This document shows positions 1 to 64,000 of a stretch of 64,000 nt of DNA, piece after piece. Origin of the DNA: Paenibacillus sp. W2I17 (lineage in GTDB: Bacteria; Bacillota; Bacilli; Paenibacillales; Paenibacillaceae); the NCBI RefSeq assembly GCF_030815985.1, contig NZ_JAUSXM010000001.1, positions 5,952,001-6,016,000 on the forward strand, in the 5' to 3' direction. The stretch's first letter is position 1. Every line of letters starts with the position of its first letter. The notes beneath the pieces are model-generated. The model worked only from the letters and a program-made list of their open reading frames with translations, made no database searches and had not been told where the DNA came from. A program made the translations under genes and the position numbers.

Positions 1-2025
1 TACCCTGAGCACTGGTCGGAAGCGTTGTGGGAGGACGATTTCCGTAGAATGAAAGAGATGAATATCACAGTTATTCGGATGGCTGAATTCGCATGGTCCA
101 TCTTTGAACCAGAAGAAGACCAGTTCGATTTTAGTTTTTTCCAGAAGGCACTGGATCTGGCGCATCAATATGGTTTAAGTGTTATTTTGGGAACACCTAC
201 TGCAACTCCACCAGCGTGGTTAACATCCAAATATCCTGAAGTATTAAACGCAAATAAGGACGGGGTGTTGTATCAACACGGTATGCGGCGTCATACCAAT
301 TACAGCAGCCCAATCTACAGACAGCAATGTGAAAAAATCGTGCGCAATATGGTGATTGCCTATAAAGATCATCCGGCTCTTATTGGCTGGCAGATCGATA
401 ACGAATTCAATTGTCATATGGATGTTTTCTATGCTGAGGCTGACCATGTCGCCTTCCGTGAATGGCTTAAGAATCGTTATGAATCGTTAGAGAATCTGAA
501 CCAGGCTTGGGGAACCGTTTTCTGGAGTCAGACCTATACCGAGTGGGAGCAAGTTCACCTTACCCGGAATATGGTCAGCCAATCGCCTAATCCTCACCTG
601 GCATTAGATGAAAAGAGATTCATCTCCGCCAATACCATTTCATTTGCCAAGCTTCAGGTGGACATCATTCGGGAACTGGATCCGAAACATTGGATCACAA
701 CAAACGGTACGTTTGGACACTTGGATAATCATGAAATGACAGAAGACCTGTTGGATTTCTTCTCCTATGATTCGTATCCGCAGTTTGCCACGATCTTCCC
801 AGGGACAGACGATAACTCATTACAAGATCGGGCCTGGAGCATGAAACTGTCGAACGTACGCAATATGTCACCGAACTTCTGCGTCATGGAACAACAGTCT
901 GGGCCAGGAGGCTGGGTCGACAGTATAGGCATGGGTACGCCAAGACCGGGACAGATCCGATTATGGTCGTATCAATCTGTTCTTCACGGAACAGATCTAC
1001 TCGTCTACTTTCGCTGGCGGACGGCAACATTTGGCACGGAGATGTACTGGCATGGTATCAATGATTACCATAATCAACCCAACAGAAGGGTACGCGAGGT
1101 TGCGCAAGTAGGGGAAGAGTTTGCCAAGATCGGGCGTGTTATTGCAGGTACTACATATCAAGCCGATGTTGCGATCCTACAGGATTACGATAACATCTGG
1201 GACGGAGAGTTGGACGAGTGGCACGGTCCGCTTCAGCAACAGAGTGTACGCTCTTGGTATAAGCAGCTTCAGTATCGTCATATTCCGACGGACATGGTTA
1301 CACTGCAACCAACGACTACACTGAAAGAGTTATCCGAATATAAGGTGATCATTTATGCTCACCCGGCCATCATGACAGACGAGACAGCAGAACTTCTCCA
1401 AGCCTATGTCAGTCAAGGAGGCACTCTGTTTTTCGGTGCTCGCACCGGATATAAGGATCTCAAGGGGCATTGTTATATGAGACCGTTCCCTGGGGCTGTC
1501 GCTGAGTTGTGTGGTGTAACCGTAGAGGACTTTACTTTAATCAAAGGAACCGTTCCAGCAGCCAAACTGCAATGGAATGGGACGAGTGAGCGGCTTCAGG
1601 AGGGAACGTCAACGGCCGGATTTAACGAAGTTCTTCATGTGGAGCATCCTGAGGTGCAGGTCATGGCTGAGTATACATCCGAATATTATGCAGGTAGTCC
1701 TGCATTGACCAAACGTACGGTAGGTCAGGGGCAAGTATGGTATTATGGAGCGGCTTACAATGAACCAGTCGTTGATGCACTCCTGGATGAAATAGGGCTA
1801 TCTTCACCTGTGGGTGATCTGGTAGAGGTACCGTCCGAAGTTGAGCTTGGTATCCGTTCCGGTAAGGATAAAACTTATGTATTTTTACTCAACTACTCGG
1901 ATCAACAAGTGGCTATCAAGCTTAAGAAGCAAGCAAAAGAGTTACTGTCAGGTACAACACTTCAGAATGAGATCAATATGCCCGCGTATGGTGTATTCAT
2001 CCTGGAGATTGATTTGCCACATTAA
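1..2025 (+). CDS. GH42 beta-galactosidase, 5' end cut by the window edge
   Basis: Family 42 retaining beta-galactosidase, expected to release terminal galactose from galacto-oligosaccharides. The reading frame is open from base 1 (YPEHWSEALWEDDF), so the true start lies upstream; by family comparison about 10 to 25 residues are missing. The TIM-barrel domain carries the acid/base glutamate in GWQIDNEF (codon at 403) and the nucleophile glutamate in VMEQQSGPGG (codon at 889). A trimerisation-like middle domain and a small C-terminal beta domain follow. There is no signal peptide to judge because the N-terminus is absent. It is followed by its own terminator. The substrate (lactose, galactan or arabinogalactan fragments) cannot be read from sequence. 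Confidence 0.93.
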   Translation, partial: YPEHWSEALWEDDFRRMKEMNITVIRMAEFAWSIFEPEEDQFDFSFFQKALDLAHQYGLSVILGTPTATPPAWLTSKYPEVLNANKDGVLYQHGMRRHTNYSSPIYRQQCEKIVRNMVIAYKDHPALIGWQIDNEFNCHMDVFYAEADHVAFREWLKNRYESLENLNQAWGTVFWSQTYTEWEQVHLTRNMVSQSPNPHLALDEKRFISANTISFAKLQVDIIRELDPKHWITTNGTFGHLDNHEMTEDLLDFFSYDSYPQFATIFPGTDDNSLQDRAWSMKLSNVRNMSPNFCVMEQQSGPGGWVDSIGMGTPRPGQIRLWSYQSVLHGTDLLVYFRWRTATFGTEMYWHGINDYHNQPNRRVREVAQVGEEFAKIGRVIAGTTYQADVAILQDYDNIWDGELDEWHGPLQQQSVRSWYKQLQYRHIPTDMVTLQPTTTLKELSEYKVIIYAHPAIMTDETAELLQAYVSQGGTLFFGARTGYKDLKGHCYMRPFPGAVAELCGVTVEDFTLIKGTVPAAKLQWNGTSERLQEGTSTAGFNEVLHVEHPEVQVMAEYTSEYYAGSPALTKRTVGQGQVWYYGAAYNEPVVDALLDEIGLSSPVGDLVEVPSEVELGIRSGKDKTYVFLLNYSDQQVAIKLKKQAKELLSGTTLQNEINMPAYGVFILEIDLPH

Positions 2026-2071
2026 AAAATTCATTCATCCACATATGTATTATATATAGAAAGAAACACCA

Positions 2072-2105
2072 AAAACGCCTTGCAGCTATTGCAAGGCGTT
2101 TTGTA
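2072..2105 (+). terminator. Intrinsic terminator of the GH42 gene
   Basis: A perfect stem AACGCCTTGCA / TGCAAGGCGTT with a short AT-rich loop runs into a T-rich tail, 47 bases after the GH42 stop codon. Confidence 0.85.
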
Positions 2106-2168
2106 TATGCATGATGTAATGTGTAATACACGTTGAGCATGGGCTGTTATTATCTACATTTGGTATAA

Positions 2169-3212
2169 CTATGCTTCGTACAAAATCTCACCTGTCCGGG
2201 ATACATCATATCCCTCGAATGATTGCAGTTCCTGCCTGAACTCCGGCGATTGGAGAATCCGCAGGACAGATTCTGTCCAGGCTTCATTACCTTGCTTCCT
2301 CAGCATGACCAGATCATAGCGCTCCTGAGTGAGCGGGACAAAATCAACCTGACCCACAAGTCGTGCAGCTTTTTCAATGCCAACTCCGACATCAGCTTCA
2401 CCTGAACTGACTTTGGCAGCCACGCCCATGTGACTGGTTTCCTCGGTTTCATATCCGATCAGACCTGCAGCAGGAATTCCGTGCAGCCGAAGTTGCTCAT
2501 CCAGCAAAACCCTCGCGCCAGAACCTTTCTCCCGATTAGCTAGTCTCAGTTCAGGCTTGCTCAGATCGGTCCAATTCTGTAAGTTCTGTGGATTGCCACG
2601 CTGTACATACAGTCCGGCAGGACGTGACAGCAGGTTCACCACAACATAGGACCGTCCTGTCAGAATTTTGCGAATATACGGCAGATTATACTCACCGGTA
2701 TCTCCGTCGAGCAGATGGGTGCTGACCAGATCGGACTCACCGCGGTACATCGAGATAAGCCCATCCAGACTACCCATGAACGAGCGTAGCGGACGAATGT
2801 CCCGAGTTTGTTTTTCCATATGGCGCATTAGAATATCCAGACTGACATCCTGACCTGTTATGACCAGATGCCGTGGTACAGCAGTCATTGCATGAGCAGA
2901 ACTCGCTGGAGTAATCGCAAGCGTTGACCCAACGGGTGTAGTCGATAGTAAGGAAGTTCCCTGAAAATCACCCTGACCTGGCTGGGTCCCTGATGCCGAG
3001 GTCTGATGAGGAGTCAATATACGCTGCCCTGAGGACTGTAGTTGCTTGGAGCGACGTTTATATGCCTCCAGATCGGTTGCATCAATTCGCATTTGTTTAC
3101 CCACACGGTATGCGACGAGGTCTCCTTTTTTGATTAGGTCATAGACCGTCAGTTTCGATATTTTGAGCAGCTTGGATATTTCTTCGGTTGTGTAGGATTG
3201 CTCCTCCGTCAT
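2169..3212 (-). CDS. HTH / periplasmic-binding-fold regulator next to modAB (YvgK-like)
   Basis: Probable one-component regulator of the divergent molybdate genes. Residues about 6 to 50 form an excisionase-type helix-turn-helix (YTTEEISKLLKISKLTVYDL). A low-complexity Ser/Thr/Gln linker follows, then from about residue 115 a periplasmic-binding-protein-like domain of the type that senses a transported ligand, here probably molybdate or tungstate. The start at 3212 is preferred over 3245 because GAAGGAGGAT lies 8 bases upstream of it. The arrangement matches yvgK-yvgL-yvgM of Bacillus subtilis as I remember it. The ligand is inferred from the neighbours. Confidence 0.82.
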   Translation of the reverse strand: MTEEQSYTTEEISKLLKISKLTVYDLIKKGDLVAYRVGKQMRIDATDLEAYKRRSKQLQSSGQRILTPHQTSASGTQPGQGDFQGTSLLSTTPVGSTLAITPASSAHAMTAVPRHLVITGQDVSLDILMRHMEKQTRDIRPLRSFMGSLDGLISMYRGESDLVSTHLLDGDTGEYNLPYIRKILTGRSYVVVNLLSRPAGLYVQRGNPQNLQNWTDLSKPELRLANREKGSGARVLLDEQLRLHGIPAAGLIGYETEETSHMGVAAKVSSGEADVGVGIEKAARLVGQVDFVPLTQERYDLVMLRKQGNEAWTESVLRILQSPEFRQELQSFEGYDVSRTGEILYEA

Positions 3213-3392
3213 AAGTGAAGATCCTCCTTCAAAGGTATAGAGCAATTATGGTTTTGTTATGAATGTTTCTTGTACTATATCATTAATTGAGGGATGCCAT
3301 AAACTTGAGAACACGCAATAAACGCATAGGACAGATAACAAAAATCAAATGTGATCTTAATCACCTTCCCATTTTTTTTGTCTTGTGTATAA

Positions 3393-3433
3393 TTAGATAT
3401 AATCAATTATAACTAGTTATATCTAAAGATAAC
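3393..3433. promoter_or_regulatory. Candidate operator between the regulator and modA
   Basis: Nested inverted repeats sit just before the modA ribosome binding site: TTAGATATAAT (3393-3403) against GTTATATCTAA (3416-3426) with one mismatch, a perfect 14-bp palindrome TATAACTAGTTATA (3408-3421), and GTTAT/ATAAC arms (3416-3420, 3429-3433). The GTTATAT/ATAAC look resembles ModE-type operators of enteric bacteria, but the regulator here is of a different architecture. Binding by that regulator is inference. Confidence 0.5.
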
Positions 3434-3449
3434 GTTGGGGGAGAAATGA

Positions 3450-4322
3450 ATGAGAAAGAGAATCGGATATGTGTTGGGAAGTATGTCACTGGGACTGGCT
3501 CTTGTATTGGCTGGTTGCGGCGCAAGCACAGGCACTGCGGGTACATCCACGGGTGCAGAACAAACGACCTCAACGCCAGCGGCATCAGGTGAAAGTTCAT
3601 CAGCAGGAAATACCGATTCACAGGAAACGGTAGATCTGACAATCTCTGCGGCGGCAAGTCTGACCGATGCGATGAAAGAAATTGAAACCAATTATGAGTT
3701 AGCTAATCCTTATATAGAACTTAATTTTAACTTTGGCGCCTCGGGTGCCTTGCAACAGCAGATTGAACAGGGTGCCCCGGCTGATGTCTTTGTATCGGCG
3801 GCAACAAAAAATATGAATGCGCTAGTGGATGAAAACCTGATTGCATCGGGCGATCAGAAGAATCTGCTACAGAATTCACTGGTGGCCATAGTGCCAGCAG
3901 ATGGGACCCACACAGTAACCAGTGAAACGGATCTCACCAGCGACTCCATCAAGACGGTAGCCATTGGGATTCCGGAAAGTGTTCCTGCGGGAACCTATGC
4001 CAAGGAAGCTCTGACCAATGCCAAGCTGTGGGATGAACTGGAAAGCAAGCTTGTGCAGGGGAAAGACGTTAGACAGGTTCTTCAATATGTAGAGACAGGT
4101 AATGCAGATGCAGGATTTGTATATAAAACGGATGCTCTTACTTCGGATCAGGTGAAAATTGCGTTTGAGGTGGACAAGAACAGCTACACACCAGCCAGTT
4201 ATCCAATAGGCATTATTGAAGGAACCAAACACCGTACAGAGGCCGAACAATTTTATGCGTATTTACAAACCCCTGAAGTGCTCGATATCTTCGCTAGATA
4301 CGGATTCACAATTCCCGAATGA
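3450..4322 (+). CDS. modA: Molybdate ABC transporter substrate-binding lipoprotein
   Basis: Captures molybdate or tungstate outside the membrane for the ModB permease. It has a lipoprotein signal peptide with lipobox LVLAGC, a Ser/Thr/Ala-rich linker, and the ModA fold starting LTISAAASLTDAM, with FNFGASGALQQQIEQG and PADVFVSAA, the conserved oxyanion-binding segments. The length (290 residues) suits the family plus a linker. GGGGGAGA precedes the ATG. The stop overlaps the modB start as ATGA, so the two are translationally coupled. Confidence 0.93.
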   Translation: MRKRIGYVLGSMSLGLALVLAGCGASTGTAGTSTGAEQTTSTPAASGESSSAGNTDSQETVDLTISAAASLTDAMKEIETNYELANPYIELNFNFGASGALQQQIEQGAPADVFVSAATKNMNALVDENLIASGDQKNLLQNSLVAIVPADGTHTVTSETDLTSDSIKTVAIGIPESVPAGTYAKEALTNAKLWDELESKLVQGKDVRQVLQYVETGNADAGFVYKTDALTSDQVKIAFEVDKNSYTPASYPIGIIEGTKHRTEAEQFYAYLQTPEVLDIFARYGFTIPE

Positions 4323-5005
4323 ATGTGAACGCCATAGACTGGTCCGTATTCTGGTCACCGGTGCGCCTATCGCTTCAGGTTGCGTTATTATCCAGCATAG
4401 TGGCCACGGTGCTCGGAATTGCGATAGCCTGGAAGATGTCACGTTCTTCATTTCGGGGAAAGATTCTGCTGGAAACGGCATTTATGCTGCCGCTAGTCCT
4501 TCCTCCGACGGTGGTTGGATTTCTGTTACTTGTCATACTGGGACGTAAAAGTCTGTTTGGACAATGGATTGAAGCCATATTCTCCACACCGGTTATTTTC
4601 ACCTGGTGGGCTGCGGTGATTGCTTCGGTGGTGGTTGCTTTTCCACTCGTGTATCAGACGATGAAATCGGGATTCAGTGGTGTGGATCGGGATCTGGAAG
4701 ATGCGGGTCGTTCGATTGGGGCAAATGAGTGGCAGGTCTTTCGTTACATCTCCCTGCCGCTCGCAGGCAGAGCATTGATGACCGCTTTCATCCTGGGCTT
4801 TGCCCGTGCACTCGGGGAATTTGGTGCGACACTAATGATCGCAGGCAATATTCCGGGCAAAACACAAACGGTACCTACGGCAATCTATGTCGCTGTGGAT
4901 TCGGGCAATCAGACCATGGCTTGGGCATGGACTGTTTCCATTATTATCATCTCATTTCTCATGTTACTGATGACCAGACAGCAACGAGATGGAAAAAACG
5001 ACTGA
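4319..5005 (+). CDS. modB: Molybdate ABC transporter permease
   Basis: Inner-membrane channel subunit of the molybdate importer, 228 residues with about five hydrophobic segments. The EAA loop that contacts the ATPase is visible as DLEDAGRSIGANEWQVFRYI, followed by ARALGEFGATLMIAGN, a signature of ModB. It overlaps modA by 4 bases. No modC ATPase follows: a terminator comes directly after, so energy must come from an ATPase encoded elsewhere. Confidence 0.93.
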   Translation: MNVNAIDWSVFWSPVRLSLQVALLSSIVATVLGIAIAWKMSRSSFRGKILLETAFMLPLVLPPTVVGFLLLVILGRKSLFGQWIEAIFSTPVIFTWWAAVIASVVVAFPLVYQTMKSGFSGVDRDLEDAGRSIGANEWQVFRYISLPLAGRALMTAFILGFARALGEFGATLMIAGNIPGKTQTVPTAIYVAVDSGNQTMAWAWTVSIIIISFLMLLMTRQQRDGKND

Positions 5006-5038
5006 TTTGATATGTGTTAATATTATATGTAAAATGAT

Positions 5039-5087
5039 GAAAAACCCGTTTTGAGGAAAGAACTTTTTTCCTTAACGCGGGTTTTTA
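5039..5087 (+). terminator. Terminator after modB
   Basis: AAAACCCG pairs with CGGGTTTTT across a loop that itself holds GGAAA/TTTCC, ending in a T run. Confidence 0.75.
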
Positions 5088-5278
5088 TTACCAATTTCAT
5101 ATGTACCAATATCAATATCCTGCCAAATTGGTCTTAATGGAAATGTAAAGCTGTTTTAACATAAAAAAATAAAAATTTTCCCAAAATTTAATCGTTCAGT
5201 ACTCGCTTTCAGTGGGCTTGTTCCTGTAAGATAGAAGTAATGGATTCCAGCCAAGTACTGAAATAAGGAGAGACGACG

Positions 5279-5611
5279 ATGAACACTAAATCTGATTGCG
5301 GCGTTTCGTTGCAAATCGATGACTATCTGGATCTTTTGCATTTTGCCATCCAAATTCAGGATCAGGAATGGCAGCAATCCCTTATCCGCCAACTCAAAAT
5401 ATTTCAGACGGCGACGGAGCAGCAACGCACACCAGAAGAGGAATTATGGACACGGTTTGATTACATCAACAGCAAACTGACAGGTCTGTGCCACCAGATT
5501 CATGCCGCTCATTCCATGGACGAACGCAAGAAGTTCGAGGAACGAATCGGTCTCTTACAATTACAGCGAGTGGAAGTTGCACGTAAAATTAAATGGGCGA
5601 GTCGCAGATAG
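5279..5611 (+). CDS. Conserved-looking small protein of unknown function
   Basis: A 110-residue soluble protein, not recognised. It is predicted mostly helical with an IDDYLDLLHFAIQIQDQEW segment near the N-terminus and a charged C-terminal half ending KIKWASRR. No signal peptide or membrane segment is seen. AAGGAGAG lies 7 to 10 bases before the ATG and the gene has its own terminator, so it looks like a genuine single-gene unit. No function is suggested by its neighbours, which belong to metal and cystine uptake. Confidence 0.7.
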   Translation: MNTKSDCGVSLQIDDYLDLLHFAIQIQDQEWQQSLIRQLKIFQTATEQQRTPEEELWTRFDYINSKLTGLCHQIHAAHSMDERKKFEERIGLLQLQRVEVARKIKWASRR

Positions 5612-5677
5612 ATGAGTAGTGTATACACCAAGTGATGCACCGCCAAAATGGTATAATCAGTGAGAGTCATATAAGAA

Positions 5678-5716
5678 GAAGCCATCCACCAATCGATATG
5701 GAGGATGGCTTTTTCT
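5678..5716 (+). terminator. Terminator after the 110-residue unknown gene
   Basis: GCCATCC (5681-5687) pairs with GGATGGC (5703-5709), flanked by AAGAA on the left and TTTTTCTT on the right. Confidence 0.8.
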
Positions 5717-5911
5717 TATACACTATAGAGAAGTCCTATAACCATATCAGGATGTCCTATTAGTTTAGTTATTGCCCTAAGATGACTTGTAATGATATTC
5801 TTTGTTCAACCTAATTCCGACTATACAAGTAAGAATGGTTTGTTAATGGGGTAGAGGAATGGGAGTACACATCATATTCGCTGTGATAACAGCCTGTGGA
5901 GGAGATTGGGA

Positions 5912-6751
5912 ATGGTTAAAAAACGGGGGATTCAAAAATTCCGGACAGCACTGCTGTTCATTACAATGCTGGCGGTACTGGCTGGATGCAGCACAGGAAC
6001 TGCAAGCAATGATTCAGAATCTGCTTCGGCAGCAGGCGACACCAAAGTGAAAAAGATCATTGTAGGAACAGGTACACAGTTCCCAAATGTCTGCTTCATT
6101 GATGAGAATGGCAAGTTAACAGGTTATGATGTGGAACTGATCCGGGAGATCGACAAACGTTTACCTGAGTATGAATTCGAATTCAGCACCATGGATTTCA
6201 AAAACCTGCTGCTGAGTCTGGAAACGAAAAAAATTGACCTGATCGCTCACCAGATGGAAGTGAATGATGAGAGACAGGCCAAGTTCCTGTTTAATGATGA
6301 AGCCTATAATATTTTTCCAAATAAAATTGTCGTAAGTCAGAAAAATGAGGAAGTAAAATCGATTGAGGATCTAAAAGGGAAAAAACTGATTGTTGGTGCT
6401 ACAAGTAATGCGGCTGTACTTGCTGAGAAATGGAATGCAGCGAACGGCAACGGGATTGATATCGTTTATTCCGGAGCGGGTGAGGATACCATTACTCAGA
6501 TCAAAACAGGCCGGGTGGATGCCACCATCAGCACTCAGTTTGCCATTGATTATCAGAATAAGGCGGTTGATGCTCAGTTGAAAACGGTAGGAGATGCCCT
6601 CTCCAACTCCAAAGTGTACTTCATTCTGAACAAAGATGAGCAGGAGCTCAAAACCAAAGTGGACGAAGCGCTCAAAGCGATCAAAGAAGATGGAACATTA
6701 GGCAAACTGAGCACTGAGTGGCTTGGAGCTGACTATACGGTTGAAGAGTAG
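5912..6751 (+). CDS. Cystine-type ABC transporter substrate-binding lipoprotein
   Basis: Solute-binding lipoprotein of a polar amino acid importer, most like TcyJ/TcyK cystine-binding proteins. The signal peptide ends in lipobox VLAGCS. The mature protein shows the family-3 binding fold: VGTGTQFPNVCFIDENGKL, GYDVELIREI, MDFKNLLLSLETKKIDLIAHQM and a KGKKLIVGATSN hinge. The ATG at 5912 is preferred because GGAGGAG ends 7 bases upstream; a TTG six bases earlier is possible. It heads a four-gene operon with two permeases and one ATPase. Cystine rather than another amino acid is inferred from family resemblance. Confidence 0.85.
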   Translation: MVKKRGIQKFRTALLFITMLAVLAGCSTGTASNDSESASAAGDTKVKKIIVGTGTQFPNVCFIDENGKLTGYDVELIREIDKRLPEYEFEFSTMDFKNLLLSLETKKIDLIAHQMEVNDERQAKFLFNDEAYNIFPNKIVVSQKNEEVKSIEDLKGKKLIVGATSNAAVLAEKWNAANGNGIDIVYSGAGEDTITQIKTGRVDATISTQFAIDYQNKAVDAQLKTVGDALSNSKVYFILNKDEQELKTKVDEALKAIKEDGTLGKLSTEWLGADYTVEE

Positions 6752-6774
6752 TCTGAGAAAGGTGTGCAGCGGTA

Positions 6775-7530
6775 ATGGGAAAATCATTTGATCTGTCATT
6801 GGTTCTGGATTTCATCCCGGAACTGCTACGATATTTGCATATAACACTGATTGTACTGGGTGGTTCCATCGTGCTCGGACTGGTGGGCGGCGTGCTTCTG
6901 GCCGTTCCCCGGCTGTATCGAATCCCGGTACTAAGCCAGTTGGCTACCCTGTACGTTTCATTCATGCGGGGCACACCGATCCTGATCAAATTGTTCCTGG
7001 TGTATTACGGACTTCCCGAGTTGCTCAAACCCATTGGCATCGACCTATCGAGAACCGACCCGTTGTTATTTGTCATTGTGACCTATGCGCTTAGTGATGC
7101 GGCATCCTTTGCCGAGATCTTTCGCGGAGCGGTGCGCAGTGTGGATAAAGGTCAGACGGAAGCAGCCTATGCTGCGGGTATGACCACATTCCAGTCTTTT
7201 CGGCGGATTGTTGTTCCGCAGGCACTGATTGTTGCTTTTCCGAACATGGCTAACACGTTAATCGGTTCATTAAAGGATACGTCTTTGGCCTTCTCCATTG
7301 GTGTCATGGATATGGTGGGCAGAGGGCAGACGTTAATTTCGGCTACATCGCATGCACTTGAAGTGTATATCAGTCTGTCTGTGGTCTATTATGTCATTGT
7401 TATTGTGCTTGAAAAAGGATTTTCCTTTGCAGAACGCAGACTCCAGCGTCATGAACGCAAGAGAGTTGTACACAAACCGGCAATTCGAGCCAAACGCCTG
7501 AAAGAGGTTGTTCAAAAAGTCCGCTTTTGA
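6775..7530 (+). CDS. Amino acid (cystine-type) ABC permease 1
   Basis: Membrane subunit of the His/Glu/Gln/Arg permease family (TcyL-like), 251 residues. It has hydrophobic segments near residues 15 to 40, 55 to 75, 90 to 110 and 190 to 215. The EAA motif reads GQTEAAYAAGMTTFQSFRRI, followed by VPQALIVAFPNMANTLIGSLKDTSLA. The basic C-terminal extension ends VVQKVRF, and these last residues and the stop codon are supplied by a repeat that starts at 7503. The gene's original C-terminus may therefore have been replaced. Confidence 0.88.
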   Translation: MGKSFDLSLVLDFIPELLRYLHITLIVLGGSIVLGLVGGVLLAVPRLYRIPVLSQLATLYVSFMRGTPILIKLFLVYYGLPELLKPIGIDLSRTDPLLFVIVTYALSDAASFAEIFRGAVRSVDKGQTEAAYAAGMTTFQSFRRIVVPQALIVAFPNMANTLIGSLKDTSLAFSIGVMDMVGRGQTLISATSHALEVYISLSVVYYVIVIVLEKGFSFAERRLQRHERKRVVHKPAIRAKRLKEVVQKVRF

Positions 7531-7682
7531 TTACGAATCATGCCTGGCGGCATCATCAGCATCGAAGATGAAATTCAGCCGAAATGTCCGTTGCTCACGT
7601 AGTTTTCCCTACGCTCCGCTACTCCATTTCTAACTTCATTCCATCTTCTCGGTACTGAAAACCAGACTTTTTGAACTCTCAC
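7503..7682. repeat. Short interspersed repeat with inverted ends
   Basis: The segment begins AGAGGTTGTTCAAAAAG and ends with the inverted match GACTTTTTGAAC (7665-7676) of GTTCAAAAAGTC (7510-7521). The interior includes a CGTAG/CTACG hairpin and has no reading frame of its own. The same 17-bp end sequence recurs, inverted, at 63273-63289. It resembles a MITE or REP-like family. It separates the two permease genes of one operon and carries no obvious terminator. Confidence 0.6.
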
Positions 7683-7706
7683 TGAAACGAATAGCGGGGT
7701 GAGCAT

Positions 7707-8417
7707 ATGTCGATTGATCTCCAGTTTATCTATACATCTTTTTTTCAAATCCTGAAGGCATTGCCACTGACACTCGTCATTACGATTGTTCCGTTGATTG
7801 CAGGCTTCGGAATCGGTCTCGCTACGGCTCTGATCCGTATCTATCGTGTGCGGTGGATTCACCGCATTGCTGAGTTCTACGTTTCTTTCCTGCGTGGAAC
7901 ACCGATGCTGATGCATCTATTCCTCATCTATTACGGTATTCCGATGATTATCGATAAGCTGGCGGAACGTTACGGTTGGGCTTTCCAATCCTCGTCGATT
8001 CCAATTCTCGTATTTGTACTAATTGCTTTCTCGCTCACTGCGGGCGCCTATATGTCCGAGATTATCCGTTCAGGCATTCTTGCTGTGGATATCGGCCAGA
8101 TGGAGGCGGCTCACGCTGTAGGCATGAGCACATTCCAGGCTTTAAGGCGTATCATTATCCCTCAAGCGATCGGGGCGGTATTGCCTAACTTGTGCAGTAT
8201 GTTTGTTGGGTTCCTGCATGGATCAACACTCGCTTTTACCGTATCTCAGATGGACATCCTCGGTAAAGCGGATGTGGTGGCATCCGTCAGTCTGAAGTTT
8301 CTGGAGGCCTTTATCGCCGCAGCGTTTATCTATTGGGGGCTGACCATCATTGCCGAGCGGATCACTGCTCTGCTTGAGCGTCGGGTTGCCGTGTACAGCA
8401 AAGGAGGCGTGTCATGA
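7707..8417 (+). CDS. Amino acid (cystine-type) ABC permease 2
   Basis: Second membrane subunit (TcyM-like), 236 residues and paralogous to the first permease. It shares the [21 protein letters not shown] segment type, and its EAA motif reads [20 protein letters not shown] with [20 protein letters not shown] after it. The ATPase start overlaps its stop (ATGA). Two different permeases imply a heterodimeric membrane domain. It remains in the same operon despite the repeat inserted upstream. Confidence 0.9.
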
Positions 8418-9166
8418 TTACACTAACGAACATACACAAAACTTTTGGCAAGCAGGAAGTATTGAAGGGAATTGATCTGACCGTGGAACAGGGCGATGTC
8501 GTAGCGATCCTTGGACCGAGCGGATCAGGTAAAACAACACTGCTACGCTGCGTCAATTTTCTGGAACGTGCCGATGAGGGCGAGGTTCAGATCAGTGGAT
8601 TAACCGTCGATTGCAAGCATGCACGCAAACATGACATTGTGCAGTTGAGACGAAAAACGGCGATGGTGTTCCAGCATTATAATCTGTTCAAACACAAGAC
8701 AGTGCTGGATAACGTCACGGAGGGATTAATTATTGCCCAGAAAATGTCCAAAGCCGACGCCCGCACGCGTGCCTTGCGAGTGCTTGAACAAGTCGGACTG
8801 TCTGCCAAAATCAATGAGTATCCAAGTATGTTGTCAGGTGGACAACAGCAACGGGTGGGCATCGCCAGAGCACTGGCACTGAATCCCGAAGTGATTTTGT
8901 TTGATGAACCGACCTCGGCGCTGGACCCCGAGCTTGTGGGTGAAGTGTTGTCTGTTATCCGCTCCATTGCTCAAGAAGGGATTACCATGATTGTAGTCAC
9001 CCATGAAATGGGGTTTGCCCGTGAGGTGGCAAATCGGGTTGTTTTCATGGATGGAGGTTCCGTTGTGGAGGAAGGAACCCCAGAGGAGGTTTTTGTACGT
9101 CCCAAGCAGGAACGTACTCGCCAATTCCTCAGTCGATATTCTTCCGACTGGAGTTATGTCATCTGA
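8414..9166 (+). CDS. Amino acid (cystine-type) ABC transporter ATPase
   Basis: Cytoplasmic ATPase (TcyN-like) that powers the importer. It has Walker [10 protein letters not shown] near residue 33, Q-loop VFQHYNLF, signature [15 protein letters not shown], Walker [14 protein letters not shown] and the H-loop histidine in VVTHEMGFA. At 250 residues it has the standard length for polar amino acid importers. It overlaps the upstream permease by 4 bases and is followed by a terminator, which closes the operon. Confidence 0.93.
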
Positions 9167-9199
9167 CGATATAGGCGCAAGCTGTAGTAACTGACGATC

Positions 9200-9248
9200 C
9201 CGGCCCGGCATATGCTGTAACAGGCAAATGCTGATAGGCCGGTTTTTT
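9200..9248 (+). terminator. Terminator closing the cystine-type operon
   Basis: CCGGCC (9200-9205) pairs with GGCCGG (9237-9242), followed by TTTTTTCT. The loop contains a second potential stem GCAT/ATGC. Confidence 0.75.
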
Positions 9249-9287
9249 CTATGGGTGAAGCAGGCCGTGACGGTAAGGAGGAGGACC

Positions 9288-9575
9288 ATGCAGAGCAAAA
9301 TCGATGAAATCATCACACATATTGCACACTCTCACCAGCAGATCGCACGTGTGCTGGATGCCAAACGCCAAGTTGCTGTACGCATGTCTGAAATCATCAA
9401 TCATTTGCCAGATATCGAACCGGAGTTGGATGGCGTTGACGGTCTGTTGGATAGCTCTGGGCAAATCAACAAAAGCATTATCTCTTACTTGGGGGGCCTT
9501 GCAGATCTGGAAGAGGCTGTAGCCGAAACGCTGACCCAAGTCATGCGGGAGATCGCGGTTCAAGAAGAAGAATAA
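9288..9575 (+). CDS. Small helical protein A of the spore-type glycosylation cluster
   Basis: A 95-residue acidic, all-helical protein of unknown function. GGAGGAGGA precedes the ATG at 9288. The N-terminus (IDEIITHIAHSHQQIARVLD) is clearly similar to the product of the gene at 9937 (LIESIAHSQQALARILD), so the two are paralogs. Heptad-like spacing of hydrophobic residues suggests a coiled coil. It opens the plus-strand run of spore-glycosylation-type genes. A structural or adaptor role on the spore surface is inference only. Confidence 0.72.
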   Translation: MQSKIDEIITHIAHSHQQIARVLDAKRQVAVRMSEIINHLPDIEPELDGVDGLLDSSGQINKSIISYLGGLADLEEAVAETLTQVMREIAVQEEE

Positions 9576-9598
9576 GCCCGGAAGGCGGGTGAAGGAAC

Positions 9599-9940
9599 AT
9601 GAGTAGAGAACAGAGCCTCATTCTGATGCTGGACGCAGCAGCCAAAATGCAGTGGAATATTGCCCTGATCTTGGAGGCAAAAGCGATTGAGGCCGAGAAG
9701 GTACGGAACTGGACGCTGAATCATTTGAATGGGGATACCTTTCTGACGCATGGGGATCAGGTAGGCGAGCCGCTCAAAATGCATGATCAGCTGGTGGAAT
9801 TGCTGGAAGGATTAACCCGAATGGAGACCGGACTGTGTAACAATCTCAAAGCGGTGATGGTACAGAACGATAGCGAAGATGGCGGCGGTATGGACGGTGG
9901 CATGTTTGGCGGCATGGATCTGGGAGACATGGGAAAATGA
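9599..9940 (+). CDS. Small helical protein B with a Gly/Met-rich tail
   Basis: A 113-residue protein of unknown function. Residues 1 to 90 look helical (LILMLDAAAKMQWNIALILE). The last 20 residues are Gly/Met/Asp-rich (GGGMDGGMFGGMDLGDMGK), an unusual composition that suggests a flexible surface tail. The ribosome binding site GAAGGA lies just upstream. Its stop overlaps the next gene start (ATGA), so it is co-translated with its neighbours A and C. Confidence 0.72.
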   Translation: MSREQSLILMLDAAAKMQWNIALILEAKAIEAEKVRNWTLNHLNGDTFLTHGDQVGEPLKMHDQLVELLEGLTRMETGLCNNLKAVMVQNDSEDGGGMDGGMFGGMDLGDMGK

Positions 9941-10236
9941 GTCTGATGCAGCGTGAGCAGGAAGCCAAACTGGCGCTCATTGAATCCATTGCACACAGTC
10001 AGCAGGCGCTGGCACGCATTCTGGACAGTGTAGCCAGTGTAACCGCTCATTCGGAAGTATCCGCCCGCAGTCTGGCCGAGAACATTCGTTTACTGAGTCG
10101 CTATCAGGAAGAAATGTCTCGTATGGTTACGGGAATCAGGCTGGCCCGAATCCAGCATGGGGAGCCTGGCTTGCCGTGGCTCAAAGACCCCGGGTGTGCA
10201 ATTCGTATCGTTCGGGACATACAGGAGGAATGTTGA
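9937..10236 (+). CDS. Small helical protein C, paralog of protein A
   Basis: A 99-residue helical protein that shares the IAHSQQALARIL motif with the gene at 9288. It is followed after one base by the next start codon. Cysteines occur near the C-terminus (PGCAIR and the final EEC), which could matter in a cross-linked spore layer, but that is speculation. No known domain is recognised. Coupling to the upstream gene by ATGA supports a real gene. Confidence 0.7.
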   Translation: MSLMQREQEAKLALIESIAHSQQALARILDSVASVTAHSEVSARSLAENIRLLSRYQEEMSRMVTGIRLARIQHGEPGLPWLKDPGCAIRIVRDIQEEC

Positions 10237-10237
10237 C

Positions 10238-10579
10238 ATGTTAAAGAAGAAGAAAATACGACTGAGAACCAAAAGAGCTTTGTTAATCCGTGGAGCCCGT
10301 CTGCGCAAAATTCGCAAACTGCGTGCGCTCAGAGCCAAACGTGTTCTTCACAAACGCCCACTTAAAGGACGCAGTGCGTGGCTCAAAAAAAAGAAACGTG
10401 CGGTACGGCGGCACCGGAGTCCAAAGCCCGTACAACCAGTCGTCCCGGCTACCCCTACCGATCCGAACCCGGACGGTGCGTACAGCCAGGGATACAACGA
10501 GGCGTACAACGAGGGATTCAACGCGGGTTTCGCCAAGGGATTCGAGGACGGACATCAGCTGGCGTACAAAGCACAGTAA
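10238..10579 (+). CDS. Very basic protein with a GY/GF-repeat C-terminus
   Basis: A 113-residue protein in two parts. Residues 1 to 62 are extremely Lys/Arg-rich (MLKKKKIRLRTKR). A Pro-rich linker follows. Residues 82 to 106 hold a four-residue periodic pattern, YSQGYNEAYNEGF then NAGFAKGFEDG. Variants of this pattern occur at the N-termini of the next two CgeB-like proteins. AGGAGGAATG precedes the ATG at 10238. I do not recognise the family. A spore-layer scaffold or targeting role is inferred from the shared pattern and the cluster. Confidence 0.72.
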   Translation: MLKKKKIRLRTKRALLIRGARLRKIRKLRALRAKRVLHKRPLKGRSAWLKKKKRAVRRHRSPKPVQPVVPATPTDPNPDGAYSQGYNEAYNEGFNAGFAKGFEDGHQLAYKAQ

Positions 10580-10630
10580 CCGAGTAGATAGGATTATTCC
10601 TGCATGGAATGATACCTGTATAACAGTTAG

Positions 10631-10661
10631 CCCGGGGGGACAGATCCCTCCGGGTTATTTG
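10631..10661 (+). terminator. Strong GC hairpin, probable terminator or attenuator
   Basis: CCCGGGGGGA (10631-10640) pairs with TCCCTCCGGG (10645-10654) over a 4-base loop, followed by TTATTTG. The tail is weak, so some read-through into the CgeB genes is likely. The remaining bases up to 10831 hold no recognised feature. Confidence 0.6.
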
Positions 10662-10831
10662 CATCGCCGCAAAAGCGGACATGCCCGTACAGGCGGATGT
10701 GGAGGGCATGCGCCAATTTTGCGCCTTGCAGGACACCCGTCCATGATGCATCTGACCCCGAGGCATATCCTTTAGAGGGAAGACCAATCTCGGGGAGAGT
10801 CTGGAAGTGAGATCTCCTGAAGGAAGACAGG

Positions 10832-11926
10832 GTGAAGAATGTGGCAAAACGAAAGCACCGTCCGCTGACCGAAGCGGAAACGGCTTACCGCGGCGGATAT
10901 GCAGAAGGCCGCAGATTCGGCGGCTGTCAAGCCATGATGGAGCGGGTGCAGATGTTTGAACCGACCTTGCGGGACATGAAGGTGTTATATATCCCGCAAG
11001 GATTCGATGCCATCGATGAAGGTGTCACCTTGGCTCTGCAGCAATCTGTACGTGAATGCGTTGTTGGATCGCCAGCAGCGATGTTGCAGGAAGCCAGTCA
11101 GCATCGGCCCGATGTGGTGCTCGTCATGAATGGTCTGCATGTATTTCCCGCAGATCATGTGGAGCAGGTGAATGGCATACGTGCACTCGGTATCCGAACT
11201 GCCGTGTGGTTTGTGGATGATCCGTATTTCACCGAAGATACAACGTCCCTTTGCCAGCACTATGATGTCGTGTTCACACATGAAGAGGCCGCGGTGCCCT
11301 TTTATCTGGGACATGGAGCGAACCAGGTTATCTATATGCCACTCGCGGTGAATCCAGGCATGTTTCAACCGCGGCGCGCGGCACCGCAGCATCAGCACGA
11401 CATTTGTTTTATCGGTACCGGATTCTGGAACCGGATTGCCTTGTTTGATGAGCTGGCCCCTTTTCTTGCGGACAAAAAGGTATTCATCGCGGGTAGCCAG
11501 TGGAATCGGTTGGCACGCTTTGATGTACTAGGCCGTTTCATCCACGAAGGATGGATTGCTCCTGGAGAGACAGTGGATTATTACAATGGCGCCAAGATTG
11601 TCATTAACATTCACCGGACTTGCGAGAATGGGGAAGACAATCGCAACACACATCATCTTGAAGGTCACTCGATTAATCCACGCACGTATGAGATCAGCGC
11701 CTGCGGCACAATGCAGATTACGGATGCACGTGCAGATTTACCCCGTTATTATAAGCCGGGATATGACATCGAGACGTTCACCAACGCAGCAGAACTTCAG
11801 CGCAAGATCCACTATTATCTGAAGCATGAAGAAGAACGACAGGCGATGGCGTGGCGGGGACTTCTCACCACGATGAACCAGCACACATTCACTCGCCGCA
11901 TCGGTCAGTTGCTGGAACATTTGTAA
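10832..11926 (+). CDS. CgeB-like spore maturation glycosyltransferase 1
   Basis: A GT-B-fold protein of the CgeB family (364 residues), linked in B. subtilis to the outermost spore layer. Residues 17 to 32 carry a GG-rich motif (AYRGGYAEGRRFGG). The N-terminal domain contains VVLVMNGLHVFPADHV and AVWFVDDPYF, and the C-terminal domain has the family signature INPRTYEISACGTMQITDARAD. The GTG start at 10832 follows AAGGAAGACAGG. The next gene is a paralog. The glycan and acceptor are unknown. Confidence 0.87.
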   Translation: MKNVAKRKHRPLTEAETAYRGGYAEGRRFGGCQAMMERVQMFEPTLRDMKVLYIPQGFDAIDEGVTLALQQSVRECVVGSPAAMLQEASQHRPDVVLVMNGLHVFPADHVEQVNGIRALGIRTAVWFVDDPYFTEDTTSLCQHYDVVFTHEEAAVPFYLGHGANQVIYMPLAVNPGMFQPRRAAPQHQHDICFIGTGFWNRIALFDELAPFLADKKVFIAGSQWNRLARFDVLGRFIHEGWIAPGETVDYYNGAKIVINIHRTCENGEDNRNTHHLEGHSINPRTYEISACGTMQITDARADLPRYYKPGYDIETFTNAAELQRKIHYYLKHEEERQAMAWRGLLTTMNQHTFTRRIGQLLEHL

Positions 11927-11986
11927 TTCCCATCTGAAGTGCAGCACCAACGAGAACCCTATCCCAAAAAATAAAGGAGTGGCGGT

Positions 11987-13126
11987 ATGTCTCTCAAACA
12001 CCGTAAAACCAAAAAGGTTCATGCACCCGTACTGAGCCTGGCTGATCAAGCACGCAAAAATGGGCAACATGCCGGATATGACGCAGGTAAGGAAGAAGGA
12101 TATCTGCGCGGTCGCGCCAACTATATTGTGAATTGTGCACAGGAACCGTTGCCTTTCCGACAGCTTCACGTGCTGTATGTATCCTCGGGTAAAGGCTTCC
12201 CTTACTCCCCGTTGGATGAGGCCATTATGGCCACGCTACAGGGTATGGTAGCTCAAGTAACCCTCTCTGATCCGCGTCAACCGGTTTCTGAGATTGTGCT
12301 GCAGACGCGTCCTGATCTTGTGCTTGTGCTGGATGGAATGGATATCCCCATCGAGCATATCGATGCGATTCGCCAAGCGGGCATTCAGACGGCGATCTGG
12401 CTCACGGATGACCCGTACTATACAGATATGACGCTGGAAATTGTGACACATTTTGACCATGTCTTCACGTTGGAACTGAACTGTATCGATCTGTATCGAC
12501 AAATCGGCTGCGCGTCAGTCCACTACCTCCCTTTTGCCGCATTCACTAATCATTACTTTCCGATTACAACTCCTTCCCCGTTAAAACGGGATGTCAGCTT
12601 TATCGGCTCGGCCTACTGGAACCGGGTATATTTCTTCAATCCGATCATGCCTCAGTTGATGTCACACAATACGGTATTTAACGGAATCTGGTGGGACCGT
12701 CTGCCTGACTATACTGCCTATGGCGAGAAGATTGAACTCGGTCGCTGGATGAGTCCGCCGGAGACCAATGATGTGTACAATGGCACCAAAATTGTCATCA
12801 ACCTGCATCGATCCCACGAAGATGATTCCGTTAATAATAATCACCTCAAAATCCCGCCAGCCTCACCAAACCCGAGAACGTTTGAAATTGCCGCGTCCAC
12901 GACGCTGCAGCTGACCGACGCCCGGGATGACATTGCGCGCTTCTACAAACCGGGTGTGGAGATTGAGACATATTCCTCGCCGCAGGAGTTACTCGACAAA
13001 GTGGAATATTATCTTACTCATGAAAAGGAACGCCGTGAGATTGCACTTCGTGGACTCGAACGTACACTGAAAGACCACACGTATGGCAAAAGAATTAATG
13101 AAATGTTAACCATCATATTCCCTTAA
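11987..13126 (+). CDS. CgeB-like spore maturation glycosyltransferase 2
   Basis: Tandem paralog of the previous gene (379 residues). It has the same order of motifs: a GG-type N-terminal pattern (QHAGYDAGKEEGYLRG), VLVLDGMDIPIEHI, AIWLTDDPYY, DVSFIGSAYWNRV and the C-terminal signature PNPRTFEIAASTTLQLTDARDD. AAAGGAGTGG precedes the ATG. Side-by-side CgeB copies probably act on successive sugars or different acceptors. The role in spore-surface glycosylation is inferred from family and cluster. Confidence 0.87.
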   Translation: MSLKHRKTKKVHAPVLSLADQARKNGQHAGYDAGKEEGYLRGRANYIVNCAQEPLPFRQLHVLYVSSGKGFPYSPLDEAIMATLQGMVAQVTLSDPRQPVSEIVLQTRPDLVLVLDGMDIPIEHIDAIRQAGIQTAIWLTDDPYYTDMTLEIVTHFDHVFTLELNCIDLYRQIGCASVHYLPFAAFTNHYFPITTPSPLKRDVSFIGSAYWNRVYFFNPIMPQLMSHNTVFNGIWWDRLPDYTAYGEKIELGRWMSPPETNDVYNGTKIVINLHRSHEDDSVNNNHLKIPPASPNPRTFEIAASTTLQLTDARDDIARFYKPGVEIETYSSPQELLDKVEYYLTHEKERREIALRGLERTLKDHTYGKRINEMLTIIFP

Positions 13127-13144
13127 TTCTGGCCGGGAGGAGGT

Positions 13145-14818
13145 GTGCACAGTACCCTGTATCGGATACCCGTGTACAGGGTCCGTGCGGCCATGGCAAC
13201 GAAACCAAAGCTGATGTTATTTTCACATGTGTGTAATACTCGCAGCATTACAGGCGCCGAGAAGTTGCTGCTTCATTTTATGAGAGAGATCGGTGCGATC
13301 TTTGAATGTGTGCTCGTAGCCCCTCAGGAGGGGAAGCTTGCGGGGCTTGCGCGAAGATTCGGCATTCAGGTCAAAATATGCACTCTGCCGATGCTTCACG
13401 GTGTGTACACACCTTACTTGGGCATTGCAGATGATGCGGAGCATCTTCGTCATACACCAGCGTATCAGGAAGCGGTCTCCCTCATACGGGAGACTGCTCC
13501 CGATATGGTGTTAACGAACACCTGCGTTAATGTGATGCCGGCTGTAGCGGCAAAGTCCCTTCAGATTCCGGTCATCTGGAAGATTACCGAGATCATTCAT
13601 ACGAATGAACATACAACCGAGGCGATCCAGATGATTGGCCGTTACGCGGATTGGATTATCGGTATATCCGAGACAGCGGTGGCCCCATTCCAAGAAGCCG
13701 GCATGGGAGACAAAGTGACCATCATTTCCCCAACTTGGGAACCCGCGCTACCAGCACCGGACCGCTGGGTTCATCTGCGCGAACGTAAGCGTATGGAGCT
13801 CGGTTTCAAATCATCGCAGACCTGTATCGGTTATATTTCTTCATTTATATATGATGCCAAAGGGTTGAAACCTTTTGTGGATATGGCCTTGAGGATCTGC
13901 GAAACGCATTCGCGCTGTCGCTTCTGGATCATCGGGGCACCATCGGATAAAAAGTATTACGACGAGTGTGTATCACGGGTGAGAAAATCCGGGTATTCAC
14001 GCCGATTTACCTTCACCACATTTGAAGAGAACGTATCTCTGGCGTATACCGCAATGGATATCCTGGTCATCCCAAGCATGGTCAAGGAAGGATTTGGCAT
14101 GACCGCATTGGAGGGTCTCTATTTTGCCAAACCGGTCATCGCTTTCGCTCAGGGTGGACTGAAGGAGTTAATGGAATCGGTAGGCAGTGATGCATTTTTG
14201 GCCCCGCCGGGCGATACCGAAGCGCTTGTCACCTTGGCAACAACCTTGCTGAATGATGCAGAGCTGGCATCAAATACAGGATGGCGCAATCGGACAGAAG
14301 CGGAAAGGCTCTACGGCGTTGAAACCTACCGAACAAAATTGCATACGATGGTGACACAGTGGTTATTGCGTTTTCCCGGATGGTTTGCTTATATCCAACC
14401 TCCGAATGGACCTGTGTATGCCCATGGGGAGGGAGGACTACGCACTGTACTGGTTCTGGAGCCGGCTACGGTTCGGGCACTGTTATTCCCGCTGACCGTC
14501 ATCCAGGCGTTGCCACATTCCTCATTACCTCCAATCGCAGTGGGTCACGATGTTCCTGGTGCCTCAGGTACTGTCCCAGCTGCAAAGCTGATTCAACAGA
14601 GGGGCAAAACACGGAAGCGTCGTCGCAAGCCACTTGCACCTCATTCTCGCCGAGACCGTGAGGGACTGAAACGTACTTCCGGAACTGGCAGACGTAAGGG
14701 GAGAACCCGTACAACGAAGGGACCGCGTCCACATGTGGGGAAATCGGCTAGTCGCAGACGCAAATCTGCCAAGGCAGGACGTAGCCGAGCAGGGCGCAAG
14801 GGTTCCAATACAAGATGA
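13145..14818 (+). CDS. GT4-type glycosyltransferase with a long basic C-terminal tail
   Basis: A GT-B glycosyltransferase (557 residues). The N-terminal domain opens LMLFSHVCNTRSITGAEKLL. The GT1/4 domain spans about residues 210 to 385 and contains VIPSMVKEGFGMTALEG and KPVIAFAQGGLKEL, the nucleotide-sugar-binding EX7E-like region. The last 70 to 75 residues are almost only Arg, Lys, Gly, Ser and Thr, an unusual extension. The GTG at 13145 sits close to GGGAGGAGGT; an ATG at 13193 would remove 16 residues. The basic tail may anchor the enzyme to the spore or an anionic polymer. Confidence 0.85.
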   Translation: MHSTLYRIPVYRVRAAMATKPKLMLFSHVCNTRSITGAEKLLLHFMREIGAIFECVLVAPQEGKLAGLARRFGIQVKICTLPMLHGVYTPYLGIADDAEHLRHTPAYQEAVSLIRETAPDMVLTNTCVNVMPAVAAKSLQIPVIWKITEIIHTNEHTTEAIQMIGRYADWIIGISETAVAPFQEAGMGDKVTIISPTWEPALPAPDRWVHLRERKRMELGFKSSQTCIGYISSFIYDAKGLKPFVDMALRICETHSRCRFWIIGAPSDKKYYDECVSRVRKSGYSRRFTFTTFEENVSLAYTAMDILVIPSMVKEGFGMTALEGLYFAKPVIAFAQGGLKELMESVGSDAFLAPPGDTEALVTLATTLLNDAELASNTGWRNRTEAERLYGVETYRTKLHTMVTQWLLRFPGWFAYIQPPNGPVYAHGEGGLRTVLVLEPATVRALLFPLTVIQALPHSSLPPIAVGHDVPGASGTVPAAKLIQQRGKTRKRRRKPLAPHSRRDREGLKRTSGTGRRKGRTRTTKGPRPHVGKSASRRRKSAKAGRSRAGRKGSNTR

Positions 14819-15924
14819 AGGCAGGGATTACGATGAAGATCATGACGGTGCTGGGTACGAGACCTGAGATCATACGGCTCAGCCTGATCATCTCCAAGCT
14901 GGACCAGTACGCGTCCAAACATATTCTGGTGCACACGGGACAGAACTTCACGGAAAGTCTCAGCGGTCTCTTTTTCAAGGAAATGGGCCTGCGCGCACCG
15001 GATTACGTTCTTCAGGATGAAGCAGCCTCTCTGGGACGACAGCTGTCCTCGATGTTTACGCAGATGGAAGATCTGATATTGCAGGAGAAGCCCGATAAAT
15101 TGCTGCTGCTTGGCGATACCAATAGCGCATTATGTGCAGTATTGGCTGAGCGCATGGGTGTTCCTGTTATTCATATGGAAGCAGGCAATCGTTGCTTTGA
15201 CCTGGATGTGCCTGAAGAGAAAAATCGTAAGGTTATTGATGCTATCTCCACCGTTAATATGCCTTACACGGAACAGAGCAAGAAACATTTGGTCAGCGAA
15301 GGGGTACCAAGCAGGCGCATCGTGCTCACGGGCAATCCCATCTATGAAGTAATGCAGCACTACGATGTGCAAGTAAGTTCCAGCAAAATACTCAAAAAGC
15401 TCAAGCTGAAGTCCGGGCAATACTTCTTGGTTACTGCCCATCGAGCTGAGAATGTGGATCATGCCCCTCATTTGCTGGAGATTATGAAAGGACTGAACCA
15501 GGTCGCAGAGGAACACGGGTTGCGTGTGATTTGCAGTATTCATCCGCGTACCGCGATCCGGATTGCGGAGCATCTGCATCTGGAGATGAACCCGCTGGTG
15601 GAATTTCACGAACCGTTTGGATTCTTCGACTTTGTAATGCTTGAACGTCATGCACGCTGTGCACTTACGGATAGCGGTACCGTGCAGGAGGAGTGTTGCA
15701 TTATGGGCGTGCCGACCGTAACGATGCGTCGAACTACCGAGCGGCCGGAAACGGTCGATTGCGGCAGCAATGTAGTCTCCGGTCTGGATGCCGCGCGCAT
15801 CGCTGATTGCGTGAAAGTCATGACAAAGATGTCTAGCGACTGGGATTGCCCGCAAGGTTACAAAGCCACAGATGTATCCAGTAAAGTGGTTAAATTTCTG
15901 CTTGGAGGGAAAATGCATGTTTGA
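14815..15924 (+). CDS. UDP-GlcNAc 2-epimerase family protein (WecB/CapG/WbvD-like)
   Basis: Non-hydrolysing UDP-HexNAc 2-epimerase fold, with MKIMTVLGTRPEIIR at the start, the HTGQN loop, LLGDTNSAL, HMEAGNRCFD, VTAHRAENVD and a late DSGTVQEECCIMGVP. The start at 14815 overlaps the previous stop (ATGA); an internal ATG at 14833 aligns better with the family and has AAGGCAGGG before it. With the next two genes it matches a WbvD-WbvB-WbvR-like set, where this enzyme would convert UDP-L-RhaNAc to UDP-L-QuiNAc. A housekeeping UDP-ManNAc role is the alternative. Confidence 0.87.
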   Translation: MKAGITMKIMTVLGTRPEIIRLSLIISKLDQYASKHILVHTGQNFTESLSGLFFKEMGLRAPDYVLQDEAASLGRQLSSMFTQMEDLILQEKPDKLLLLGDTNSALCAVLAERMGVPVIHMEAGNRCFDLDVPEEKNRKVIDAISTVNMPYTEQSKKHLVSEGVPSRRIVLTGNPIYEVMQHYDVQVSSSKILKKLKLKSGQYFLVTAHRAENVDHAPHLLEIMKGLNQVAEEHGLRVICSIHPRTAIRIAEHLHLEMNPLVEFHEPFGFFDFVMLERHARCALTDSGTVQEECCIMGVPTVTMRRTTERPETVDCGSNVVSGLDAARIADCVKVMTKMSSDWDCPQGYKATDVSSKVVKFLLGGKMHV

Positions 15925-16903
15925 AAATAAGCGTATACTCGTGACTGGCGGTACGGGATCATGGGGTTATGAACTTGTGGCTCAACTACTGCCCCAGCAG
16001 CCCAAAGAAATTATTGTATATTCCCGGAACGAGTCCAGCCAAGTGGCTATGAGTCGTGAATTTGAAGACCCGCGTCTTCATTTCCGGATTGGAGATATTC
16101 GTGACAAGGATGCTTTGACGGCGGCTTGCCAGCATGTGGACTATGTATTTCATCTGGCTGCGCTCAAGCATGTTCCGGTGTGTGAAGACCAACCGTACGA
16201 AGCACTCAAAACCAATGTGATTGGTACACAGAACGTAATTGAGGCCGCTATTGAGAACAAGGTGGAAAAAGTAATCTATATCTCGACTGACAAGGCTGCC
16301 AATCCGTCCAACTTCTATGGCATGACAAAAGCGATCGGCGAGAAATTAATTGTATATGCAAACTTGTTACACAGTGATACCAAGTTTGTTACGGTACGGG
16401 GTGGGAATGTACTGGGGACAAATGGAAGTGTGGTACATCTGTTCAAGAATCAGATCCGCCAGAAAGGGCAGGTCTCCATCACGGATATGAGTATGACTCG
16501 ATTCTTTCTTACGCTGAAGGATGCAATCACCTTACTGTTCAAAGCTTCGGTGGAAAGTGTCGGCGGAGAGATCTTTGTCATGACGATGCCTACCTGCAAA
16601 ATCGTTGATCTTGCGGAAGTGCTGATTGAGGATTCCGGTGTGGAGAATGTGAGTATTGTGGAACGTGGCATTCGTCCAGGGGAGAAAATCCATGAAATAT
16701 TGATGAGTGAATTCGAGAGCATGACCACCGTTGTCTACGATGAGCAGTACCTGGTTATTCTTCCTACCCTGGGTATACCGGGTCTGCGTGAACATTATAC
16801 CAATTGTCCCCCGGTCTCCTTTAACAGTTTCAGTTCTGAACACCAACTCATGACCAAAGAGGAGATTCGTGAAATTCTGAAACGCGGAGGATTCTTGTCA
16901 TGA
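15917..16903 (+). CDS. UDP-GlcNAc 4,6-dehydratase/5-epimerase (CapE/WbjB/WbvB-like SDR)
   Basis: An extended SDR of 328 residues. It has a nucleotide-binding GGTGSWG near the N-terminus, IGDIRDKDAL, HLAALKHVPVCEDQP, the catalytic region STDKAANPSNFYGMTKAIGE and VRGGNVLGTNGSV, all typical of the PseB/FlaA1/CapE group. ATG 15917 is chosen because GGAGGG lies 7 bases upstream; a longer in-frame start at 15872 lacks this. It overlaps the 2-epimerase gene by 8 bases. It would make the 4-keto-6-deoxy intermediate used by the following reductase. Confidence 0.88.
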   Translation: MFENKRILVTGGTGSWGYELVAQLLPQQPKEIIVYSRNESSQVAMSREFEDPRLHFRIGDIRDKDALTAACQHVDYVFHLAALKHVPVCEDQPYEALKTNVIGTQNVIEAAIENKVEKVIYISTDKAANPSNFYGMTKAIGEKLIVYANLLHSDTKFVTVRGGNVLGTNGSVVHLFKNQIRQKGQVSITDMSMTRFFLTLKDAITLLFKASVESVGGEIFVMTMPTCKIVDLAEVLIEDSGVENVSIVERGIRPGEKIHEILMSEFESMTTVVYDEQYLVILPTLGIPGLREHYTNCPPVSFNSFSSEHQLMTKEEIREILKRGGFLS

Positions 16904-17727
16904 AACTGCTGATACTTGGTGGAAACGGAATGGCCGGCCATATTCTGGTCGACTATTTCCGCCGTCAAGGTGTACACAGCGTCTTCTACACATCTCGGGA
17001 TGTAACGGACCCCAATGGTCTGCTCCTGGATGTGAACGACAGCTTCATGGTTGATCGATTGGTAGAAGCTGTGCACCCGGATGTGATTATTAATGCTGTA
17101 GGTGTGTTGAACAACTTCGCAGATGAGGACAAAATTACTGCATATCATATTAACGGTTTCCTGCCACATCGTCTGCGGCGGGTTGCAGATACGATTGGTG
17201 CACGCCTGATTCATATCAGCACGGACTGTGTGTTCAGCGGAGAACGGGGAGCGTACCGGGAAGATGATGTTACGGATGGGACTTCAGCTTACGCCATCAC
17301 CAAAGCACTTGGCGAAGTTCAGGATGAAGGTCATCTGACGATCCGTACGTCCATCATTGGACCCGAGATTCGGCAGGGCGGCATTGGTCTGATGCAATGG
17401 TTTATGTCCAGCACAGGTGAAGTCGGGGGGTATACCCGCGTATTCTGGAACGGTGTGACCACACTTGAGCTGGCCAAATGGGTAGACCATTACCTGGCCT
17501 CATCGGTTAGTGGTCTGATCCACCTAGCTCATCCGGCACCTGTCAGCAAGCATGACCTGCTTGTATTGTTCAAGCAGACCTGGGATAAGCAGGATGTGAC
17601 GATTGTGCGTGATGACAGTGTAGTGCAGGACCGTACACTGGTGTCCACTCGCGAGGATGTGAAGACAGACCTGCCGGATTATTCTACAATGCTGAAGGAG
17701 TTGGCATTATGGATGGAGCAGAGCTGA
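16900..17727 (+). CDS. RmlD-like sugar-nucleotide reductase (WbvR-like)
   Basis: An SDR of 275 residues of the dTDP-4-dehydrorhamnose reductase type. It has N-terminal LGGNGMAGHILVDYF, PDVIINAVGVLNNF, HISTDCVFSGERGAY and the catalytic SAYAITKALGE. It starts within the stop of the dehydratase gene (ATGA). It lacks the C-terminal cupin domain of CapF, which argues for reduction to UDP-L-RhaNAc rather than the L-FucNAc route. The product assignment is inference from gene order and length. Confidence 0.85.
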   Translation: MKLLILGGNGMAGHILVDYFRRQGVHSVFYTSRDVTDPNGLLLDVNDSFMVDRLVEAVHPDVIINAVGVLNNFADEDKITAYHINGFLPHRLRRVADTIGARLIHISTDCVFSGERGAYREDDVTDGTSAYAITKALGEVQDEGHLTIRTSIIGPEIRQGGIGLMQWFMSSTGEVGGYTRVFWNGVTTLELAKWVDHYLASSVSGLIHLAHPAPVSKHDLLVLFKQTWDKQDVTIVRDDSVVQDRTLVSTREDVKTDLPDYSTMLKELALWMEQS

Positions 17728-18650
17728 GAGGCAAGAAAGTACTGATTACAGGCGCCTCCGGTTTTACCGGGCGACATGCCGTATCTTATTTTCGGGAAGT
17801 TGGTGCAGTGGTTGCGGCGGTAGTCCGGAGGCCGGATGTGTATTTGTTTGGTAAAGGTACTCAGGTCCATGTCTGTGATCTGAACGATAAACAGCAAGTG
17901 CGTCATCTGATCGGTGAGGTGCAGCCCGACTATGTGCTGCATCTCGCTGGCAAAAATTCAGTGCCTGATTCGTGGTCTGATCCGCTACTGGTCCTGGAGA
18001 CCAATGTGATGGCCGTGCTGTATCTGCTGGATGCGCTTCGCAGTTGTCCGACAGCACGAACCGTTATTGTAGGATCGCGGTTAAAATATACGCCGGAACC
18101 TGGCCGGATTCCCCAGCCTCCGCATCCATACAGCCTCAGTAAAGCGCTGGAAGAGATGGTGTCCTTGTCGTGGATGTCGCTCTTCGGACAACAGATCATG
18201 CTGGCAGAGCCAGGCAATCTGATTGGTGCGGGTCCTTCCACAGGCATCTGTTCACTGCTTGCACGCCATGTTGTTGCCTGTGAGCAGGCGGGCAAAACCG
18301 AGGCATTCCGTCTGTCCGGACGGGACAATACCCGTGACTTTCTGGATGTGCGGGATGCCGTCAGAGCGTATGCGACCCTCCTGGTACACGGGTCCAGTGG
18401 TACAGTATACCCGGTGGTGTCTGGAGTCGAGCGCAGTCTTGGTGAAATTGCAGATCTGCTGTTGTCCATGACAGAAGCGGAAGTCCCTGTTCGCTGGGAT
18501 GGGGCATCTTCTGGTCCGGATGGTTCGGGGAAACAGGAGGAATTATCACTGCTGCGCAAGCTTGGCTGGCAGCCGATGATTCCATTTGCCACATCGCTTC
18601 AGGATATCCTGAGTGATGTTCGTGTCCAGCAAGGGAGGACGACAAGTTGA
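17709..18650 (+). CDS. NAD-dependent epimerase/dehydratase (extended SDR)
   Basis: A fourth sugar-nucleotide SDR, 313 residues. The Rossmann motif TGASGFTGRH is near residue 14, PDYVLHLAGKNSVPDSW follows, and the catalytic pair lies in PHPYSLSKALEE with a Ser in VGSRLKYT. It is most like the GDP- or UDP-hexose 4-reductase/epimerase group, but substrate is not readable. AAGGAGTTGG precedes the ATG. It overlaps the upstream gene by 19 bases and touches the next, so the whole set is one transcript. Confidence 0.83.
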   Translation: MDGAELRGKKVLITGASGFTGRHAVSYFREVGAVVAAVVRRPDVYLFGKGTQVHVCDLNDKQQVRHLIGEVQPDYVLHLAGKNSVPDSWSDPLLVLETNVMAVLYLLDALRSCPTARTVIVGSRLKYTPEPGRIPQPPHPYSLSKALEEMVSLSWMSLFGQQIMLAEPGNLIGAGPSTGICSLLARHVVACEQAGKTEAFRLSGRDNTRDFLDVRDAVRAYATLLVHGSSGTVYPVVSGVERSLGEIADLLLSMTEAEVPVRWDGASSGPDGSGKQEELSLLRKLGWQPMIPFATSLQDILSDVRVQQGRTTS

Positions 18651-19363
18651 ATCCGAGAGTATCCATTGTCATTCCATTCTACAACTGCCCTTATGTGCCT
18701 CAGGCGATTCAGAGTGCGCTGAACCAGACGTATCCCGATGTGGAGATCGTTGTTGTGAATGACGGTTCAACCCGGCATGCAGAGTTGCTTCAACCCTATC
18801 TTCCTTATATTAATGTGCTTGGCAAAAGCAATGGCGGTACGGCTTCGGCACTTAATCATGGCATCCGCCATGCCTCTGGTGATTATGTAGCCTGGCTCAG
18901 TTCGGATGATTATCTGTACCCGGATAAAATTCGTTATCAGCTGGAGTTTATGCAGCGTGAGAATGTGCTCGTCTCACATACCAACTTTCACTATATCAAT
19001 GAACATTCGGCAGTTACCAGAATGCATGGTGGGCCTGAACCGATGTCGGATATGGATTTACTACGACGGTTTGTTAGCGGCAATCCGGTCAACGGTTGTA
19101 CCGTCATGATTCGCAAGGATCTCTTTAGCGGAGTGGGGCTGTTCGATGAACTTCTTCCCTACACCCATGATCTGGATCTCTGGATGCGGATTTTGCTGAA
19201 CGGTCATCGGTTCCCATACCTGAATGAACCGCTTACTGCCTATCGGTGGCATGGGGGAATGGGATCGGTACGTCATGCGGATGTCATCGGCAGAGAGGCA
19301 TCCATGGTATGGTCCAGATATCGGGAACCGTTGTTGCAGCGAATAGCGACGCTTGGCGGGTAG
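18647..19363 (+). CDS. GT2 glycosyltransferase 1 of a tandem pair
   Basis: A family 2 (GT-A) glycosyltransferase of 238 residues. VSIVIPFYNCPYVPQAIQSA, the VVNDGST metal/nucleotide region, SGDYVAWLSSDD and the downstream NGCTVMIRKDLF and THDLDLWMRI segments are typical. There is no transmembrane segment, so it is a soluble or peripheral enzyme. The TTG start at 18647 follows GGGAGGA and overlaps the upstream stop. The next gene at 19460 is a close paralog of the same length. Confidence 0.88.
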   Translation: MNPRVSIVIPFYNCPYVPQAIQSALNQTYPDVEIVVVNDGSTRHAELLQPYLPYINVLGKSNGGTASALNHGIRHASGDYVAWLSSDDYLYPDKIRYQLEFMQRENVLVSHTNFHYINEHSAVTRMHGGPEPMSDMDLLRRFVSGNPVNGCTVMIRKDLFSGVGLFDELLPYTHDLDLWMRILLNGHRFPYLNEPLTAYRWHGGMGSVRHADVIGREASMVWSRYREPLLQRIATLGG

Positions 19364-19369
19364 CGTAGG

Positions 19370-19415
19370 GAGGGCGGTTAAGAAAGCCAAAAGATGGCTG
19401 ATTAACGCCCTCTTT
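19370..19415 (+). terminator. Hairpin between the two GT2 genes
   Basis: GAGGGCG (19370-19376) pairs with CGCCCTC (19406-19412), with inner TTAA/TTAA and AGCC/GGCT pairs, then TTTG. It is a strong stem with a short T run, so it may act as an attenuator or RNA stabiliser rather than a full stop. Confidence 0.6.
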
Positions 19416-19459
19416 GCGCAGCATTTTACCTAAGACAGTAAGAGGAGGGGAAGGCCCGA

Positions 19460-20176
19460 ATGGAGCCAAAAGTATCGATCGTCATTCCTTTTTACAATTG
19501 TGCTTATATCGAGCAGGCTGTTCACAGTGCCACTCACCAGACGTATCCGCATATCGAAGTCATCGTGGTGGATGATGGGTCAACCGAGCACGTGGAGAAG
19601 CTACAACCATTCATGGATTCCATCCGCTATATTCACAAAGAAAACGGTGGAACCGCGACAGCATTAAATGAGGGCATCAAGCATGCAACAGGGGATTACT
19701 TTGTCTGGCTCAGCTCGGATGATGTGATGCTGCTGGACCGGGTGGAGAAACAACTGAAGTTTATGCGAGAGGTCAAGGCTTCATTCTGCCATGGTGCCTA
19801 CCATTATGTGAATGAGAAAAGTGAATGGTTGGATACGGTGCATCCGGAAGTGGGAAGTCGTCTGGAGATGTTGCAGGTACTGCTGGAAGGTTGTCCAATC
19901 AACGGCTGTACTGTCATGTTAGAGATGGAAGCATTTGAGCGGTTTGGACTGTTCGACACTGATTTTCGCTACACCCATGACTATGAGATGTGGATGAGGC
20001 TGTTTCCAATGTATGAGCTGTTCTACTACAATGAACCTCTGATGTGCTACCGATTGCATGAGTCCATGGGGACCAAACGCCATTTCAAGGCACTGGTTGC
20101 CGAGATGGAACGGGTTCAGGCGAAGCATAGACCTATTTTGCTCAATTTACTTCAGGTTGGCGGGTACTGGAAGTAG
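19460..20176 (+). CDS. GT2 glycosyltransferase 2 of a tandem pair
   Basis: Paralog of the gene at 18647, with the same 238-residue length and motif order: VSIVIPFYNCAYIEQAVHSA, VVDDGST, TGDYFVWLSSDD, NGCTVMLEMEAF and THDYEMWMRLF. AGAGGAGGGGAAGG lies upstream of the ATG. It ends the plus-strand glycosylation cluster. The pair likely arose by duplication and may add consecutive sugars to the same glycan. Confidence 0.88.
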   Translation: MEPKVSIVIPFYNCAYIEQAVHSATHQTYPHIEVIVVDDGSTEHVEKLQPFMDSIRYIHKENGGTATALNEGIKHATGDYFVWLSSDDVMLLDRVEKQLKFMREVKASFCHGAYHYVNEKSEWLDTVHPEVGSRLEMLQVLLEGCPINGCTVMLEMEAFERFGLFDTDFRYTHDYEMWMRLFPMYELFYYNEPLMCYRLHESMGTKRHFKALVAEMERVQAKHRPILLNLLQVGGYWK

Positions 20177-20426
20177 GTGGATTTGGCAATGATGGATGAA
20201 TGGAATAGATGTTAAATGGACAGGAGAGCACCCTTATGAAGCACTTTTTAAGTGTTATAAGTGGTAAGCTCTTTTTTTGCTCTATGGACAGATTAGTGGA
20301 CAGAAAGGGTGATCGATTGCTGAAGTCTCTGTATAATGAAATGATTCATACACGGAAGGGACTGGACTATGCGCAGATATCAATATCTTAAACCCAACTA
20401 TTAATAAACTAATGGAGGTAAGAGTA

Positions 20427-20957
20427 TTGATTACAGAGTTACACACAGAACGGTTATATTTGCGAAAAATGAACGTATCGGATTCGGCCAGCTTGTTTAA
20501 GATTTGGTCTGATCCGGATGTGACTAGATTTATGAATATCACTCATTTTACGGATGAAAATCAAGCTATAGCCATGATTAATCTTCTGAATGATCTTTCT
20601 TATGAAAACAAGGCCATTCGGTTCTCTATCTTTGCGCAAGAGTCCAACGAAATCATAGGTTCCTGTGGTTATAATTCACTGGATTTTGACAATCTTAAAG
20701 CAGAAATCGGGTATGACATTGCCAGATCACACTGGGGGAAAGGATATGCTACGGAAGCGATCTCTTCTTTGTTAGCTCATGCATTCTCAACTATGAAGCT
20801 GAATCGAATGGAAGCAAAGGTTGACCCCGGTAATGTGAATTCAATAAAGCTATTACAAAAGCTCAATTTCACATATGAAGGCACCCTCAGGGCATACGAG
20901 AGGGTAGGCGAAACGTTCAGTGATCTGAATATGTATTCCAAGTTGGCGACAGATTAG
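20427..20957 (+). CDS. GNAT acetyltransferase, RimJ/RimL type
   Basis: N-acetyltransferase of 176 residues using acetyl-CoA. The opening (LHTERLYLRKM), the middle ESNEIIGSCGYNSLDF and the acetyl-CoA loop SHWGKGYATEAISSLL followed by KVDPGNVNSIKLLQKLNF are standard for the RimJ/RimL group. The TTG at 20427 is preferred because GGAGGT ends 7 bases upstream; an ATG at 20412 overlaps that site. The substrate is unknown and may be a ribosomal protein, a small amine or an antibiotic. The 250 bases upstream hold only doubtful hairpins. Confidence 0.85.
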   Translation: MITELHTERLYLRKMNVSDSASLFKIWSDPDVTRFMNITHFTDENQAIAMINLLNDLSYENKAIRFSIFAQESNEIIGSCGYNSLDFDNLKAEIGYDIARSHWGKGYATEAISSLLAHAFSTMKLNRMEAKVDPGNVNSIKLLQKLNFTYEGTLRAYERVGETFSDLNMYSKLATD

Positions 20958-21010
20958 AGAGATCTGTAAATAGCGTGTTCTCAGTCTGTTAGAACACATT
21001 TGAAGCGAGC

Positions 21011-21058
21011 AAGGGGTGTCCTCAGTCATTCATATGACAGATGGGACACCCCTTGTTT
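21011..21058. terminator. Bidirectional terminator region after the GNAT gene
   Basis: AAGGGGTGTC (21011-21020) pairs perfectly with GACACCCCTT (21045-21054). A second perfect hairpin GTGTTCT/AGAACAC lies just before it (20975-20997). It serves the plus-strand GNAT gene and probably also the minus-strand gene ending at 21103. Confidence 0.75.
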
Positions 21059-21102
21059 GATATTTCGGCATGTTATATGAAGACGGCATATCATTGGACA
21101 AC

Positions 21103-21273
21103 TCAATCTTTTGAATTCATGATCGCCATGGATGCAGGATCGGGAAATACATATCCTTTTGGCAGCTTCTTCATCAATTCATTCATTACAGCGTAGTCCA
21201 CGTTGATGTGAGGTGTGGAAACTGGAGTCGAAAACCAGCGATTGTACAGATCACTCGGTACAAGTAACGTCAT
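21103..21273 (-). CDS. 56-residue protein coupled to a glycosyltransferase
   Basis: A small gene read from the minus strand: it begins MTLLVPSDLYNRWF and ends MAIMNSKD. Its ATG overlaps the stop codon of the glycosyltransferase gene at 21270-22508 (ATGA), and GAGGAGGA lies 7 to 10 bases upstream. Pro and aromatic residues are frequent (STPHINVDYAV, KGYVFPDPASM). No signal peptide or membrane segment is seen and the family is not recognised. Coupling implies equimolar production with the enzyme, perhaps as a partner or chaperone; that is inference. Confidence 0.65.
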   Translation of the reverse strand: MTLLVPSDLYNRWFSTPVSTPHINVDYAVMNELMKKLPKGYVFPDPASMAIMNSKD

Positions 21274-22508
21274 ATCGTATGTCCTCCTCTGTAGATGGCT
21301 TCTTGGTAGACTTGAAATGTACGCAATCCCATCACTTCCAGTGAACGGTGTTGTTCAGCCCAGGCTTTCGCCGCCGCACCCACTGTTCTCCGGGTAACAT
21401 TATCCTCAAGTAGTGCATCCAACAGTTCACGGAGCGAGTCGACATCCTGCGGAGGAACAACCCATCCCGTACGTCCAGGTTCAACCATCTCGGGCATGCC
21501 GGCTGTACCACTGACAATAACGGGTACACCCGCCAGTTGCGCTTCGGTAACGGAGAAAGGCTGGGTGTCCTGCAGGCTGGGCTGGACATAGATATCTGCA
21601 TGGCGCAGGAAGGAAGGAATATTATCCAGTTTGCCCCAGAACACAACATCGGCTCCAATACCCGTTGACGCGGCCTGTGACCGCAATTCATCGGTTAGAT
21701 TGCCTTCTCCTGCGATCCAGCAGACCCAATCGGAACGTTTGTTTTTCAGACTGGCTAAGGCCTTGATTAACACATGAACGCCCTTGATGTATTCAAGTCG
21801 TCCGGTAAAGGCAATGACTTTCTTGCCCGCAGGTGGTCGCTGGCGGAACTTCACAGCTGCTGAGGCACGGTAGGCTGGGAGATCTACAGCATAGGGAATC
21901 TGTCTGAACTTTGATTCAGGCACGGCAAGCTCTGTAAGCGTACTCTTGATCCAGTGGCTTGACACGAGAATGAGCTCGGACTGTGCCGCACTTCGCTCTT
22001 CCAATGAGAGAAAATAACGTCCACGCTTGGATTGCAAATATGAAGGGAGAGTAAGCTGTGGGTTGGAATTTTGAGCATCGTAAAATGCTTCGCGTGCAAG
22101 AGCGCCATGATAGCTTGTAACCAGTGGGATATTGCGGTTCAAGATGCGTTTTATGGCTACGGCAGCTACCGGATCTTGCGCATGAATAACGTCATAGTGG
22201 TCCACTCCCAGATAAGCGGCTGCCATCTCGAAGGCATATCTATTCAGTTCATAATAAGCGAGAAGAGGATCGGCAGTGAATTGTGGCAGATCAGTCGGAT
22301 TGAGTTTGGCTTGCAGCATGGGCCACACCTTATCCTTGGAGAAAGCGCGGTTCAGATTACGAACATATACTTCGTTATTGGCACCATTTGTGCCCATGAT
22401 ATCAACCTCTACACCAAGTGCGATTAATCTGTCGGCCAGTTGTTTAACATATGTCCATATGCCTCCCATATGTGTAAGCTCCCAATACGTAACGAGCAGA
22501 ACTTTCAT
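21270..22508 (-). CDS. GT4 family glycosyltransferase
   Basis: A GT-B enzyme of 412 residues. N-terminal MKVLLVTYWELTHMGGIWTY holds the glycine-rich acceptor/donor loop. The middle has HAQDPVAAVAIKRIL and SYHGALAREAF. The C-terminal GT1/4 domain (about 225 to 385) includes FTGRLEYIKGVHVLIKALA, YVQPSLQDTQPFSVTEAQLA and VPVIVSGTAGMPEMV. AAGGAGGTCGCT precedes the ATG. It lies opposite in direction to the main cluster and is followed by the coupled 56-residue gene. Sugar and acceptor are unknown. Confidence 0.9.
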   Translation of the reverse strand: MKVLLVTYWELTHMGGIWTYVKQLADRLIALGVEVDIMGTNGANNEVYVRNLNRAFSKDKVWPMLQAKLNPTDLPQFTADPLLAYYELNRYAFEMAAAYLGVDHYDVIHAQDPVAAVAIKRILNRNIPLVTSYHGALAREAFYDAQNSNPQLTLPSYLQSKRGRYFLSLEERSAAQSELILVSSHWIKSTLTELAVPESKFRQIPYAVDLPAYRASAAVKFRQRPPAGKKVIAFTGRLEYIKGVHVLIKALASLKNKRSDWVCWIAGEGNLTDELRSQAASTGIGADVVFWGKLDNIPSFLRHADIYVQPSLQDTQPFSVTEAQLAGVPVIVSGTAGMPEMVEPGRTGWVVPPQDVDSLRELLDALLEDNVTRRTVGAAAKAWAEQHRSLEVMGLRTFQVYQEAIYRGGHTI

Positions 22509-22694
22509 AGCGACCTCCTTGTCACGGCCTGCACCGGCCGAGCTTCTATCCTTTTATTCTATGAAAAAAGAGGACCGGAAGGTCGGGCATTTCCGTGTAA
22601 TTGGTCGAAAATGGGTGAATGCAAATGGCAATGGACGAGAGGAAGCATATCCTATGTACAGGAAGGTTCATGTGCTCCGAAGGAGGGATCCACA

Positions 22695-23054
22695 GTGGCG
22701 GTATATTTACTTGAGATTCATGAGAATCTGTTACAGACATTTGTTCCCGTCAAGTACATGGATGTGGAGTTGGCCTATGTGGGCGGCGAGGAAGGGACGG
22801 ATGTATTTGTTGGTGGAGCCAGTATTCACGGAGAATTGTACCGACACCTTTTTCACCTAACGTCAAATTCGGGGGGAGTGGGCGGTAATCAGGTCATTCA
22901 TAATCTGGATGTAACATCCGAGCCTTATGAACTGAGGGTCATCAGCAACAGTTCTTCACCGAATCATCTGGTTATTCGAATATATTGCAGAAGTATTGAC
23001 GGTCAGACACTGGGCATACTATCAGAATATCAGATGATGAAGCTTGCAGATTGA
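22695..23054 (+). CDS. Small protein of unknown function
   Basis: A 119-residue protein, probably rich in beta strands (VELAYVGGEEGTDVFVGGAS, then YELRVISNSSSPNHLVIRIY). The GTG at 22695 is chosen because AAGGAGGGATCC lies directly upstream with good spacing; the open frame continues further 5' to 22440, but that part lies over the divergent glycosyltransferase start. No signal peptide or membrane segment is visible. The family is not recognised. It has its own terminator. Confidence 0.62.
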   Translation: MAVYLLEIHENLLQTFVPVKYMDVELAYVGGEEGTDVFVGGASIHGELYRHLFHLTSNSGGVGGNQVIHNLDVTSEPYELRVISNSSSPNHLVIRIYCRSIDGQTLGILSEYQMMKLAD

Positions 23055-23090
23055 TATGGTTATAATTAAATAGTCATGATTACCAACGTG

Positions 23091-23122
23091 TGGAGCAGGG
23101 AAGGTGCCTGTTCCATTTTTTT
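23091..23122 (+). terminator. Terminator after the 119-residue gene
   Basis: TGGAGCAGG pairs with CCTGTTCCA (one G-T pair), followed by TTTTTTTGT. Confidence 0.8.
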
Positions 23123-23159
23123 GTGGTGCATCCATAGTAGAATTGTCTGAAAAAATAGC

Positions 23160-23237
23160 TTGACAGCAAAGGTATTTTCATTAGAATTAGATCAGTATTA
23201 AACGAAAGTTTAAAACGACGATTTAAAACGATAGTTT
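23160..23237 (+). promoter_or_regulatory. Sigma-A promoter with twin operators before the MFS gene
   Basis: TTGACA (23160-23165), 16 bases, TAGAAT (23182-23187) is a near-consensus sigma-A promoter. Directly downstream are two 12-bp near-palindromes, AAACGAAAGTTT (23200-23211) and AAACGATAGTTT (23226-23237), 26 bp centre to centre. The first extends to TTAAAC/GTTTAA. Position over the transcription start suits a TetR- or MarR-type repressor, but no regulator gene is adjacent. Confidence 0.6.
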
Positions 23238-23307
23238 GAAATTAGTCGTCAATATAGGCTGAGTGAGACGCATGGATAAACCTGCGATCTAATGGCTGGA
23301 AAAGAGT

Positions 23308-24801
23308 GTGGAGAACGTGAAAGAACAAACAGCAGTATCCCAGGAGCCCGCAGAGTTTTCAATCAAAACGATTATACTGCCACTCCTGGCTATTATCGTC
23401 GGTATGATCATGGTTATACTGGACAGCACGGTGGTGAATGTAGCCATTCCGAATCTCGTTCAATATTTCGAGACGGATCTTAAGACCATCCAATGGACGG
23501 TTACGGGTTACACCTTGGCTTTGTCTGCAGTTATTCCACTGGCAGGCTGGTTAACGGACCGTTTTGGTGCCAAAAGAGTGTTCCTGTTCACCATTGCCAT
23601 GTTTACCTTGGGTTCTGTATTATGCTCGATTGCCCAATCACCTGAGCAATTGATCATTTACCGTATCATTCAAGGCCTTGGTGGAGGCATGGTTGCTCCT
23701 ATTGGTATGGCAATGGTCTTTCGTCTGGCTCCTCCTGAGCGAAGAGGTTCCATCATGGGGATGCTGGGAATTCCGATGCTGCTTGCCCCTGCATTGGGTC
23801 CAGTCTTGTCCGGGTGGTTTATTGAATCACTGAGCTGGCACTGGATCTTCCTGATTAACTTGCCCATTGGTATTGCAGCTTTCATTCTATGTATCAAGTT
23901 TTTGCCGGATACAGATCGTGGACGCACACCTGCACTGGATCTGCTCGGCATGATTCTGGCGCCAATTGCGTTCTCGATGCTCGCTTACGGTGTGAGTGAG
24001 GGTGGAACGAGCTGGACGTCTGCAACAACTTTGACGGGTGTCATTGTGGGTGGTGTAGCGCTCATTTTGTTCATTATTGTGGAGCTTCGTCATCAAAATC
24101 CATTGCTCGAACTCCGGGTATTCAAATCATCTGATTTCTCACGGGGAATTATTCTCGCATGGGTGTCTCAAGTGGCGCTGTTCGGTGCGATGATCCTGAT
24201 CCCGCTTTATTTGCAGCAGATCAAAGGATACACTGCACTGGAAACAGGATTGATTCTACTGCCACAGGCGTTGGCTTCCGGAGTGGGTATGCCGCTTGGT
24301 GGTCGATTGTTTGATAAAATCGGTGCTAGACCTTTGGCCTTCGTGGGTCTGGGTATTATATCGGGAGCATTGTTTATTCTGTCCTCCATTACGGCAGAGA
24401 CAGGTCTTGGCCTGATTATAACGGCTCTGGTCATGATGGGTCTGGGTATGGGCTTGTCCATGATGCCACTCAATACGCATGTATTAAATGCTGCACCGCG
24501 CAAGTTGGTTGGACGGGTTACACCGCTCACGGCCGCTGCACAGCAAGTGGTTGTGTCCTTTGCGGTTGCAGGGCTTACAGGCTTCCTTACTTCAAGAATC
24601 GCAGACAATACAACGAGTACAGAGCCGACCGCTATCGTTCATGGTTTGGTGGCTGGTTTCAATGATACGTTCTTCCTGGCCGCTTGTATTGCATTGTTCG
24701 GATGTTTGCTCAGTCTGATTCTGCGCAAACCTAAGCCGATGCCGAAAGAAGAACTTCAAAATGGCGACAAGCCTGATCCCGCGATGATGATGGGACACTA
24801 A
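23308..24801 (+). CDS. DHA2-type (EmrB/QacA-like) MFS multidrug exporter
   Basis: Proton-driven exporter of 497 residues with 14 predicted transmembrane segments. Motif A appears as GWLTDRFGAKRVF, motif C as GIPMLLAPALGPVLSGWF, and motif D1 near VILDSTVVNVAIPNLVQYF. A second motif-A-like loop, GGRLFDKIGARPLAF, marks the C-terminal half. The GTG at 23308 is the likely start although its ribosome binding site (GGAAAAG) is weak. Export of toxic compounds is typical of the family; the actual substrate is unknown. The preceding twin operators suggest inducible control. Confidence 0.9.
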   Translation: MENVKEQTAVSQEPAEFSIKTIILPLLAIIVGMIMVILDSTVVNVAIPNLVQYFETDLKTIQWTVTGYTLALSAVIPLAGWLTDRFGAKRVFLFTIAMFTLGSVLCSIAQSPEQLIIYRIIQGLGGGMVAPIGMAMVFRLAPPERRGSIMGMLGIPMLLAPALGPVLSGWFIESLSWHWIFLINLPIGIAAFILCIKFLPDTDRGRTPALDLLGMILAPIAFSMLAYGVSEGGTSWTSATTLTGVIVGGVALILFIIVELRHQNPLLELRVFKSSDFSRGIILAWVSQVALFGAMILIPLYLQQIKGYTALETGLILLPQALASGVGMPLGGRLFDKIGARPLAFVGLGIISGALFILSSITAETGLGLIITALVMMGLGMGLSMMPLNTHVLNAAPRKLVGRVTPLTAAAQQVVVSFAVAGLTGFLTSRIADNTTSTEPTAIVHGLVAGFNDTFFLAACIALFGCLLSLILRKPKPMPKEELQNGDKPDPAMMMGH

Positions 24802-24821
24802 GATTTCTTAAAAACCATACT

Positions 24822-24860
24822 AAGGCAGTTCAGAGAAATTTTGCTGAACTGCCTTTTTTG
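24822..24860. terminator. Bidirectional terminator between convergent genes
   Basis: AAGGCAGTTCAG (24822-24833) pairs perfectly with CTGAACTGCCTT (24844-24855), followed by TTTTG. It lies between the MFS gene (plus) and the glycosyltransferase (minus). Confidence 0.85.
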
Positions 24861-24866
24861 TTATGC

Positions 24867-25940
24867 TCAATGGAAAATTCGCAGTGCTGTCATCATTTCA
24901 CGGAAAGAAATGGCATATCGATCTGGTGAAAAAGACAAGCTCATATGCTGTCTGCCCTGAATGCGAATATACTCACGCAGTTTCTTGTTATTCATAAGGT
25001 CCCTTGCTTCGGCTACAGCGGCCTCTACATTTCCAATTGGATAAAACTTACCAGTCTTATTATGTGTGATAAATGAACGCACACCATCCGAATCCGTGCT
25101 GAGCACCGGGCAGCCACAACTGATGGCTTCAGCGACGGCATAACCGAATCCTTCAAGCAGGGAAGTGGATAACATGATGCCGCCTGAAGCGGCAATCATG
25201 GAATAATATGCAGGCATCTGAGAATGAGGAACATTGATAAAGATGCCAATCCGATCCTCAAGCCCGTATTCTGCCAGCATGTGCCGGAACATGACTTCAT
25301 CTTCTGGATTAGCCAAAGTTGGATCGTGGAACAACCATAGTCTGGCTTCCGGATTTTTTTTGACGATTTCACTCGATATGATTAAATATTCACGCCAGTT
25401 TTTGTTGTGTTCAAGTCGTCCTACCCAAGCCAGCACCGGATATGGTGGGGTATCCACCAAGATTGGTGCGAAGGTGTCGGTATCCAGCATATTGGGAATA
25501 ACAAACCGATGAAGCCAAGGACAGATATGAATGAACATATCCAGCAGGTGGTCTGTGGGAGGTATAACGGCAGCATCGCAATGGGCCTGAAGGTATGGGA
25601 CACCCATCTGTATTGTTTCCAGAGCTTGATCGCGTGTTCCGAGTCCCTGCGCTTCAAAAATAATTCGCCCGGTATAACCAAGTCCTCTCAAGCGGCCGGG
25701 CATAGCGATGTCTGAAGTGGCAATGATGGCATCATAATGATGAGTATGAATGATATGATGGATATCCTCGTCACTGGACGCGGTGAAAATGGGCGTATCA
25801 CTGTTGTTCTGCAATCCCGAGCCTGTGCTGAGATACAATAGGTGCGCTTCAATGCCATGGCGTTTCAGAACAGCGGTGCGCAGTCGATTCAACGTATCCA
25901 CGCCACCGCTCGGAACATAAAACGTGAATAATACTTTCAC
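24867..25940 (-). CDS. GT4 family glycosyltransferase
   Basis: A GT-B enzyme of 357 residues. VKVLFTFYVPSGGVDTLNRL opens the N-terminal domain, YDAIIATSDIA and IIFEAQGLGTRDQA follow. The GT1/4 domain contains LAWVGRLEHNKNW, IMLSTSLLEGFGYAVAEAI and CPVLSTDSDGVRSF. The GTG at 25940 is preferred since GAGGGTG lies 6 bases upstream; a longer ATG start at 25973 has no such site. It is a single-gene unit; acceptor and sugar are unknown. Confidence 0.87.
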   Translation of the reverse strand: MKVLFTFYVPSGGVDTLNRLRTAVLKRHGIEAHLLYLSTGSGLQNNSDTPIFTASSDEDIHHIIHTHHYDAIIATSDIAMPGRLRGLGYTGRIIFEAQGLGTRDQALETIQMGVPYLQAHCDAAVIPPTDHLLDMFIHICPWLHRFVIPNMLDTDTFAPILVDTPPYPVLAWVGRLEHNKNWREYLIISSEIVKKNPEARLWLFHDPTLANPEDEVMFRHMLAEYGLEDRIGIFINVPHSQMPAYYSMIAASGGIMLSTSLLEGFGYAVAEAISCGCPVLSTDSDGVRSFITHNKTGKFYPIGNVEAAVAEARDLMNNKKLREYIRIQGRQHMSLSFSPDRYAISFREMMTALRIFH

Positions 25941-26159
25941 ACGATTCACCCTCTGACTTTTGGTCAGGAGCACATTCTCCTGTACTCTATGTTACGTTGG
26001 CTTTAAGCGCAGGGTGTGGGTGTTGGTCAGTATGTTCACATTTTGGACAAAAATTTTTAAGCTGTCTTTTAAGTGACATTAAGCTGAGGCTAGGCTAGCT
26101 CACGTAAGATACAAGGAACTTCCCGTGTCCAACATCTATTACATAAGTTCAACATAACA

Positions 26160-26307
26160 TTTACACGATAACGGAGAGGGCAGAAATAACTTGAAGAAGC
26201 GAAGCAGTCACCTTTATCACCGGATTTTTCCATATAAGAAGGAATCAAAAAAATCTGGGGATAACAGTGATCGGAAGGTTATTCTGCCATCGGAGTCCAA
26301 GTGTAAA
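26160..26307 (+). repeat. Dispersed structured repeat, copy 1
   Basis: A 148-bp segment bounded by TTTACAC (26160-26166) and GTGTAAA (26301-26307). It is homologous along its whole length to 47703-47856, including GAAGAAGCG, CCTTTATCACC, GGGGATAACAG and GATCGGAAG. The central stem differs between copies yet still pairs in both (GGATTTTT/AAAAATC here). It lies before the Gld-type ABC operon. A dispersed non-coding element is likely; a role as RNA is inference. Confidence 0.65.
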
Positions 26308-26374
26308 TATTTTCAGTTGAATTTATATAACGAACGATGGTGCACGGGTATTTTAACGGGAAAGGATGAATGAT

Positions 26375-27508
26375 GTGCTCGAAGTGAAACAGGTCAGCAA
26401 AGTTTACGAAGGGCAGCGCGGCGTACATCAACTGGATTTCACCATGGAACGTGGTGAGATTGTTGGCTTTCTCGGACCCAATGGTGCCGGAAAAACAACA
26501 ACGATGCGTATGATTACGGGTTATGTGCATCCAACCGCAGGTTCCATTATGGTGGATGGGGTATCGGTGCATGAGCAGGGTCAGCGTGTTCGTTCCAAGA
26601 TTGGGTATCTGCCTGAAACGCCGCCACTGTATCCCGATATGACGGTGCAGTCCTATCTTAAATTCGTAGCCAATTTGCGAGATGTCCCGGCACGTGAGGT
26701 TAAGCTGCGGGTCAGTGAGATGGTTAGCAGACTGGGACTTCAGGGTCGGGAAAGACAAATGGTACGTGGGTTATCCAAAGGATACAAACAACGCCTTGGG
26801 CTGGCAGGAGCCATTATTCACAAGCCGGATCTGCTGGTCCTGGATGAGCCAACATCGGGCCTTGATCCAAACCAGATTATCGAGATTAGGGATCTGATTC
26901 GGGAACTTGGTGAGAACCATACGGTGCTGCTCAGTACGCATATTTTGCCTGAAGTGAGCACGCTCTGTAATCGAATGTTGATCATCAATCAGGGACAGCT
27001 CGTGCTGGATGGTTCACCTCAGCATTTCGGATCAGCAATGGGGGATCAGTTCAAAGTGTCGATTGAAGTGAAGGCGACTGCGGAGCAATTACATAATGTG
27101 CTGACACCATGGGAGAAGGTGCGGAGTGAAGTTATTCAGACATCGGATGTGAATACCAGCAAAGATACTTCACTTAATTCAGATTTAGCGAATACGGTTA
27201 AAATGCTTCTTACTGGAGAAAACTCGGAAGATTTCCGGGAGGAGCTGTTCTACCTTTTGTCAGGTGCAGGATTACCGATTCTGGAGATGAAGAAGGAGAA
27301 CCTGAGTCTGGAGCAAATCTTCCTGAAGCTGACCACAACCGAGGCAACAGACACAGACGCAAATTCGGCAGATGTGGATAAGGTTACTGGGGCAGAGATG
27401 GATCAGGACGTAACTTCGGACATCGACTCGTCGAGTATATCGGGAACATCAGTTGGTTCAGCAGCCGATGCTTCGCCCCAAGCTCGCAAAGGGGAGGAGT
27501 CCAAATGA
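26375..27508 (+). CDS. GldA-like ABC transporter ATPase
   Basis: ATPase of an ABC-2 type exporter, 377 residues. It has Walker A GPNGAGKTT, signature LSKGYKQRLGLAGA, Walker B LLVLDEPTSGLDP and the H-loop LLSTHILPEV. Residues after about 315 form an acidic Ser/Thr/Asp tail not needed for the ATPase fold. GTG 26375 (VLEVKQVSKVYEG) is preferred, 9 bases after AAAGG; an ATG at 26366 directly abuts that site. It overlaps the permease gene (ATGA). The order with GldF-like, GldG-like and DUF4340 genes is a recurring four-gene exporter of unknown cargo. Confidence 0.88.
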   Translation: MLEVKQVSKVYEGQRGVHQLDFTMERGEIVGFLGPNGAGKTTTMRMITGYVHPTAGSIMVDGVSVHEQGQRVRSKIGYLPETPPLYPDMTVQSYLKFVANLRDVPAREVKLRVSEMVSRLGLQGRERQMVRGLSKGYKQRLGLAGAIIHKPDLLVLDEPTSGLDPNQIIEIRDLIRELGENHTVLLSTHILPEVSTLCNRMLIINQGQLVLDGSPQHFGSAMGDQFKVSIEVKATAEQLHNVLTPWEKVRSEVIQTSDVNTSKDTSLNSDLANTVKMLLTGENSEDFREELFYLLSGAGLPILEMKKENLSLEQIFLKLTTTEATDTDANSADVDKVTGAEMDQDVTSDIDSSSISGTSVGSAADASPQARKGEESK

Positions 27509-28221
27509 GACGAATGATGGCGGTATGCAATAAAGAGCTACAAGCTTATTTTCTGTCACCAACGTCCTATTTTGCTTTTGCCGTATATGTACTGATGACC
27601 AGTCTGCTGTTCTATTCAAGCTTTGTATATTACCAGCCGAGCATTGTCGATTATCGTCTCGTGTTGGGCGATACGTTGTCCATGCTACTGTTTGTTGTGC
27701 CATTGTTAACGATGCGACTGGTTGCAGAGGAATTTAGACAGGGAACGGATGAATTGTTGCTGACTTCTCCGGCACGAGTAACCGAGATTATTTTTGGCAA
27801 ATATCTTGCTTCTCTGGCCATTCTGGTTGTGCTCATCCTGTGCAGTCTGGTGTACCCTTTCATCATGTCGTTCTATGGGACATTGGATATGACGACGGTA
27901 TGGATGTCTGCGCTGGGGTTATTTTTCCTGGGCGGAAGCATGATGGCGATTGGATTGTTCGCTTCTACATTATCCCAGCATCAGATGGTGTCTGCGGTGG
28001 CGGGTTTTATTATTTTGCTCGTTTTGTGGATGCTTGATTCATTTGCAGGCAATACAGGTTCTGCTTTGCAACAGTGGCTTGACCCGTTTGCCCTGACTAA
28101 CCGGTTCGACAGCTTCATGAAAGGTGTGCTTAGTGGGCCGGATATCTTGTATTATGTCACCCTTTCGGGTGTGTTTCTGCTGTTAAGTATTCAAATTGTG
28201 GAACGGAAGCGGTGGAGGTGA
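27505..28221 (+). CDS. GldF-like ABC-2 permease
   Basis: Membrane subunit, 238 residues with about six transmembrane segments. MMAVCNKELQAYFLSPTSYF is the typical opening, and VVPLLTMRLVAEEFRQGTDELLLTSP is characteristic of the GldF/NosY-like ABC-2 permeases. It starts within the ATPase stop. It probably pairs with the GldG-like auxiliary protein encoded next. The transported substrate is unknown. Confidence 0.88.
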   Translation: MRRMMAVCNKELQAYFLSPTSYFAFAVYVLMTSLLFYSSFVYYQPSIVDYRLVLGDTLSMLLFVVPLLTMRLVAEEFRQGTDELLLTSPARVTEIIFGKYLASLAILVVLILCSLVYPFIMSFYGTLDMTTVWMSALGLFFLGGSMMAIGLFASTLSQHQMVSAVAGFIILLVLWMLDSFAGNTGSALQQWLDPFALTNRFDSFMKGVLSGPDILYYVTLSGVFLLLSIQIVERKRWR

Positions 28222-28225
28222 GAAG

Positions 28226-29620
28226 ATGAAAAAATGGTTAAGTCATACCAACAGTACCGTGCTGTCCGTAGCGGTGATTGGCATCTTTATTTTGCTAACA
28301 CTGTTCCTGAATTCACTTGGCGGCTTCCAGCTGGATCTGACCTCGAACAAACAATACACGTTATCTGACCAGTCCCTTACTGCGATCAAAAATGTGAAGG
28401 ATGACGTCAACATTCTGGTGTTAACTGTCGAAAATGCCAACAACACCGTCCTGAACCGTGAGGTCACGGATATGGTCGAGGAATACACGAAACGTAACAG
28501 CAAGTTGAAACTAAAACAATATAATCTGACGCAGGAACCTGCGCTTGCATCCAAATACGGCATAACAGGCAGCTCCATTGTGCTGGAGCAGGGAGATCAA
28601 CACAAAGTGATTGATATCGCCAGTTTGTTCACCGCGACAGGTGACGGAAGTGACGGATCATATCAATTCACAGGTGAGGAAAAACTTACGCAGGCGCTCA
28701 TGAATATGTCATCCACGGAGATGCACAAAATGGTCTTTTTGACCGGACATGAAGAGTTGAGTCTTGATCAGATGACCACGCTACAATCCTCCTTGGAACA
28801 GAACAATGTGCAAACGGAAGAATTGCAGCTGAATCAAGCTGGCAAGGTCCCGGAAGATGCAGATGTGCTGGCCATTATTGGACCACAACGTGATCTCAGT
28901 GATACGGAAATGAAGGCTATTCGCACTTATCTGAGTAATGGAGGCAAGCTGTTATTATCCCTCGGATTTGTAGAAGATATGAAATCCAGTTGGAAAAACA
29001 TCGATGCCCTCATGGCTGACTATGGCGTCGTTGATGAGCATGCGGTCATGGTGGATAATCAGCAAGCCAGTACGATGGGGCCACTCTGGGTGGTGCCGGA
29101 GTATGGTACACATGCAATTACGGACAAACTCGCTGCGAGCCAATTGTATCCGATGTTGTCGCTGTCGATTGCGTTGACCAGCAAAGAACAGGATAAATAT
29201 ACCCTTTCACCGTTAATTCATTCTTCGAATGACAGTTATGGGGAGACAAATATCGGCGGCTTATTGCAGAATGAAACAACCAATGATGCCGAAGAGGACA
29301 TTCAGGGACCCGTTGAATTAGGGTATGCAGCCGATACGACGGATGGTAAACCGAAGGCGGTTATTCTTGGCTCGTCCATTTTCATGCAGGATTCGGAAAT
29401 TGCAAATGGTGGCAATCGGGACTTTATTTTGAATACGGTAAACTATCTGAGTGAGAAAGAAAATGGATTGACGATTCGCCCACGGGTACAAGCCGGGTAT
29501 GAGATGGCATACCTGAATGGCGAACAGGCCAGAACGATTTTCTTCGTGGCTATTGTAGCATTCCCACTCATCTTTGTTATCATTGGTGTACTCTTATGGT
29601 GGAGGCGCAGACGAGTATGA
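28226..29620 (+). CDS. GldG-like auxiliary transport protein
   Basis: A 464-residue protein with one N-terminal transmembrane segment (VLSVAVIGIFILLTLFLNSL), a large extracytoplasmic domain and a C-terminal transmembrane segment (TIFFVAIVAFPLIFVIIGVL) followed by WWRRRRV. The family signature LDLTSNKQYTLSDQSL is close to the start, and VLAIIGPQRDLSDTEMKAI lies mid-protein. ATG 28226 follows GGTGGAGGTGAG. The next gene overlaps by 4 bases. It likely forms the extracytoplasmic part of the exporter. Confidence 0.85.
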   Translation: MKKWLSHTNSTVLSVAVIGIFILLTLFLNSLGGFQLDLTSNKQYTLSDQSLTAIKNVKDDVNILVLTVENANNTVLNREVTDMVEEYTKRNSKLKLKQYNLTQEPALASKYGITGSSIVLEQGDQHKVIDIASLFTATGDGSDGSYQFTGEEKLTQALMNMSSTEMHKMVFLTGHEELSLDQMTTLQSSLEQNNVQTEELQLNQAGKVPEDADVLAIIGPQRDLSDTEMKAIRTYLSNGGKLLLSLGFVEDMKSSWKNIDALMADYGVVDEHAVMVDNQQASTMGPLWVVPEYGTHAITDKLAASQLYPMLSLSIALTSKEQDKYTLSPLIHSSNDSYGETNIGGLLQNETTNDAEEDIQGPVELGYAADTTDGKPKAVILGSSIFMQDSEIANGGNRDFILNTVNYLSEKENGLTIRPRVQAGYEMAYLNGEQARTIFFVAIVAFPLIFVIIGVLLWWRRRRV

Positions 29621-30633
29621 GAAAATGGGTTCCAACGATTCTGGTGGTCATCGTACTAATTGTGGGCTGGGTGTACGCGGCCAGTCAAAATTATTTTCGG
29701 GAAGAAGAAGCGGTACAAGCCAAGTTGCTCGGTATTCAATCCGGGGATATCCAATCCATCACAATACATGACACAACGGAGGAGACATCCGGTGCAGCAG
29801 CATCTTCGACTTTGTCGCTTGAAAATGGCGTATGGCACATGGTTGAGCCGAAAGCCTATCCTCTGAACGGTTACAGTGTAAGCAGCTGGCTGGATGCTCT
29901 GAGTGGTACGAACCAGGAACTGGTGGTGGAAGAAGCGCCAACGGATCTGGATAAGTACGGATTAGGAACAGATGCTACACGTATGGATATCAAACTCAAA
30001 GATAATCGGGAGATCAAACTGGCTATTGGCGGCCAGCTTCCAGCAGATGATGCACGTTATGTTCGTGTTGATTCGGGCCCTGTGGTTGCCGTGCAGACAG
30101 AGGCGATTACCAGCATAGCCTTGTCTCGTCGTGATTTGTTGGACACTACACCTTTTAACATGGATGAGACAAATGTTGGGTCTCTGGAGTGGGAAGGTGA
30201 AGCAGCTACTTGGATGTTAACATCGACATCGAAGAACGATGCGGCAGAGCATACCTGGACACTGAATGGAAAAACGATTGAAGCCACAGATGCCGTATCT
30301 CTTATCGGCAAAATCAAAAACCTGTCGACAGCAGATGATGTGCGTAAAGCATCCGAGCTAAAGAATTCCGTTCCACGATTCACCCTGTCTGTTGAACAGA
30401 CGGTCAATGGGCAACAAGTTCGAGATGTGTATCGAGGAATTACGGTGCCATCCGAACCGGATCAGATCTGGGTCATTACGCCGGATGGTCAATGGGCATA
30501 TGGCATGGATGCGACGAGTCTAACGGAAGCAGAGAAATTCCCGGATACAATTAAAGCATCCACAACTTCTTCGGAAGAGTCATCGAGTTCTGCAAATGAC
30601 GAAACGACTTCCTCATCAACAGACGGGAAATGA
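29617..30633 (+). CDS. DUF4340 protein of the Gld-type operon
   Basis: A 338-residue membrane-anchored extracytoplasmic protein. There is one N-terminal transmembrane helix (VPTILVVIVLIVGWVYAAS), followed by a repeated beta-rich domain with the DUF4340-type phrase ENGVWHMVEPKAYPLNGYSV and later LATADD-like segments. The C-terminus is Ser/Thr/Glu-rich. ATG 29617 overlaps the GldG-like stop. The function is unknown; the constant association with Gld-type genes points to assembly or cargo recognition. Confidence 0.85.
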   Translation: MRKWVPTILVVIVLIVGWVYAASQNYFREEEAVQAKLLGIQSGDIQSITIHDTTEETSGAAASSTLSLENGVWHMVEPKAYPLNGYSVSSWLDALSGTNQELVVEEAPTDLDKYGLGTDATRMDIKLKDNREIKLAIGGQLPADDARYVRVDSGPVVAVQTEAITSIALSRRDLLDTTPFNMDETNVGSLEWEGEAATWMLTSTSKNDAAEHTWTLNGKTIEATDAVSLIGKIKNLSTADDVRKASELKNSVPRFTLSVEQTVNGQQVRDVYRGITVPSEPDQIWVITPDGQWAYGMDATSLTEAEKFPDTIKASTTSSEESSSSANDETTSSSTDGK

Positions 30634-30688
30634 GCAGGGCGCAAGATAAGTGATGTTATTGTGTTGAGATGCAAATATTATTTCGAGG

Positions 30689-30720
30689 CAGTGCTGCGAA
30701 CAAGCAGCACTGTTTTTTTT
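30689..30720 (+). terminator. Terminator of the Gld-type operon
   Basis: CAGTGCTGC (30689-30697) pairs perfectly with GCAGCACTG (30704-30712), followed by eight T residues. Confidence 0.9.
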
Positions 30721-30891
30721 ATTTTATATAGCGAAGAAACTCGGTCCACTGATCAAAACCCAAAGACCAATAAACAAAGAACAAAACAAGAAGACCCAAA
30801 TCTACAGGGTAAGGTACCATATCCTTTCAGCATATCGGTACGTACAGAAGCGCATCCTATCTTTGTGACCAAAACCAACAAACATTGGAGG

Positions 30892-31893
30892 ATGAGTACA
30901 TGCCAGCAGTCAAAAAAGGCAACAGCTATTACGTTATCATTATCTACTGCAATCTTTGTAATGGCCGGTTTGACAGGTTGTGGCACGAATCGGGATACCA
31001 ACAATATGCATACGCAAAGTGTTCGTCAGCAAGCCAACGGGATTAACCGTTATGGTGTGGAAACAAATGGCATGGATGGCATCCGTGCGAAAAGTTATCG
31101 CATGCACAATGTGACTGACCTGAAATCCAGTGAAGAGCTGGCAAAACGCATCACGGAGATGAAGGAAGTTAAATCCGCCCGTGTCATGTTAACGGATCGT
31201 AATGCTTATGTGGCTGTTCGTTTGGCAGATGGTCATGCAGGCAAGTTGGAAAGCAAGTCCAATGGTCGTACGAGCATGCTGAATGGAACGATGCGTAATA
31301 ATGCCAGTGATACCATGCGTGGGGGCAACATGAATCACGATATGGGTGGTATGCGTGTGAATGGCGGTACAGGCACAATGTCTCCGTACAGCACTAGCGG
31401 AATTGCTCCAGGACTGAACACAAATTCAGCAACGGATCGCAGCCATATGGGGAATGACCGGAGCATCTATGGAACCATGGGCACAGGCACAATTGGCATG
31501 ATGCGTGGTCTGACAAACAGCGGCAAAGCACGTGGGACGGACGATGGGCATTATTATGGTATGAAAAGTGAAGGACAACGTGTAGATAGCACGGACGATA
31601 ACACATCAGCTGAGATAAAGGGTAAGATTTCAGCCAAAATCAAGCAGTTTGCACCAAACATCGAGAATGTATATGTATCAGCCAATCCGGAGTTTGTGGA
31701 GCATGTGGAGAACTATGCCACAGATATTCGTAACGGTAAGCCCGTTAGTGGCATGATTGATACGTTCCAATCGATGGTAGAGCGCATTTTCCCAACGAAC
31801 GGAACAGATACAAATAACCGTGATGGCATCCTTAACGATGGTCTGATGAACCGTAATAATAACGATGGCATGATGAATCGAATGAACCGGTAG
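30892..31893 (+). CDS. YhcN/YlaJ-type spore lipoprotein with a Gly/Met/Asn-rich insert
   Basis: Sporulation lipoprotein of the YhcN/YlaJ group (333 residues). A signal peptide ends in lipobox MAGLTGC. The conserved domain is split by an insert: LKSSEELAKRITEMKEVKSA and ARVMLTDRNAYVAVRL come first, then about 120 residues rich in Gly, Met, Asn and Arg, then IKGKISAKIKQFAPNIENVY. The start is uncertain. ATG 30892 directly abuts GGAGG, while an ATG at 30900 with ideal spacing is in another frame; losing one A from the run at 30911-30916 would join them. A spore envelope role is from the family. Confidence 0.8.
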   Translation: MSTCQQSKKATAITLSLSTAIFVMAGLTGCGTNRDTNNMHTQSVRQQANGINRYGVETNGMDGIRAKSYRMHNVTDLKSSEELAKRITEMKEVKSARVMLTDRNAYVAVRLADGHAGKLESKSNGRTSMLNGTMRNNASDTMRGGNMNHDMGGMRVNGGTGTMSPYSTSGIAPGLNTNSATDRSHMGNDRSIYGTMGTGTIGMMRGLTNSGKARGTDDGHYYGMKSEGQRVDSTDDNTSAEIKGKISAKIKQFAPNIENVYVSANPEFVEHVENYATDIRNGKPVSGMIDTFQSMVERIFPTNGTDTNNRDGILNDGLMNRNNNDGMMNRMNR

Positions 31894-31908
31894 TTCTGAA
31901 GACAGATG

Positions 31909-31963
31909 AACAAGTGTGCCTTTGCGCCGATGGTAACATCCGCTGCAGGGGCATGTTTGTTTT
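31909..31963 (+). terminator. Terminator after the spore lipoprotein gene
   Basis: AACAAGTGTGCCTTTGC pairs along 17 positions with GCAGGGGCATGTTTGTT if G-T pairs are allowed, and ends in TTTT. Confidence 0.75.
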
Positions 31964-32048
31964 ACATGATCCAATACATAGACAATTGAATACGTTCTCT
32001 TTGGACAATGAATCACATGTTTACTGCCCATTTTTCTTATAAAACTGA

Positions 32049-32076
32049 ACCAACGCCCTTGACCTTACATAAGATG
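32049..32076 (+). promoter_or_regulatory. Candidate sigma-K promoter of gerE
   Basis: AC at 32049-32050, a 17-base spacer, then CATAAGATG (32068-32076) closely fits the sigma-K pattern AC-N16/17-CATANNNTA. It would start transcription about 55 bases before the gerE start codon. In B. subtilis gerE is sigma-K dependent, so the position fits established biology. It has not been tested here. Confidence 0.5.
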
Positions 32077-32137
32077 AGTTGACTGTATCCCCTTAACCTT
32101 GTTACACCAACACAACCCGAGCAAGGAGGGGTGAACA

Positions 32138-32290
32138 TTGAAGGGTATCGATCATAAAAGCAAATTTTTGTTGACCCACCGTGAACGCGAAGTATTCGAA
32201 TTACTGGTTCAAGACAAAACAACGCGTGACATCGCAGGGCAGTTATTCATCAGCGAGAAAACGGTGCGTAACCATATTTCGAATGTGATG
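32138..32290 (+). pseudogene. gerE: gerE, 5' part (codons 1 to 51), interrupted by an element
   Basis: First 51 codons of the late mother-cell regulator GerE (LuxR-type HTH). LTHREREVFELLVQDKTT and FISEKTVRNHISNVM are near-diagnostic. A TTG start follows AAGGAGGGGTG. The frame is cut inside the DNA-recognition helix. Unexcised, it runs into element sequence and ends at 32431 as a 97-residue chimera that should not bind DNA. Joining 32290 to 42059 restores a 74-residue protein, the length of B. subtilis GerE. It is therefore better seen as a split gene than a dead one. Confidence 0.93.
32274..32290 (+). other. Left attachment site core of the gerE element
   Basis: ATATTTCGAATGTGATG, 17 bases, identical to 42042-42058. 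Bases on both sides differ between the two copies, so the match ends exactly here. By symmetry of the reconstructed attP, the crossover dinucleotide is predicted to be AA at 32282-32283. Confidence 0.88.
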
Positions 32291-32310
32291 TGTAAAAGTG
32301 TCATAAAGTT

Positions 32311-32341
32311 AAGACGACTGAAAAGCAGTCGTCTTTTTTTT
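32311..32341 (+). terminator. Terminator at the left end of the element
   Basis: AAGACGACTG (32311-32320) pairs perfectly with CAGTCGTCTT (32326-32335), followed by TTTTTT. It stops transcription from the gerE promoter only 20 bases into the element, insulating the cargo from sporulation transcription. Confidence 0.9.
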
Positions 32342-32411
32342 ATTTCAGGTAATAAAACAAACATGATCCTACTTACTTCAAAATACATTGTAGAAAGGGA
32401 GGTGCTCATAC

Positions 32412-32597
32412 ATGAAGAAGAATTACAATAGCGGATTTACAAACAAAAAGGAAAGTGAAAATCAAAAGAAGTGTTATTTATGTGGAAATTGGGATAGGTA
32501 CATTTATAGTGTTCTTCTTAAAAGCAGTAAAATTAAAGTTTTGGTTTGCTTTCAATGCTATCACGAAGGACTAAATAAAAATTTTGAAGATATTTGA
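32412..32597 (+). CDS. Small zinc-ribbon-like protein
   Basis: A 61-residue protein with two CxxC pairs (CYLCG near residue 21, CFQCY near residue 48), a spacing suited to binding one zinc ion. GGGAGGTG lies upstream of the ATG with normal spacing. Lys/Asn-rich ends are typical of AT-rich element genes. The family is not recognised. It overlaps the end of the truncated gerE chimera frame. A nucleic-acid-binding or regulatory role is possible but unproven. Confidence 0.6.
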   Translation: MKKNYNSGFTNKKESENQKKCYLCGNWDRYIYSVLLKSSKIKVLVCFQCYHEGLNKNFEDI

Positions 32598-32664
32598 AAA
32601 ATATTGAAGGTTATTTACTAATTTGGTCGAATAAAACCACGATAATATTATTGGAGGTGGCCAA

Positions 32665-35320
32665 ATGATTAAATTATACGATCAGAAAAAAGGCTCGCAG
32701 TGGAGAAAATGGGATTTACATATCCATTCGACGTATTCTAAAGAGTCGAGTGCAAAGCTAAGTATAAAAAAGATCTTTGATGAAGCAATTTCAAAAGGGA
32801 TATCAGTCATCTCTGTTACTGACCATTCAAATGTTAAGTCATTGGATGAAATTTGGGAAGTGTATCAGTCCAGTTTTACAACAAATGATGGAGTTGAATT
32901 AAAGTATAAAGATTTTTATAAGTTTTATACCCGGGGTTGAATTGAAAACAGATAAGGGTCAAAAACCAATTCACATGGTTGTCCTATTCCCTACTATTGT
33001 TGACAGGGGTAAGTATAAAGAAGAGGTAACCACAAAGTATCTTGAAGATAATTTCCTAAGCAAGATTAACTGTACTGACTCTGTGATCACACAATATGGC
33101 GAGGGTGATTATGCGAGAGGGCTTTTAGAAATTCAAGTTGATTTTGAAGAAACTTGCAAATTGGCTCGTTCTTTAGGTGGAATAACAATCGTTCATAATG
33201 GTTCAAAAGATGGAGGGTTTGATCGAGGTTTAAGTCATGCAAAAACTCCAACCCCTACTCACGAAGATATTATCAGTTCTTTCGATGCATTAAAGGGTAA
33301 GTTAATGATTGAATGTGTTGATATATGTGAAATTCCCAACAATAGTGAATCGAATCTGAGAACAAAACAATTTTATCTGGATACCTTTAATAAACCTTGC
33401 ATAATCTCTTCGGATTCACATTCTCAATATGAAGGCAAAAAATATTCATGGATAAAAGCCGAGCCCACAATTGAAGGACTTAGACAAGTGATTTATGAAC
33501 CCAAGCACCGTGTACATCTTGGTGAATATTCACCAGTAGACCCCGTTCACAAGATAAATATAGTGAAAATGAATTTCCCAGAAACCACAAAAATTGTAGG
33601 AGAAGATTTTTGTGTGAGAGGTGACCTGGAGATACCATTCAGTCCAAACTTGACTTGTTTTATTGGTGGGAGAGGTAGTGGAAAGAGTACTATATTAAAT
33701 TTAATACATGAAAAGTTAAAACCAGGAGAAAATCTATTCTTTAAAAAATTTAAACTTGAAAATTTACCTAAAGAGAAGGAAATTGGGGATTATATACAGA
33801 TAGATGATAACGACGACGAAAAGTTTATTGAATTTCTTAGTCAAAATGAAATTGAAGACTTCGCTATAAATTATGAGAAATTCACAACATCTTTATTTCC
33901 AAGGTTATTGAAGGTGTCTGAATCTGCAAGATATATTGAATTAAATAATCAATTGGGAAAATACATAGAAAGTATTGATGAAAAGAAAGATTGTCTTGTT
34001 AAGCAATTTAAATTACAGGTACAAAAAAAGTCTAACGAGAAGCAAAAGAAGACTTTTGAGAACATCGTCAACTCCCTAAAGGATGAAACTTATACCCTTT
34101 TAAATATGAAGATAAAAGACACAGATAAAGAGATAAAACAGATAAAAAAATCAAAGGAATCGTTTGTTAATTATGTGAAAGAAATTGAGAACATAAACTC
34201 ATCTTACGTTGTTGATTCATCTAATATGATAAACAATATCTACGAAAAGAAGAAAGATGAAATGATCAAATCTATAAGCAAAGTAGTCGATGAGTACTCA
34301 AAAGACGATAACTTTACTATAATTAATGATCGTTTAAATGCATTAGAGGATCAGTTGTTAACAGAAAGACAAAGTATAAATGAATATCTTACTTCAAAGG
34401 GATTGACCGGTGAGAATTTAGCGGACGTTGCATCGGCCACTCAAGAAGTTAATAAATATGATGCCCTTATCCGAGAAGATGGAGAAAATATTGACATCTT
34501 GCAGGAAAGAATAGATACTTTTATCCAAAATGATACCCTTAAAGATCAGTTGATAGATGAAATTAATGGTATGATTCAGAATTTAAATTTATCACTTATG
34601 AATCTGAGTGAGCATGTTAAACCTATTGAAGTATCTTTTTCTTTTGATTTTGAGAAGGCAAAGAAAGAAATACTTAATGCAATGAAAGTTAGTTTCGAAA
34701 AGTTTGATTATTTTAACAATATAAAGATGAGCGATATTGAAAAGTACTTATTTTGTGTTGAGCCTAATGAAATTAATGATTTTGATATATATCTAACGGC
34801 TCTTCAAGCGGTAGGAATAAAGTCAAAAACATTTAATGCGTTAAACGAATATTTCTCAGTACCAATTAGATTCGCAATTTTCAAGCTAATTATCAAGAAA
34901 AATCTTATGGATGTAGATTCTTATAAAACTCTAAAAGTTCAATATGATGGTAAGAAATTAGAGAATACGTCTTTCGGACAAAGATGTACTGCTGCGATTG
35001 TGCTTTTATTAAAACTTGGGAACAATCCAATTATAATTGATGAACCTGAAGCGCATTTAGATGGTACTGTTATTGCAGAATATCTGGTGGATTTAATCAA
35101 AGAAAATAAACAAAACAGACAAATTATTTTTTCTACCCACAATGCAAATTTTGCAATAAATGGTGATGCAGAATTAATTAATATATTAGATGTAAGTGAA
35201 CTTAATAAAACTCAAATTACTTCGACCTCTATTGAAGATATCGAAAATAGGGATAAATTACTTCGATTGGAAGGCGGAAAATTGGCATTTGAAAATAGAG
35301 AGAAAAAGTATCAGTTCTAA
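32665..35320 (+). pseudogene. PHP-phosphoesterase / SMC-like ATPase (TrlF-like), frameshifted
   Basis: Two abutting frames, 32665-32940 and 32942-35320, form one gene of about 884 codons. Part 1 holds PHP metal motifs LHIHSTYS and VTDHS. Part 2 holds VHNGS and SSDSHS, Walker A GGRGSGKST near its residue 242, a coiled-coil middle, signature SFGQRCTAA and Walker B IIIDEPEAHLD with IIFSTHNANFA. Removing one T from TTTT at 32923-32926 gives the family-like FIPGVELK joint. It resembles proteins I remember as TrlF family, often defence-associated. It may be inactive, a sequencing error or a slippage site; part 2 alone would start at TTG 32942 without a good binding site. Confidence 0.82.
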
Positions 35321-35324
35321 AAAT

Positions 35325-35358
35325 AAGCCATCCTTGTTACTACAGGGATGGCTTTTTA
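35325..35358 (+). terminator. Terminator after the PHP/ATPase gene
   Basis: AAGCCATCC (35325-35333) pairs with GGATGGCTT (35346-35354), followed by TTT. The stretch up to 35806 has only a possible gene remnant at 35406 and is otherwise AT-rich with no recognised feature. Confidence 0.85.
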
Positions 35359-35405
35359 AATACTGTCTTACCAAGTTCTGTTCACTATAAAACTTTAAAG
35401 CTTAA

Positions 35406-35489
35406 GGTGTTATTAGCCAAATCAAATTCGTTGATGTCCGAATTGATTATTTGTCAGGTGAAGAAGTTGAAGAAATACATAAAGCGTAA
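35406..35489 (+). pseudogene. Possible C-terminal remnant of a lost gene
   Basis: A stop-bounded frame encoding 27 residues with an amphipathic acidic end (DYLSGEEVEEIHKA) and no start codon or ribosome binding site. It looks like the tail of a decayed gene, but chance is possible. No family can be assigned. Confidence 0.25.
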
Positions 35490-35806
35490 AAAGTAAAGAA
35501 TTTCAGCATTAATGAACATTCAATACATCATCAGTCGAAATCTAAGACGTATAGCTTCAATTTTTATCAGTCTAATCATTAAGTGATAAGCGATCTCTAA
35601 AAAACATCTTAGAAGCGAAATTTGAACCCCATAAATTGAATTGAAAAAACTTCTGTTTTCAGGGTCAATTATTATTCTGTTTTACGGTCTTTATATATGA
35701 GGAAGCAAAATGAAAGCTTTCTTCCTTCATTGTGTGGTTGTTGTCGTCAAACATTTACCTCACTAAGGAACGAAGCTTCTTTATTTTGAAAGGAGACAAA
35801 GTTCAT

Positions 35807-36022
35807 ATGACAGAAGAAGCACGCAAAACAATGAACGATTACCAACGAAAATGGCGCAAAGCAAATCAAGAAAAATTAAAAGAGTATCGCATACGATATC
35901 GTGAAAAATCCAGAGAATGTAAACGAAAATGGCGCGCGGCTAATCCGGAAAAAACAAAAGAATATCAAAAACGTTATTGGGAAAAGAAAGTCAAATCTAA
36001 AAATAAAAAGGATGATCAATAA
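35807..36022 (+). CDS. Small basic repeat protein (RKWRxANxEKxKEY repeats)
   Basis: A 71-residue, highly charged helical protein built from two copies of a roughly 25-residue unit (YQRKWRKANQEKLKEYRIRY and KRKWRAANPEKTKEYQKRY). This repeat type occurs in small phage and plasmid proteins. AAAGGAGAC precedes ATG 35807; an upstream in-frame start at 35732 has no such site. The stop overlaps the next start by one base. Function is unknown; nucleic-acid binding is plausible from charge. Confidence 0.65.
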   Translation: MTEEARKTMNDYQRKWRKANQEKLKEYRIRYREKSRECKRKWRAANPEKTKEYQKRYWEKKVKSKNKKDDQ

Positions 36023-36579
36023 TGCAAGAGTTAATAGAAAAGCTGAAAGCCGATAAATTAGCATATCAAGCTGAATTAACCAATCGAAAAATGATGTGGT
36101 TGAATGAAGAAGAGAAGTTGAAGGACTTGAAGGAAAGAGTTAAACAGTTAACTTTAACGCATGCTCCAGTGGAAGAATTGGATGTTGTTTATGAAGAAAT
36201 CAATAAACAAGAAGTTATCGTTAATCGGAGAAAAAATGAATATGAATTAATCTCGGAAAATTCCGTTTTTGAATTCTCTTTGCCAATGGATGAAATCATG
36301 AGACAAGCTAAGAATTACGAAGATCAAGAAAAAGCTATTTGTGATTCTATCTTGGAAGAAGTGTTGCAGAAAAAGCAAGAATACCTTGATCTTATCGGGA
36401 AATTAGAAGATCGAGTGTATGATATGCATAAGCAAAAGAAGGCAATGAATATTCAGTTGAATCATGTAAATGGCTCGGTACTACAATTGCCTGATTTATG
36501 GAGTATGTATAACCAAAAAGCTTCTTTCAAAACTTTAACAATTCCTGTGCTTCCGATAAAACATAGAGAAGTATGGTAA
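36022..36579 (+). CDS. Coiled-coil protein of unknown function
   Basis: A 185-residue protein, mostly long charged helices (residues 1 to 75 and 95 to 150) with hydrophobic heptads, and a short C-terminal non-helical part (LTIPVLPIKHREVW). Not recognised. It starts at the stop of the preceding gene and is followed after 14 bases by the next start, so it belongs to a small operon of phage-like genes. A scaffold-like or accessory role is a guess and is not claimed. Confidence 0.65.
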   Translation: MQELIEKLKADKLAYQAELTNRKMMWLNEEEKLKDLKERVKQLTLTHAPVEELDVVYEEINKQEVIVNRRKNEYELISENSVFEFSLPMDEIMRQAKNYEDQEKAICDSILEEVLQKKQEYLDLIGKLEDRVYDMHKQKKAMNIQLNHVNGSVLQLPDLWSMYNQKASFKTLTIPVLPIKHREVW

Positions 36580-36593
36580 GGGAGGAATATAAA

Positions 36594-36809
36594 ATGAAGA
36601 ATAAAGAAAATTCAGGTGTATTTGCAAGCTTATTTAAGCAAGAAGCACCGATTGAAGATAAATCAAAGTCAATTGATATGGAAGCAATTGCTGATAACAT
36701 TGCAGAAGGAGTGCTTAATATTATTAATTCAAAGAAGAATGACGAAAAGGTTGAAATCAAGAAAGAAGAAGGTAACGTATTTACAAGTTTATTCAAGGGA
36801 ATTGAATAG
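36594..36809 (+). CDS. Small protein with duplicated ASLFK/TSLFK motif
   Basis: A 71-residue protein. NSGVFASLFKQE near the N-terminus and GNVFTSLFKGIE at the C-terminus form an internal repeat around a helical acidic/basic centre. GGGAGGAA lies 8 bases before ATG 36594. The duplicated short hydrophobic motif suggests two identical docking peptides. The family is not recognised. Confidence 0.6.
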   Translation: MKNKENSGVFASLFKQEAPIEDKSKSIDMEAIADNIAEGVLNIINSKKNDEKVEIKKEEGNVFTSLFKGIE

Positions 36810-36872
36810 TTAAAAAAGCGGACAAGCACTTATATAGCACATATAAGAGTTGAACAATAGAAATCAAAAGCC

Positions 36873-36928
36873 AAGCTACACGAGATGAGCAAGGGAAAAT
36901 CCTAAACTCAGACCGTGTAGCTTTTTTG
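36873..36928 (+). terminator. Hairpin with T run before the HGG-motif gene
   Basis: AAGCTACACG (36873-36882) pairs perfectly with CGTGTAGCTT (36914-36923) over a 31-base loop, then TTTT. It ends the upstream small operon or attenuates the next gene, whose ribosome binding site follows within 13 bases. Confidence 0.65.
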
Positions 36929-36946
36929 TGGTAAGGAGGAAAGAAA

Positions 36947-37630
36947 GTGATCGACCAAAATAAAGTTGCATGGACGACTGGAGAACCGGACAAGCGAAAA
37001 GATATTCCAGGGTTGAAGAATGCTCGTGTATGTTCTGCAGTAAGCAGACGAACGGGAAATCCGTGTAAAGCAAAAGCGATGTCCAATGGTAAGTGTCAAC
37101 ATCATGGAGGGAAGACCAATCCGGAGGCTATTTCAGCGGCTATGATAGGAAACGAAAATCAAGTAAAAACCCATGCACATCAACGATTAGTGCAAGGTGC
37201 ATTTAAAGGTGATGAACTTGAATATATCGATAACGAAGAAAATCTTTCACCTTTGGAATCAGCGTATTCAAACAGGAAAATCTTGTTCGTTCGTTTGTTG
37301 CGCATGCAAAGGCGATATGACTTATTACAAGAGAAGTATGGGGAAGACGGTCTGAAGCTTGTTACGATCGAAACAGAACGCGGTACAAGTTCTTCGAAGT
37401 ATAAGCGCACAAACACAATCAAGGAAGTGCGCTCTGATTTCACAGGACAAATACTTGCACTTGAATCCGAAATGTCGAAAGTTCAAGGACAAATAATTAA
37501 ACAAGATAATACAATTGCCCAATTAGAAGAACAAAATGGAACACCGGAAGATACAAGCGGAGCGGATAAATTCATTGAAGCGTTAAATAGGGCAGCGGCT
37601 GCAATAAGATGGGAAAATGAAGGAGAATGA
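36947..37630 (+). CDS. HGG-motif protein, possible small-terminase-like DNA-binding protein
   Basis: A 227-residue protein. The N-terminal region has C-x(11)-C, KAMSNGKCQHHGGKTNPEA, the HGG-type motif found in phage-associated DNA-binding proteins (RTGNPCKAKAM just before it). The rest is helical with a coiled coil near residues 150 to 195. GTG 36947 follows GTAAGGAGGAAAG. No large terminase gene is in the element, so a packaging role would depend on a helper phage. That reading is inference; a general DNA-binding role is equally possible. Confidence 0.65.
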   Translation: MIDQNKVAWTTGEPDKRKDIPGLKNARVCSAVSRRTGNPCKAKAMSNGKCQHHGGKTNPEAISAAMIGNENQVKTHAHQRLVQGAFKGDELEYIDNEENLSPLESAYSNRKILFVRLLRMQRRYDLLQEKYGEDGLKLVTIETERGTSSSKYKRTNTIKEVRSDFTGQILALESEMSKVQGQIIKQDNTIAQLEEQNGTPEDTSGADKFIEALNRAAAAIRWENEGE

Positions 37631-37872
37631 ATAATATGGAATATACAGAAACCTTGATTGATTCTGCAGTAATAAAGATTAGGTGTGCTCAACGTCGAAC
37701 CATGAAGAAGATAAGTGAATTGGATAAGGAAGGATTACATAACCTTCCACAAATCATGGAGCATGAAGAAGAAATGAATACACTTCACAATTCAATGTTA
37801 TGGCTTCTTGAAAAGAAATTCGAATTGGATCGGTCAAAGAAAGTAATTAATTTTATAATATCGAATGTATAA
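37627..37872 (+). CDS. Small helical protein of unknown function
   Basis: An 81-residue helical protein (KIRCAQRRTMKKISELDKEG, then LPQIMEHEEEMNTLHNSMLW). It overlaps the previous stop by ATGA, and an in-frame ATG at 37636 is an alternative start. It is followed by a strong terminator, closing the unit. The family is not recognised. Confidence 0.6.
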   Translation: MNNMEYTETLIDSAVIKIRCAQRRTMKKISELDKEGLHNLPQIMEHEEEMNTLHNSMLWLLEKKFELDRSKKVINFIISNV

Positions 37873-37876
37873 TCAC

Positions 37877-37925
37877 GGCATGCCGTCCTAATTGACATAT
37901 TAGCGACTGCATGCCTTCTTTTTTA
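37877..37925 (+). terminator. Terminator in the middle of the element
   Basis: GGCATGC (37877-37883) pairs with GCATGCC (37909-37915), followed by TTCTTTTTTATT. Confidence 0.75.
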
Positions 37926-37939
37926 TTATGAGAATTGTT

Positions 37940-37971
37940 GAATCGAACACAATGGCTATTTTGTTCGATTC
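37940..37971. promoter_or_regulatory. Recombination-site-like inverted repeat
   Basis: GAATCGAACACAA and TTTTGTTCGATTC are 13-bp arms with 12 complementary positions around a 6-base centre (TGGCTA). Two inverted arms with a 6 to 8 base spacer is the layout of tyrosine-recombinase core sites such as dif. It lies 140 bases before the tyrosine recombinase gene. Its function as a crossover site is inference. Confidence 0.55.
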
Positions 37972-38047
37972 GTATAAATGACGTAAAGCCTTGATACATC
38001 AACGTTTTTTGAATTAGCGATAAATTAAAATGACCTCTACACAAAAT

Positions 38048-38090
38048 GAATCGAACATAATATAATGAATTTATAAATTAAGTTCGATTC
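38048..38090. promoter_or_regulatory. Second GAATCGAAC inverted repeat over a promoter
   Basis: GAATCGAACATAA (38048-38060) and TTAAGTTCGATTC (38078-38090) are complementary at 12 of 13 positions but 17 bases apart. A TATAAT box (38061-38066) sits between them and the gene's ribosome binding site AAAGGAGG follows at once. The wider spacing suits an operator by which the recombinase represses its own gene. Confidence 0.55.
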
Positions 38091-38109
38091 AAAGGAGGAC
38101 GATAAGACG

Positions 38110-38676
38110 ATGGAATTTGTTGAACCTATCCGAGATAAGAAGAAGATTGAAGCAATGAAGAAGGTGTTAAAAGGATCAAACATGAGGGATTATTGCTTGT
38201 TCGTATTGGGCATTAATTCTGGGTTGAGAATAAGCGATATTTTGAATCTAAGGATTGATGATGTGATAGATGTTAATCGCAAGTTGAAAGAACGAATCAT
38301 AATCAAAGAGAAGAAAACAGGAAAGCCCAAAGATTTTCCTATCAATGAATCGACGGGTAAAGCGATTCGTGAATATTTAGACACCCGATTGAATTACCAA
38401 ATGGATGAACCGCTGTTCATCAGTCGCAAGAAAGGTGCTCCATTGCAAAGAACAACAGCATGGACAATATTAAATGAAACGGCTGAAATGGTTGGAATTA
38501 AAAACATCGGAACGCACACTTTACGAAAAACATTCGGGTATCACTATTACAAAGAAACAAAGGATGTAGCAATGCTTCAAAAAATCTTCAATCATTCAGC
38601 GCCAAGTATCACATTACGTTACATCGGAATAAGCCGAGATGAACAAGATGAAGCATACCTAAACTTCAACTTATAA
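38110..38676 (+). CDS. Small tyrosine recombinase / integrase
   Basis: A 188-residue tyrosine recombinase that is essentially a catalytic domain only. The catalytic set is visible: Arg in GLRISDILNL, Lys in KKTGKP, HTLRKTFG, His in IFNHSAPS and the Tyr nucleophile in TLRYIGIS. It lacks the usual N-terminal core-binding domain seen in 300-residue integrases. It is preceded by two GAATCGAAC inverted repeats. It probably resolves multimers or drives a local rearrangement; integration into gerE is better explained by the serine recombinase. Confidence 0.85.
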   Translation: MEFVEPIRDKKKIEAMKKVLKGSNMRDYCLFVLGINSGLRISDILNLRIDDVIDVNRKLKERIIIKEKKTGKPKDFPINESTGKAIREYLDTRLNYQMDEPLFISRKKGAPLQRTTAWTILNETAEMVGIKNIGTHTLRKTFGYHYYKETKDVAMLQKIFNHSAPSITLRYIGISRDEQDEAYLNFNL

Positions 38677-38727
38677 AAACTTCATGAACCCTTAAAAAAA
38701 CTTTAAAACCCTTGGAGGATGATTTTT

Positions 38728-38937
38728 ATGACGAAACGTGAAATCCGAGATTACGCAAGAACGCTGTATCAATTAGCTAAGTTGACCGCCAAGAAGGATC
38801 GACAACAATCCATCGAATACGCAAAGCAAGCAATGGAGGAAGTCGTAGATCAATTAGAAACCAATAAAAAAGCGGTTGAATTGTACAAGAAGGCCGAAGA
38901 GATTTACAAAATGAAATCAAAGCAGATGACTGCATAA
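38728..38937 (+). CDS. Small helical protein of unknown function
   Basis: A 69-residue charged helical protein (MTKREIRDYARTLYQLAKL, then KKAVELYKKAEEIYKMK). TTGGAGGATG gives correct spacing to ATG 38728, whereas the in-frame ATG at 38719 overlaps the site. It is followed directly by a terminator. The family is not recognised. Confidence 0.62.
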   Translation: MTKREIRDYARTLYQLAKLTAKKDRQQSIEYAKQAMEEVVDQLETNKKAVELYKKAEEIYKMKSKQMTA

Positions 38938-38950
38938 TGCAATCTAACTA

Positions 38951-38985
38951 TCCCTTGAAGGTTAATCCTTCAGGGGATTTTTTAT
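38951..38985 (+). terminator. Terminator after the 69-residue gene
   Basis: TCCCTTGAAGG pairs with CCTTCAGGGGA around TTAAT, followed by TTTTTTA. Confidence 0.85.
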
Positions 38986-38994
38986 TAATGTAAT

Positions 38995-39160
38995 AAAAGA
39001 GCTCATGTAAGAAGGTCATAGCGTATCGGGAAACGTTGTAGCTTCGTAGCTATGACGTTTTTTTGTTGATTGAATAGGAAAGGTTGTTGAAAGCCTTCGA
39101 CCCGCTAAATTCAAAGCTAAGCGTATGACGAGTACGCTTAAAATAACGTGCTCTTTTTTT
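38995..39160 (+). ncRNA. Candidate structured RNA upstream of the replication-type gene
   Basis: An outer stem AAAAGAGC (38996-39003) / GCTCTTTT (39150-39157) encloses an inner stem GTCATAGC (39015-39022) / GCTATGAC (39049-39056) with a T run, and a perfect hairpin AAGCGTA/TACGCTT (39119-39139). It ends in TTTTTTT. There is no open frame. It could be a leader RNA, a copy-number control RNA or two nested terminators. No known RNA family is recognised. Confidence 0.4.
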
Positions 39161-39256
39161 ATATGAATTTATACAAGTATGCCTAATCATTTTCTTCCTT
39201 CTATTTAACTTGATTAATAGATGACACATTACGAGAAAGTTAGGAAGCGATATTCA

Positions 39257-40069
39257 ATGAATAAAAGAATTGAAAGAATGCAAGGTACAAGCATATCAGA
39301 ATCACAAATGGTTACAGTTAAAACAATGCGAGATTATGTTGAAGTGACTGCAGTTGATAAAGCAAATACAGGATTCAGTAAGAATAAGAAGATATCTAAA
39401 ACGGAATACGTTAATACGGAAACAGGTGAAATTCATCAATATAAAACAAGTTCCGAAAAAGGTAAAAGCAAGATTAGTGCAAGGAAATCTACAAATATGA
39501 TCAATGACTTGATTCACACTAACTTTCAAGCAAGGAAAAATGAATGGTCTATCGTATTAACTTATGCTGAACACATGACATGTCCTATGCAACTATATGA
39601 AGATTTTGAAAAGTTTTGGAAGAAGGTCAAATACAAATATGGTAAAAACATCGATTACATTTCAATTGCTGAACCACATGAAAGCGGATCATGGCATTTG
39701 CATGTGCTGATAAGGTTCAATGACAAAGAAGAAATCCCTATCAAACCGAGTGATATAAATTATCTTTGGGTGAAGGGTCATGTTTCAATAAAGGAGATTT
39801 ATGACGTTCCAGGATTAGCGGGATACCTTTCAAAGGGAGAAAGACTTATGCATTATCCTCCCGGAATGAATATGTACAGAGCAAGCAGGGGAATTAAAAA
39901 ACCGAAGAAGGAAAAAGTTCCTTATGGTCAACTAAAAGAAAGAATCAAGGATGCGACCCTCGATTCTCCTTCATTTACGCTCAACATATATGATGATGAA
40001 CGCTTGGTGAATAAAATTAGTAAGGAAAAGTATATCATGAAACAAAAATCGAGAATAGTTGGAAGTTAA
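39257..40069 (+). CDS. HUH-type rolling-circle replication initiator-like protein
   Basis: Probable single-strand nicking/replication protein, about 270 to 282 residues. The HUH motif appears as GSWHLHVLIRF and the downstream Tyr motif as GLAGYLSKG (Tyr, then Lys three residues later), the catalytic layout of rolling-circle Rep proteins. An earlier in-frame ATG at 39221 would add 12 residues but has no ribosome binding site, while AGGAAG precedes 39257. It would let the excised circle replicate. It could instead be a relaxase-like mobilisation protein. Confidence 0.72.
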   Translation: MNKRIERMQGTSISESQMVTVKTMRDYVEVTAVDKANTGFSKNKKISKTEYVNTETGEIHQYKTSSEKGKSKISARKSTNMINDLIHTNFQARKNEWSIVLTYAEHMTCPMQLYEDFEKFWKKVKYKYGKNIDYISIAEPHESGSWHLHVLIRFNDKEEIPIKPSDINYLWVKGHVSIKEIYDVPGLAGYLSKGERLMHYPPGMNMYRASRGIKKPKKEKVPYGQLKERIKDATLDSPSFTLNIYDDERLVNKISKEKYIMKQKSRIVGS

Positions 40070-40116
40070 TCCTCCGTCCATCTTTTTAATGAATATATAA
40101 TGATTATTTTATTTTT

Positions 40117-40148
40117 GGACGCACTTAAAAATTTGCGTTCATTTTTTA
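40117..40148 (+). terminator. Terminator after the HUH gene
   Basis: GGACGCA (40117-40123) pairs with TGCGTTC (40134-40140), followed by ATTTTTT. Confidence 0.8.
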
Positions 40149-40149
40149 T

Positions 40150-40189
40150 ATGTCAGTCAAACATCATGAAAGGATGAAGTGACTGACAT
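40150..40189 (+). promoter_or_regulatory. Inverted repeat enclosing the ribosome binding site
   Basis: ATGTCAGTCA (40150-40159) and TGACTGACAT (40180-40189) are perfectly complementary. The 20-base loop holds AAAGGATGAAG, the ribosome binding site of the next gene, and the right arm contains the first two bases of its ATG. In RNA this hairpin could gate translation; in DNA it could be an operator. Confidence 0.55.
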
Positions 40190-40481
40190 GAATTCGTCGT
40201 GTACAACTGATCCAAGATTAATTAGTAATGGGACAATTTTAGGTGCTCATATGAATGAATATGGGGTGAAGCCTATGCATAAGAAAAAGGGGTTTTACAT
40301 TCGTTATCACCAAGTTGAAGGTGATTTGCAAAGTGTTATATCCGAACTTGCACAGGAAAAGGTCTTGTCTGTTCTTAATAATAGTATATATAATCCTACT
40401 ATTCCATTTTATGACAAACATATTACAGTAGGAGATGTGAACGATGCAAAGAGCGGCAATCTACGTAAGGGTATCAAGTAA
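40188..40481 (+). CDS. Small protein preceding the serine recombinase, possible directionality factor
   Basis: A 97-residue protein, not recognised (opens MNSSCTTDPRLISNGTI; middle KKKGFYIRYHQVEGDLQSV). It overlaps the recombinase start by 38 bases and is thus co-expressed with it. ATG 40188 fits AAAGGATG with 11-base spacing. Large serine recombinases need a small partner to reverse direction (SprB for SprA in SP-beta). Position makes this gene a candidate, but sequence alone does not show it. Confidence 0.6.
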   Translation: MNSSCTTDPRLISNGTILGAHMNEYGVKPMHKKKGFYIRYHQVEGDLQSVISELAQEKVLSVLNNSIYNPTIPFYDKHITVGDVNDAKSGNLRKGIK

Positions 40482-42015
40482 GAAAGAATCTCAAAAGGAT
40501 TCTCCGGAGCACCAAGAGTCATTATGTCGTTCATTTTGTCAAGAAAATGAGCTCGAAATCGTAAAGGTTTATAAAGATCAAGATTCCGGTACTTCGATTG
40601 TAGGAAGACCTGATGTTCAACGAATGATTGAAGACGCAGAAAATGGAGAGTTCGACGCTGTAATATTTGCATCGTTGTCGAGGTTTTCAAGGGATTCTTT
40701 TGATGCGTTGCTCTTAAAGCGTACGTTTCATGGTGCTTTGAGAAAACGATTGGTATCAATAGAAGATTTATACGACACTGCAAAAGGCGATAACGATTTA
40801 ATGTTTAATGTTGTGTCAGCAGTCAATCAAAAGATGAGCGAACAGACAAGTACGGCCTCGCGAAGAGGGATTCAACAGTCGGCATTAAAGGGGAATTTTA
40901 CTGGTTCATTTGCGCCATATGGATACGAAAAGGCCAATATAGATGGACGCAAAACACTTGTAATTGATCAAGAAGCGGCAGAGGTTGTAAAGATGATTTT
41001 TGATCTATATGTAAATCGCAAAATGGGGGAGAAAGCTATTGTGAATTATTTGAATTCTCCTGAGGTTGCGATACCTTCGCCAAGGCAAAAGGGAGCTTGG
41101 GGGATAACTACTATTCAAAGGATTTTACAAAATGAAGTTTATATGGGGTTTAACGTGTTCAGCAAATATAAAAAAATAATTCATTACGATGACCATAAAA
41201 ATCTTCAAGATCGTAGAAAGAAGATGGTTCAACAAGACAAGGAAAAGTGGTTAAGAACTGATTTCAAAACTCATGAGGCTATCATAGAGGAAGATTTGTT
41301 TAATCGAGTAAAGGAAGTTCGGCGTTTGCGAAGTGGCGGTACACGAGGAAGCCACAAACAGCCTGTTAATGTTTTTCGAAAGATTATCTTTTGCAAGCAT
41401 TGTGGTTCCGCTATGGTTACAATGAGTTCCAAGATGAGAGGGAAAAAATATCAGTATCTTATGTGTTCCAGAAGACGTAGGACAGGTGTAACTGGTTGTG
41501 AAAATGGTAAATGGGTTCCTTATCAAGAAATGAGAGATGAATTGATTGCATGGGTAGGTAAGAAGATCAGCGAACAGTTGAACGTTGACTCATACACAGA
41601 TTCAGTTATCAATCAATTGAAGTCACAAGAGAACAAGAAAAAGAATTCGGAAAATGAAATCAAGAAGATTCAAAAGCAAATTGAACAAAACAGGGAATTA
41701 TTATTTAAGTTAAGAAAGTTGTACATGCTTGAAGAGTTGGATGATGTCCAATACAAGTATGACAAGGACAAGTACGAGACGAAAATTGCCGAACTTGAAG
41801 AAAAGTTGGAAAAGATTCAAAGTGAATCTATTCAACAAAAAGATTATGAACAAGAACGCTTACGCATACAAGATGCACTAAACGAGTTAATCACATTCAG
41901 TAATTACGAAGAAGTTGAAAAGGTTCGAGCGGTTCTTAGCAAGTTGATCAAGAATATAACCGTTGATTCAGAAGGCAATATTGATGTTTACTCTTTGCTT
42001 GGTAAGCTTGCATAA
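40444..42015 (+). CDS. Large serine recombinase of the gerE element
   Basis: A 523-residue large serine recombinase, similar in build to SpoIVCA/CisA and SprA. The catalytic domain starts AAIYVRVSSKKESQ with the nucleophile Ser at residue 11 or 12 and continues ASLSRFSRD. The recombinase domain spans about 140 to 300 (QSALKGNFTGSFAPYGY). A zinc ribbon uses Cys 317, 320, 341 and 352, and a coiled coil covers about 385 to 470. TAGGAG precedes the ATG. Its stop is 27 bases from the right attachment core, the expected place. It should insert and excise the element at gerE. Confidence 0.93.
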   Translation: MQRAAIYVRVSSKKESQKDSPEHQESLCRSFCQENELEIVKVYKDQDSGTSIVGRPDVQRMIEDAENGEFDAVIFASLSRFSRDSFDALLLKRTFHGALRKRLVSIEDLYDTAKGDNDLMFNVVSAVNQKMSEQTSTASRRGIQQSALKGNFTGSFAPYGYEKANIDGRKTLVIDQEAAEVVKMIFDLYVNRKMGEKAIVNYLNSPEVAIPSPRQKGAWGITTIQRILQNEVYMGFNVFSKYKKIIHYDDHKNLQDRRKKMVQQDKEKWLRTDFKTHEAIIEEDLFNRVKEVRRLRSGGTRGSHKQPVNVFRKIIFCKHCGSAMVTMSSKMRGKKYQYLMCSRRRRTGVTGCENGKWVPYQEMRDELIAWVGKKISEQLNVDSYTDSVINQLKSQENKKKNSENEIKKIQKQIEQNRELLFKLRKLYMLEELDDVQYKYDKDKYETKIAELEEKLEKIQSESIQQKDYEQERLRIQDALNELITFSNYEEVEKVRAVLSKLIKNITVDSEGNIDVYSLLGKLA

Positions 42016-42041
42016 GTCCACCTTGTTTATGACAGTTATAT

Positions 42042-42058
42042 ATATTTCGAATGTGATG
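42042..42058 (+). other. Right attachment site core of the gerE element
   Basis: Second copy of ATATTTCGAATGTGATG. Just inside the element lies TTTATGACA (42026-42034), the exact complement of TGTCATAAA at the other end (32299-32307). When the ends are joined these arms sit symmetrically around the core, with AA (42050-42051) at the centre. Confidence 0.88.
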
Positions 42059-42130
42059 CAGAAACTCAATGTTAAGGGTCGTTCGCAGGCAGTTGTCGAG
42101 CTGATTAAGCTTGGAGAACTGAAGATTTAG
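42059..42130 (+). pseudogene. gerE: gerE, 3' part (codons 52 to 74)
   Basis: Last 23 codons and stop of gerE, starting QKLNVKGRSQAVVELIKLG and ending ELKI. It continues the frame of the 5' part exactly after codon 51. It lacks its own start and is silent until excision. Together the two parts give a 74-residue GerE with the whole HTH. Confidence 0.93.
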
Positions 42131-42155
42131 TTGCGAATTACAGTTAGGATTAAGT

Positions 42156-42218
42156 AGCAGCATGAAAGCCTTTCTCTATTCTTTGTCATGAAGAATGGGG
42201 CAAGGCTTTTTTGCTGCT
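42156..42218 (+). terminator. Terminator of gerE
   Basis: A long stem: AGCAGCA (42156-42162) with TGCTGCT (42212-42218), AAAGCCTT with AAGGCTTT and ATTCTT with AAGAAT. It lies 25 bases after the gerE stop, as expected for the restored gene. Confidence 0.8.
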
Positions 42219-42338
42219 GACTTATAGTTTATAAAATTAACATCAGATTGTGTGTTGTTACAGGATTAAGTCACCCAACCATGGTGTACAAAAATAAGCC
42301 ACGCAACGACAACCATTCAAAGGTTATCATTACATGGC

Positions 42339-42632
42339 TTATGTTGAAAATTGAACATCCATTAATTCAAAGTCAACTTTGCATGAGGTTCCTGAGAAAA
42401 ATTCTTCTACAACCTCAACATCGCTTCTGCTCGTATGAAATACATATAACTCGCGCGTCGGATGGAGCTTGTGCAGTTCTTTATAACCGCTCCAGGCTTC
42501 TTGAGGATTATCATAGTTTTGAATAACAGCTATATCCTCTAGTTGACGGATACGGTTGCTGGAGCTTGCCTTGATTGCTTCCACAAGCACAAAACGATCT
42601 GGGTGTAATTCAGTAATCTCTCCCCATTTCAT
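42339..42632 (-). CDS. Small protein of unknown function
   Basis: A 97-residue protein with alternating strand-like segments (MKWGEITELHPDRFVLVEAI, then ELYVFHTSRSDVEVV). ATG 42632 is preferred since GCGAGGTGA precedes it; a GTG at 42641 overlaps that site. Not recognised by name, though the N-terminal pattern resembles small Bacillota proteins of unknown function. It reads towards the gerE terminator. Confidence 0.65.
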   Translation of the reverse strand: MKWGEITELHPDRFVLVEAIKASSSNRIRQLEDIAVIQNYDNPQEAWSGYKELHKLHPTRELYVFHTSRSDVEVVEEFFSGTSCKVDFELMDVQFST

Positions 42633-42859
42633 CGGCGTCACCTCGCTTGGATAGTCGTATTTTTATTATAGCATAGTCGTTTAAGGATGCAGGAAGTGAG
42701 CGCGTTAATTGTAATTATGTGGTACCTTGTAGTTATCGAGAGACCTATATAGCAACAGGGCGGGGATATGAATATCTCGTTAACCGTTTCGGCCCGAATC
42801 AATGGTTTTGAAAAGACATTTGAATCTTAAACTGCATTGAAAATGAAAGGATGAGCTAA

Positions 42860-43414
42860 ATGGACCATTTTTTAAGTGAATTTGAAATTCAATTTCGAGC
42901 GGGTTTTCTATCCGATCTGGAACAAACGCTGGCTAAGGTGCAACATGAAAAAGTATACGCTTGTGCATTTGGAACAGACAGTGATTGGGTAACGCTGTTC
43001 ATGGCGGTAAATACAGAGGAGTCATTAAGCAAACATATTACCAATATGAAGGAACAGGGGTTGTGCGACAGCGAGCAGGATGAGGTCTATTACAGATGGG
43101 GCTGTTCCGAATATCAATATGGCGAGGAGACGCACTTTAACCATATCAGCCGGTTGTTGTATGCAACAGAGGAGGTCCAGGGGTATAAGGATGAGATTAT
43201 TCGAATCATTGCCAAAGTTGTAAATGAGACAGCAGATGACGTTTTTGCCCGGTATGGACAAGCAAAAGCAGACATTACGTTCTTTGTTTCTCTAACAGAT
43301 GACGATCTGGCGGAAGAGATTGAAAATCAATCGGTTCATCAAATGACTGTCCCCAGCTTAGCCAGCAAGTTCTTAAAACGATATGATGGCATGAATCAGA
43401 ACGAGTTGACTTGA
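42860..43414 (+). CDS. DUF4303-like protein
   Basis: A 184-residue soluble protein. KVYACAFGTDSDWVTLFMAV, DEVYYRWGCSEYQYGEE and the C-terminal ITFFVSLTDDDLAEE match my memory of the DUF4303 family, which includes proteins near toxin-immunity genes. No polymorphic toxin is adjacent. AAAGGATGAGC precedes the ATG. It is a single-gene unit with its own terminator. Confidence 0.65.
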   Translation: MDHFLSEFEIQFRAGFLSDLEQTLAKVQHEKVYACAFGTDSDWVTLFMAVNTEESLSKHITNMKEQGLCDSEQDEVYYRWGCSEYQYGEETHFNHISRLLYATEEVQGYKDEIIRIIAKVVNETADDVFARYGQAKADITFFVSLTDDDLAEEIENQSVHQMTVPSLASKFLKRYDGMNQNELT

Positions 43415-43452
43415 GTTAAATTGAATCAAAAGAATTGAATCGTTGTACCGCG

Positions 43453-43499
43453 AAAGTCTTTCCTATTCTTTTATCCAAAGAAGGGAAGAGGCTTTTTTG
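43453..43499 (+). terminator. Terminator after the DUF4303-like gene
   Basis: AAAGTCTTTCC pairs imperfectly with GGGAAGAGGCTTT over a loop, followed by a T run. Confidence 0.6.
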
Positions 43500-43538
43500 T
43501 TTTAGCGTGAAAAAATGAAACAACCGAATTCATATCAC

Positions 43539-43886
43539 TTATAGATTCCTATTCATTTGAAGGAACGTCCTCCATATTTTCTTCGAAAATGGCTGATAAA
43601 AGAGCTGCTTCAGCTGCTCGAACTGTGCATCATTCAGATGAAGATGGAGCGCTCTTTTTGCTATTTTGGCGGCAGGCTGGGAAGAAGATTTCCGGCCTCC
43701 GGCTTTTCGTTTGATCGGAATATGAAATTGCAGCAAGTCTTCAAGTCGATTCCAGCCTTCCCAACTCAGCCGACCTCCGCGTTTCCAGTCAATAGCATAG
43801 AGGGCATAATAGGCATGTGCTTCTGTTTGTTTGGTAGCAATAATCCAGGTGGAAGGAATGAACTTTCTCCGTTGTCTTCGATTCAT
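43539..43886 (-). CDS. Basic small protein of unknown function
   Basis: A 115-residue protein rich in Arg, Lys and aromatic residues (MNRRQRRKFIPSTWIIATKQ, HAYYALYAIDWKRGG). No membrane segment is seen. AGAAGGAG lies 7 bases before the ATG. It is transcribed divergently from the amino-sugar operon. The family is not recognised. Confidence 0.65.
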   Translation of the reverse strand: MNRRQRRKFIPSTWIIATKQTEAHAYYALYAIDWKRGGRLSWEGWNRLEDLLQFHIPIKRKAGGRKSSSQPAAKIAKRALHLHLNDAQFEQLKQLFYQPFSKKIWRTFLQMNRNL

Positions 43887-43933
43887 TCAATTGCTCCTTC
43901 TTTTGATATTGCAAAAGTCATGTTAAATTCCTC

Positions 43934-44016
43934 TTGATTTGCAGGATCGTCTTGATTAGAATAAAGTTATAAAAATGATTTTCTTAATTTATTAAAAATA
44001 AATAAAAATAATTTTC
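43934..44016 (+). promoter_or_regulatory. Promoter and candidate operator of the nag operon
   Basis: TTGATT (43934-43939), 17 bases, TAGAAT (43957-43962) fits a sigma-A promoter. Two direct copies of AATNATTTTC (43974-43983 and 44007-44016), 33 bp apart, follow and could be bound by the RpiR-type regulator encoded next. The operator assignment is inference. Confidence 0.5.
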
Positions 44017-44032
44017 AAAAAGTGAGGTCCTC

Positions 44033-44896
44033 ATGGCAGCCATTTTACGTGCGTTGCAGCAAGAACTGAATAACCTTCCGTCTCAGGAGCGACGTATCGC
44101 CGAAGTCATTATGCAATCTCCATCGGACATTCCTGGCTGGACGATTAGTCATCTGGCAGAGCAGAGTGGCACAAGTGCGGCAACGGTGACCCGCTTTTGC
44201 AAGTCGTTTCATTTCAAAGGCTTTCCTGATTTCAAAATGAAACTCGCCGCAGAATTGTCCCACGCATCTGATGAAACGGCGTATCAGGATATTGTAGCGG
44301 GCAATTCCCTATCCAAAATTGTTGAAGCTATCGAAGCCAACCACCTCGCGTCGATTGCTGATACCACCCGTTTGCTGGATTTGGGCAGATTGGAGCAAGC
44401 CGTTCAATTATTGTGCCAGGCTCGCCGCATTGATCTGTACGGTGTGGCTACCTCTTCGATCGTTACACAGGATTTCTATCAGAAACTGGTGCGGATCGGC
44501 AAAAGCTGTACGGCTTTCTCCGACTCACACATGCAGATTACATCCGCATCTTCGCTCGCAGAGGGAGATGTGGCGATGGCCGTATCCTATTCAGGCGAAA
44601 CACCAGAGACCATCGATGCCCTGCATTGTGCCAAACAGGCTGGAGCTTCTACGATTTCACTGACTTCCTACGGAAGTAACAAACTCGCAACGGTATCGGA
44701 TATTCCACTATTCACCTCTTCTCTGGAAGAAGGCATGAGGCGTGGAGATATGGCTTCCCGCATTGCACTGCTGCATGTGGTCGATATTTTGTTCACAGGC
44801 ATGGTAAGTGCCGACTTCGACCGTTTTATCCCTAGGCTGGAACAATCCTATCATAATGTGCAATCTTATCGAGTCCAACACAACGGAGGTGCCTGA
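44033..44896 (+). CDS. RpiR/MurR-family regulator of amino-sugar genes
   Basis: Transcription regulator of 287 residues. The N-terminal HTH_6 domain (about 1 to 77) has the recognition helix in GTSAATVTRFCKSFHFKGF. The SIS sugar-phosphate-binding domain (about 125 to 255) includes RIDLYGVATSSIVTQDF, AVSYSGETPETIDAL and SLTSYGSNKLA. It probably senses an amino-sugar phosphate and controls nagB and nagA, which follow after 3 bases. The exact effector is not readable. Confidence 0.87.
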   Translation: MAAILRALQQELNNLPSQERRIAEVIMQSPSDIPGWTISHLAEQSGTSAATVTRFCKSFHFKGFPDFKMKLAAELSHASDETAYQDIVAGNSLSKIVEAIEANHLASIADTTRLLDLGRLEQAVQLLCQARRIDLYGVATSSIVTQDFYQKLVRIGKSCTAFSDSHMQITSASSLAEGDVAMAVSYSGETPETIDALHCAKQAGASTISLTSYGSNKLATVSDIPLFTSSLEEGMRRGDMASRIALLHVVDILFTGMVSADFDRFIPRLEQSYHNVQSYRVQHNGGA

Positions 44897-44899
44897 CAG

Positions 44900-45628
44900 A
44901 TGAATATCCGCATTTTTGAAAATGAAGAAGATCTAAACGCCACGGGTGCTGGCCTCATTGCCAGCTTGTTGCAAACCAAACCACGGGCTGTATTGGGGCT
45001 TGCGACAGGAAGTTCTCCTGTAGGCATATATAAACAGCTGATCACGTTGTACCAGAAGGGGCTGGTTAGCTTCTCACAGGCTTCTTCTTTTAATCTCGAT
45101 GAGTATGTTGGACTTCCAACAGAACATCGTGAAAGTTACCGCAGTTTCATGAATGAACAATTATTCAATCATATCGATATAGATATTGCTAGAACACAAG
45201 TGCCTGATGGTCAGGCTGCTGATCTGGAACAGGAATGTAATTCCTATGAACAGCGCTTAGACGATCGTGGACCGGTAGACCTTCAACTGCTGGGCATAGG
45301 ACATAATGGTCATATTGGCTTCAATGAACCGGGAACTGAACTTACAGGACGAACACATGTCGTGGATCTGAAAGACGAGACGAGAAAGGCAAACGCACGT
45401 TTCTTTGACAGCATTGATGAAGTTCCGGCTCAGGCGATTACAATGGGTGTTGGTACCATTTTGAAAGCCAAACAAATTCTGCTCATTGCCCGTGGCGAGG
45501 AAAAAGCCGAGATTATCCGCGAAGCTTTTATGGGCCCAATCACAACGGCATGTCCTGCATCGCTTTTGCAATGTCATCCAAATGTGGTGGTATTGCTGGA
45601 CCGTGCAGCAGGGAGGCTAGTGAGATGA
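44900..45628 (+). CDS. nagB: Glucosamine-6-phosphate deaminase
   Basis: Converts glucosamine-6-phosphate to fructose-6-phosphate and ammonia. The 242-residue protein has GLATGSSPVGIYK, FNLDEYVGLP, LLGIGHNGHIGFNEPG with the catalytic Asp/His region, and AITMGVGTILKAKQIL. This is the normal length for Gram-positive NagB. Its stop overlaps the nagA start. With nagA it channels N-acetylglucosamine into glycolysis, possibly from wall or chitin turnover. Confidence 0.93.
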   Translation: MNIRIFENEEDLNATGAGLIASLLQTKPRAVLGLATGSSPVGIYKQLITLYQKGLVSFSQASSFNLDEYVGLPTEHRESYRSFMNEQLFNHIDIDIARTQVPDGQAADLEQECNSYEQRLDDRGPVDLQLLGIGHNGHIGFNEPGTELTGRTHVVDLKDETRKANARFFDSIDEVPAQAITMGVGTILKAKQILLIARGEEKAEIIREAFMGPITTACPASLLQCHPNVVVLLDRAAGRLVR

Positions 45629-46845
45629 CCGGAGCGAATAGCCATGAACCTGGGAGCCAGCGTGATGAAAATATTTTTCTTCTTCGGGGCAAGCTGCTCC
45701 TTTCAAATGAGATATTGGAAGACGGTGTATTAGCTTGGAGGGATGGGAAAATCATCTATGCTGGGATACCGGAAGGTCTTCCTGAACAGATTCGGCGAGA
45801 GGCTTCGCCGCTGTCTGTACCGGAACGCGGCCTCATTGTGCCTGGATTCATAGATATCCATGTACATGGTGGGAACGGAGAAGACTTTATGGACGCAAGC
45901 CCGGAGGTGTTGGACAAGATCACTTCTTTTCATAGTACACAGGGCACAACAGCGATGCTTGCGACTTCCATGACGGCTCCGAAAGAGCGACTGGATAGCG
46001 TACTTGCTGAAGTGGACCGCTACCGTTCGAGTGAAATGCCATATGCACAGCTTGAGGGTGTACATCTGGAGGGTCCGTTTTTCAGTCCGAAATGGCCTGG
46101 TGCGCAAAATCCGGAACACATCATTCTGCCTGATGTAACTTGGCTCGAAGCATGGGAAAAGCAATATCCCGGCCTGATCCGTCAAGTTACGTTGGCACCG
46201 GAGCGTGAAGGTGCGCTGGAAGTCATTTCATGGCTGCGAGAACAACGGATTACAGCGGCACTCGGCCACACGGATGCGACTTATGAAGAGGTGGAGCGGG
46301 CAGTGGAAGCAGGACTTCATCATGCGGTTCATACGTTTAATGCCATGACACCGCTGCATCACCGGCTACCGGGAGCTGCCGGAGCCGTGCTGAGTGATCC
46401 ACGCATCAGCGCCGAGGTAATTGCCGATGGTATTCACGTACACCCTGCGGCGATATCAATTCTTGCTGAATTGAAGCAACATAACGATCAACTCGTGTTG
46501 ATCACGGATGCCATGTCTGCTGCGGGATTGGATGACGGGGAATACAAGATTGGTGACCTGCCCGTAATCGTAAAGCATGGCGAGGCCAGACTGAAGGACG
46601 GCGGCGCATTGGCGGGAAGCACACTGACGATGATTCGCGGTTTCCGTTACCTGGTACAGGAAGTGGGCTTGAGCCTGAACGCTGCATCACGTGCAGCAAG
46701 TCTGACCCCGGCACGCCTGCTGGGCATTGATCACCGGACAGGTTCCCTGACTCAAGGAAAACAGGCAGATATCGTTTTGCTGAACGCGGAGCTGGATATT
46801 GAGGGTGTGTGGGTGAAGGGCAGACGGATCGGCGAGTCATATTAG
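45625..46845 (+). CDS. nagA: N-acetylglucosamine-6-phosphate deacetylase
   Basis: Amidohydrolase of 406 residues that removes acetate from GlcNAc-6-phosphate. GFIDIHVHGGNGEDFMDA holds the metal HxH motif, EGVHLEGPFFS the conserved Glu, and AALGHTDATYEE, HAVHTFNAMTPLHHR and LVLITDAMSAAG (catalytic Asp) follow. ATG 45625 lies in the nagB stop with GGGAGG upstream; the open frame extends further 5' inside nagB but has no better start. Confidence 0.93.
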   Translation: MTGANSHEPGSQRDENIFLLRGKLLLSNEILEDGVLAWRDGKIIYAGIPEGLPEQIRREASPLSVPERGLIVPGFIDIHVHGGNGEDFMDASPEVLDKITSFHSTQGTTAMLATSMTAPKERLDSVLAEVDRYRSSEMPYAQLEGVHLEGPFFSPKWPGAQNPEHIILPDVTWLEAWEKQYPGLIRQVTLAPEREGALEVISWLREQRITAALGHTDATYEEVERAVEAGLHHAVHTFNAMTPLHHRLPGAAGAVLSDPRISAEVIADGIHVHPAAISILAELKQHNDQLVLITDAMSAAGLDDGEYKIGDLPVIVKHGEARLKDGGALAGSTLTMIRGFRYLVQEVGLSLNAASRAASLTPARLLGIDHRTGSLTQGKQADIVLLNAELDIEGVWVKGRRIGESY

Positions 46846-47009
46846 ATTTAGAAAATTAGTATCGAGCTAATAACTCTCATTTGTGATGCATCAGTCTTCG
46901 GAGTTAAAACTTGGCTTTTATCTGTGGAGAGGCAACACCTTGCACAATATGTTAAAATAGATCTCAAAAAGACGGGATCTGCGGATCACGCATAACGGAG
47001 GCGTGAAAC

Positions 47010-47381
47010 ATGGAACGTAACGCTATGCTCGAACATGATCCGTTCATCACAGTGTTGGCGGAGAAGTTGCACATACACGGATATTATGCCTTTTATGGCG
47101 AGCATTACAATGAGACCGATATGGAGCTGTACCGCAGGCATCTGTTCACATCATTCAGCAACATCGTATGGGTAGAGCTGGATGCACGCAAAAAGTATAT
47201 GATTGTCGATCATCGTGGACGCAACACGGTCATGAAACTGATTGAAGGTATGCTGAACACACGTAGAACACTGCGGGCGAATCAGGCAATGGCTGGAACG
47301 GATACCTCTGGAGTCCAGCAGGAAATCGCACATTTATCCCGCCTTGTTCACATGCTGAAGTTCACAACATTCCGCACATAA
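47010..47381 (+). CDS. Small protein of unknown function
   Basis: A 123-residue soluble protein. Aromatic-rich N-terminal half (HIHGYYAFYGEHYNETDMEL, then IVWVELDARKKYMIVDHRG) and a helical C-terminal half. ACGGAGGCGTG precedes the ATG. Not recognised. It is a single-gene unit. Confidence 0.68.
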   Translation: MERNAMLEHDPFITVLAEKLHIHGYYAFYGEHYNETDMELYRRHLFTSFSNIVWVELDARKKYMIVDHRGRNTVMKLIEGMLNTRRTLRANQAMAGTDTSGVQQEIAHLSRLVHMLKFTTFRT

Positions 47382-47631
47382 TGGGGATGAGGGGAGTAGA
47401 ATCTGGAGGATGTCCCGAAAGTGGGTTACTCCTTCTAGTTACAGGGCTAATGAACGTCAGCCACGTTATTCCGGTAGAAAATGGATGAATGACATGCAAA
47501 ACGAGGAAATAAAGCGTCTACGATTCGTTATATTGTCAAAACTGCGGATTTTCGTCGAATAGCAAGTGCGCAGTTCGTTAAAAAGTAAATACCGAACCAT
47601 TGAAACGAAATAGATCTAGATCACCAATTAT

Positions 47632-47674
47632 AAAAGGGGTGTACCGTCATGAAGTTGGACGGCACACCCCTTTT
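47632..47674. terminator. Bidirectional terminator
   Basis: AAAAGGGGTGT pairs with ACACCCCTTTT, with inner CCGTC/GACGG pairs, T-rich on the plus side and A-rich on the left. It serves the gene ending at 47381 and may also act for the minus-strand dipeptidase gene. The 250 bases before it hold nothing that I recognise. Confidence 0.85.
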
Positions 47675-47702
47675 ATACTACTCTATGAAGTTGAGTAAAT
47701 AA

Positions 47703-47856
47703 TTTACACGTTAACGGAGTGGGGAGAAAAAAGCTGAAGAAGCGGAGCGTTCGCCTTTATCACCCGAATTTCTCCCTTTAGAAAAGGGGATCAAAGAAAT
47801 CGGGGGATAACAGCGATCGGAAGCTTATTCTCCCCGCGTAGTGACCTCCGTGTAAG
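47703..47856 (+). repeat. Dispersed structured repeat, copy 2
   Basis: A 154-bp homolog of 26160-26307. It starts TTTACACG and ends CCGTGTAAG. ACGGAG and GTGGGGAGAA near the left end pair with CTCCGT and TTCTCCCCGC near the right end. An inner stem CCCGAATTTC/GAAATCGGGG replaces the GGATTTTT/AAAAATC stem of copy 1, so pairing is kept while sequence changes. It sits just beyond the stop codon of the dipeptidase gene. Confidence 0.65.
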
Positions 47857-47861
47857 AGTGT

Positions 47862-49217
47862 TTACAAACTCTTCAAAAACTGAACAATCGTCAACAACCC
47901 TTTATCAAAGTTCTCCAGGTTGAAGTGCTCGTTCGGTGCATGCAGGTTCTCATCCGGTAAACCAAAGCCCATCATAACAGCAGGGATTTCGAGTACACGT
48001 GAGAGCTTCTCAACAATCGGAATGGAGCCGCCATCTTTGGTAAAGAGGGCACGAACGCCATACACGTGCTCATACGCATCTGCTGCTTTTTGCAGAATTG
48101 GATTCGAAGGATCGGTATTGAAAGCAAAAGCTTTCTCAATCTGTTTCACATGCAGCGTTGCACCCGGTTGAACGTGAGCGCGCAGATGTGCTTCGATACG
48201 ATCCAATACATGTTGTGGATCTTGATCCGCCACGAGGCGGCAGGTGATTTTGGCATGAGCTTCCTTTGGAATAACCGTTTTGCTACCTTCGCCTTGGAAA
48301 CCACCCCATACGCCGTTCAATTCCAATGTTGGACGAGCGCCAACACGTTCCACGAACGAGTAACCTTCTTCGCCGTACAATTGCTCCAGCCCGAGGTCTT
48401 GACGAAGCTGTTCTTCATTGAAGCCTTGTTTTACAAATTCTTCTCTCATCTCAGGAGACAGTGGCAGTACGCCGTCGTAGAAACCATCTACGCTTACACG
48501 ACCTTGCTCATCATGCAACGAAGCGAGCAGGGATACGAGTGCGTGCAGTGCGTTCGGTACGCCGCCGCCAAATGAACCGGAGTGCAAGTCGGTATTGGCT
48601 GTGTTCAGATCCACATGCATGGAACATAGGCCGCGCAGGCCAGTGGAGATTGCCGGTTTTCCTTTTTCAAGCAGGGACGTATCCGAGATCAGTACCATGT
48701 CTGCACGCAGCTTGTCTGTATGTTCATTCAGATAGATGGGCAGGTTCGGGCTGGAGATTTCCTCTTCACCTTCGATACAGAACTTGATATTAACTGGAAG
48801 TTCCTTGTTTTCGGCGAGAATGGCTTCAACTGCCTTGATATGTAGGAAGATCTGTCCTTTGTCATCCGTCGCACCACGGGCATACAGCTTGCCATCACGA
48901 ACGGTCGGTTCGAAAGGAGGCGTGTCCCACAGGTTAAGGGGGTCTACAGGTTGTACATCATAGTGTCCATAGATCAGAGCCGTCGGTTTGCCGGGTGCAT
49001 GCAGGTGATCTGCATAGACAATCGGATGTCCAGCCGTTTGAATGACCTCTACGTTTTCCATGCCTGCACGTGTGAGCGCATCTGCTGCCCATTGTGCTGC
49101 ACGGTTAATATCCTCTTTATGCTCTGAAATGGCAGAGATACTTGGAATGGACAACCATTCATTCAGTTCTGCCAGGTGTTTTTCTCTATTTTGTTCAAAA
49201 TAAGTCTGTTCTTTCAT
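47862..49217 (-). CDS. M20-family dipeptidase
   Basis: Zinc dipeptidase of 451 residues (PepV/CNDP-like M20). Metal and catalytic motifs: LIYGHYDVQPVDP, YARGATDDKGQ, FCIEGEEEISSPNL, then ISDTS, HSGSFGGGVPNAL in the lid domain, and the late GGSIPIVEKL and ENLHAPNEHFN with the final metal His. ATG 49217 has AAGGAGGCC upstream, favouring it over 49235. It is cytoplasmic, with no signal peptide. It would split di- or tripeptides for nutrition or peptide recycling. Confidence 0.92.
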   Translation of the reverse strand: MKEQTYFEQNREKHLAELNEWLSIPSISAISEHKEDINRAAQWAADALTRAGMENVEVIQTAGHPIVYADHLHAPGKPTALIYGHYDVQPVDPLNLWDTPPFEPTVRDGKLYARGATDDKGQIFLHIKAVEAILAENKELPVNIKFCIEGEEEISSPNLPIYLNEHTDKLRADMVLISDTSLLEKGKPAISTGLRGLCSMHVDLNTANTDLHSGSFGGGVPNALHALVSLLASLHDEQGRVSVDGFYDGVLPLSPEMREEFVKQGFNEEQLRQDLGLEQLYGEEGYSFVERVGARPTLELNGVWGGFQGEGSKTVIPKEAHAKITCRLVADQDPQHVLDRIEAHLRAHVQPGATLHVKQIEKAFAFNTDPSNPILQKAADAYEHVYGVRALFTKDGGSIPIVEKLSRVLEIPAVMMGFGLPDENLHAPNEHFNLENFDKGLLTIVQFLKSL

Positions 49218-49432
49218 TAAAAAGGCCTCCTTCATGTTTGCTATATCTCATTGTAATCCATTTTGTCATGTTAATAAAACATTGGTTAAAAAAATGATCG
49301 GTTACAGATCGTTTCATTCACCTGAGGATTGTGCGTATAATACAAGAAAAGGATTTCATCCATATATTCTCAGGGGAGTTGAGGAAGTTTCCATGACAGT
49401 CAGACCCGATGCAAGCAGGCAGGTGAGCAGCG

Positions 49433-51838
49433 ATGGAACCGACTAGGAGCGATCGAATATTTGGCAGATTCAAGCGGTTATCCGATTTGAAGGCTGGAAG
49501 GCATAAAGGACGATTTTATCGAAACAGCCTCATGCTTATTTTACTCATTGCCAGCATTCCCGGACTAATCACAGGTATCGTCATGTATCAACAGGTTGTT
49601 GGCCGGATGGAAACCGAGTTCAATCAGATGCATCAGAACCAGATCGAGAACCGGGCACGCAATGTGGATGACCAGCTGGCTTATCTGGAGATGAACTTAT
49701 CCCATTGGGCTTTTGAACCGAGGTTTGGCAATGCTTTGCGAACGCTGGATTTTGTGTATTATTTCAATGAAACGCAGGAGATTGTGACTACCTTATATGT
49801 ATTACAAGGTTCCCATCCACTGATCAAGTCAGCACAGCTGTATTTACAGGAGCCTAAGCCAATCTTGTTTAATCGGGATTATACCGAATTGAACGATGAA
49901 GCCAAAGTACAAGCATATGATCGATACCTTTCCATGGGGAACCACGTGTACTGGACAGACTGGGTTTCCAGCATCAACAGAGATACCGAACCTTCGACCA
50001 ACGATAGTCCACTGCATACGGATGCAGGCAATGCACTTGTTCTAGTACATAAGATACCGGGGGAGAGCATTAATCCGTTTGGTGCACTGATTATCACGCT
50101 GGATAACGAAAAAGTCGCCAGTTTGTTGAAAACGCTTACTCCATACGACGAAGGGTTAACGTTCCTCATGGATCAGGAAGGAAACACACTGGTTACCGGT
50201 AATCCGGGAACTGCGGGAGAGACTTCTGCTTTTGAGCAGCAGCTAAAAGAAGAAGTAGCCCTGCATGCGGGCAGCCGCTCATTCCTGTTCCGATATGAGG
50301 ATCAGACCTATTCTGTCTCATACGGTTCATTGAGTCGGATCGATTCAGACTGGACTTACGTCTCCGCAGCACCTTTGACCTCAGTCACTTCGCCAGTAAA
50401 ACTGGTATCCAAAATCATCGTCATTGCCAGTGCAGGCAGTCTCATCCTGGGATTATTGTTATCCTGGTTTGCTTCCCGCTGCATCTATTCGCCTGTAGCA
50501 CGGATGTTGCATCTGCTTACGCCTGGCAGAAACGAAACAACACCAACGGATGCCAAGCTGGACGAGTTTGAGCTGCTGGAGCAACAGTGGAACGAACTGA
50601 CCTCCCGGAGTGTAACGGCACATCGCCAGTTGCAGGAGCAGCTTCCCCATCTGCGCGACAGTTTTGTCTTACAACTTGTGCAGGGGCATCTATATGCCTA
50701 TAACGAGCAGGATCTTCAGCAGCGGATGCGTCATCTCGGATTTGAGCTGGAGGGTCAGCAGTATTTGCTGGTGCAGATGTATTTTACGGGGTACGAGCAG
50801 CTGCAAGGCAGATTTGGAAGCCAGGACACGGGATTAGTCACCTTTGCAGCAGTGAATATCACTCAGGAAGTGGCGAAAAATTATTTCAGGCAGATCAGTG
50901 TCATGAACTTTCATGACCTATCTTCCGCCATGCTTGTGATCGCTCCTCAGGACGAACCTGTGAAGTCACAAGCGCTGTTATGGGGACAGGAACTGGTGGA
51001 AGTCATTGGACGTACGCTCAAAATGAAGGTGACCTTGATGGTCAGTCGCCCAGCAGCTTCACTTCAGGAACTGCCCGGACGATTCGTTGAGATGGAACAG
51101 GCCGTGGCTTATCGCAGTGTGGAGGAAGGAAGTCAGATCCTCGATCTGGAGGATGAGGAGTGTTTCCGCAGAAATGAAGCAGCTTCCTATCCGCTTGGGC
51201 TGGAACGGGAGTTGTTACAGGCGGTCAGGCTGGGCAAACAAGCCGAAGCGGAACGTGTGCTGGAACAATTCATGAGTGAGATTACGCGGACGGGCAGTAC
51301 CGAATTTCAGGTGCAACAGATGATGCTTCAATTGCTCGGCAGTATTCAGCACATGATGCTGCAAACGGGGGTCACACCTTATAAGCTGTTTGGTGGTTGC
51401 AACATGTATGAGCGACTATCCGGTATTCGTGAACCTGTACAGATGAGACAATGGATGATGAATGAGGTATTCATACCTTATATACAAGAGGTTGAAGTAC
51501 GATCGCAGGAACCGCTGAAACTGGTGGTGGAACGAACGATGTCGTACATCGATACACATTACCGCAGCGACATTTCGCTGGAAAACTGTGCTGACGAGGA
51601 GCAGATGACACCCTATGCACTGAGCAAGGCATTCAAACAGGTATCGGGCATCAATTTTATTGATTATTTGACACGTGTGAGAATGGATGCGGCGAAGCAA
51701 TTGTTACGGGAGACAACGATGAAAATCAATGATGTTGCGGCGGCTGTGGGATATCAGCATAGTTACTTTAATCGGATTTTCAAGAAACAGGAGGGAGTTA
51801 CCCCGAGTCAGTATCGCGATCAATGGTTTGGACAATAA
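49433..51838 (+). CDS. Membrane-bound AraC-family regulator (YesN-like)
   Basis: An 801-residue sensor-regulator. One transmembrane helix near residue 35 (LMLILLIASIPGLITGIVMY), an extracytoplasmic dCache-like sensor domain, a second helix near 315 (IIVIASAGSLILGLLLSWFA), a cytoplasmic linker, and a C-terminal AraC double HTH (SLENCADEEQMTPYALSKAF, then INDVAAAVGYQHSYFNRIF). This build is common in Paenibacillus next to LplABC-type transporters. It likely activates the following genes on sensing a plant oligosaccharide. Confidence 0.9.
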   Translation: MEPTRSDRIFGRFKRLSDLKAGRHKGRFYRNSLMLILLIASIPGLITGIVMYQQVVGRMETEFNQMHQNQIENRARNVDDQLAYLEMNLSHWAFEPRFGNALRTLDFVYYFNETQEIVTTLYVLQGSHPLIKSAQLYLQEPKPILFNRDYTELNDEAKVQAYDRYLSMGNHVYWTDWVSSINRDTEPSTNDSPLHTDAGNALVLVHKIPGESINPFGALIITLDNEKVASLLKTLTPYDEGLTFLMDQEGNTLVTGNPGTAGETSAFEQQLKEEVALHAGSRSFLFRYEDQTYSVSYGSLSRIDSDWTYVSAAPLTSVTSPVKLVSKIIVIASAGSLILGLLLSWFASRCIYSPVARMLHLLTPGRNETTPTDAKLDEFELLEQQWNELTSRSVTAHRQLQEQLPHLRDSFVLQLVQGHLYAYNEQDLQQRMRHLGFELEGQQYLLVQMYFTGYEQLQGRFGSQDTGLVTFAAVNITQEVAKNYFRQISVMNFHDLSSAMLVIAPQDEPVKSQALLWGQELVEVIGRTLKMKVTLMVSRPAASLQELPGRFVEMEQAVAYRSVEEGSQILDLEDEECFRRNEAASYPLGLERELLQAVRLGKQAEAERVLEQFMSEITRTGSTEFQVQQMMLQLLGSIQHMMLQTGVTPYKLFGGCNMYERLSGIREPVQMRQWMMNEVFIPYIQEVEVRSQEPLKLVVERTMSYIDTHYRSDISLENCADEEQMTPYALSKAFKQVSGINFIDYLTRVRMDAAKQLLRETTMKINDVAAAVGYQHSYFNRIFKKQEGVTPSQYRDQWFGQ

Positions 51839-51862
51839 CCGTTTATATCTTTGTCATTTCAG

Positions 51863-51905
51863 ACCGGCATTCTGCTTTAGCGGATGCCGGTTGTTTCTTT
51901 TTTTA
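51863..51905 (+). terminator. Terminator after the AraC-type regulator
   Basis: ACCGGCAT (51863-51870) pairs perfectly with ATGCCGGT (51884-51891), followed by TGTTTCTTTTTTT. Confidence 0.85.
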
Positions 51906-52080
51906 CCGTGATACAAAGAAGGATAAACCCGCAAAAATGTGCAATTCTACCTGCTACGTTATGTTCAGTTTCTTGTGAAAATGGCGTTATAGCGGGCTTT
52001 TCGGCCATCATGTCGTAGCAATGCAAAAAATGAAGGTTGCCGGAAAAAGATCGGCTGTATAGTCTGAGTATCAGGTTAAT

Positions 52081-52094
52081 TGATAACGCTTACA
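52081..52094. promoter_or_regulatory. Candidate cre (CcpA) site before the sugar transporter
   Basis: TGATAACGCTTACA; its complement TGTAAGCGTTATCA differs by one base from the amyE cre of B. subtilis. It lies 20 bases before the first permease start, downstream of a weak TTGCCG-N15-TATAGT promoter (52037-52063), where CcpA would block elongation. Carbon repression is inferred. Confidence 0.6.
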
Positions 52095-52113
52095 TCGTTG
52101 AGGGAGGGGAGAC

Positions 52114-53100
52114 ATGATGAACGGGAAGACGGACTGGAATACCAACGCCACTGCAACTGCTCAAGCGGATATGGCAACAAGACCATTAAAACAGGAGTCC
52201 AATTGGAAAAGGCAGATCAAACGAAACAAATGGTTATATGTGCTTGTGCTTCCCGGCTTTTTGTACTTTGTCATCTTTAAATACTTGCCCATGTGGGGGA
52301 TCATCATTGCCTTTCAGGACTACCAGCCTTTTCTGGGCATCCGGGAGAGTAACTGGGTCGGGCTAGAGAACTTTACGAACTTTTTCTCCAATCCAGACTT
52401 CTATCGACTATTACGCAATACGCTGGTTCTTGCTCTGTATGATCTTATCTTCTTTTTCCCGGCACCGATCATTATAGCTTTATTATTAAATGAAATTCGG
52501 GTCGCTTTCTTCAAAAGAACGATTCAAACGCTGGTCTATGTACCCCATTTTGTATCCATGGTGATTATCGCCAGTATCACGTACGTGTTTCTGACCCCGC
52601 AGGGCGGGGTGTTATACGACCTGATCGCCTGGATTACAGGCAAGCCTATTGATGTACTCTCCAGTCCGGGTTCGTTCCGTCCGCTCATTATTGTTCAGAT
52701 GATGTGGAAGGAGATGGGTTGGGGCACAATCATTTTCTTGGCAGCCCTCGCAGGTGTCGATACGGAACAATATGAAGCCTCCATTGTGGATGGCGCCGGA
52801 CGATTACGGCGGATGTGGCATATCACGCTTCCAGCCATTCGTACGACCATAGTCATTTTGCTCATTCTCAGACTGGGGAACTTCCTCGATACCGGTTTTG
52901 AGCAGATCTATCTGATGACCAACTCCCTCAACCGGGATGTCGCAGACGTATTTGATACGTATGTGTACACGGTGGGGATTACGCAAGGTGCATTCAGTTA
53001 CAGTACCGCTGTGGGACTATTCAAGTCTGTGGTGGGGATCATCCTGGTGCTCGGCAGTAATAAACTTGCGAAAAAATTCGGCCATCCCGGAATTTATTAA
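52114..53100 (+). CDS. LplB-type sugar ABC permease
   Basis: Membrane subunit of a carbohydrate importer (328 residues, six transmembrane segments). YVLVLPGFLYFVIFKYLPMW and GIIIAFQDYQPF are typical of the LplB/YtcP-adjacent group. The EAA motif reads QYEASIVDGAGRLRRMWHIT. GGGAGGGGA precedes the ATG. It works with the permease and lipoprotein that follow; no ATPase is encoded, so a shared MsmX-type ATPase elsewhere is expected. Confidence 0.92.
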   Translation: MMNGKTDWNTNATATAQADMATRPLKQESNWKRQIKRNKWLYVLVLPGFLYFVIFKYLPMWGIIIAFQDYQPFLGIRESNWVGLENFTNFFSNPDFYRLLRNTLVLALYDLIFFFPAPIIIALLLNEIRVAFFKRTIQTLVYVPHFVSMVIIASITYVFLTPQGGVLYDLIAWITGKPIDVLSSPGSFRPLIIVQMMWKEMGWGTIIFLAALAGVDTEQYEASIVDGAGRLRRMWHITLPAIRTTIVILLILRLGNFLDTGFEQIYLMTNSLNRDVADVFDTYVYTVGITQGAFSYSTAVGLFKSVVGIILVLGSNKLAKKFGHPGIY

Positions 53101-53112
53101 GGAGGAGCGCCC

Positions 53113-54000
53113 ATGAACAGCCGTCTATACAACAGCCCTGCCGGCAAGGTATTTGATATCTTCAATTACGTCATGCTGGGGATTCTGGGCATATTAACCG
53201 TCCTTCCGTTCCTGTATATTATAGGGAATTCTTTCGCAACGGAAGCCGAGATCACCGAACGCAGTTTTTTCCTCATTCCGAAGGTGTTTTCCTTCAGTGC
53301 GTATGAGTATATTTTCTCCTCGTCCACGATCTTTCGTAGCATTGGTGTTTCCATTTTCATCACGGTGGCAGGTACACTGGTCAATCTGTTCTTCACACTA
53401 ACGATGGCCTATCCACTATCCAGAAGTGATTTCTGGGGCCGTAACGTCATGATGAACATGGTGATTTTCTCGATGTTATTTGGTGGTGGCATGATTCCAA
53501 CGTATCTCGTCATTCGTGGAATGGGACTGCTCGATTCTTACTGGGCTCTTATGCTTCCTGGCGCGATCAGCGCTTTTAACTTAATAGTTGTCAAAAACTT
53601 TTTTCAGCAAATGCCACCCGGGCTGGAGGAAGCGGCCCGCATCGACGGCTGTTCAGATCTCGGGGTGCTGTGGCGAATTGTTCTGCCTTTATCAAAGCCA
53701 GTCATTGCCACGTTTGCCTTGTTCTACGCCGTAGGCCACTGGAACAATTTTTTCTCGGCACTGCTGTACATTTCCGACAGTGACAAATGGCCGTTACAAG
53801 TCATGCTGAGACAGATCGTGTTGCTCTCACAAGCCAGTGTCGGAGATATGGCTAACATGGACCCCAATTTTGTTCAGCCACCAGAGCAGTCGATCAAAAT
53901 GGCGGTGATCGTTGTAGGTACCATCCCGATTTTGTTGGTGTATCCGTTTTTGCAGAAGCATTTTGCCAAAGGTGTCATGTTAGGTTCAATCAAAGGCTAA
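53113..54000 (+). CDS. LplC/YtcP-type sugar ABC permease
   Basis: Second membrane subunit (295 residues). VFDIFNYVMLGILGILTVLP opens the first helix, TMAYPLSRSDFWGRN follows, and the EAA motif reads GLEEAARIDGCSDLGVLWRI. The end, LQKHFAKGVMLGSIKG, is a strong family signature. It lies 12 bases after the first permease with AAGGAGGAG before the ATG. Confidence 0.93.
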   Translation: MNSRLYNSPAGKVFDIFNYVMLGILGILTVLPFLYIIGNSFATEAEITERSFFLIPKVFSFSAYEYIFSSSTIFRSIGVSIFITVAGTLVNLFFTLTMAYPLSRSDFWGRNVMMNMVIFSMLFGGGMIPTYLVIRGMGLLDSYWALMLPGAISAFNLIVVKNFFQQMPPGLEEAARIDGCSDLGVLWRIVLPLSKPVIATFALFYAVGHWNNFFSALLYISDSDKWPLQVMLRQIVLLSQASVGDMANMDPNFVQPPEQSIKMAVIVVGTIPILLVYPFLQKHFAKGVMLGSIKG

Positions 54001-54018
54001 AGCCAAGGGGGAGAACGT

Positions 54019-55524
54019 ATGGGACAAAAAACGGGATTCAAAAAAGGTGCACTGTTACTCTCTGCGTCACTGGTATTGAGTACAATTCTGGGAGCATGCT
54101 CCACGGACAAAGCAGGTTCAGGGACCGCTGCGGGTGGAACTGACGAGATTACCATTATGCTTCCGAACTTCGAAGCGGAGAATCCGCCGGAGAACAGCCC
54201 GGTCATACAGAAGCTTGAAGAACTGACCAAGGTGGATGTGAACCTGCAGTGGGTGCCAAGCAGCTCGTATGAAGACAAATTCAACATTACACTGGCCTCG
54301 GGAAAGCTGCCTCAGATTATGGTGGTGTTAGGGAAGTCTCCAAGTTTCATTAATGCGGCCCGAACCGGAGCATTCTGGGAGCTTGGTCCTTATCTGAAAG
54401 ATTATCCGAATCTGAGCCAAATGAATGAAATCATCACCAACAATGCGTCAATCGATGGCAAAACCTATGGGATCTACCGGGCACGTGCCCTAGGACGTAA
54501 TGGGGTCACAATCCGCAAAGATTGGCTGGAGAATCTGGGGCTGGAAGAGCCAAAGACGATTGATGAATTTTATAATTTGTTAAAAGCGTTCACGAAGGAT
54601 GATCCAGACGGTAACGGCAAGGATGATACGTACGGTCTGGTTGCCAGCAAATTCACGGGTCCATGGGATAACATGCAGGTATGGTTCGGTGCACCCAACA
54701 AATGGGGAGATGATGGCAGCGGAGGTCTGATTCCGGCGCATGAGACACCAGAATACATGGAAGCTCTGAAATTTTTCCGGCAAATCTATAGTGAAGGTCT
54801 GGTCAACAAGGACTTTGCCGTGATGGATGCAACGAAACTTCCTGATCCATTTGTGAATGGTCAAGCAGGTGTCATGGTGGATGTAGCAGATAATGCGCAG
54901 CGGATGGATCAGAAAATACTCGATAAAGACCCAAATGCGACAGGACGTGTGGATGTGCTGCAAGCGATGGAAGGTCCAAAGGGATTGCGTGATATGCCAA
55001 CGTCTGGCTACTCCGGCCTGATTGCGATCTCCAAAAGCAGTGTCAAAACGGAAGAAGACCTGAAGAAGGTACTGAGCTTTCTGGATCAGCTGAATGAACC
55101 GGAATTGCAGGCATTGTTGTACAACGGACTGGAAGGTAAGCAATACGAGAAAAAAGAAGACTACATCATACCGAGCACTGACAAGCTTGCGCTTCGCGAC
55201 CTGCAAGGCTTAAATCAGATTTTGATGTTTGTGCCGGAAGACAGAACGCTTCGTGTACAACAGACACCTGTCCGTGAAAAGGTTGCACAGGTGCAGAAAG
55301 CCAACGAAGAGATTGTCATCGCCAATCCTGGCGAACCGCTGATCTCTGATGTTTACGCTCAGAAAGGACCGCAGCTGGACAATATCATCAACGATGCGCG
55401 GATCAAATATATCGTAGGTCAGATTGATGAGAAAGGATTCGAAGATGCTGTTGCCCTGTGGAAGAATAACGGCGGAGACGATTATGTGAAAGAAGTCAAT
55501 GAACTGTACGCTGCACTGAAGTAG
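54019..55524 (+). CDS. LplA/YtcQ-type sugar-binding lipoprotein
   Basis: Extracellular solute-binding lipoprotein (501 residues) with signal peptide and lipobox LGACS. IMLPNFEAENPPENSPVIQK and PDGNGKDDTYGLVASK are characteristic of the family 1 binding proteins that take up pectin or hemicellulose oligosaccharides. It closes the three-gene transport unit and is followed by a terminator. An unsaturated or rhamnose-containing oligosaccharide is the likely ligand, judged from the enzymes downstream. Confidence 0.92.
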   Translation: MGQKTGFKKGALLLSASLVLSTILGACSTDKAGSGTAAGGTDEITIMLPNFEAENPPENSPVIQKLEELTKVDVNLQWVPSSSYEDKFNITLASGKLPQIMVVLGKSPSFINAARTGAFWELGPYLKDYPNLSQMNEIITNNASIDGKTYGIYRARALGRNGVTIRKDWLENLGLEEPKTIDEFYNLLKAFTKDDPDGNGKDDTYGLVASKFTGPWDNMQVWFGAPNKWGDDGSGGLIPAHETPEYMEALKFFRQIYSEGLVNKDFAVMDATKLPDPFVNGQAGVMVDVADNAQRMDQKILDKDPNATGRVDVLQAMEGPKGLRDMPTSGYSGLIAISKSSVKTEEDLKKVLSFLDQLNEPELQALLYNGLEGKQYEKKEDYIIPSTDKLALRDLQGLNQILMFVPEDRTLRVQQTPVREKVAQVQKANEEIVIANPGEPLISDVYAQKGPQLDNIINDARIKYIVGQIDEKGFEDAVALWKNNGGDDYVKEVNELYAALK

Positions 55525-55535
55525 TCGTATAAGCC

Positions 55536-55584
55536 AAAGCCCGGTAGCCGTACTTTCAGCGTAACGGAAACAGCCGGGCTTTTC
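55536..55584 (+). terminator. Terminator after the transport genes
   Basis: AAAGCCCGG (55536-55544) pairs with CCGGGCTTT (55574-55582) and a T-rich tail follows. The gap to the next gene carries a TATAAT-like stretch near 55668 but no clear operator. Confidence 0.8.
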
Positions 55585-55760
55585 TTATCGCTGTGATGGC
55601 TTGATCCATGAACAAAATTTCATCCAAATTTCTGGAAAATACGACTTCCTGAATATGGTTTTTGATGTATAATCAAAACAAAACAAACCTATATAAACTG
55701 AAATGAACGTTATTGGTAAAGTTTAACGACTACTCTTGAACATGCAGGGAGGAAGGCAAC

Positions 55761-58700
55761 ATGTGGAACGGGAATGCTTTTGAAAATCCCGAGGCGCAGT
55801 ACAGGGTCCATCCCTTTTGGTTCTGGAACGGGGATATGGAAGAAGAACAGATTAAGCGGCAAGTGGCTGAGATGGCGGCGCAAGGTGTAGGTGGATTCTT
55901 CATCTGTCCACGTCAGGGACTACAGATTCCTTATCTCTCTGAAGCATGGTTCGATAAGGTACGGGTTGCAGTGCGGGCAGCTGCCGACCATGGCATGCAG
56001 GTATGGTTATATGACGAATATCCATATCCAAGCGGGATGGCTGGTGGGGAAGTGACCCTTGATTTCCCTGAAGCGAAGCAGCGACAGCTCGTGCATCACC
56101 AACTGGTGGTTCAGGGCGGAGAAGCTGTGGAGCTGGAGTTACCGTGGGGACGAGTCTTGGTTGCCAAGGCGATTCCCAAGGATGAACAGGGCAAGCGTCT
56201 GTGGCATGGGTCCATCGATCTGCGCAGCAAAATCGGCAATATCCAGACCGATCAGGTCTATCAGGAGACCGGACTCACATCGTATAACCGTAAGCGGTTC
56301 TTCACCTACCGAACAGCATTCCGCGTGTTGTGGGAAGTTCCGGCAGGTGATTGGGAGTTGATTATATTTCAGGAAAAAGAGATCGATGATTTCAAATATT
56401 ACGGCAACTTTGTTGATCCTTGCCACAAGGAAGCGATGAGTCGTTTTATTGAACTGACACATGAGCGTTATAAGTCAGCGGTTGGAGATCAATTTGAAAG
56501 CGTAATCAAAGGTATGTTCTCGGATGAGATCGCACCATTGGGTCGTATCCCCTGGTCGCCACAACTTCCCCGTTATTTCAGTGAGCGTTGTGGTTATAGT
56601 CTGATCGATTCGCTACCGGCCCTGTTATATGGTGATGTTCCGGACGCGCATCGAATTCGGTATGACTATTACCAGTCGCTGCACCTGCTTCTCCGGGAGT
56701 CCTATCACAAACAGGTGCATGATTGGTGTGAGGAAGCAGGAATCCAGTATGCGGCCGAAGTGCCTGGCGTACGGATGACGACCCAGTTGTTCAGCCATAT
56801 GCCAGGGGGGGATTCGGCACATGAGAAAATTGGACGGTCCTTATCGTGGATTCTGGAACGATACGGCCAAAAGATGCGTGACAATCCCAAGATGGTCAGT
56901 TCGCTTGCCCGACAGCTGGGCCGAAGTCGCAATCTGATTGAATGTTTTCACAGTGTAGGCTGGTCGATGACGCTACAGGATGCCAAGTGGATGATTGATC
57001 GCATGGCCGCCATGGGCACCAATTTTTATAACTTTCACGCCTTTTTCTATACGATTGGTGGGCTTGCGAAGCATGACGCACCACCGTCTCAATTTCTGCA
57101 GAATCCTTATTGGAAGCATTTCCGGCAGTTGGGGGATTACACCGGACGTTTGAGCTATCTCATGAGCACCGGAACAGCAGACATCCGTATTGCCGTGCTT
57201 GACCCAACGACGACATTCTGGAGTCTGATGGGCAATCCGCTGCATGGATTTGAATATAGCGGCGAGGACGAAGCCGAGCGGGTACAACTGGATCGTCTAA
57301 CGAAGGACTGGATGAGGATCACGACACATCTGCTCGAAAACAGACGGGACTATGACCACCTTGACCCCGAATTGTTGGCTGAAGCTGAATTAACGGATGG
57401 CATCATTCAGATCGGTGTTGCCCGTTATGACGTACTGATCTTGCCACCGATGTTGAATCTGGAGTCTGTGGCTTGGGAACAGGTGAAGAGATTCGTTCGA
57501 CAGGGAGGAACTGTCATCTCTGTTGGGATGCCTCCGCATATTGCCATTCAGCCGGGAAGTCCGGAGGGGGAGGAAGCTGCCCAGTTCTTTGGTGCGGGCG
57601 AGCAGGCGCAAGAGGTGTACTGGGGACGTAACGTGACAACAGATCACGATAACCGTGAAACCATGTGGCATCAGGGTGAGGGGAATTCCTATTTTCTACC
57701 CGCAGGAACAGGGCAGGGAGATGACTTTTCGCTCGAGCTGATCTCTCTCTTGCTCGATCAGGTACTGCCTGAACCCATCTGCTGGATCATGGAGGAGGAA
57801 AGTGCCTCCCTGCTGATGCACACCCGTCAATTGTCGGCTGGAGAACACATGGTTTTCTTGACCAATCAGGAGGGTCAGGAATTGAAGGGGCAATTAAAGC
57901 TGGTTGCCAGACAGCTGTGGGATGGAGAGGAGCTGGCAGAGAACACTTGTCTCCTGGCAGAACGACTCGATCTGGAGACAGGGCAGCTTCAGACATTACC
58001 GTATACGAGCAGTGGCGGGGAATGGTGCATTTCACTAACGCTGGCGCCTTATGAAGCACATGCTGTTCGTCTTACTTTACAAGCTGTGAAGGAAGAGGCA
58101 TTAACAGCGAAGTTGGATGTAACAGACAAAATGGGTTCGGCGTTCGGAGCGGATGTTTCGGCAGGGGCCAGTCAAGCCAGTAAGATCAGAGTTCCTTCGG
58201 AAGGGCCATGGCGACTGGAAACGGTGCAGCCTAACATTTTGCGAATGGGACAATTCCATCTTCAGGCTTCCAATGTTAATGGTGTGATTCTGGAAAGCCA
58301 GCATGTAGCTGTAAAACCGTTTATTGATCAGGCGGCAGAATTATCGGAGCAGCAGCATCTGCCAGTCCAGTTTAATCAGGTATTTGGCACACCGAAAAAA
58401 TCATCTATTGCTTATCCGATCGAGTGTCGATATACGACCACATTTGAGCTGAGAACGGCATTGCCTGCATGCCTTTTATTTATGGACAGAGCGGCGATTT
58501 CGGGCACTTGGTCGATGGAGATTAATGGGCAACCGCTTGAAAAGGAACAATTCGATCCAATCGAAATAACCGACCACAATAACATCGCATGTGAGATTAC
58601 GGAACTTCTGCATAGCGGTCTCAACGAAATGACGGTGATTGTGCAGGTAACGAAAGATGAGGATGGTATCGTTGATCCCTTGTATCTACAGGGAAGATTC

Positions 58701-59114
58701 GGCGTGGAGTTCCATCATGAAGGCATGGCTTCGCTCGTGCGGGAGTCGGACACGGCCCTTTGTATCGGACCTGAACCGCAGCCGCTGTATCCCCATTTTG
58801 CCGGGGAAATGAGTTATAAACGTACGTTCTGGCTGGATGAGTCAAGAGAAGATATTACCTCGTTTGAACTGGAATTTAGCGATTGGCGTGTGCAGGATGT
58901 GGTGGAAGTGCGGGTAAACGGACATAGCCTGGGTGTAAGATGCTGGTCTCCGTATCGTTGGAAGGGAGAGGCCTCCTGGTTGCGTCCGGGAGACAACGAC
59001 ATTGAAGTGCGAATTACCAACACATTGATCGGCCTGCTGGAAGGTACGTATTTTGATTCGGAACATCATCGATTACAGGATGCAGGTCATGTACCTGTTG
59101 AAGAATTGGGATAA
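55761..59114 (+). CDS. GH106-like alpha-L-rhamnosidase
   Basis: A cytoplasmic 1,117-residue glycoside hydrolase without signal peptide. The N-terminal TIM barrel opens YRVHPFWFWNGDMEEEQIKR and shows VGGFFICPRQGLQ and VWLYDEYPYPSG. FSDEIAPLG and AEVPG are candidate catalytic carboxylates in GH106-type enzymes. C-terminal beta-sandwich domains follow (residues about 860 to 1100). AGGGAGGAAGG precedes the ATG. It probably removes rhamnose from imported oligosaccharides. It leads a three-gene enzyme unit. Confidence 0.85.
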   Translation: MWNGNAFENPEAQYRVHPFWFWNGDMEEEQIKRQVAEMAAQGVGGFFICPRQGLQIPYLSEAWFDKVRVAVRAAADHGMQVWLYDEYPYPSGMAGGEVTLDFPEAKQRQLVHHQLVVQGGEAVELELPWGRVLVAKAIPKDEQGKRLWHGSIDLRSKIGNIQTDQVYQETGLTSYNRKRFFTYRTAFRVLWEVPAGDWELIIFQEKEIDDFKYYGNFVDPCHKEAMSRFIELTHERYKSAVGDQFESVIKGMFSDEIAPLGRIPWSPQLPRYFSERCGYSLIDSLPALLYGDVPDAHRIRYDYYQSLHLLLRESYHKQVHDWCEEAGIQYAAEVPGVRMTTQLFSHMPGGDSAHEKIGRSLSWILERYGQKMRDNPKMVSSLARQLGRSRNLIECFHSVGWSMTLQDAKWMIDRMAAMGTNFYNFHAFFYTIGGLAKHDAPPSQFLQNPYWKHFRQLGDYTGRLSYLMSTGTADIRIAVLDPTTTFWSLMGNPLHGFEYSGEDEAERVQLDRLTKDWMRITTHLLENRRDYDHLDPELLAEAELTDGIIQIGVARYDVLILPPMLNLESVAWEQVKRFVRQGGTVISVGMPPHIAIQPGSPEGEEAAQFFGAGEQAQEVYWGRNVTTDHDNRETMWHQGEGNSYFLPAGTGQGDDFSLELISLLLDQVLPEPICWIMEEESASLLMHTRQLSAGEHMVFLTNQEGQELKGQLKLVARQLWDGEELAENTCLLAERLDLETGQLQTLPYTSSGGEWCISLTLAPYEAHAVRLTLQAVKEEALTAKLDVTDKMGSAFGADVSAGASQASKIRVPSEGPWRLETVQPNILRMGQFHLQASNVNGVILESQHVAVKPFIDQAAELSEQQHLPVQFNQVFGTPKKSSIAYPIECRYTTTFELRTALPACLLFMDRAAISGTWSMEINGQPLEKEQFDPIEITDHNNIACEITELLHSGLNEMTVIVQVTKDEDGIVDPLYLQGRFGVEFHHEGMASLVRESDTALCIGPEPQPLYPHFAGEMSYKRTFWLDESREDITSFELEFSDWRVQDVVEVRVNGHSLGVRCWSPYRWKGEASWLRPGDNDIEVRITNTLIGLLEGTYFDSEHHRLQDAGHVPVEELG

Positions 59115-59131
59115 AGGAGTGGAAGTAAGGA

Positions 59132-59953
59132 ATGGGACATCGTATTCAGTTTGACCGCTATCCAGGTGGTGTGATGAAAGCGTTAACGCTCAGTTATGAC
59201 GATGGAGTGGTGCATGATCGCAGACTGGTGGAGATCTGTAATCGGTATGGTCTGCGGGGAACCTTTAATCTGAACTCCGGTACCCTGGGTAATCCAGGCC
59301 GCATTGAGGCTGGGGAAGTCGCTGAACTTTATACGGGGCATGAAGTAGCCGTTCACACGGTTACTCACCCTACGCTGCCTTATGTTCCGAATGAACTATT
59401 GACTGAAGAGATTATCGAAGACCGAAAAGCATTGGAGCAACTCGTCGGTTATCCGGTACGAGGCATGGCTTATCCCAACGGAGGGTATGACCGTGCGTTA
59501 AGTACCAAGCTGGAGTGGCTCGGCATTGATTATGCCCGTACCGTTGAATCACATGACAGATACACGTTGCCAGATCGGCCGCTTGAATGGCATCCGACGT
59601 GTCATCATAACCATGATCTGGCGGGGCATGCCAAACGTTTTATCCAACATTCCAAAACAGGTACACCACTATTACTCTACGTCTGGGGTCACAGTTATGA
59701 GTTCAATGACAACGACAATTGGGAGATCATCGAACAGTTTGGTGAGCAGATTGGCGGCAGGGACGATATCTGGTACGCGACAAACATCGAAGTGATTGCA
59801 TACTGGAAAGCAGTGCAACGACTGGAGTGTTCAGCTGATCGATCCATCATCCATAATCCGTCTGCCATCCCGGTTTGGTTTACGACTGACCAGCAGGTTG
59901 TTGAAGTGCAAGGCGGAGAGACATTGCGGCTAAGCGAACGAATCAAGGTATAA
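59132..59953 (+). CDS. Polysaccharide deacetylase (NodB-fold)
   Basis: A 273-residue NodB-type deacetylase. Metal motifs: LSYDDGVVHDRRL (Asp-Asp), then HTVTHPTLPYV (His-x3-His), and MAYPNGGYD. LLLYVWGHSYEFND forms the late catalytic His region. There is no signal peptide, so it acts inside the cell, probably removing acetyl groups from imported pectin fragments rather than from the cell wall. It lies 17 bases after the GH106 gene. Confidence 0.88.
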   Translation: MGHRIQFDRYPGGVMKALTLSYDDGVVHDRRLVEICNRYGLRGTFNLNSGTLGNPGRIEAGEVAELYTGHEVAVHTVTHPTLPYVPNELLTEEIIEDRKALEQLVGYPVRGMAYPNGGYDRALSTKLEWLGIDYARTVESHDRYTLPDRPLEWHPTCHHNHDLAGHAKRFIQHSKTGTPLLLYVWGHSYEFNDNDNWEIIEQFGEQIGGRDDIWYATNIEVIAYWKAVQRLECSADRSIIHNPSAIPVWFTTDQQVVEVQGGETLRLSERIKV

Positions 59954-59971
59954 GGAAGGGAGCTGACGATC

Positions 59972-62188
59972 ATTCGTTATTTTCATGAGAACGAGGCGAT
60001 TGCAGGCAAGGTGTACGATTCAATTCCAGATATATTAACTACGGTGGCTCAGCGTTATATTGGTGATCATCCGAAACATTCCTTTTTGTTCAGAGCTTAT
60101 CATCAGGGAGGTTTCCGCAGGCTAGGGGATTATCGCTACGACCTGAATCTGAATGAGAAATGCCTAGAGGTGCGTGCTGGGCAATACGTGTATGTATGGG
60201 GCAAGTTATGGAGCGAGCAGAATACAACGTTAAATACGGGCCTGAACTGTTATAGTCCGGTGACGATTTACGTGAACGGTGAAGAGGTATTCAAGTCCGA
60301 GTTGTTGCAGGAGTTATTTCCCGAGCGAAGAACCCAGATTCCAATTTCCGTTAACTATGGCTGGAATGATGTGTTGCTGTGTTTTGTCAAAACAGAAGTG
60401 GGATTCGGCGGTATCTACGGAACAGCCTCGTTCAAAAATTTCCCGCTGCACTTCCTCACTCCTGGGGCAGATCGTCAGGGTCAGGAAGGCTGGTTATATT
60501 CGGAACCCGTCGATGAACCTGTATTATCTCTTCCTCGTGACGGCATGACGGAAGAAGAAACGGGCCTTTCCTGGTATCCGCGAAGAGGGTGGACAGATGA
60601 GGAGCAGAGCGCAGGTTCATTTGCCCGGATCTTTGGTACAGAAAAGCCCGCTGTTGCCTACGCATGGTCCAGATTGGATGTAACCTTGCCAGGATCAAAG
60701 CCAGTTATTTTACAAGGGTTTCATGATGGAGCTTTGACCCTGTATGTGGATGGCACGGAAGTATACTCTGCTGGAGGTAGTGGTAACTTTCAAGTTGAAC
60801 TCCCGCGAGGTTACGGTTCCTCTGATTTGATCGCAAAAGGTGAAATCCAAACACTTGGCTGCTCATGGGGATTCACGTTGGAAGATGCCGAGCGCTCGGG
60901 TTCCACAGGCTGGAGACTGAAATCGCCTCATCCGGTTGCAGGGTGCTCTGATCCCTGGCTGTACACAGGTGTGTTTGCTCCCGGTGCTGAACCATCCCAC
61001 GCCGACATCGTGAGAACCGATACCGTATTTGATGATGGCGCACAAGGTGTGTATTGGCGGGTAGATCTTCCCGACACCCATGTTCGTCCTTACCTGGAAA
61101 ATACACATTACGGAAAGTGGAATTATCCGCTTGGAGTTACCCTGCTTGGACTTCTCCAGACGGGACAGGAATTGGGACGAGATGATTACATTCAGTATGT
61201 ACGGCAACATATTGAACTGAGTACTTCATTTGACCGCTATGGTCTGTGGGATCGGGAAGGGTACGGTGCGGCAGGAATCAATAATCAACTGTCTGCCATC
61301 GACAGCCTGGATGATTGCGGTTCGTTTGGGTCTACGCTGCTTGCTGCGATGGAGTTTGGCGATATTCGTGGGGGAAGAGATACCGCGGATCGGATTGCGG
61401 GTTACATTACGGATGAGCAGGAGCGTCTGGAGGATGGTGCCTTTTACCGGGTTCGCGGCAGTGGGGAGATGCGTCAGGAGACGATGTGGTGTGATGACTT
61501 GTACATGAGTACACCTTTTCTAATGCGTTATGGTCAGTTGACAGGTGATGCGACGTATTGGGATGATGCGGTCAATCAGTTCTTGATGTTCCGTAAATAC
61601 CTCTACCTTCCCGATCAACAAATCATGTCCCATGTGTATGATTTTGTGCGTGGTCGGGCGACAGGTATTCCATGGGGACGCGGGAACGGATGGGTGCTCT
61701 TCTCTTTAACCGAATTGTTATCCATCCTGCCACATGATCATGTGAAACGGTCGGAACTGCTAACTTTCTATCGTGATTTAAGTCAAGGTTATCTGGCGCT
61801 GCAAGGGGGAAATGGACTATGGCATCAGGTGCTGAACCGCCCGGATTCATATGAAGAAACCTCCTGCACATCCATGTTCATCTACGCTTATGCCCGTGGT
61901 ATTCGGGAAGGCTGGCTGGAACAGCCTGAGCCTTATCTGGAGGCCGTACGCAAAGGATGGGAAGGCATAACGCGCTTGTCGATTGATTATAAAGGTAATA
62001 TATACGGGGTATGCCGGGGTTCGGGGTACTCGTTTACCGCCTTGTATTATCGCGATGATCTGGGATGGAATCTGAACGATACCCACGGGATTGGCATTGT
62101 GCTCTTGGCTGGCATTGAAGCGCATAAAATGAATCAGCAGCTCCGTGAGGCGCATATCGATTCTTCGGTTACAGCCGCACAGCGCTGA
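59972..62188 (+). CDS. GH105/GH88-type unsaturated rhamnogalacturonyl hydrolase with N-terminal beta domains
   Basis: About 738 residues. The N-terminal third is beta-rich and accessory. The C-terminal (alpha/alpha)6 barrel begins near residue 360, with NQLSAIDSLDDCGSFGS, ETMWCDDLYMSTPFLMRYG and GIPWGRGNGWVLFSLTELL typical of YteR/YesR enzymes. The start is unusual: AAGGGAG is placed for an ATT (59972) or ATC (59969) codon, which would give IRYFHENEAIAG; the first standard start is GTG 60011 without a binding site. It would cleave unsaturated galacturonyl-rhamnose. Confidence 0.83.
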   Translation: MRYFHENEAIAGKVYDSIPDILTTVAQRYIGDHPKHSFLFRAYHQGGFRRLGDYRYDLNLNEKCLEVRAGQYVYVWGKLWSEQNTTLNTGLNCYSPVTIYVNGEEVFKSELLQELFPERRTQIPISVNYGWNDVLLCFVKTEVGFGGIYGTASFKNFPLHFLTPGADRQGQEGWLYSEPVDEPVLSLPRDGMTEEETGLSWYPRRGWTDEEQSAGSFARIFGTEKPAVAYAWSRLDVTLPGSKPVILQGFHDGALTLYVDGTEVYSAGGSGNFQVELPRGYGSSDLIAKGEIQTLGCSWGFTLEDAERSGSTGWRLKSPHPVAGCSDPWLYTGVFAPGAEPSHADIVRTDTVFDDGAQGVYWRVDLPDTHVRPYLENTHYGKWNYPLGVTLLGLLQTGQELGRDDYIQYVRQHIELSTSFDRYGLWDREGYGAAGINNQLSAIDSLDDCGSFGSTLLAAMEFGDIRGGRDTADRIAGYITDEQERLEDGAFYRVRGSGEMRQETMWCDDLYMSTPFLMRYGQLTGDATYWDDAVNQFLMFRKYLYLPDQQIMSHVYDFVRGRATGIPWGRGNGWVLFSLTELLSILPHDHVKRSELLTFYRDLSQGYLALQGGNGLWHQVLNRPDSYEETSCTSMFIYAYARGIREGWLEQPEPYLEAVRKGWEGITRLSIDYKGNIYGVCRGSGYSFTALYYRDDLGWNLNDTHGIGIVLLAGIEAHKMNQQLREAHIDSSVTAAQR

Positions 62189-62250
62189 TGTTTGACGCAA
62201 CGAAACGAATGTATGTGGATAGTCTTCTATAGGTAGATTACCAGCTAAAG

Positions 62251-62287
62251 AAAGCGGCAATGCCCTCAGGCTTGCCGCTTTTAGTTT
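62251..62287 (+). terminator. Terminator of the enzyme operon
   Basis: AAGCGGCAA (62252-62260) pairs perfectly with TTGCCGCTT (62272-62280), followed by TTAGTTTT. Confidence 0.85.
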
Positions 62288-62379
62288 TATTCCAATCCCG
62301 AATCTGATCTGCATAATAACAATATATAAATACACTTACCTTCACCCAATAATATGAATAACTCCGTTTTTAGCACGCA

Positions 62380-63255
62380 TTAAAATAGCTCCAGTTGCTC
62401 CGGTCCTTCTTCCTGCTCTGGTTCAGTACGGTCAGGAAAAGGCTTCACTGGCTGGTCCAGCAGGTCCATCATCATCTGGGCATTCGCCGCTGCATCGCCA
62501 CCGGAGTTGTTGTTGAAAATAACGTAGACATCCTTGCTTTGCTCCTGCAATTGCTCCAGATAACCTTTCCACTCCAACAGCTCTTCCTTATTGTAACGGT
62601 ACAAATAACGGGTCTCGCGCCAATTGGGCGCACCATTCTGATGCCAGCCGGACACGTTGCGTCCGTGCATGCGAACCAGTGTCATCTCCGAATCCGTCGC
62701 CTGTGGAACGATGGGAATGGAACCTGGACCCGCCTGAGGTTCGTCACAGACGCTGTGAATCCATCCTTGCTCTTTCAGGAACGCAAGCGTGCGCTCTCGC
62801 ATGTCACCTTCATACCAGCTACGATGACGAAATTCGAGGGCACACGGAATACCTTCCATTCTCAGTTTCACTTCACGAAGCTCTTTCACGTTGTCCTTAT
62901 TGCACTCAAACCAGGGCGGATATTGAAACAAGGCTGCCTGCATCTTGCCGGCTTCAATGACCGGTTCCAGTGATTCCCGAAAAGCCTTATACATCTCCGA
63001 CGTGCTGGTGAAGTAGGGCTTGCCCCGTAAATGTCCGGTCATTCCCTGATAGGCTTTGATGATAAAAGCAAAGGATTCGGGCGTCTCTGCAGCCCACCGT
63101 GCCATTCGATCCCGCGGCTGAACGGCGTAGAAGGAACTATCCACCTCCACGGTGGAGAAGTACTGTCCGTATAGACTGAGCTTGTCTTTGGCTTTGGTAC
63201 GGTTTGGATAGAGATCTTCCTGATCCCCCCATCCGGTAAGTCCGATGCGAATCAT
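62380..63255 (-). CDS. DUF72 protein (YecE/YunF-like)
   Basis: A 291-residue TIM-barrel-like DUF72 protein. IRIGLTGWGDQEDLYPN opens it, followed by YFSTVEVDSSFYAVQP, AALFQYPPWF, CALEFRHRSWYEG and VYVIFNNNSGGDAAANA, all DUF72 landmarks. The C-terminus is a Glu/Pro-rich tail. AGGAGGTG lies before the ATG. The biochemical role of the family is not established. Confidence 0.9.
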   Translation of the reverse strand: MIRIGLTGWGDQEDLYPNRTKAKDKLSLYGQYFSTVEVDSSFYAVQPRDRMARWAAETPESFAFIIKAYQGMTGHLRGKPYFTSTSEMYKAFRESLEPVIEAGKMQAALFQYPPWFECNKDNVKELREVKLRMEGIPCALEFRHRSWYEGDMRERTLAFLKEQGWIHSVCDEPQAGPGSIPIVPQATDSEMTLVRMHGRNVSGWHQNGAPNWRETRYLYRYNKEELLEWKGYLEQLQEQSKDVYVIFNNNSGGDAAANAQMMMDLLDQPVKPFPDRTEPEQEEGPEQLELF

Positions 63256-63272
63256 AAGAACACCTCCTGTTG

Positions 63273-63289
63273 CTTTTTGAACAACCTCT
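63273..63289 (-). repeat. Solo end of the 7503-7682 repeat
   Basis: CTTTTTGAACAACCTCT is the exact complement of the 17-bp start of the repeat at 7503-7519. No other part of that repeat is recognisable here, so it is either a deletion remnant or a chance match of an AT-rich 17-mer. Confidence 0.4.
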
Positions 63290-63484
63290 TATAATTAACC
63301 GATTTACAGGCATATGTCTAACATTATATCGTGTGAATTTTGGCTCTTCAATGTTGGAAAATTACTGGAATTTTTTTGAGTTTGCAGAATAAAGACGTTA
63401 CAATACATTAAAGCTAGGGGAAATGATCAGGCCTGTACAAAGCGTACTATAGATAGAGAGCCAGTGACCAAGTGGAGGGCGAGA

Positions 63485-63595
63485 ATGGAGGACGGAGAAC
63501 AACTGAAAGTATTACGTGCCATTCATCGTATGCTTCGCCCGGGTGGCAGCTTTATAATTGATTTTATGAATACGGCTTTGATGTCCATGAATTGA
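63485..63595 (+). pseudogene. Fragment of a class I SAM methyltransferase
   Basis: 36 codons (MEDGEQLKVLRAIHRMLRPG, then GSFIIDFMNTALMSMN and a stop) match the segment around motif III of small-molecule methyltransferases, RMLRPGGSFIIDF. The SAM-binding motif I and everything after are missing. It is a decayed remnant between intact genes. The surrounding 63290-63484 and 63596-63640 hold no other recognised feature. Confidence 0.6.
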
Positions 63596-63657
63596 TAAAT
63601 TAATTTGTATAAAAGATAATATAATAATACCTTTAAATTATAAGGAGGATACTTAGA

Positions 63658-64000
63658 GTGGATCATGTTGATAACCAAATCCTTTTACACCTTCAAAATC
63701 AAGCTAGGATTTCCATGACTGAACTCGGTAGATTGGTGGGGCTATCCCAACCTGCTGTAACGGAAAGAGTCAAACGGATGGAGGAAAAGGGAATTATTCA
63801 GGAATATCGCACGATCATTTCTCCGCAAAAAACCGGAAAAAATGTTGCCGCCTATTTCCTGTTTAGTACTAGAAACTGTAATATTTTTCTCGATTTTGCT
63901 CGGTCGTCCCCCTTTGTTGTCGAGTGTCATCGTATAAGCGGAGAACACAATTTTTTAATGAAAGTCATTGCCGACTCTACATACGCACTTGAAGAGTTCG
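63658..64000 (+). CDS. Lrp/AsnC-family regulator, 3' end cut by the window edge
   Basis: The first 114 codons of a leucine-responsive-type regulator. VDNQILLHLQNQARISMTEL and VGLSQPAVTERVKRMEEKG form the N-terminal HTH. The RAM-type ligand domain starts near residue 60 and runs off the window; it contains VVECHRISGEHNFLMKV. The GTG at 63658 follows TAAGGAGGATA. These proteins sense amino acids. The effector and target cannot be read here. Confidence 0.88.
   Translation, partial: MDHVDNQILLHLQNQARISMTELGRLVGLSQPAVTERVKRMEEKGIIQEYRTIISPQKTGKNVAAYFLFSTRNCNIFLDFARSSPFVVECHRISGEHNFLMKVIADSTYALEEF

Follow-up and report, generated by a model that had tools for sequence, protein, structure and literature searches.

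gerE is a small gene that spore-formers require late in spore formation. Interrupted sporulation genes have mostly been reported as single case stories, and one such element, yin, reportedly lies in yabG. According to the accessible part of PMC5595907, skin in sigK and SP-beta in spsM (B. subtilis) and vfbin in spoVFB rely on a serine recombinase. The same part describes gin, reported in 2017 in the gerE of B. cereus ATCC10987 and B. toyonensis. gin is excised from gerE in sporulation by GirC and GirX, with a predicted diadenine crossover; its excision is sporulation-specific, mitomycin C does not induce it, and the 5' fragment of the split B. cereus gerE is non-functional. A prophage within B. 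glycinifermentans gerE is also noted there. Thus, gerE elements have already been described, a point on which the preliminary description of our locus was undecided. Xeni_IDv2, a Xenia-like phage, integrated into P. larvae gerE with duplication of nine bases (PMC12453123, accessible part). Only these two papers were found to bear on gerE insertions in a search that covered few subscription papers, and it yielded no Paenibacillus or family-wide gerE survey; the accessible parts of PMC11860570, PMC6070908, and PMC9341999 do not name gerE as an insertion site. New here are the family-wide gerE census, the integrase family, and a conserved small upstream ORF.

We analyzed a 64,000-nucleotide stretch of the Paenibacillus sp. 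W2I17 genome (the window; the genome is a single contig of 7.0 Mb). Its gerE is interrupted at codon 49 by an element of 9,768 bp whose edges are 17 identical bases:

32138..32290, + strand: gerE codons 1-51, TTG start (Pfam GerE 2.4e-16, profile positions 3-44 of 57)
32274..32290, + strand: left 17-bp core copy, attL
32311..32335, + strand: intrinsic terminator-like hairpin inside the left end (consensus match only)
32412..32597, + strand: 61-aa ORF with two CxxC pairs, function unassigned
32665..32940, + strand: PHP-domain N-terminal piece of a Ppl-like PHP-ATPase gene (PF02811 5.9e-9)
32942..35320, + strand: SMC/AAA-type ATPase piece, Ppl-like (PADLOC Ppl 3.1e-25; AAA_21 1.7e-9)
35807..36022, + strand: 71-aa ORF, phage-type (phrog_14214 5.8e-9)
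36022..36579, + strand: 185-aa ORF (weak PADLOC PDC-M01B match, 7.7e-4)
36573..36809, + strand: 78-aa ORF, no assigned function
36947..37630, + strand: terminase-small-subunit (TerS)-like protein (phrog_1889 2.2e-12)
37627..37872, + strand: 81-aa ORF, no assigned function
38110..38676, + strand: tyrosine recombinase, 188 aa (PF00589 5.7e-30; phrog_216 1.3e-66)
38719..38937, + strand: 72-aa ORF, no assigned function
39221..40069, + strand: rolling-circle replication initiator, Rep (PF23343 4.4e-14)
40150..40189, no strand: perfect 10-bp inverted repeat ATGTCAGTCA..TGACTGACAT, read by eye, 5' of the integrase operon
40179..40481, + strand: small integrase partner, 100 aa as listed (partner profile match 1.8e-8)
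40444..42015, + strand: large serine integrase, 523 aa (phrog_95 3.5e-116)
42042..42058, + strand: right 17-bp core copy, attR
42059..42130, + strand: gerE codons 52-74 and stop, without a start of its own

The window has exactly two copies of the 17-bp core, ATATTTCGAATGTGATG, which begin at 32274 and 42042; its opposite strand has none. The GC content is 34.1% in the element (32274-42041) and 46.6-46.7% in the 10-kb flanks. The 5' gerE frame continues inside the element up to 32431 (97 codons), and joining the flanks in silico gave an open 74-codon GerE; together with the repeat count, this confirmed the original claim of a gerE split between 17-base repeats. The excised junction is palindromic, being symmetric at 17 of 30 positions about a central AA, while 20,000 random points within the element gave a mean of 8.0 and reached 17 in a fraction of 0.0009. 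This palindrome around the AA of Asn49 is as expected for a serine-integrase attP, and the crossover point is predicted at that AA. The integrase ends at 42015 and the right repeat begins after 26 bases, so that its position near the edge stood but the distance of 27 bases first given did not. On the sequence, it is well supported that the element entered gerE site-specifically through its own large serine integrase and that this step is reversible without a scar; to this extent the proposal that the element is excisable holds.

Both gin and the window element cut gerE at codons 47-49 (Ile-Ser-Asn) with a predicted AA crossover, and both have a large serine recombinase, direct core repeats, and a gerE that is restored on excision (in the window, as predicted). 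Neither has recognized capsid genes and both carry defence genes, restriction-modification in the case of gin. However, gin is 28.6 kb long and carries recJ and three serine recombinases, GirA, GirB, and GirC, whereas the window element is 9.8 kb long, with one serine and one tyrosine recombinase, a different core sequence, a plasmid-type rolling-circle Rep, the TerS-like protein, a Ppl-like defence gene, and a Paenibacillus-type host. gin encodes the 42-aa GirX (PMC5595907, accessible part); in the window element, a small protein is encoded 5' of the integrase. The P. larvae phages Lily, Xenia, and relatives resemble the window element in having the partner ORF directly 5' of the integrase and an attP with the gerE core behind it, but they are complete temperate phages, whereas the window element has no recognized capsid or tail gene. 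skin, SP-beta, vfbin, and yin follow the same principle of a split sporulation gene, with other targets, and are prophages or prophage-like.

The sigK gene of the window genome is uninterrupted. A second intact gerE, which would have made the split copy dispensable, was not found: among the 16 LuxR-type domains of the whole genome there is no second short gerE-type gene, and each of the other 15 is part of a frame of at least 210 aa. The cut at codon 49 would inactivate GerE; this expectation, already voiced for the unexcised form, fits the non-functional 5' fragment of the B. cereus experiment (PMC5595907, accessible part). Related strains have an uninterrupted gerE: we compared 27 intact same-genus copies, taken from the 30 best-scoring loci (the other three are split). 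Outside codons 47-51, the window halves show 0 amino-acid differences from these copies, and they are DNA-identical to 8 of the 27. Because of this match in DNA the insertion looks recent, too recent for the window halves to show a selection signal.

How frequent are such splits? An element splits gerE in 38 of the 394 genomes of the window's family (9 of 99 among single-contig genomes), spread over many genera. The control regulator spoIIID had a strongly reduced score in 1 genome, in a search that was similar rather than identical (family profile for spoIIID, single protein for gerE). The gerE elements of the family measure 2.5-63 kb and differ in their cargo. Codon 49 is the cut site of 37 of them, 36 in genomes other than the window's. 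Outside this family, the same site in gerE is interrupted in 14 genomes of 8 other families, in most cases with more distant integrases. One genome has gerE in three pieces. The 37 split copies are stop-free in both halves, with pN/pS of 0.051 (5') and 0.040 (3'), values that include pre-insertion change and were often taken against a nearest intact copy outside the genus (the set comprised 42 intact copies); intact-intact pairs gave lower values, 0.026 and 0.005, over shorter distances.

A single integrase family is shared by all 37 codon-49 elements, the window's among them, for which one contig holds both halves of gerE; in the genome G154, the integrase of the codon-49 element is broken into pieces. 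The window integrase falls within a clade of 22 rows (support 100/99) that includes the P. larvae phages, and it is 51-52% identical over 99% to those of Lily, Xenia, and relatives (Xenia, 52%). The attP of Lily and Xenia lies directly behind the integrase and contains the gerE core CACATCTCCAAT; the att arms of the window element are TTTATGACA..TGTCATAAA. Searched with the integrase, a viral contig collection gave no relative and a genome contig collection gave one, from P. lutrae.

A small ORF lies 5' of the integrase in 38 of 39 examined gerE-element integrases, the window's too, and is a candidate recombination directionality factor. The window ORF is listed as 100 aa, and two homologues begin at M4 and M33. 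A partner profile built without the window protein matches the window partner at 1.8e-8. The seed of 38 rows, in which G101 appears twice, was chosen near the integrase with a loose motif preferred, so only the matches outside it (window, Lily, and Xenia) test the profile; the match in G482 is by construction. No ORF matched beside 12 of 13 other-family integrases; thus, the partner is not universal. Pfam and solved structures returned nothing convincing for it, 3 of 14 partner rows in PHROGs match phrog_15506 (function unassigned; the window partner is not among them), and an AlphaFold model from a three-sequence alignment had a pLDDT of 41, too low for a fold search.

We also searched for promoter signals. 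Of 42 cases, 13 have the sigma-K-like CATAnnnTA 5' of the partner (shuffles: mean 1.6, maximum 7, 200 rounds); in the window, this region shows just a plain CATA. A fuller sigma-K pattern is present in 7 of 53 integrase operons (shuffles: 0.8, maximum 3) and absent in the window. Over the same 53 operons, neither a sigma-E pattern nor a sigma-A pattern (0/53) was commoner than in shuffles, and no strict sigma-E or sigma-K promoter was found for the window integrase operon. By analogy, we infer that excision of the window element would occur during sporulation.

We consider it probable that an integrative mobile element occupies one fixed spot in gerE and is excised in the mother cell during sporulation. 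The integrase would recombine at the AA within codon 49 (Asn), dividing gerE into a 5' part, with the start and the upstream region still attached, and a 3' part that lacks a start. Together with a directionality factor, probably the upstream small protein, the integrase would then recombine attL with attR, freeing the 9,768-bp circle and restoring the exact 74-codon gerE. This would most likely happen in the sporulating mother cell; since its chromosome is not inherited, the element would be kept in the forespore genome while GerE is supplied to the coat programme. Alternatively, gerE may be a mere attB, the strain being a lysogen-like mutant with defective coats in which excision is rare or follows phage-type induction. 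Such insertions without developmental fit have a precedent in Xeni_IDv2, which entered gerE in phage-challenged P. larvae isolates (PMC12453123, accessible part), and both the recent insertion, seen in the DNA identity of the gerE halves to intact relatives, and the absence of a strict mother-cell promoter in the window point the same way. Yet we find this alternative unlikely: the 37 split copies have stop-free halves with mostly synonymous changes, gin at the same site responds to sporulation and not to mitomycin C (PMC5595907, accessible part), and the splits are spread over many genera.

That the insertion is dead and stuck, with an immobile element and a lost gerE, is very improbable; the fragmented integrase of the G154 relative and the broken Ppl-like gene of the window would suit it, but the window has an intact integrase, an intact partner ORF, and two intact att sites. 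Misassembly or a strain mixture, for which we found no support, has a negligible chance given the exact att geometry, the symmetry centred on the predicted AA, and the 36 further codon-49 elements elsewhere in the family.

We suggest tentatively, as a possibility somewhat short of even, that mobile DNA throughout the Bacilli generally docks at the AA of codon 49 in gerE, with a rescue module acting in the mother cell. A serine integrase and a small directionality factor expressed from a mother-cell promoter would form a self-contained module; residence in gerE would be possible because each time this module would repair the gene in the mother cell, which is disposable. A gene on which the spore coat depends could then host phages and satellites as well as plasmid-like elements and plain cargo islands, from 2.5 to 63 kb in size, several integrase lineages would have reached the same dinucleotide, and elements could stack. 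The census, in which roughly one genome in ten of a large family of spore-formers has the last mother-cell regulator interrupted at a single dinucleotide, makes the question of why this gene testable. It also yields many natural integrase/att pairs, including minimal ones of 2.5-3 kb, and a small protein, conserved alongside the integrase, as a candidate directionality factor.

What does the window element carry? The hairpin at its left end would block gerE transcription running into the element, in a region with 7 terminator-like sites versus 5.1 in shuffles. Ppl is an anti-phage family, and the PHP-ATPase gene of the window is in two frames, with no intact PHP-ATPase protein in the element; because this defence gene is broken, some decay of the element has begun. 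Since none of the scanned ORFs was recognized as a capsid or tail gene, we dropped a purely phage reading. With a PICI-like satellite in mind, we noted the integrase, the Rep, the TerS-like HMM match, and no recognized capsid gene; a firm phage-satellite reading was dropped because the TerS-like protein had no tblastn match in phages. Rfam and tRNA scans, among them one of 30000-44000, were empty. The Rep is 25-39% identical to other Reps, which lie on 1.5-2.7-kb plasmids in 11 of the 12 matches listed (21 matched). The tyrosine recombinase is not the recombinase at the element ends.

The split of gerE in the window is real. The gene is interrupted within its coding sequence, and the features of the two parts and of the intervening DNA are as follows:

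32138, TTG start codon of gerE
to 32290, gerE 5' part, ending with codon 51; foreign DNA follows
32311-32335, terminator-like hairpin, 20 bp inward of the left core, inside the run-on gerE frame
right of the hairpin, 61-aa ORF
32665-35320, Ppl-like defence gene of PHP-ATPase type, interrupted around 32940 and lying in two frames
between this gene and the next named one, small ORFs
right of the small ORFs, terminase-small-like protein
right of the latter, tyrosine recombinase
right of the tyrosine recombinase, rolling-circle Rep, closest to tiny-plasmid Reps (25-39% identity)
42059-42130, gerE 3' part, from codon 52 through the TAG stop codon

The 17 bases ATATTTCGAATGTGATG start at 32274 and at 42042, one copy at each element edge and no further copy in the window, and the core starts lie 9,768 bp apart. 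GC content is 34.1% in the element versus 46.6-46.7% in the neighbourhood. Joining the flanks by script yielded an open GerE of 74 codons. Both the identical edges and the uninterrupted product, claimed in the preliminary description, are thus borne out. The recombinase (523 aa; resolvase, recombinase and zinc-ribbon domains) does adjoin the right core as described, but it ends 26 bp from it by our recount, not 27.

Related strains do carry an uninterrupted gerE: with codons 47-51 excluded, the window halves show no amino-acid difference from 27 intact same-genus copies (a non-random sample drawn from 30 top-scoring loci) and are base-identical to eight of them. The genome is a single contig of 7,008,369 bases with 16 LuxR-type HTH matches (E 0.001 or better), and a whole-genome search found no short frame of this type besides the truncated copy. 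Because the other 15 matches sit in frames of at least 210 aa, the window gerE is the genome's only one; the second intact copy that the preliminary description had raised as an objection was not found genome-wide. sigK is intact (278-aa frame).

The cargo reads like that of a plasmid- or satellite-type integrative element, not a prophage. The scanned element ORFs included no recognisable capsid, tail or large terminase gene; the Rep also matches two small phage genomes (29%). The two frames of the Ppl-like gene may reflect either recent inactivation or a sequencing error.

To place this element, we searched 394 genomes of its family, the Paenibacillaceae, with a full-length GerE query. gerE was shortened or broken in 44: in 38 a single contig holds both ends and an intervening element, in five (G059, G143, G177, G202, G310) the halves are on separate contigs, and one (G150) has a frameshift without insertion. 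The query matched at paralogue level only in 17 genomes (16 of genus g17, and G285), and the other 333 had best E values of 2e-35 or lower, full-length among the matches listed. Tallied by eye, nine of 99 single-contig genomes have a split gene (G000, G052, G055, G159, G213, G214, G222, G268, G339). As a control, a profile of spoIIID, a regulator of similar length, matched in 375 of the 394. Judged by score alone, it was strongly reduced in one genome, G199 (72% complete); it found no match in G177, G245 and G255, which are fragmented or incomplete, or in 16 g17 genomes, which fits sporulation loss in that genus. Since spoIIID is nearly never reduced in the same genomes, splitting is by this comparison peculiar to gerE and not an assembly habit.

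In 36 of the 38 split genomes gerE is cut solely at codon 49. In G294 the cut lies near codon 27 instead. G286 (loci L093, L094) has both cuts, near codon 27 and at 49, made by elements with different serine integrases, which leaves its gerE in three pieces. All 37 codon-49 elements, the window's included, carry the same integrase family in the stretches read (G154's is in pieces; in elements above about 20 kb it was mostly sought in the outer ~10 kb per side). The serine integrase of the codon-27 elements is a distant one, with 19-20% identity to that of the window. Measured half-to-half, the smallest element is 2.55 kb (G287) and the largest 62.8 kb (G100). Two consecutive gerE 3' halves in G159, G213, G354 and, across contigs, G059 are a sign of stacked elements, and G101 has two identical integrase units in tandem. 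G055, whose main gerE is also split, holds a second, mutated 5' fragment (G055:C1:6810-6953, in L149; 88% identity, one stop). We looked up 28 cargo proteins from 11 elements, several of which had no match. Two of ten proteins had PADLOC matches at 1e-10, a ThsA-like and a PDC-S06 defence protein, both from G128. G267 encodes a type IV pilus-type ATPase, and one phage-family profile is matched by both this protein and its G286 counterpart. A DNA methylase was identified in G313, a reverse transcriptase in G161, and ligase and sigma-factor proteins of phage type in G320; solute-binding proteins and a lipase were also among the cargo.

The same spot is used outside the family. From an even sample of the class (398 genomes, 310 with a gerE match) we followed 20 suspects picked by eye from reduced scores; at least three other suspects (G637, G669, G741) fall outside this set, so the counts do not amount to a rate. 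Fourteen of the 20, belonging to eight other families, carry the two halves on a single contig at a distance of 6.6-50 kb, and by eye the cut falls where it does in the window. Reading the element ends revealed an integrase in 13: two belong to the window's broad family (G443 and G482, 41-45% identity), three are at 28-30%, and eight are at 27-31% with quite different att arms. Thus, different integrase lineages use the same gerE spot.

The attP of the window element, its two inner flanks set side by side, is symmetric around the AA of the Asn49 codon: of 30 positions, 17 pair, the arm pair TTTATGACA / TGTCATAAA among them, and at random points in the element this is reached or exceeded in a fraction of 0.0009. 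Abe et al. (PMC5595907) predicted that gin, the gerE-intervening element of Bacillus cereus, is cleaved at the same diadenine, so that the predicted crossovers coincide. The window arms are unlike those seen by eye in many family elements, GTGTG(T/C)TTCAAA..TTTGAA(A/G)CACAC. In several relatives, G059 and G354 among them, the att arm itself seems by eye to form a terminator-like hairpin.

The closest named integrases are from Paenibacillus (P. lutrae, 77% identity; P. tarimensis, 67%). In a tree of 57 integrases, the window's falls in a 22-member set (support 100/99) with those of the Paenibacillus larvae phages Lily and Xenia, each 52% identical; its exact sister there is uncertain (84/48). 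Both phages have an attP with the gerE core directly after the integrase, Lily's being GTGTTTCAAACCACATCTCCAATGTAACATGTTTTGAAACACA, the core flanked by inverted arms:

L150 3540-3610, Xenia attP
L151 3740-3810, Lily attP

In P. larvae B-3650, a 2025 study (PMC12453123) found a third phage, Xeni_IDv2, integrated in gerE, with a duplication of nine bases. The P. lutrae integrase is decayed (L031, 10001-11330) and is followed by an attP-like stretch, TTTATGGACA..ACATTTCACGTGTGATG; an intact gerE (6325-6609) lies ~4 kb upstream. This locus resembles the remains of a related element near a whole gerE.

A small ORF adjoins the integrase start in 38 of the 39 window-family integrases examined (G101 entered twice); none was seen beside that of G443. 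We built a profile from these 38 ORFs and ran it on six-frame ORFs of at least 40 aa from the window and the phage, P. lutrae and other-family loci. It matched the window ORF 40179-40481 (1.8e-8), both phage ORFs (3e-13 and 1.1e-12) and, fourth and last, G482, itself a seed row; ORFs near the 12 remaining other-family integrases gave no match. Position and size would suit a directionality factor. A perfect 10-bp inverted repeat (40150-40189), a candidate operator or RNA hairpin, spans the listed start of the window ORF. gerE-intervening elements have been known since 2017; as far as the literature searched shows, the new points are the host group, the conserved partner gene, an element that is small, plasmid- or satellite-like and has att arms of its own, and a census in which codon 49 of gerE recurs as a docking site.

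Is the split gene still used? No stop occurs in either half of 37 split copies. Relative to the nearest of 42 intact copies, the 5' part has a pN/pS of 0.051 and the 3' part, which lacks its own start, one of 0.040; these values include pre-insertion change, and in many pairs synonymous change approaches saturation. Intact-intact pairs give lower values (0.026 and 0.005) across shorter distances. The stop-free copies and low pN/pS argue for continued use.

The −10 box of sigma-K promoters is CATAnnnTA. It occurs in 13 of 42 sequences within the 110 bases that precede the conserved part of the partner (shuffles 1.6, maximum 7), often downstream of a GGGGC..GCCCC repeat in one clade, and a fuller sigma-K pattern in seven of 53 versus 0.8 in shuffles; the sequences are mutually related and the counts are not independent trials. 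Upstream of the window partner there is no strict match, only a plain CATA at 40248, spaced from the inner start (40275) about as in relatives. Developmental control of the window element is therefore suggested by analogy with gin, in which transcription of the excision genes girC and girX falls at T3-T5 (PMC5595907). Excision timed to sporulation, the mechanism of the preliminary description, is the likeliest one. A block of the type GGGGCAACATGACCAAGCCCCTxCTCATAnnnTA recurs upstream of partner ORFs, for example in L081 (G101), L103 (G106), L110 (G112) and L118 (G129), possibly a promoter of sigma-K type combined with an inverted repeat.
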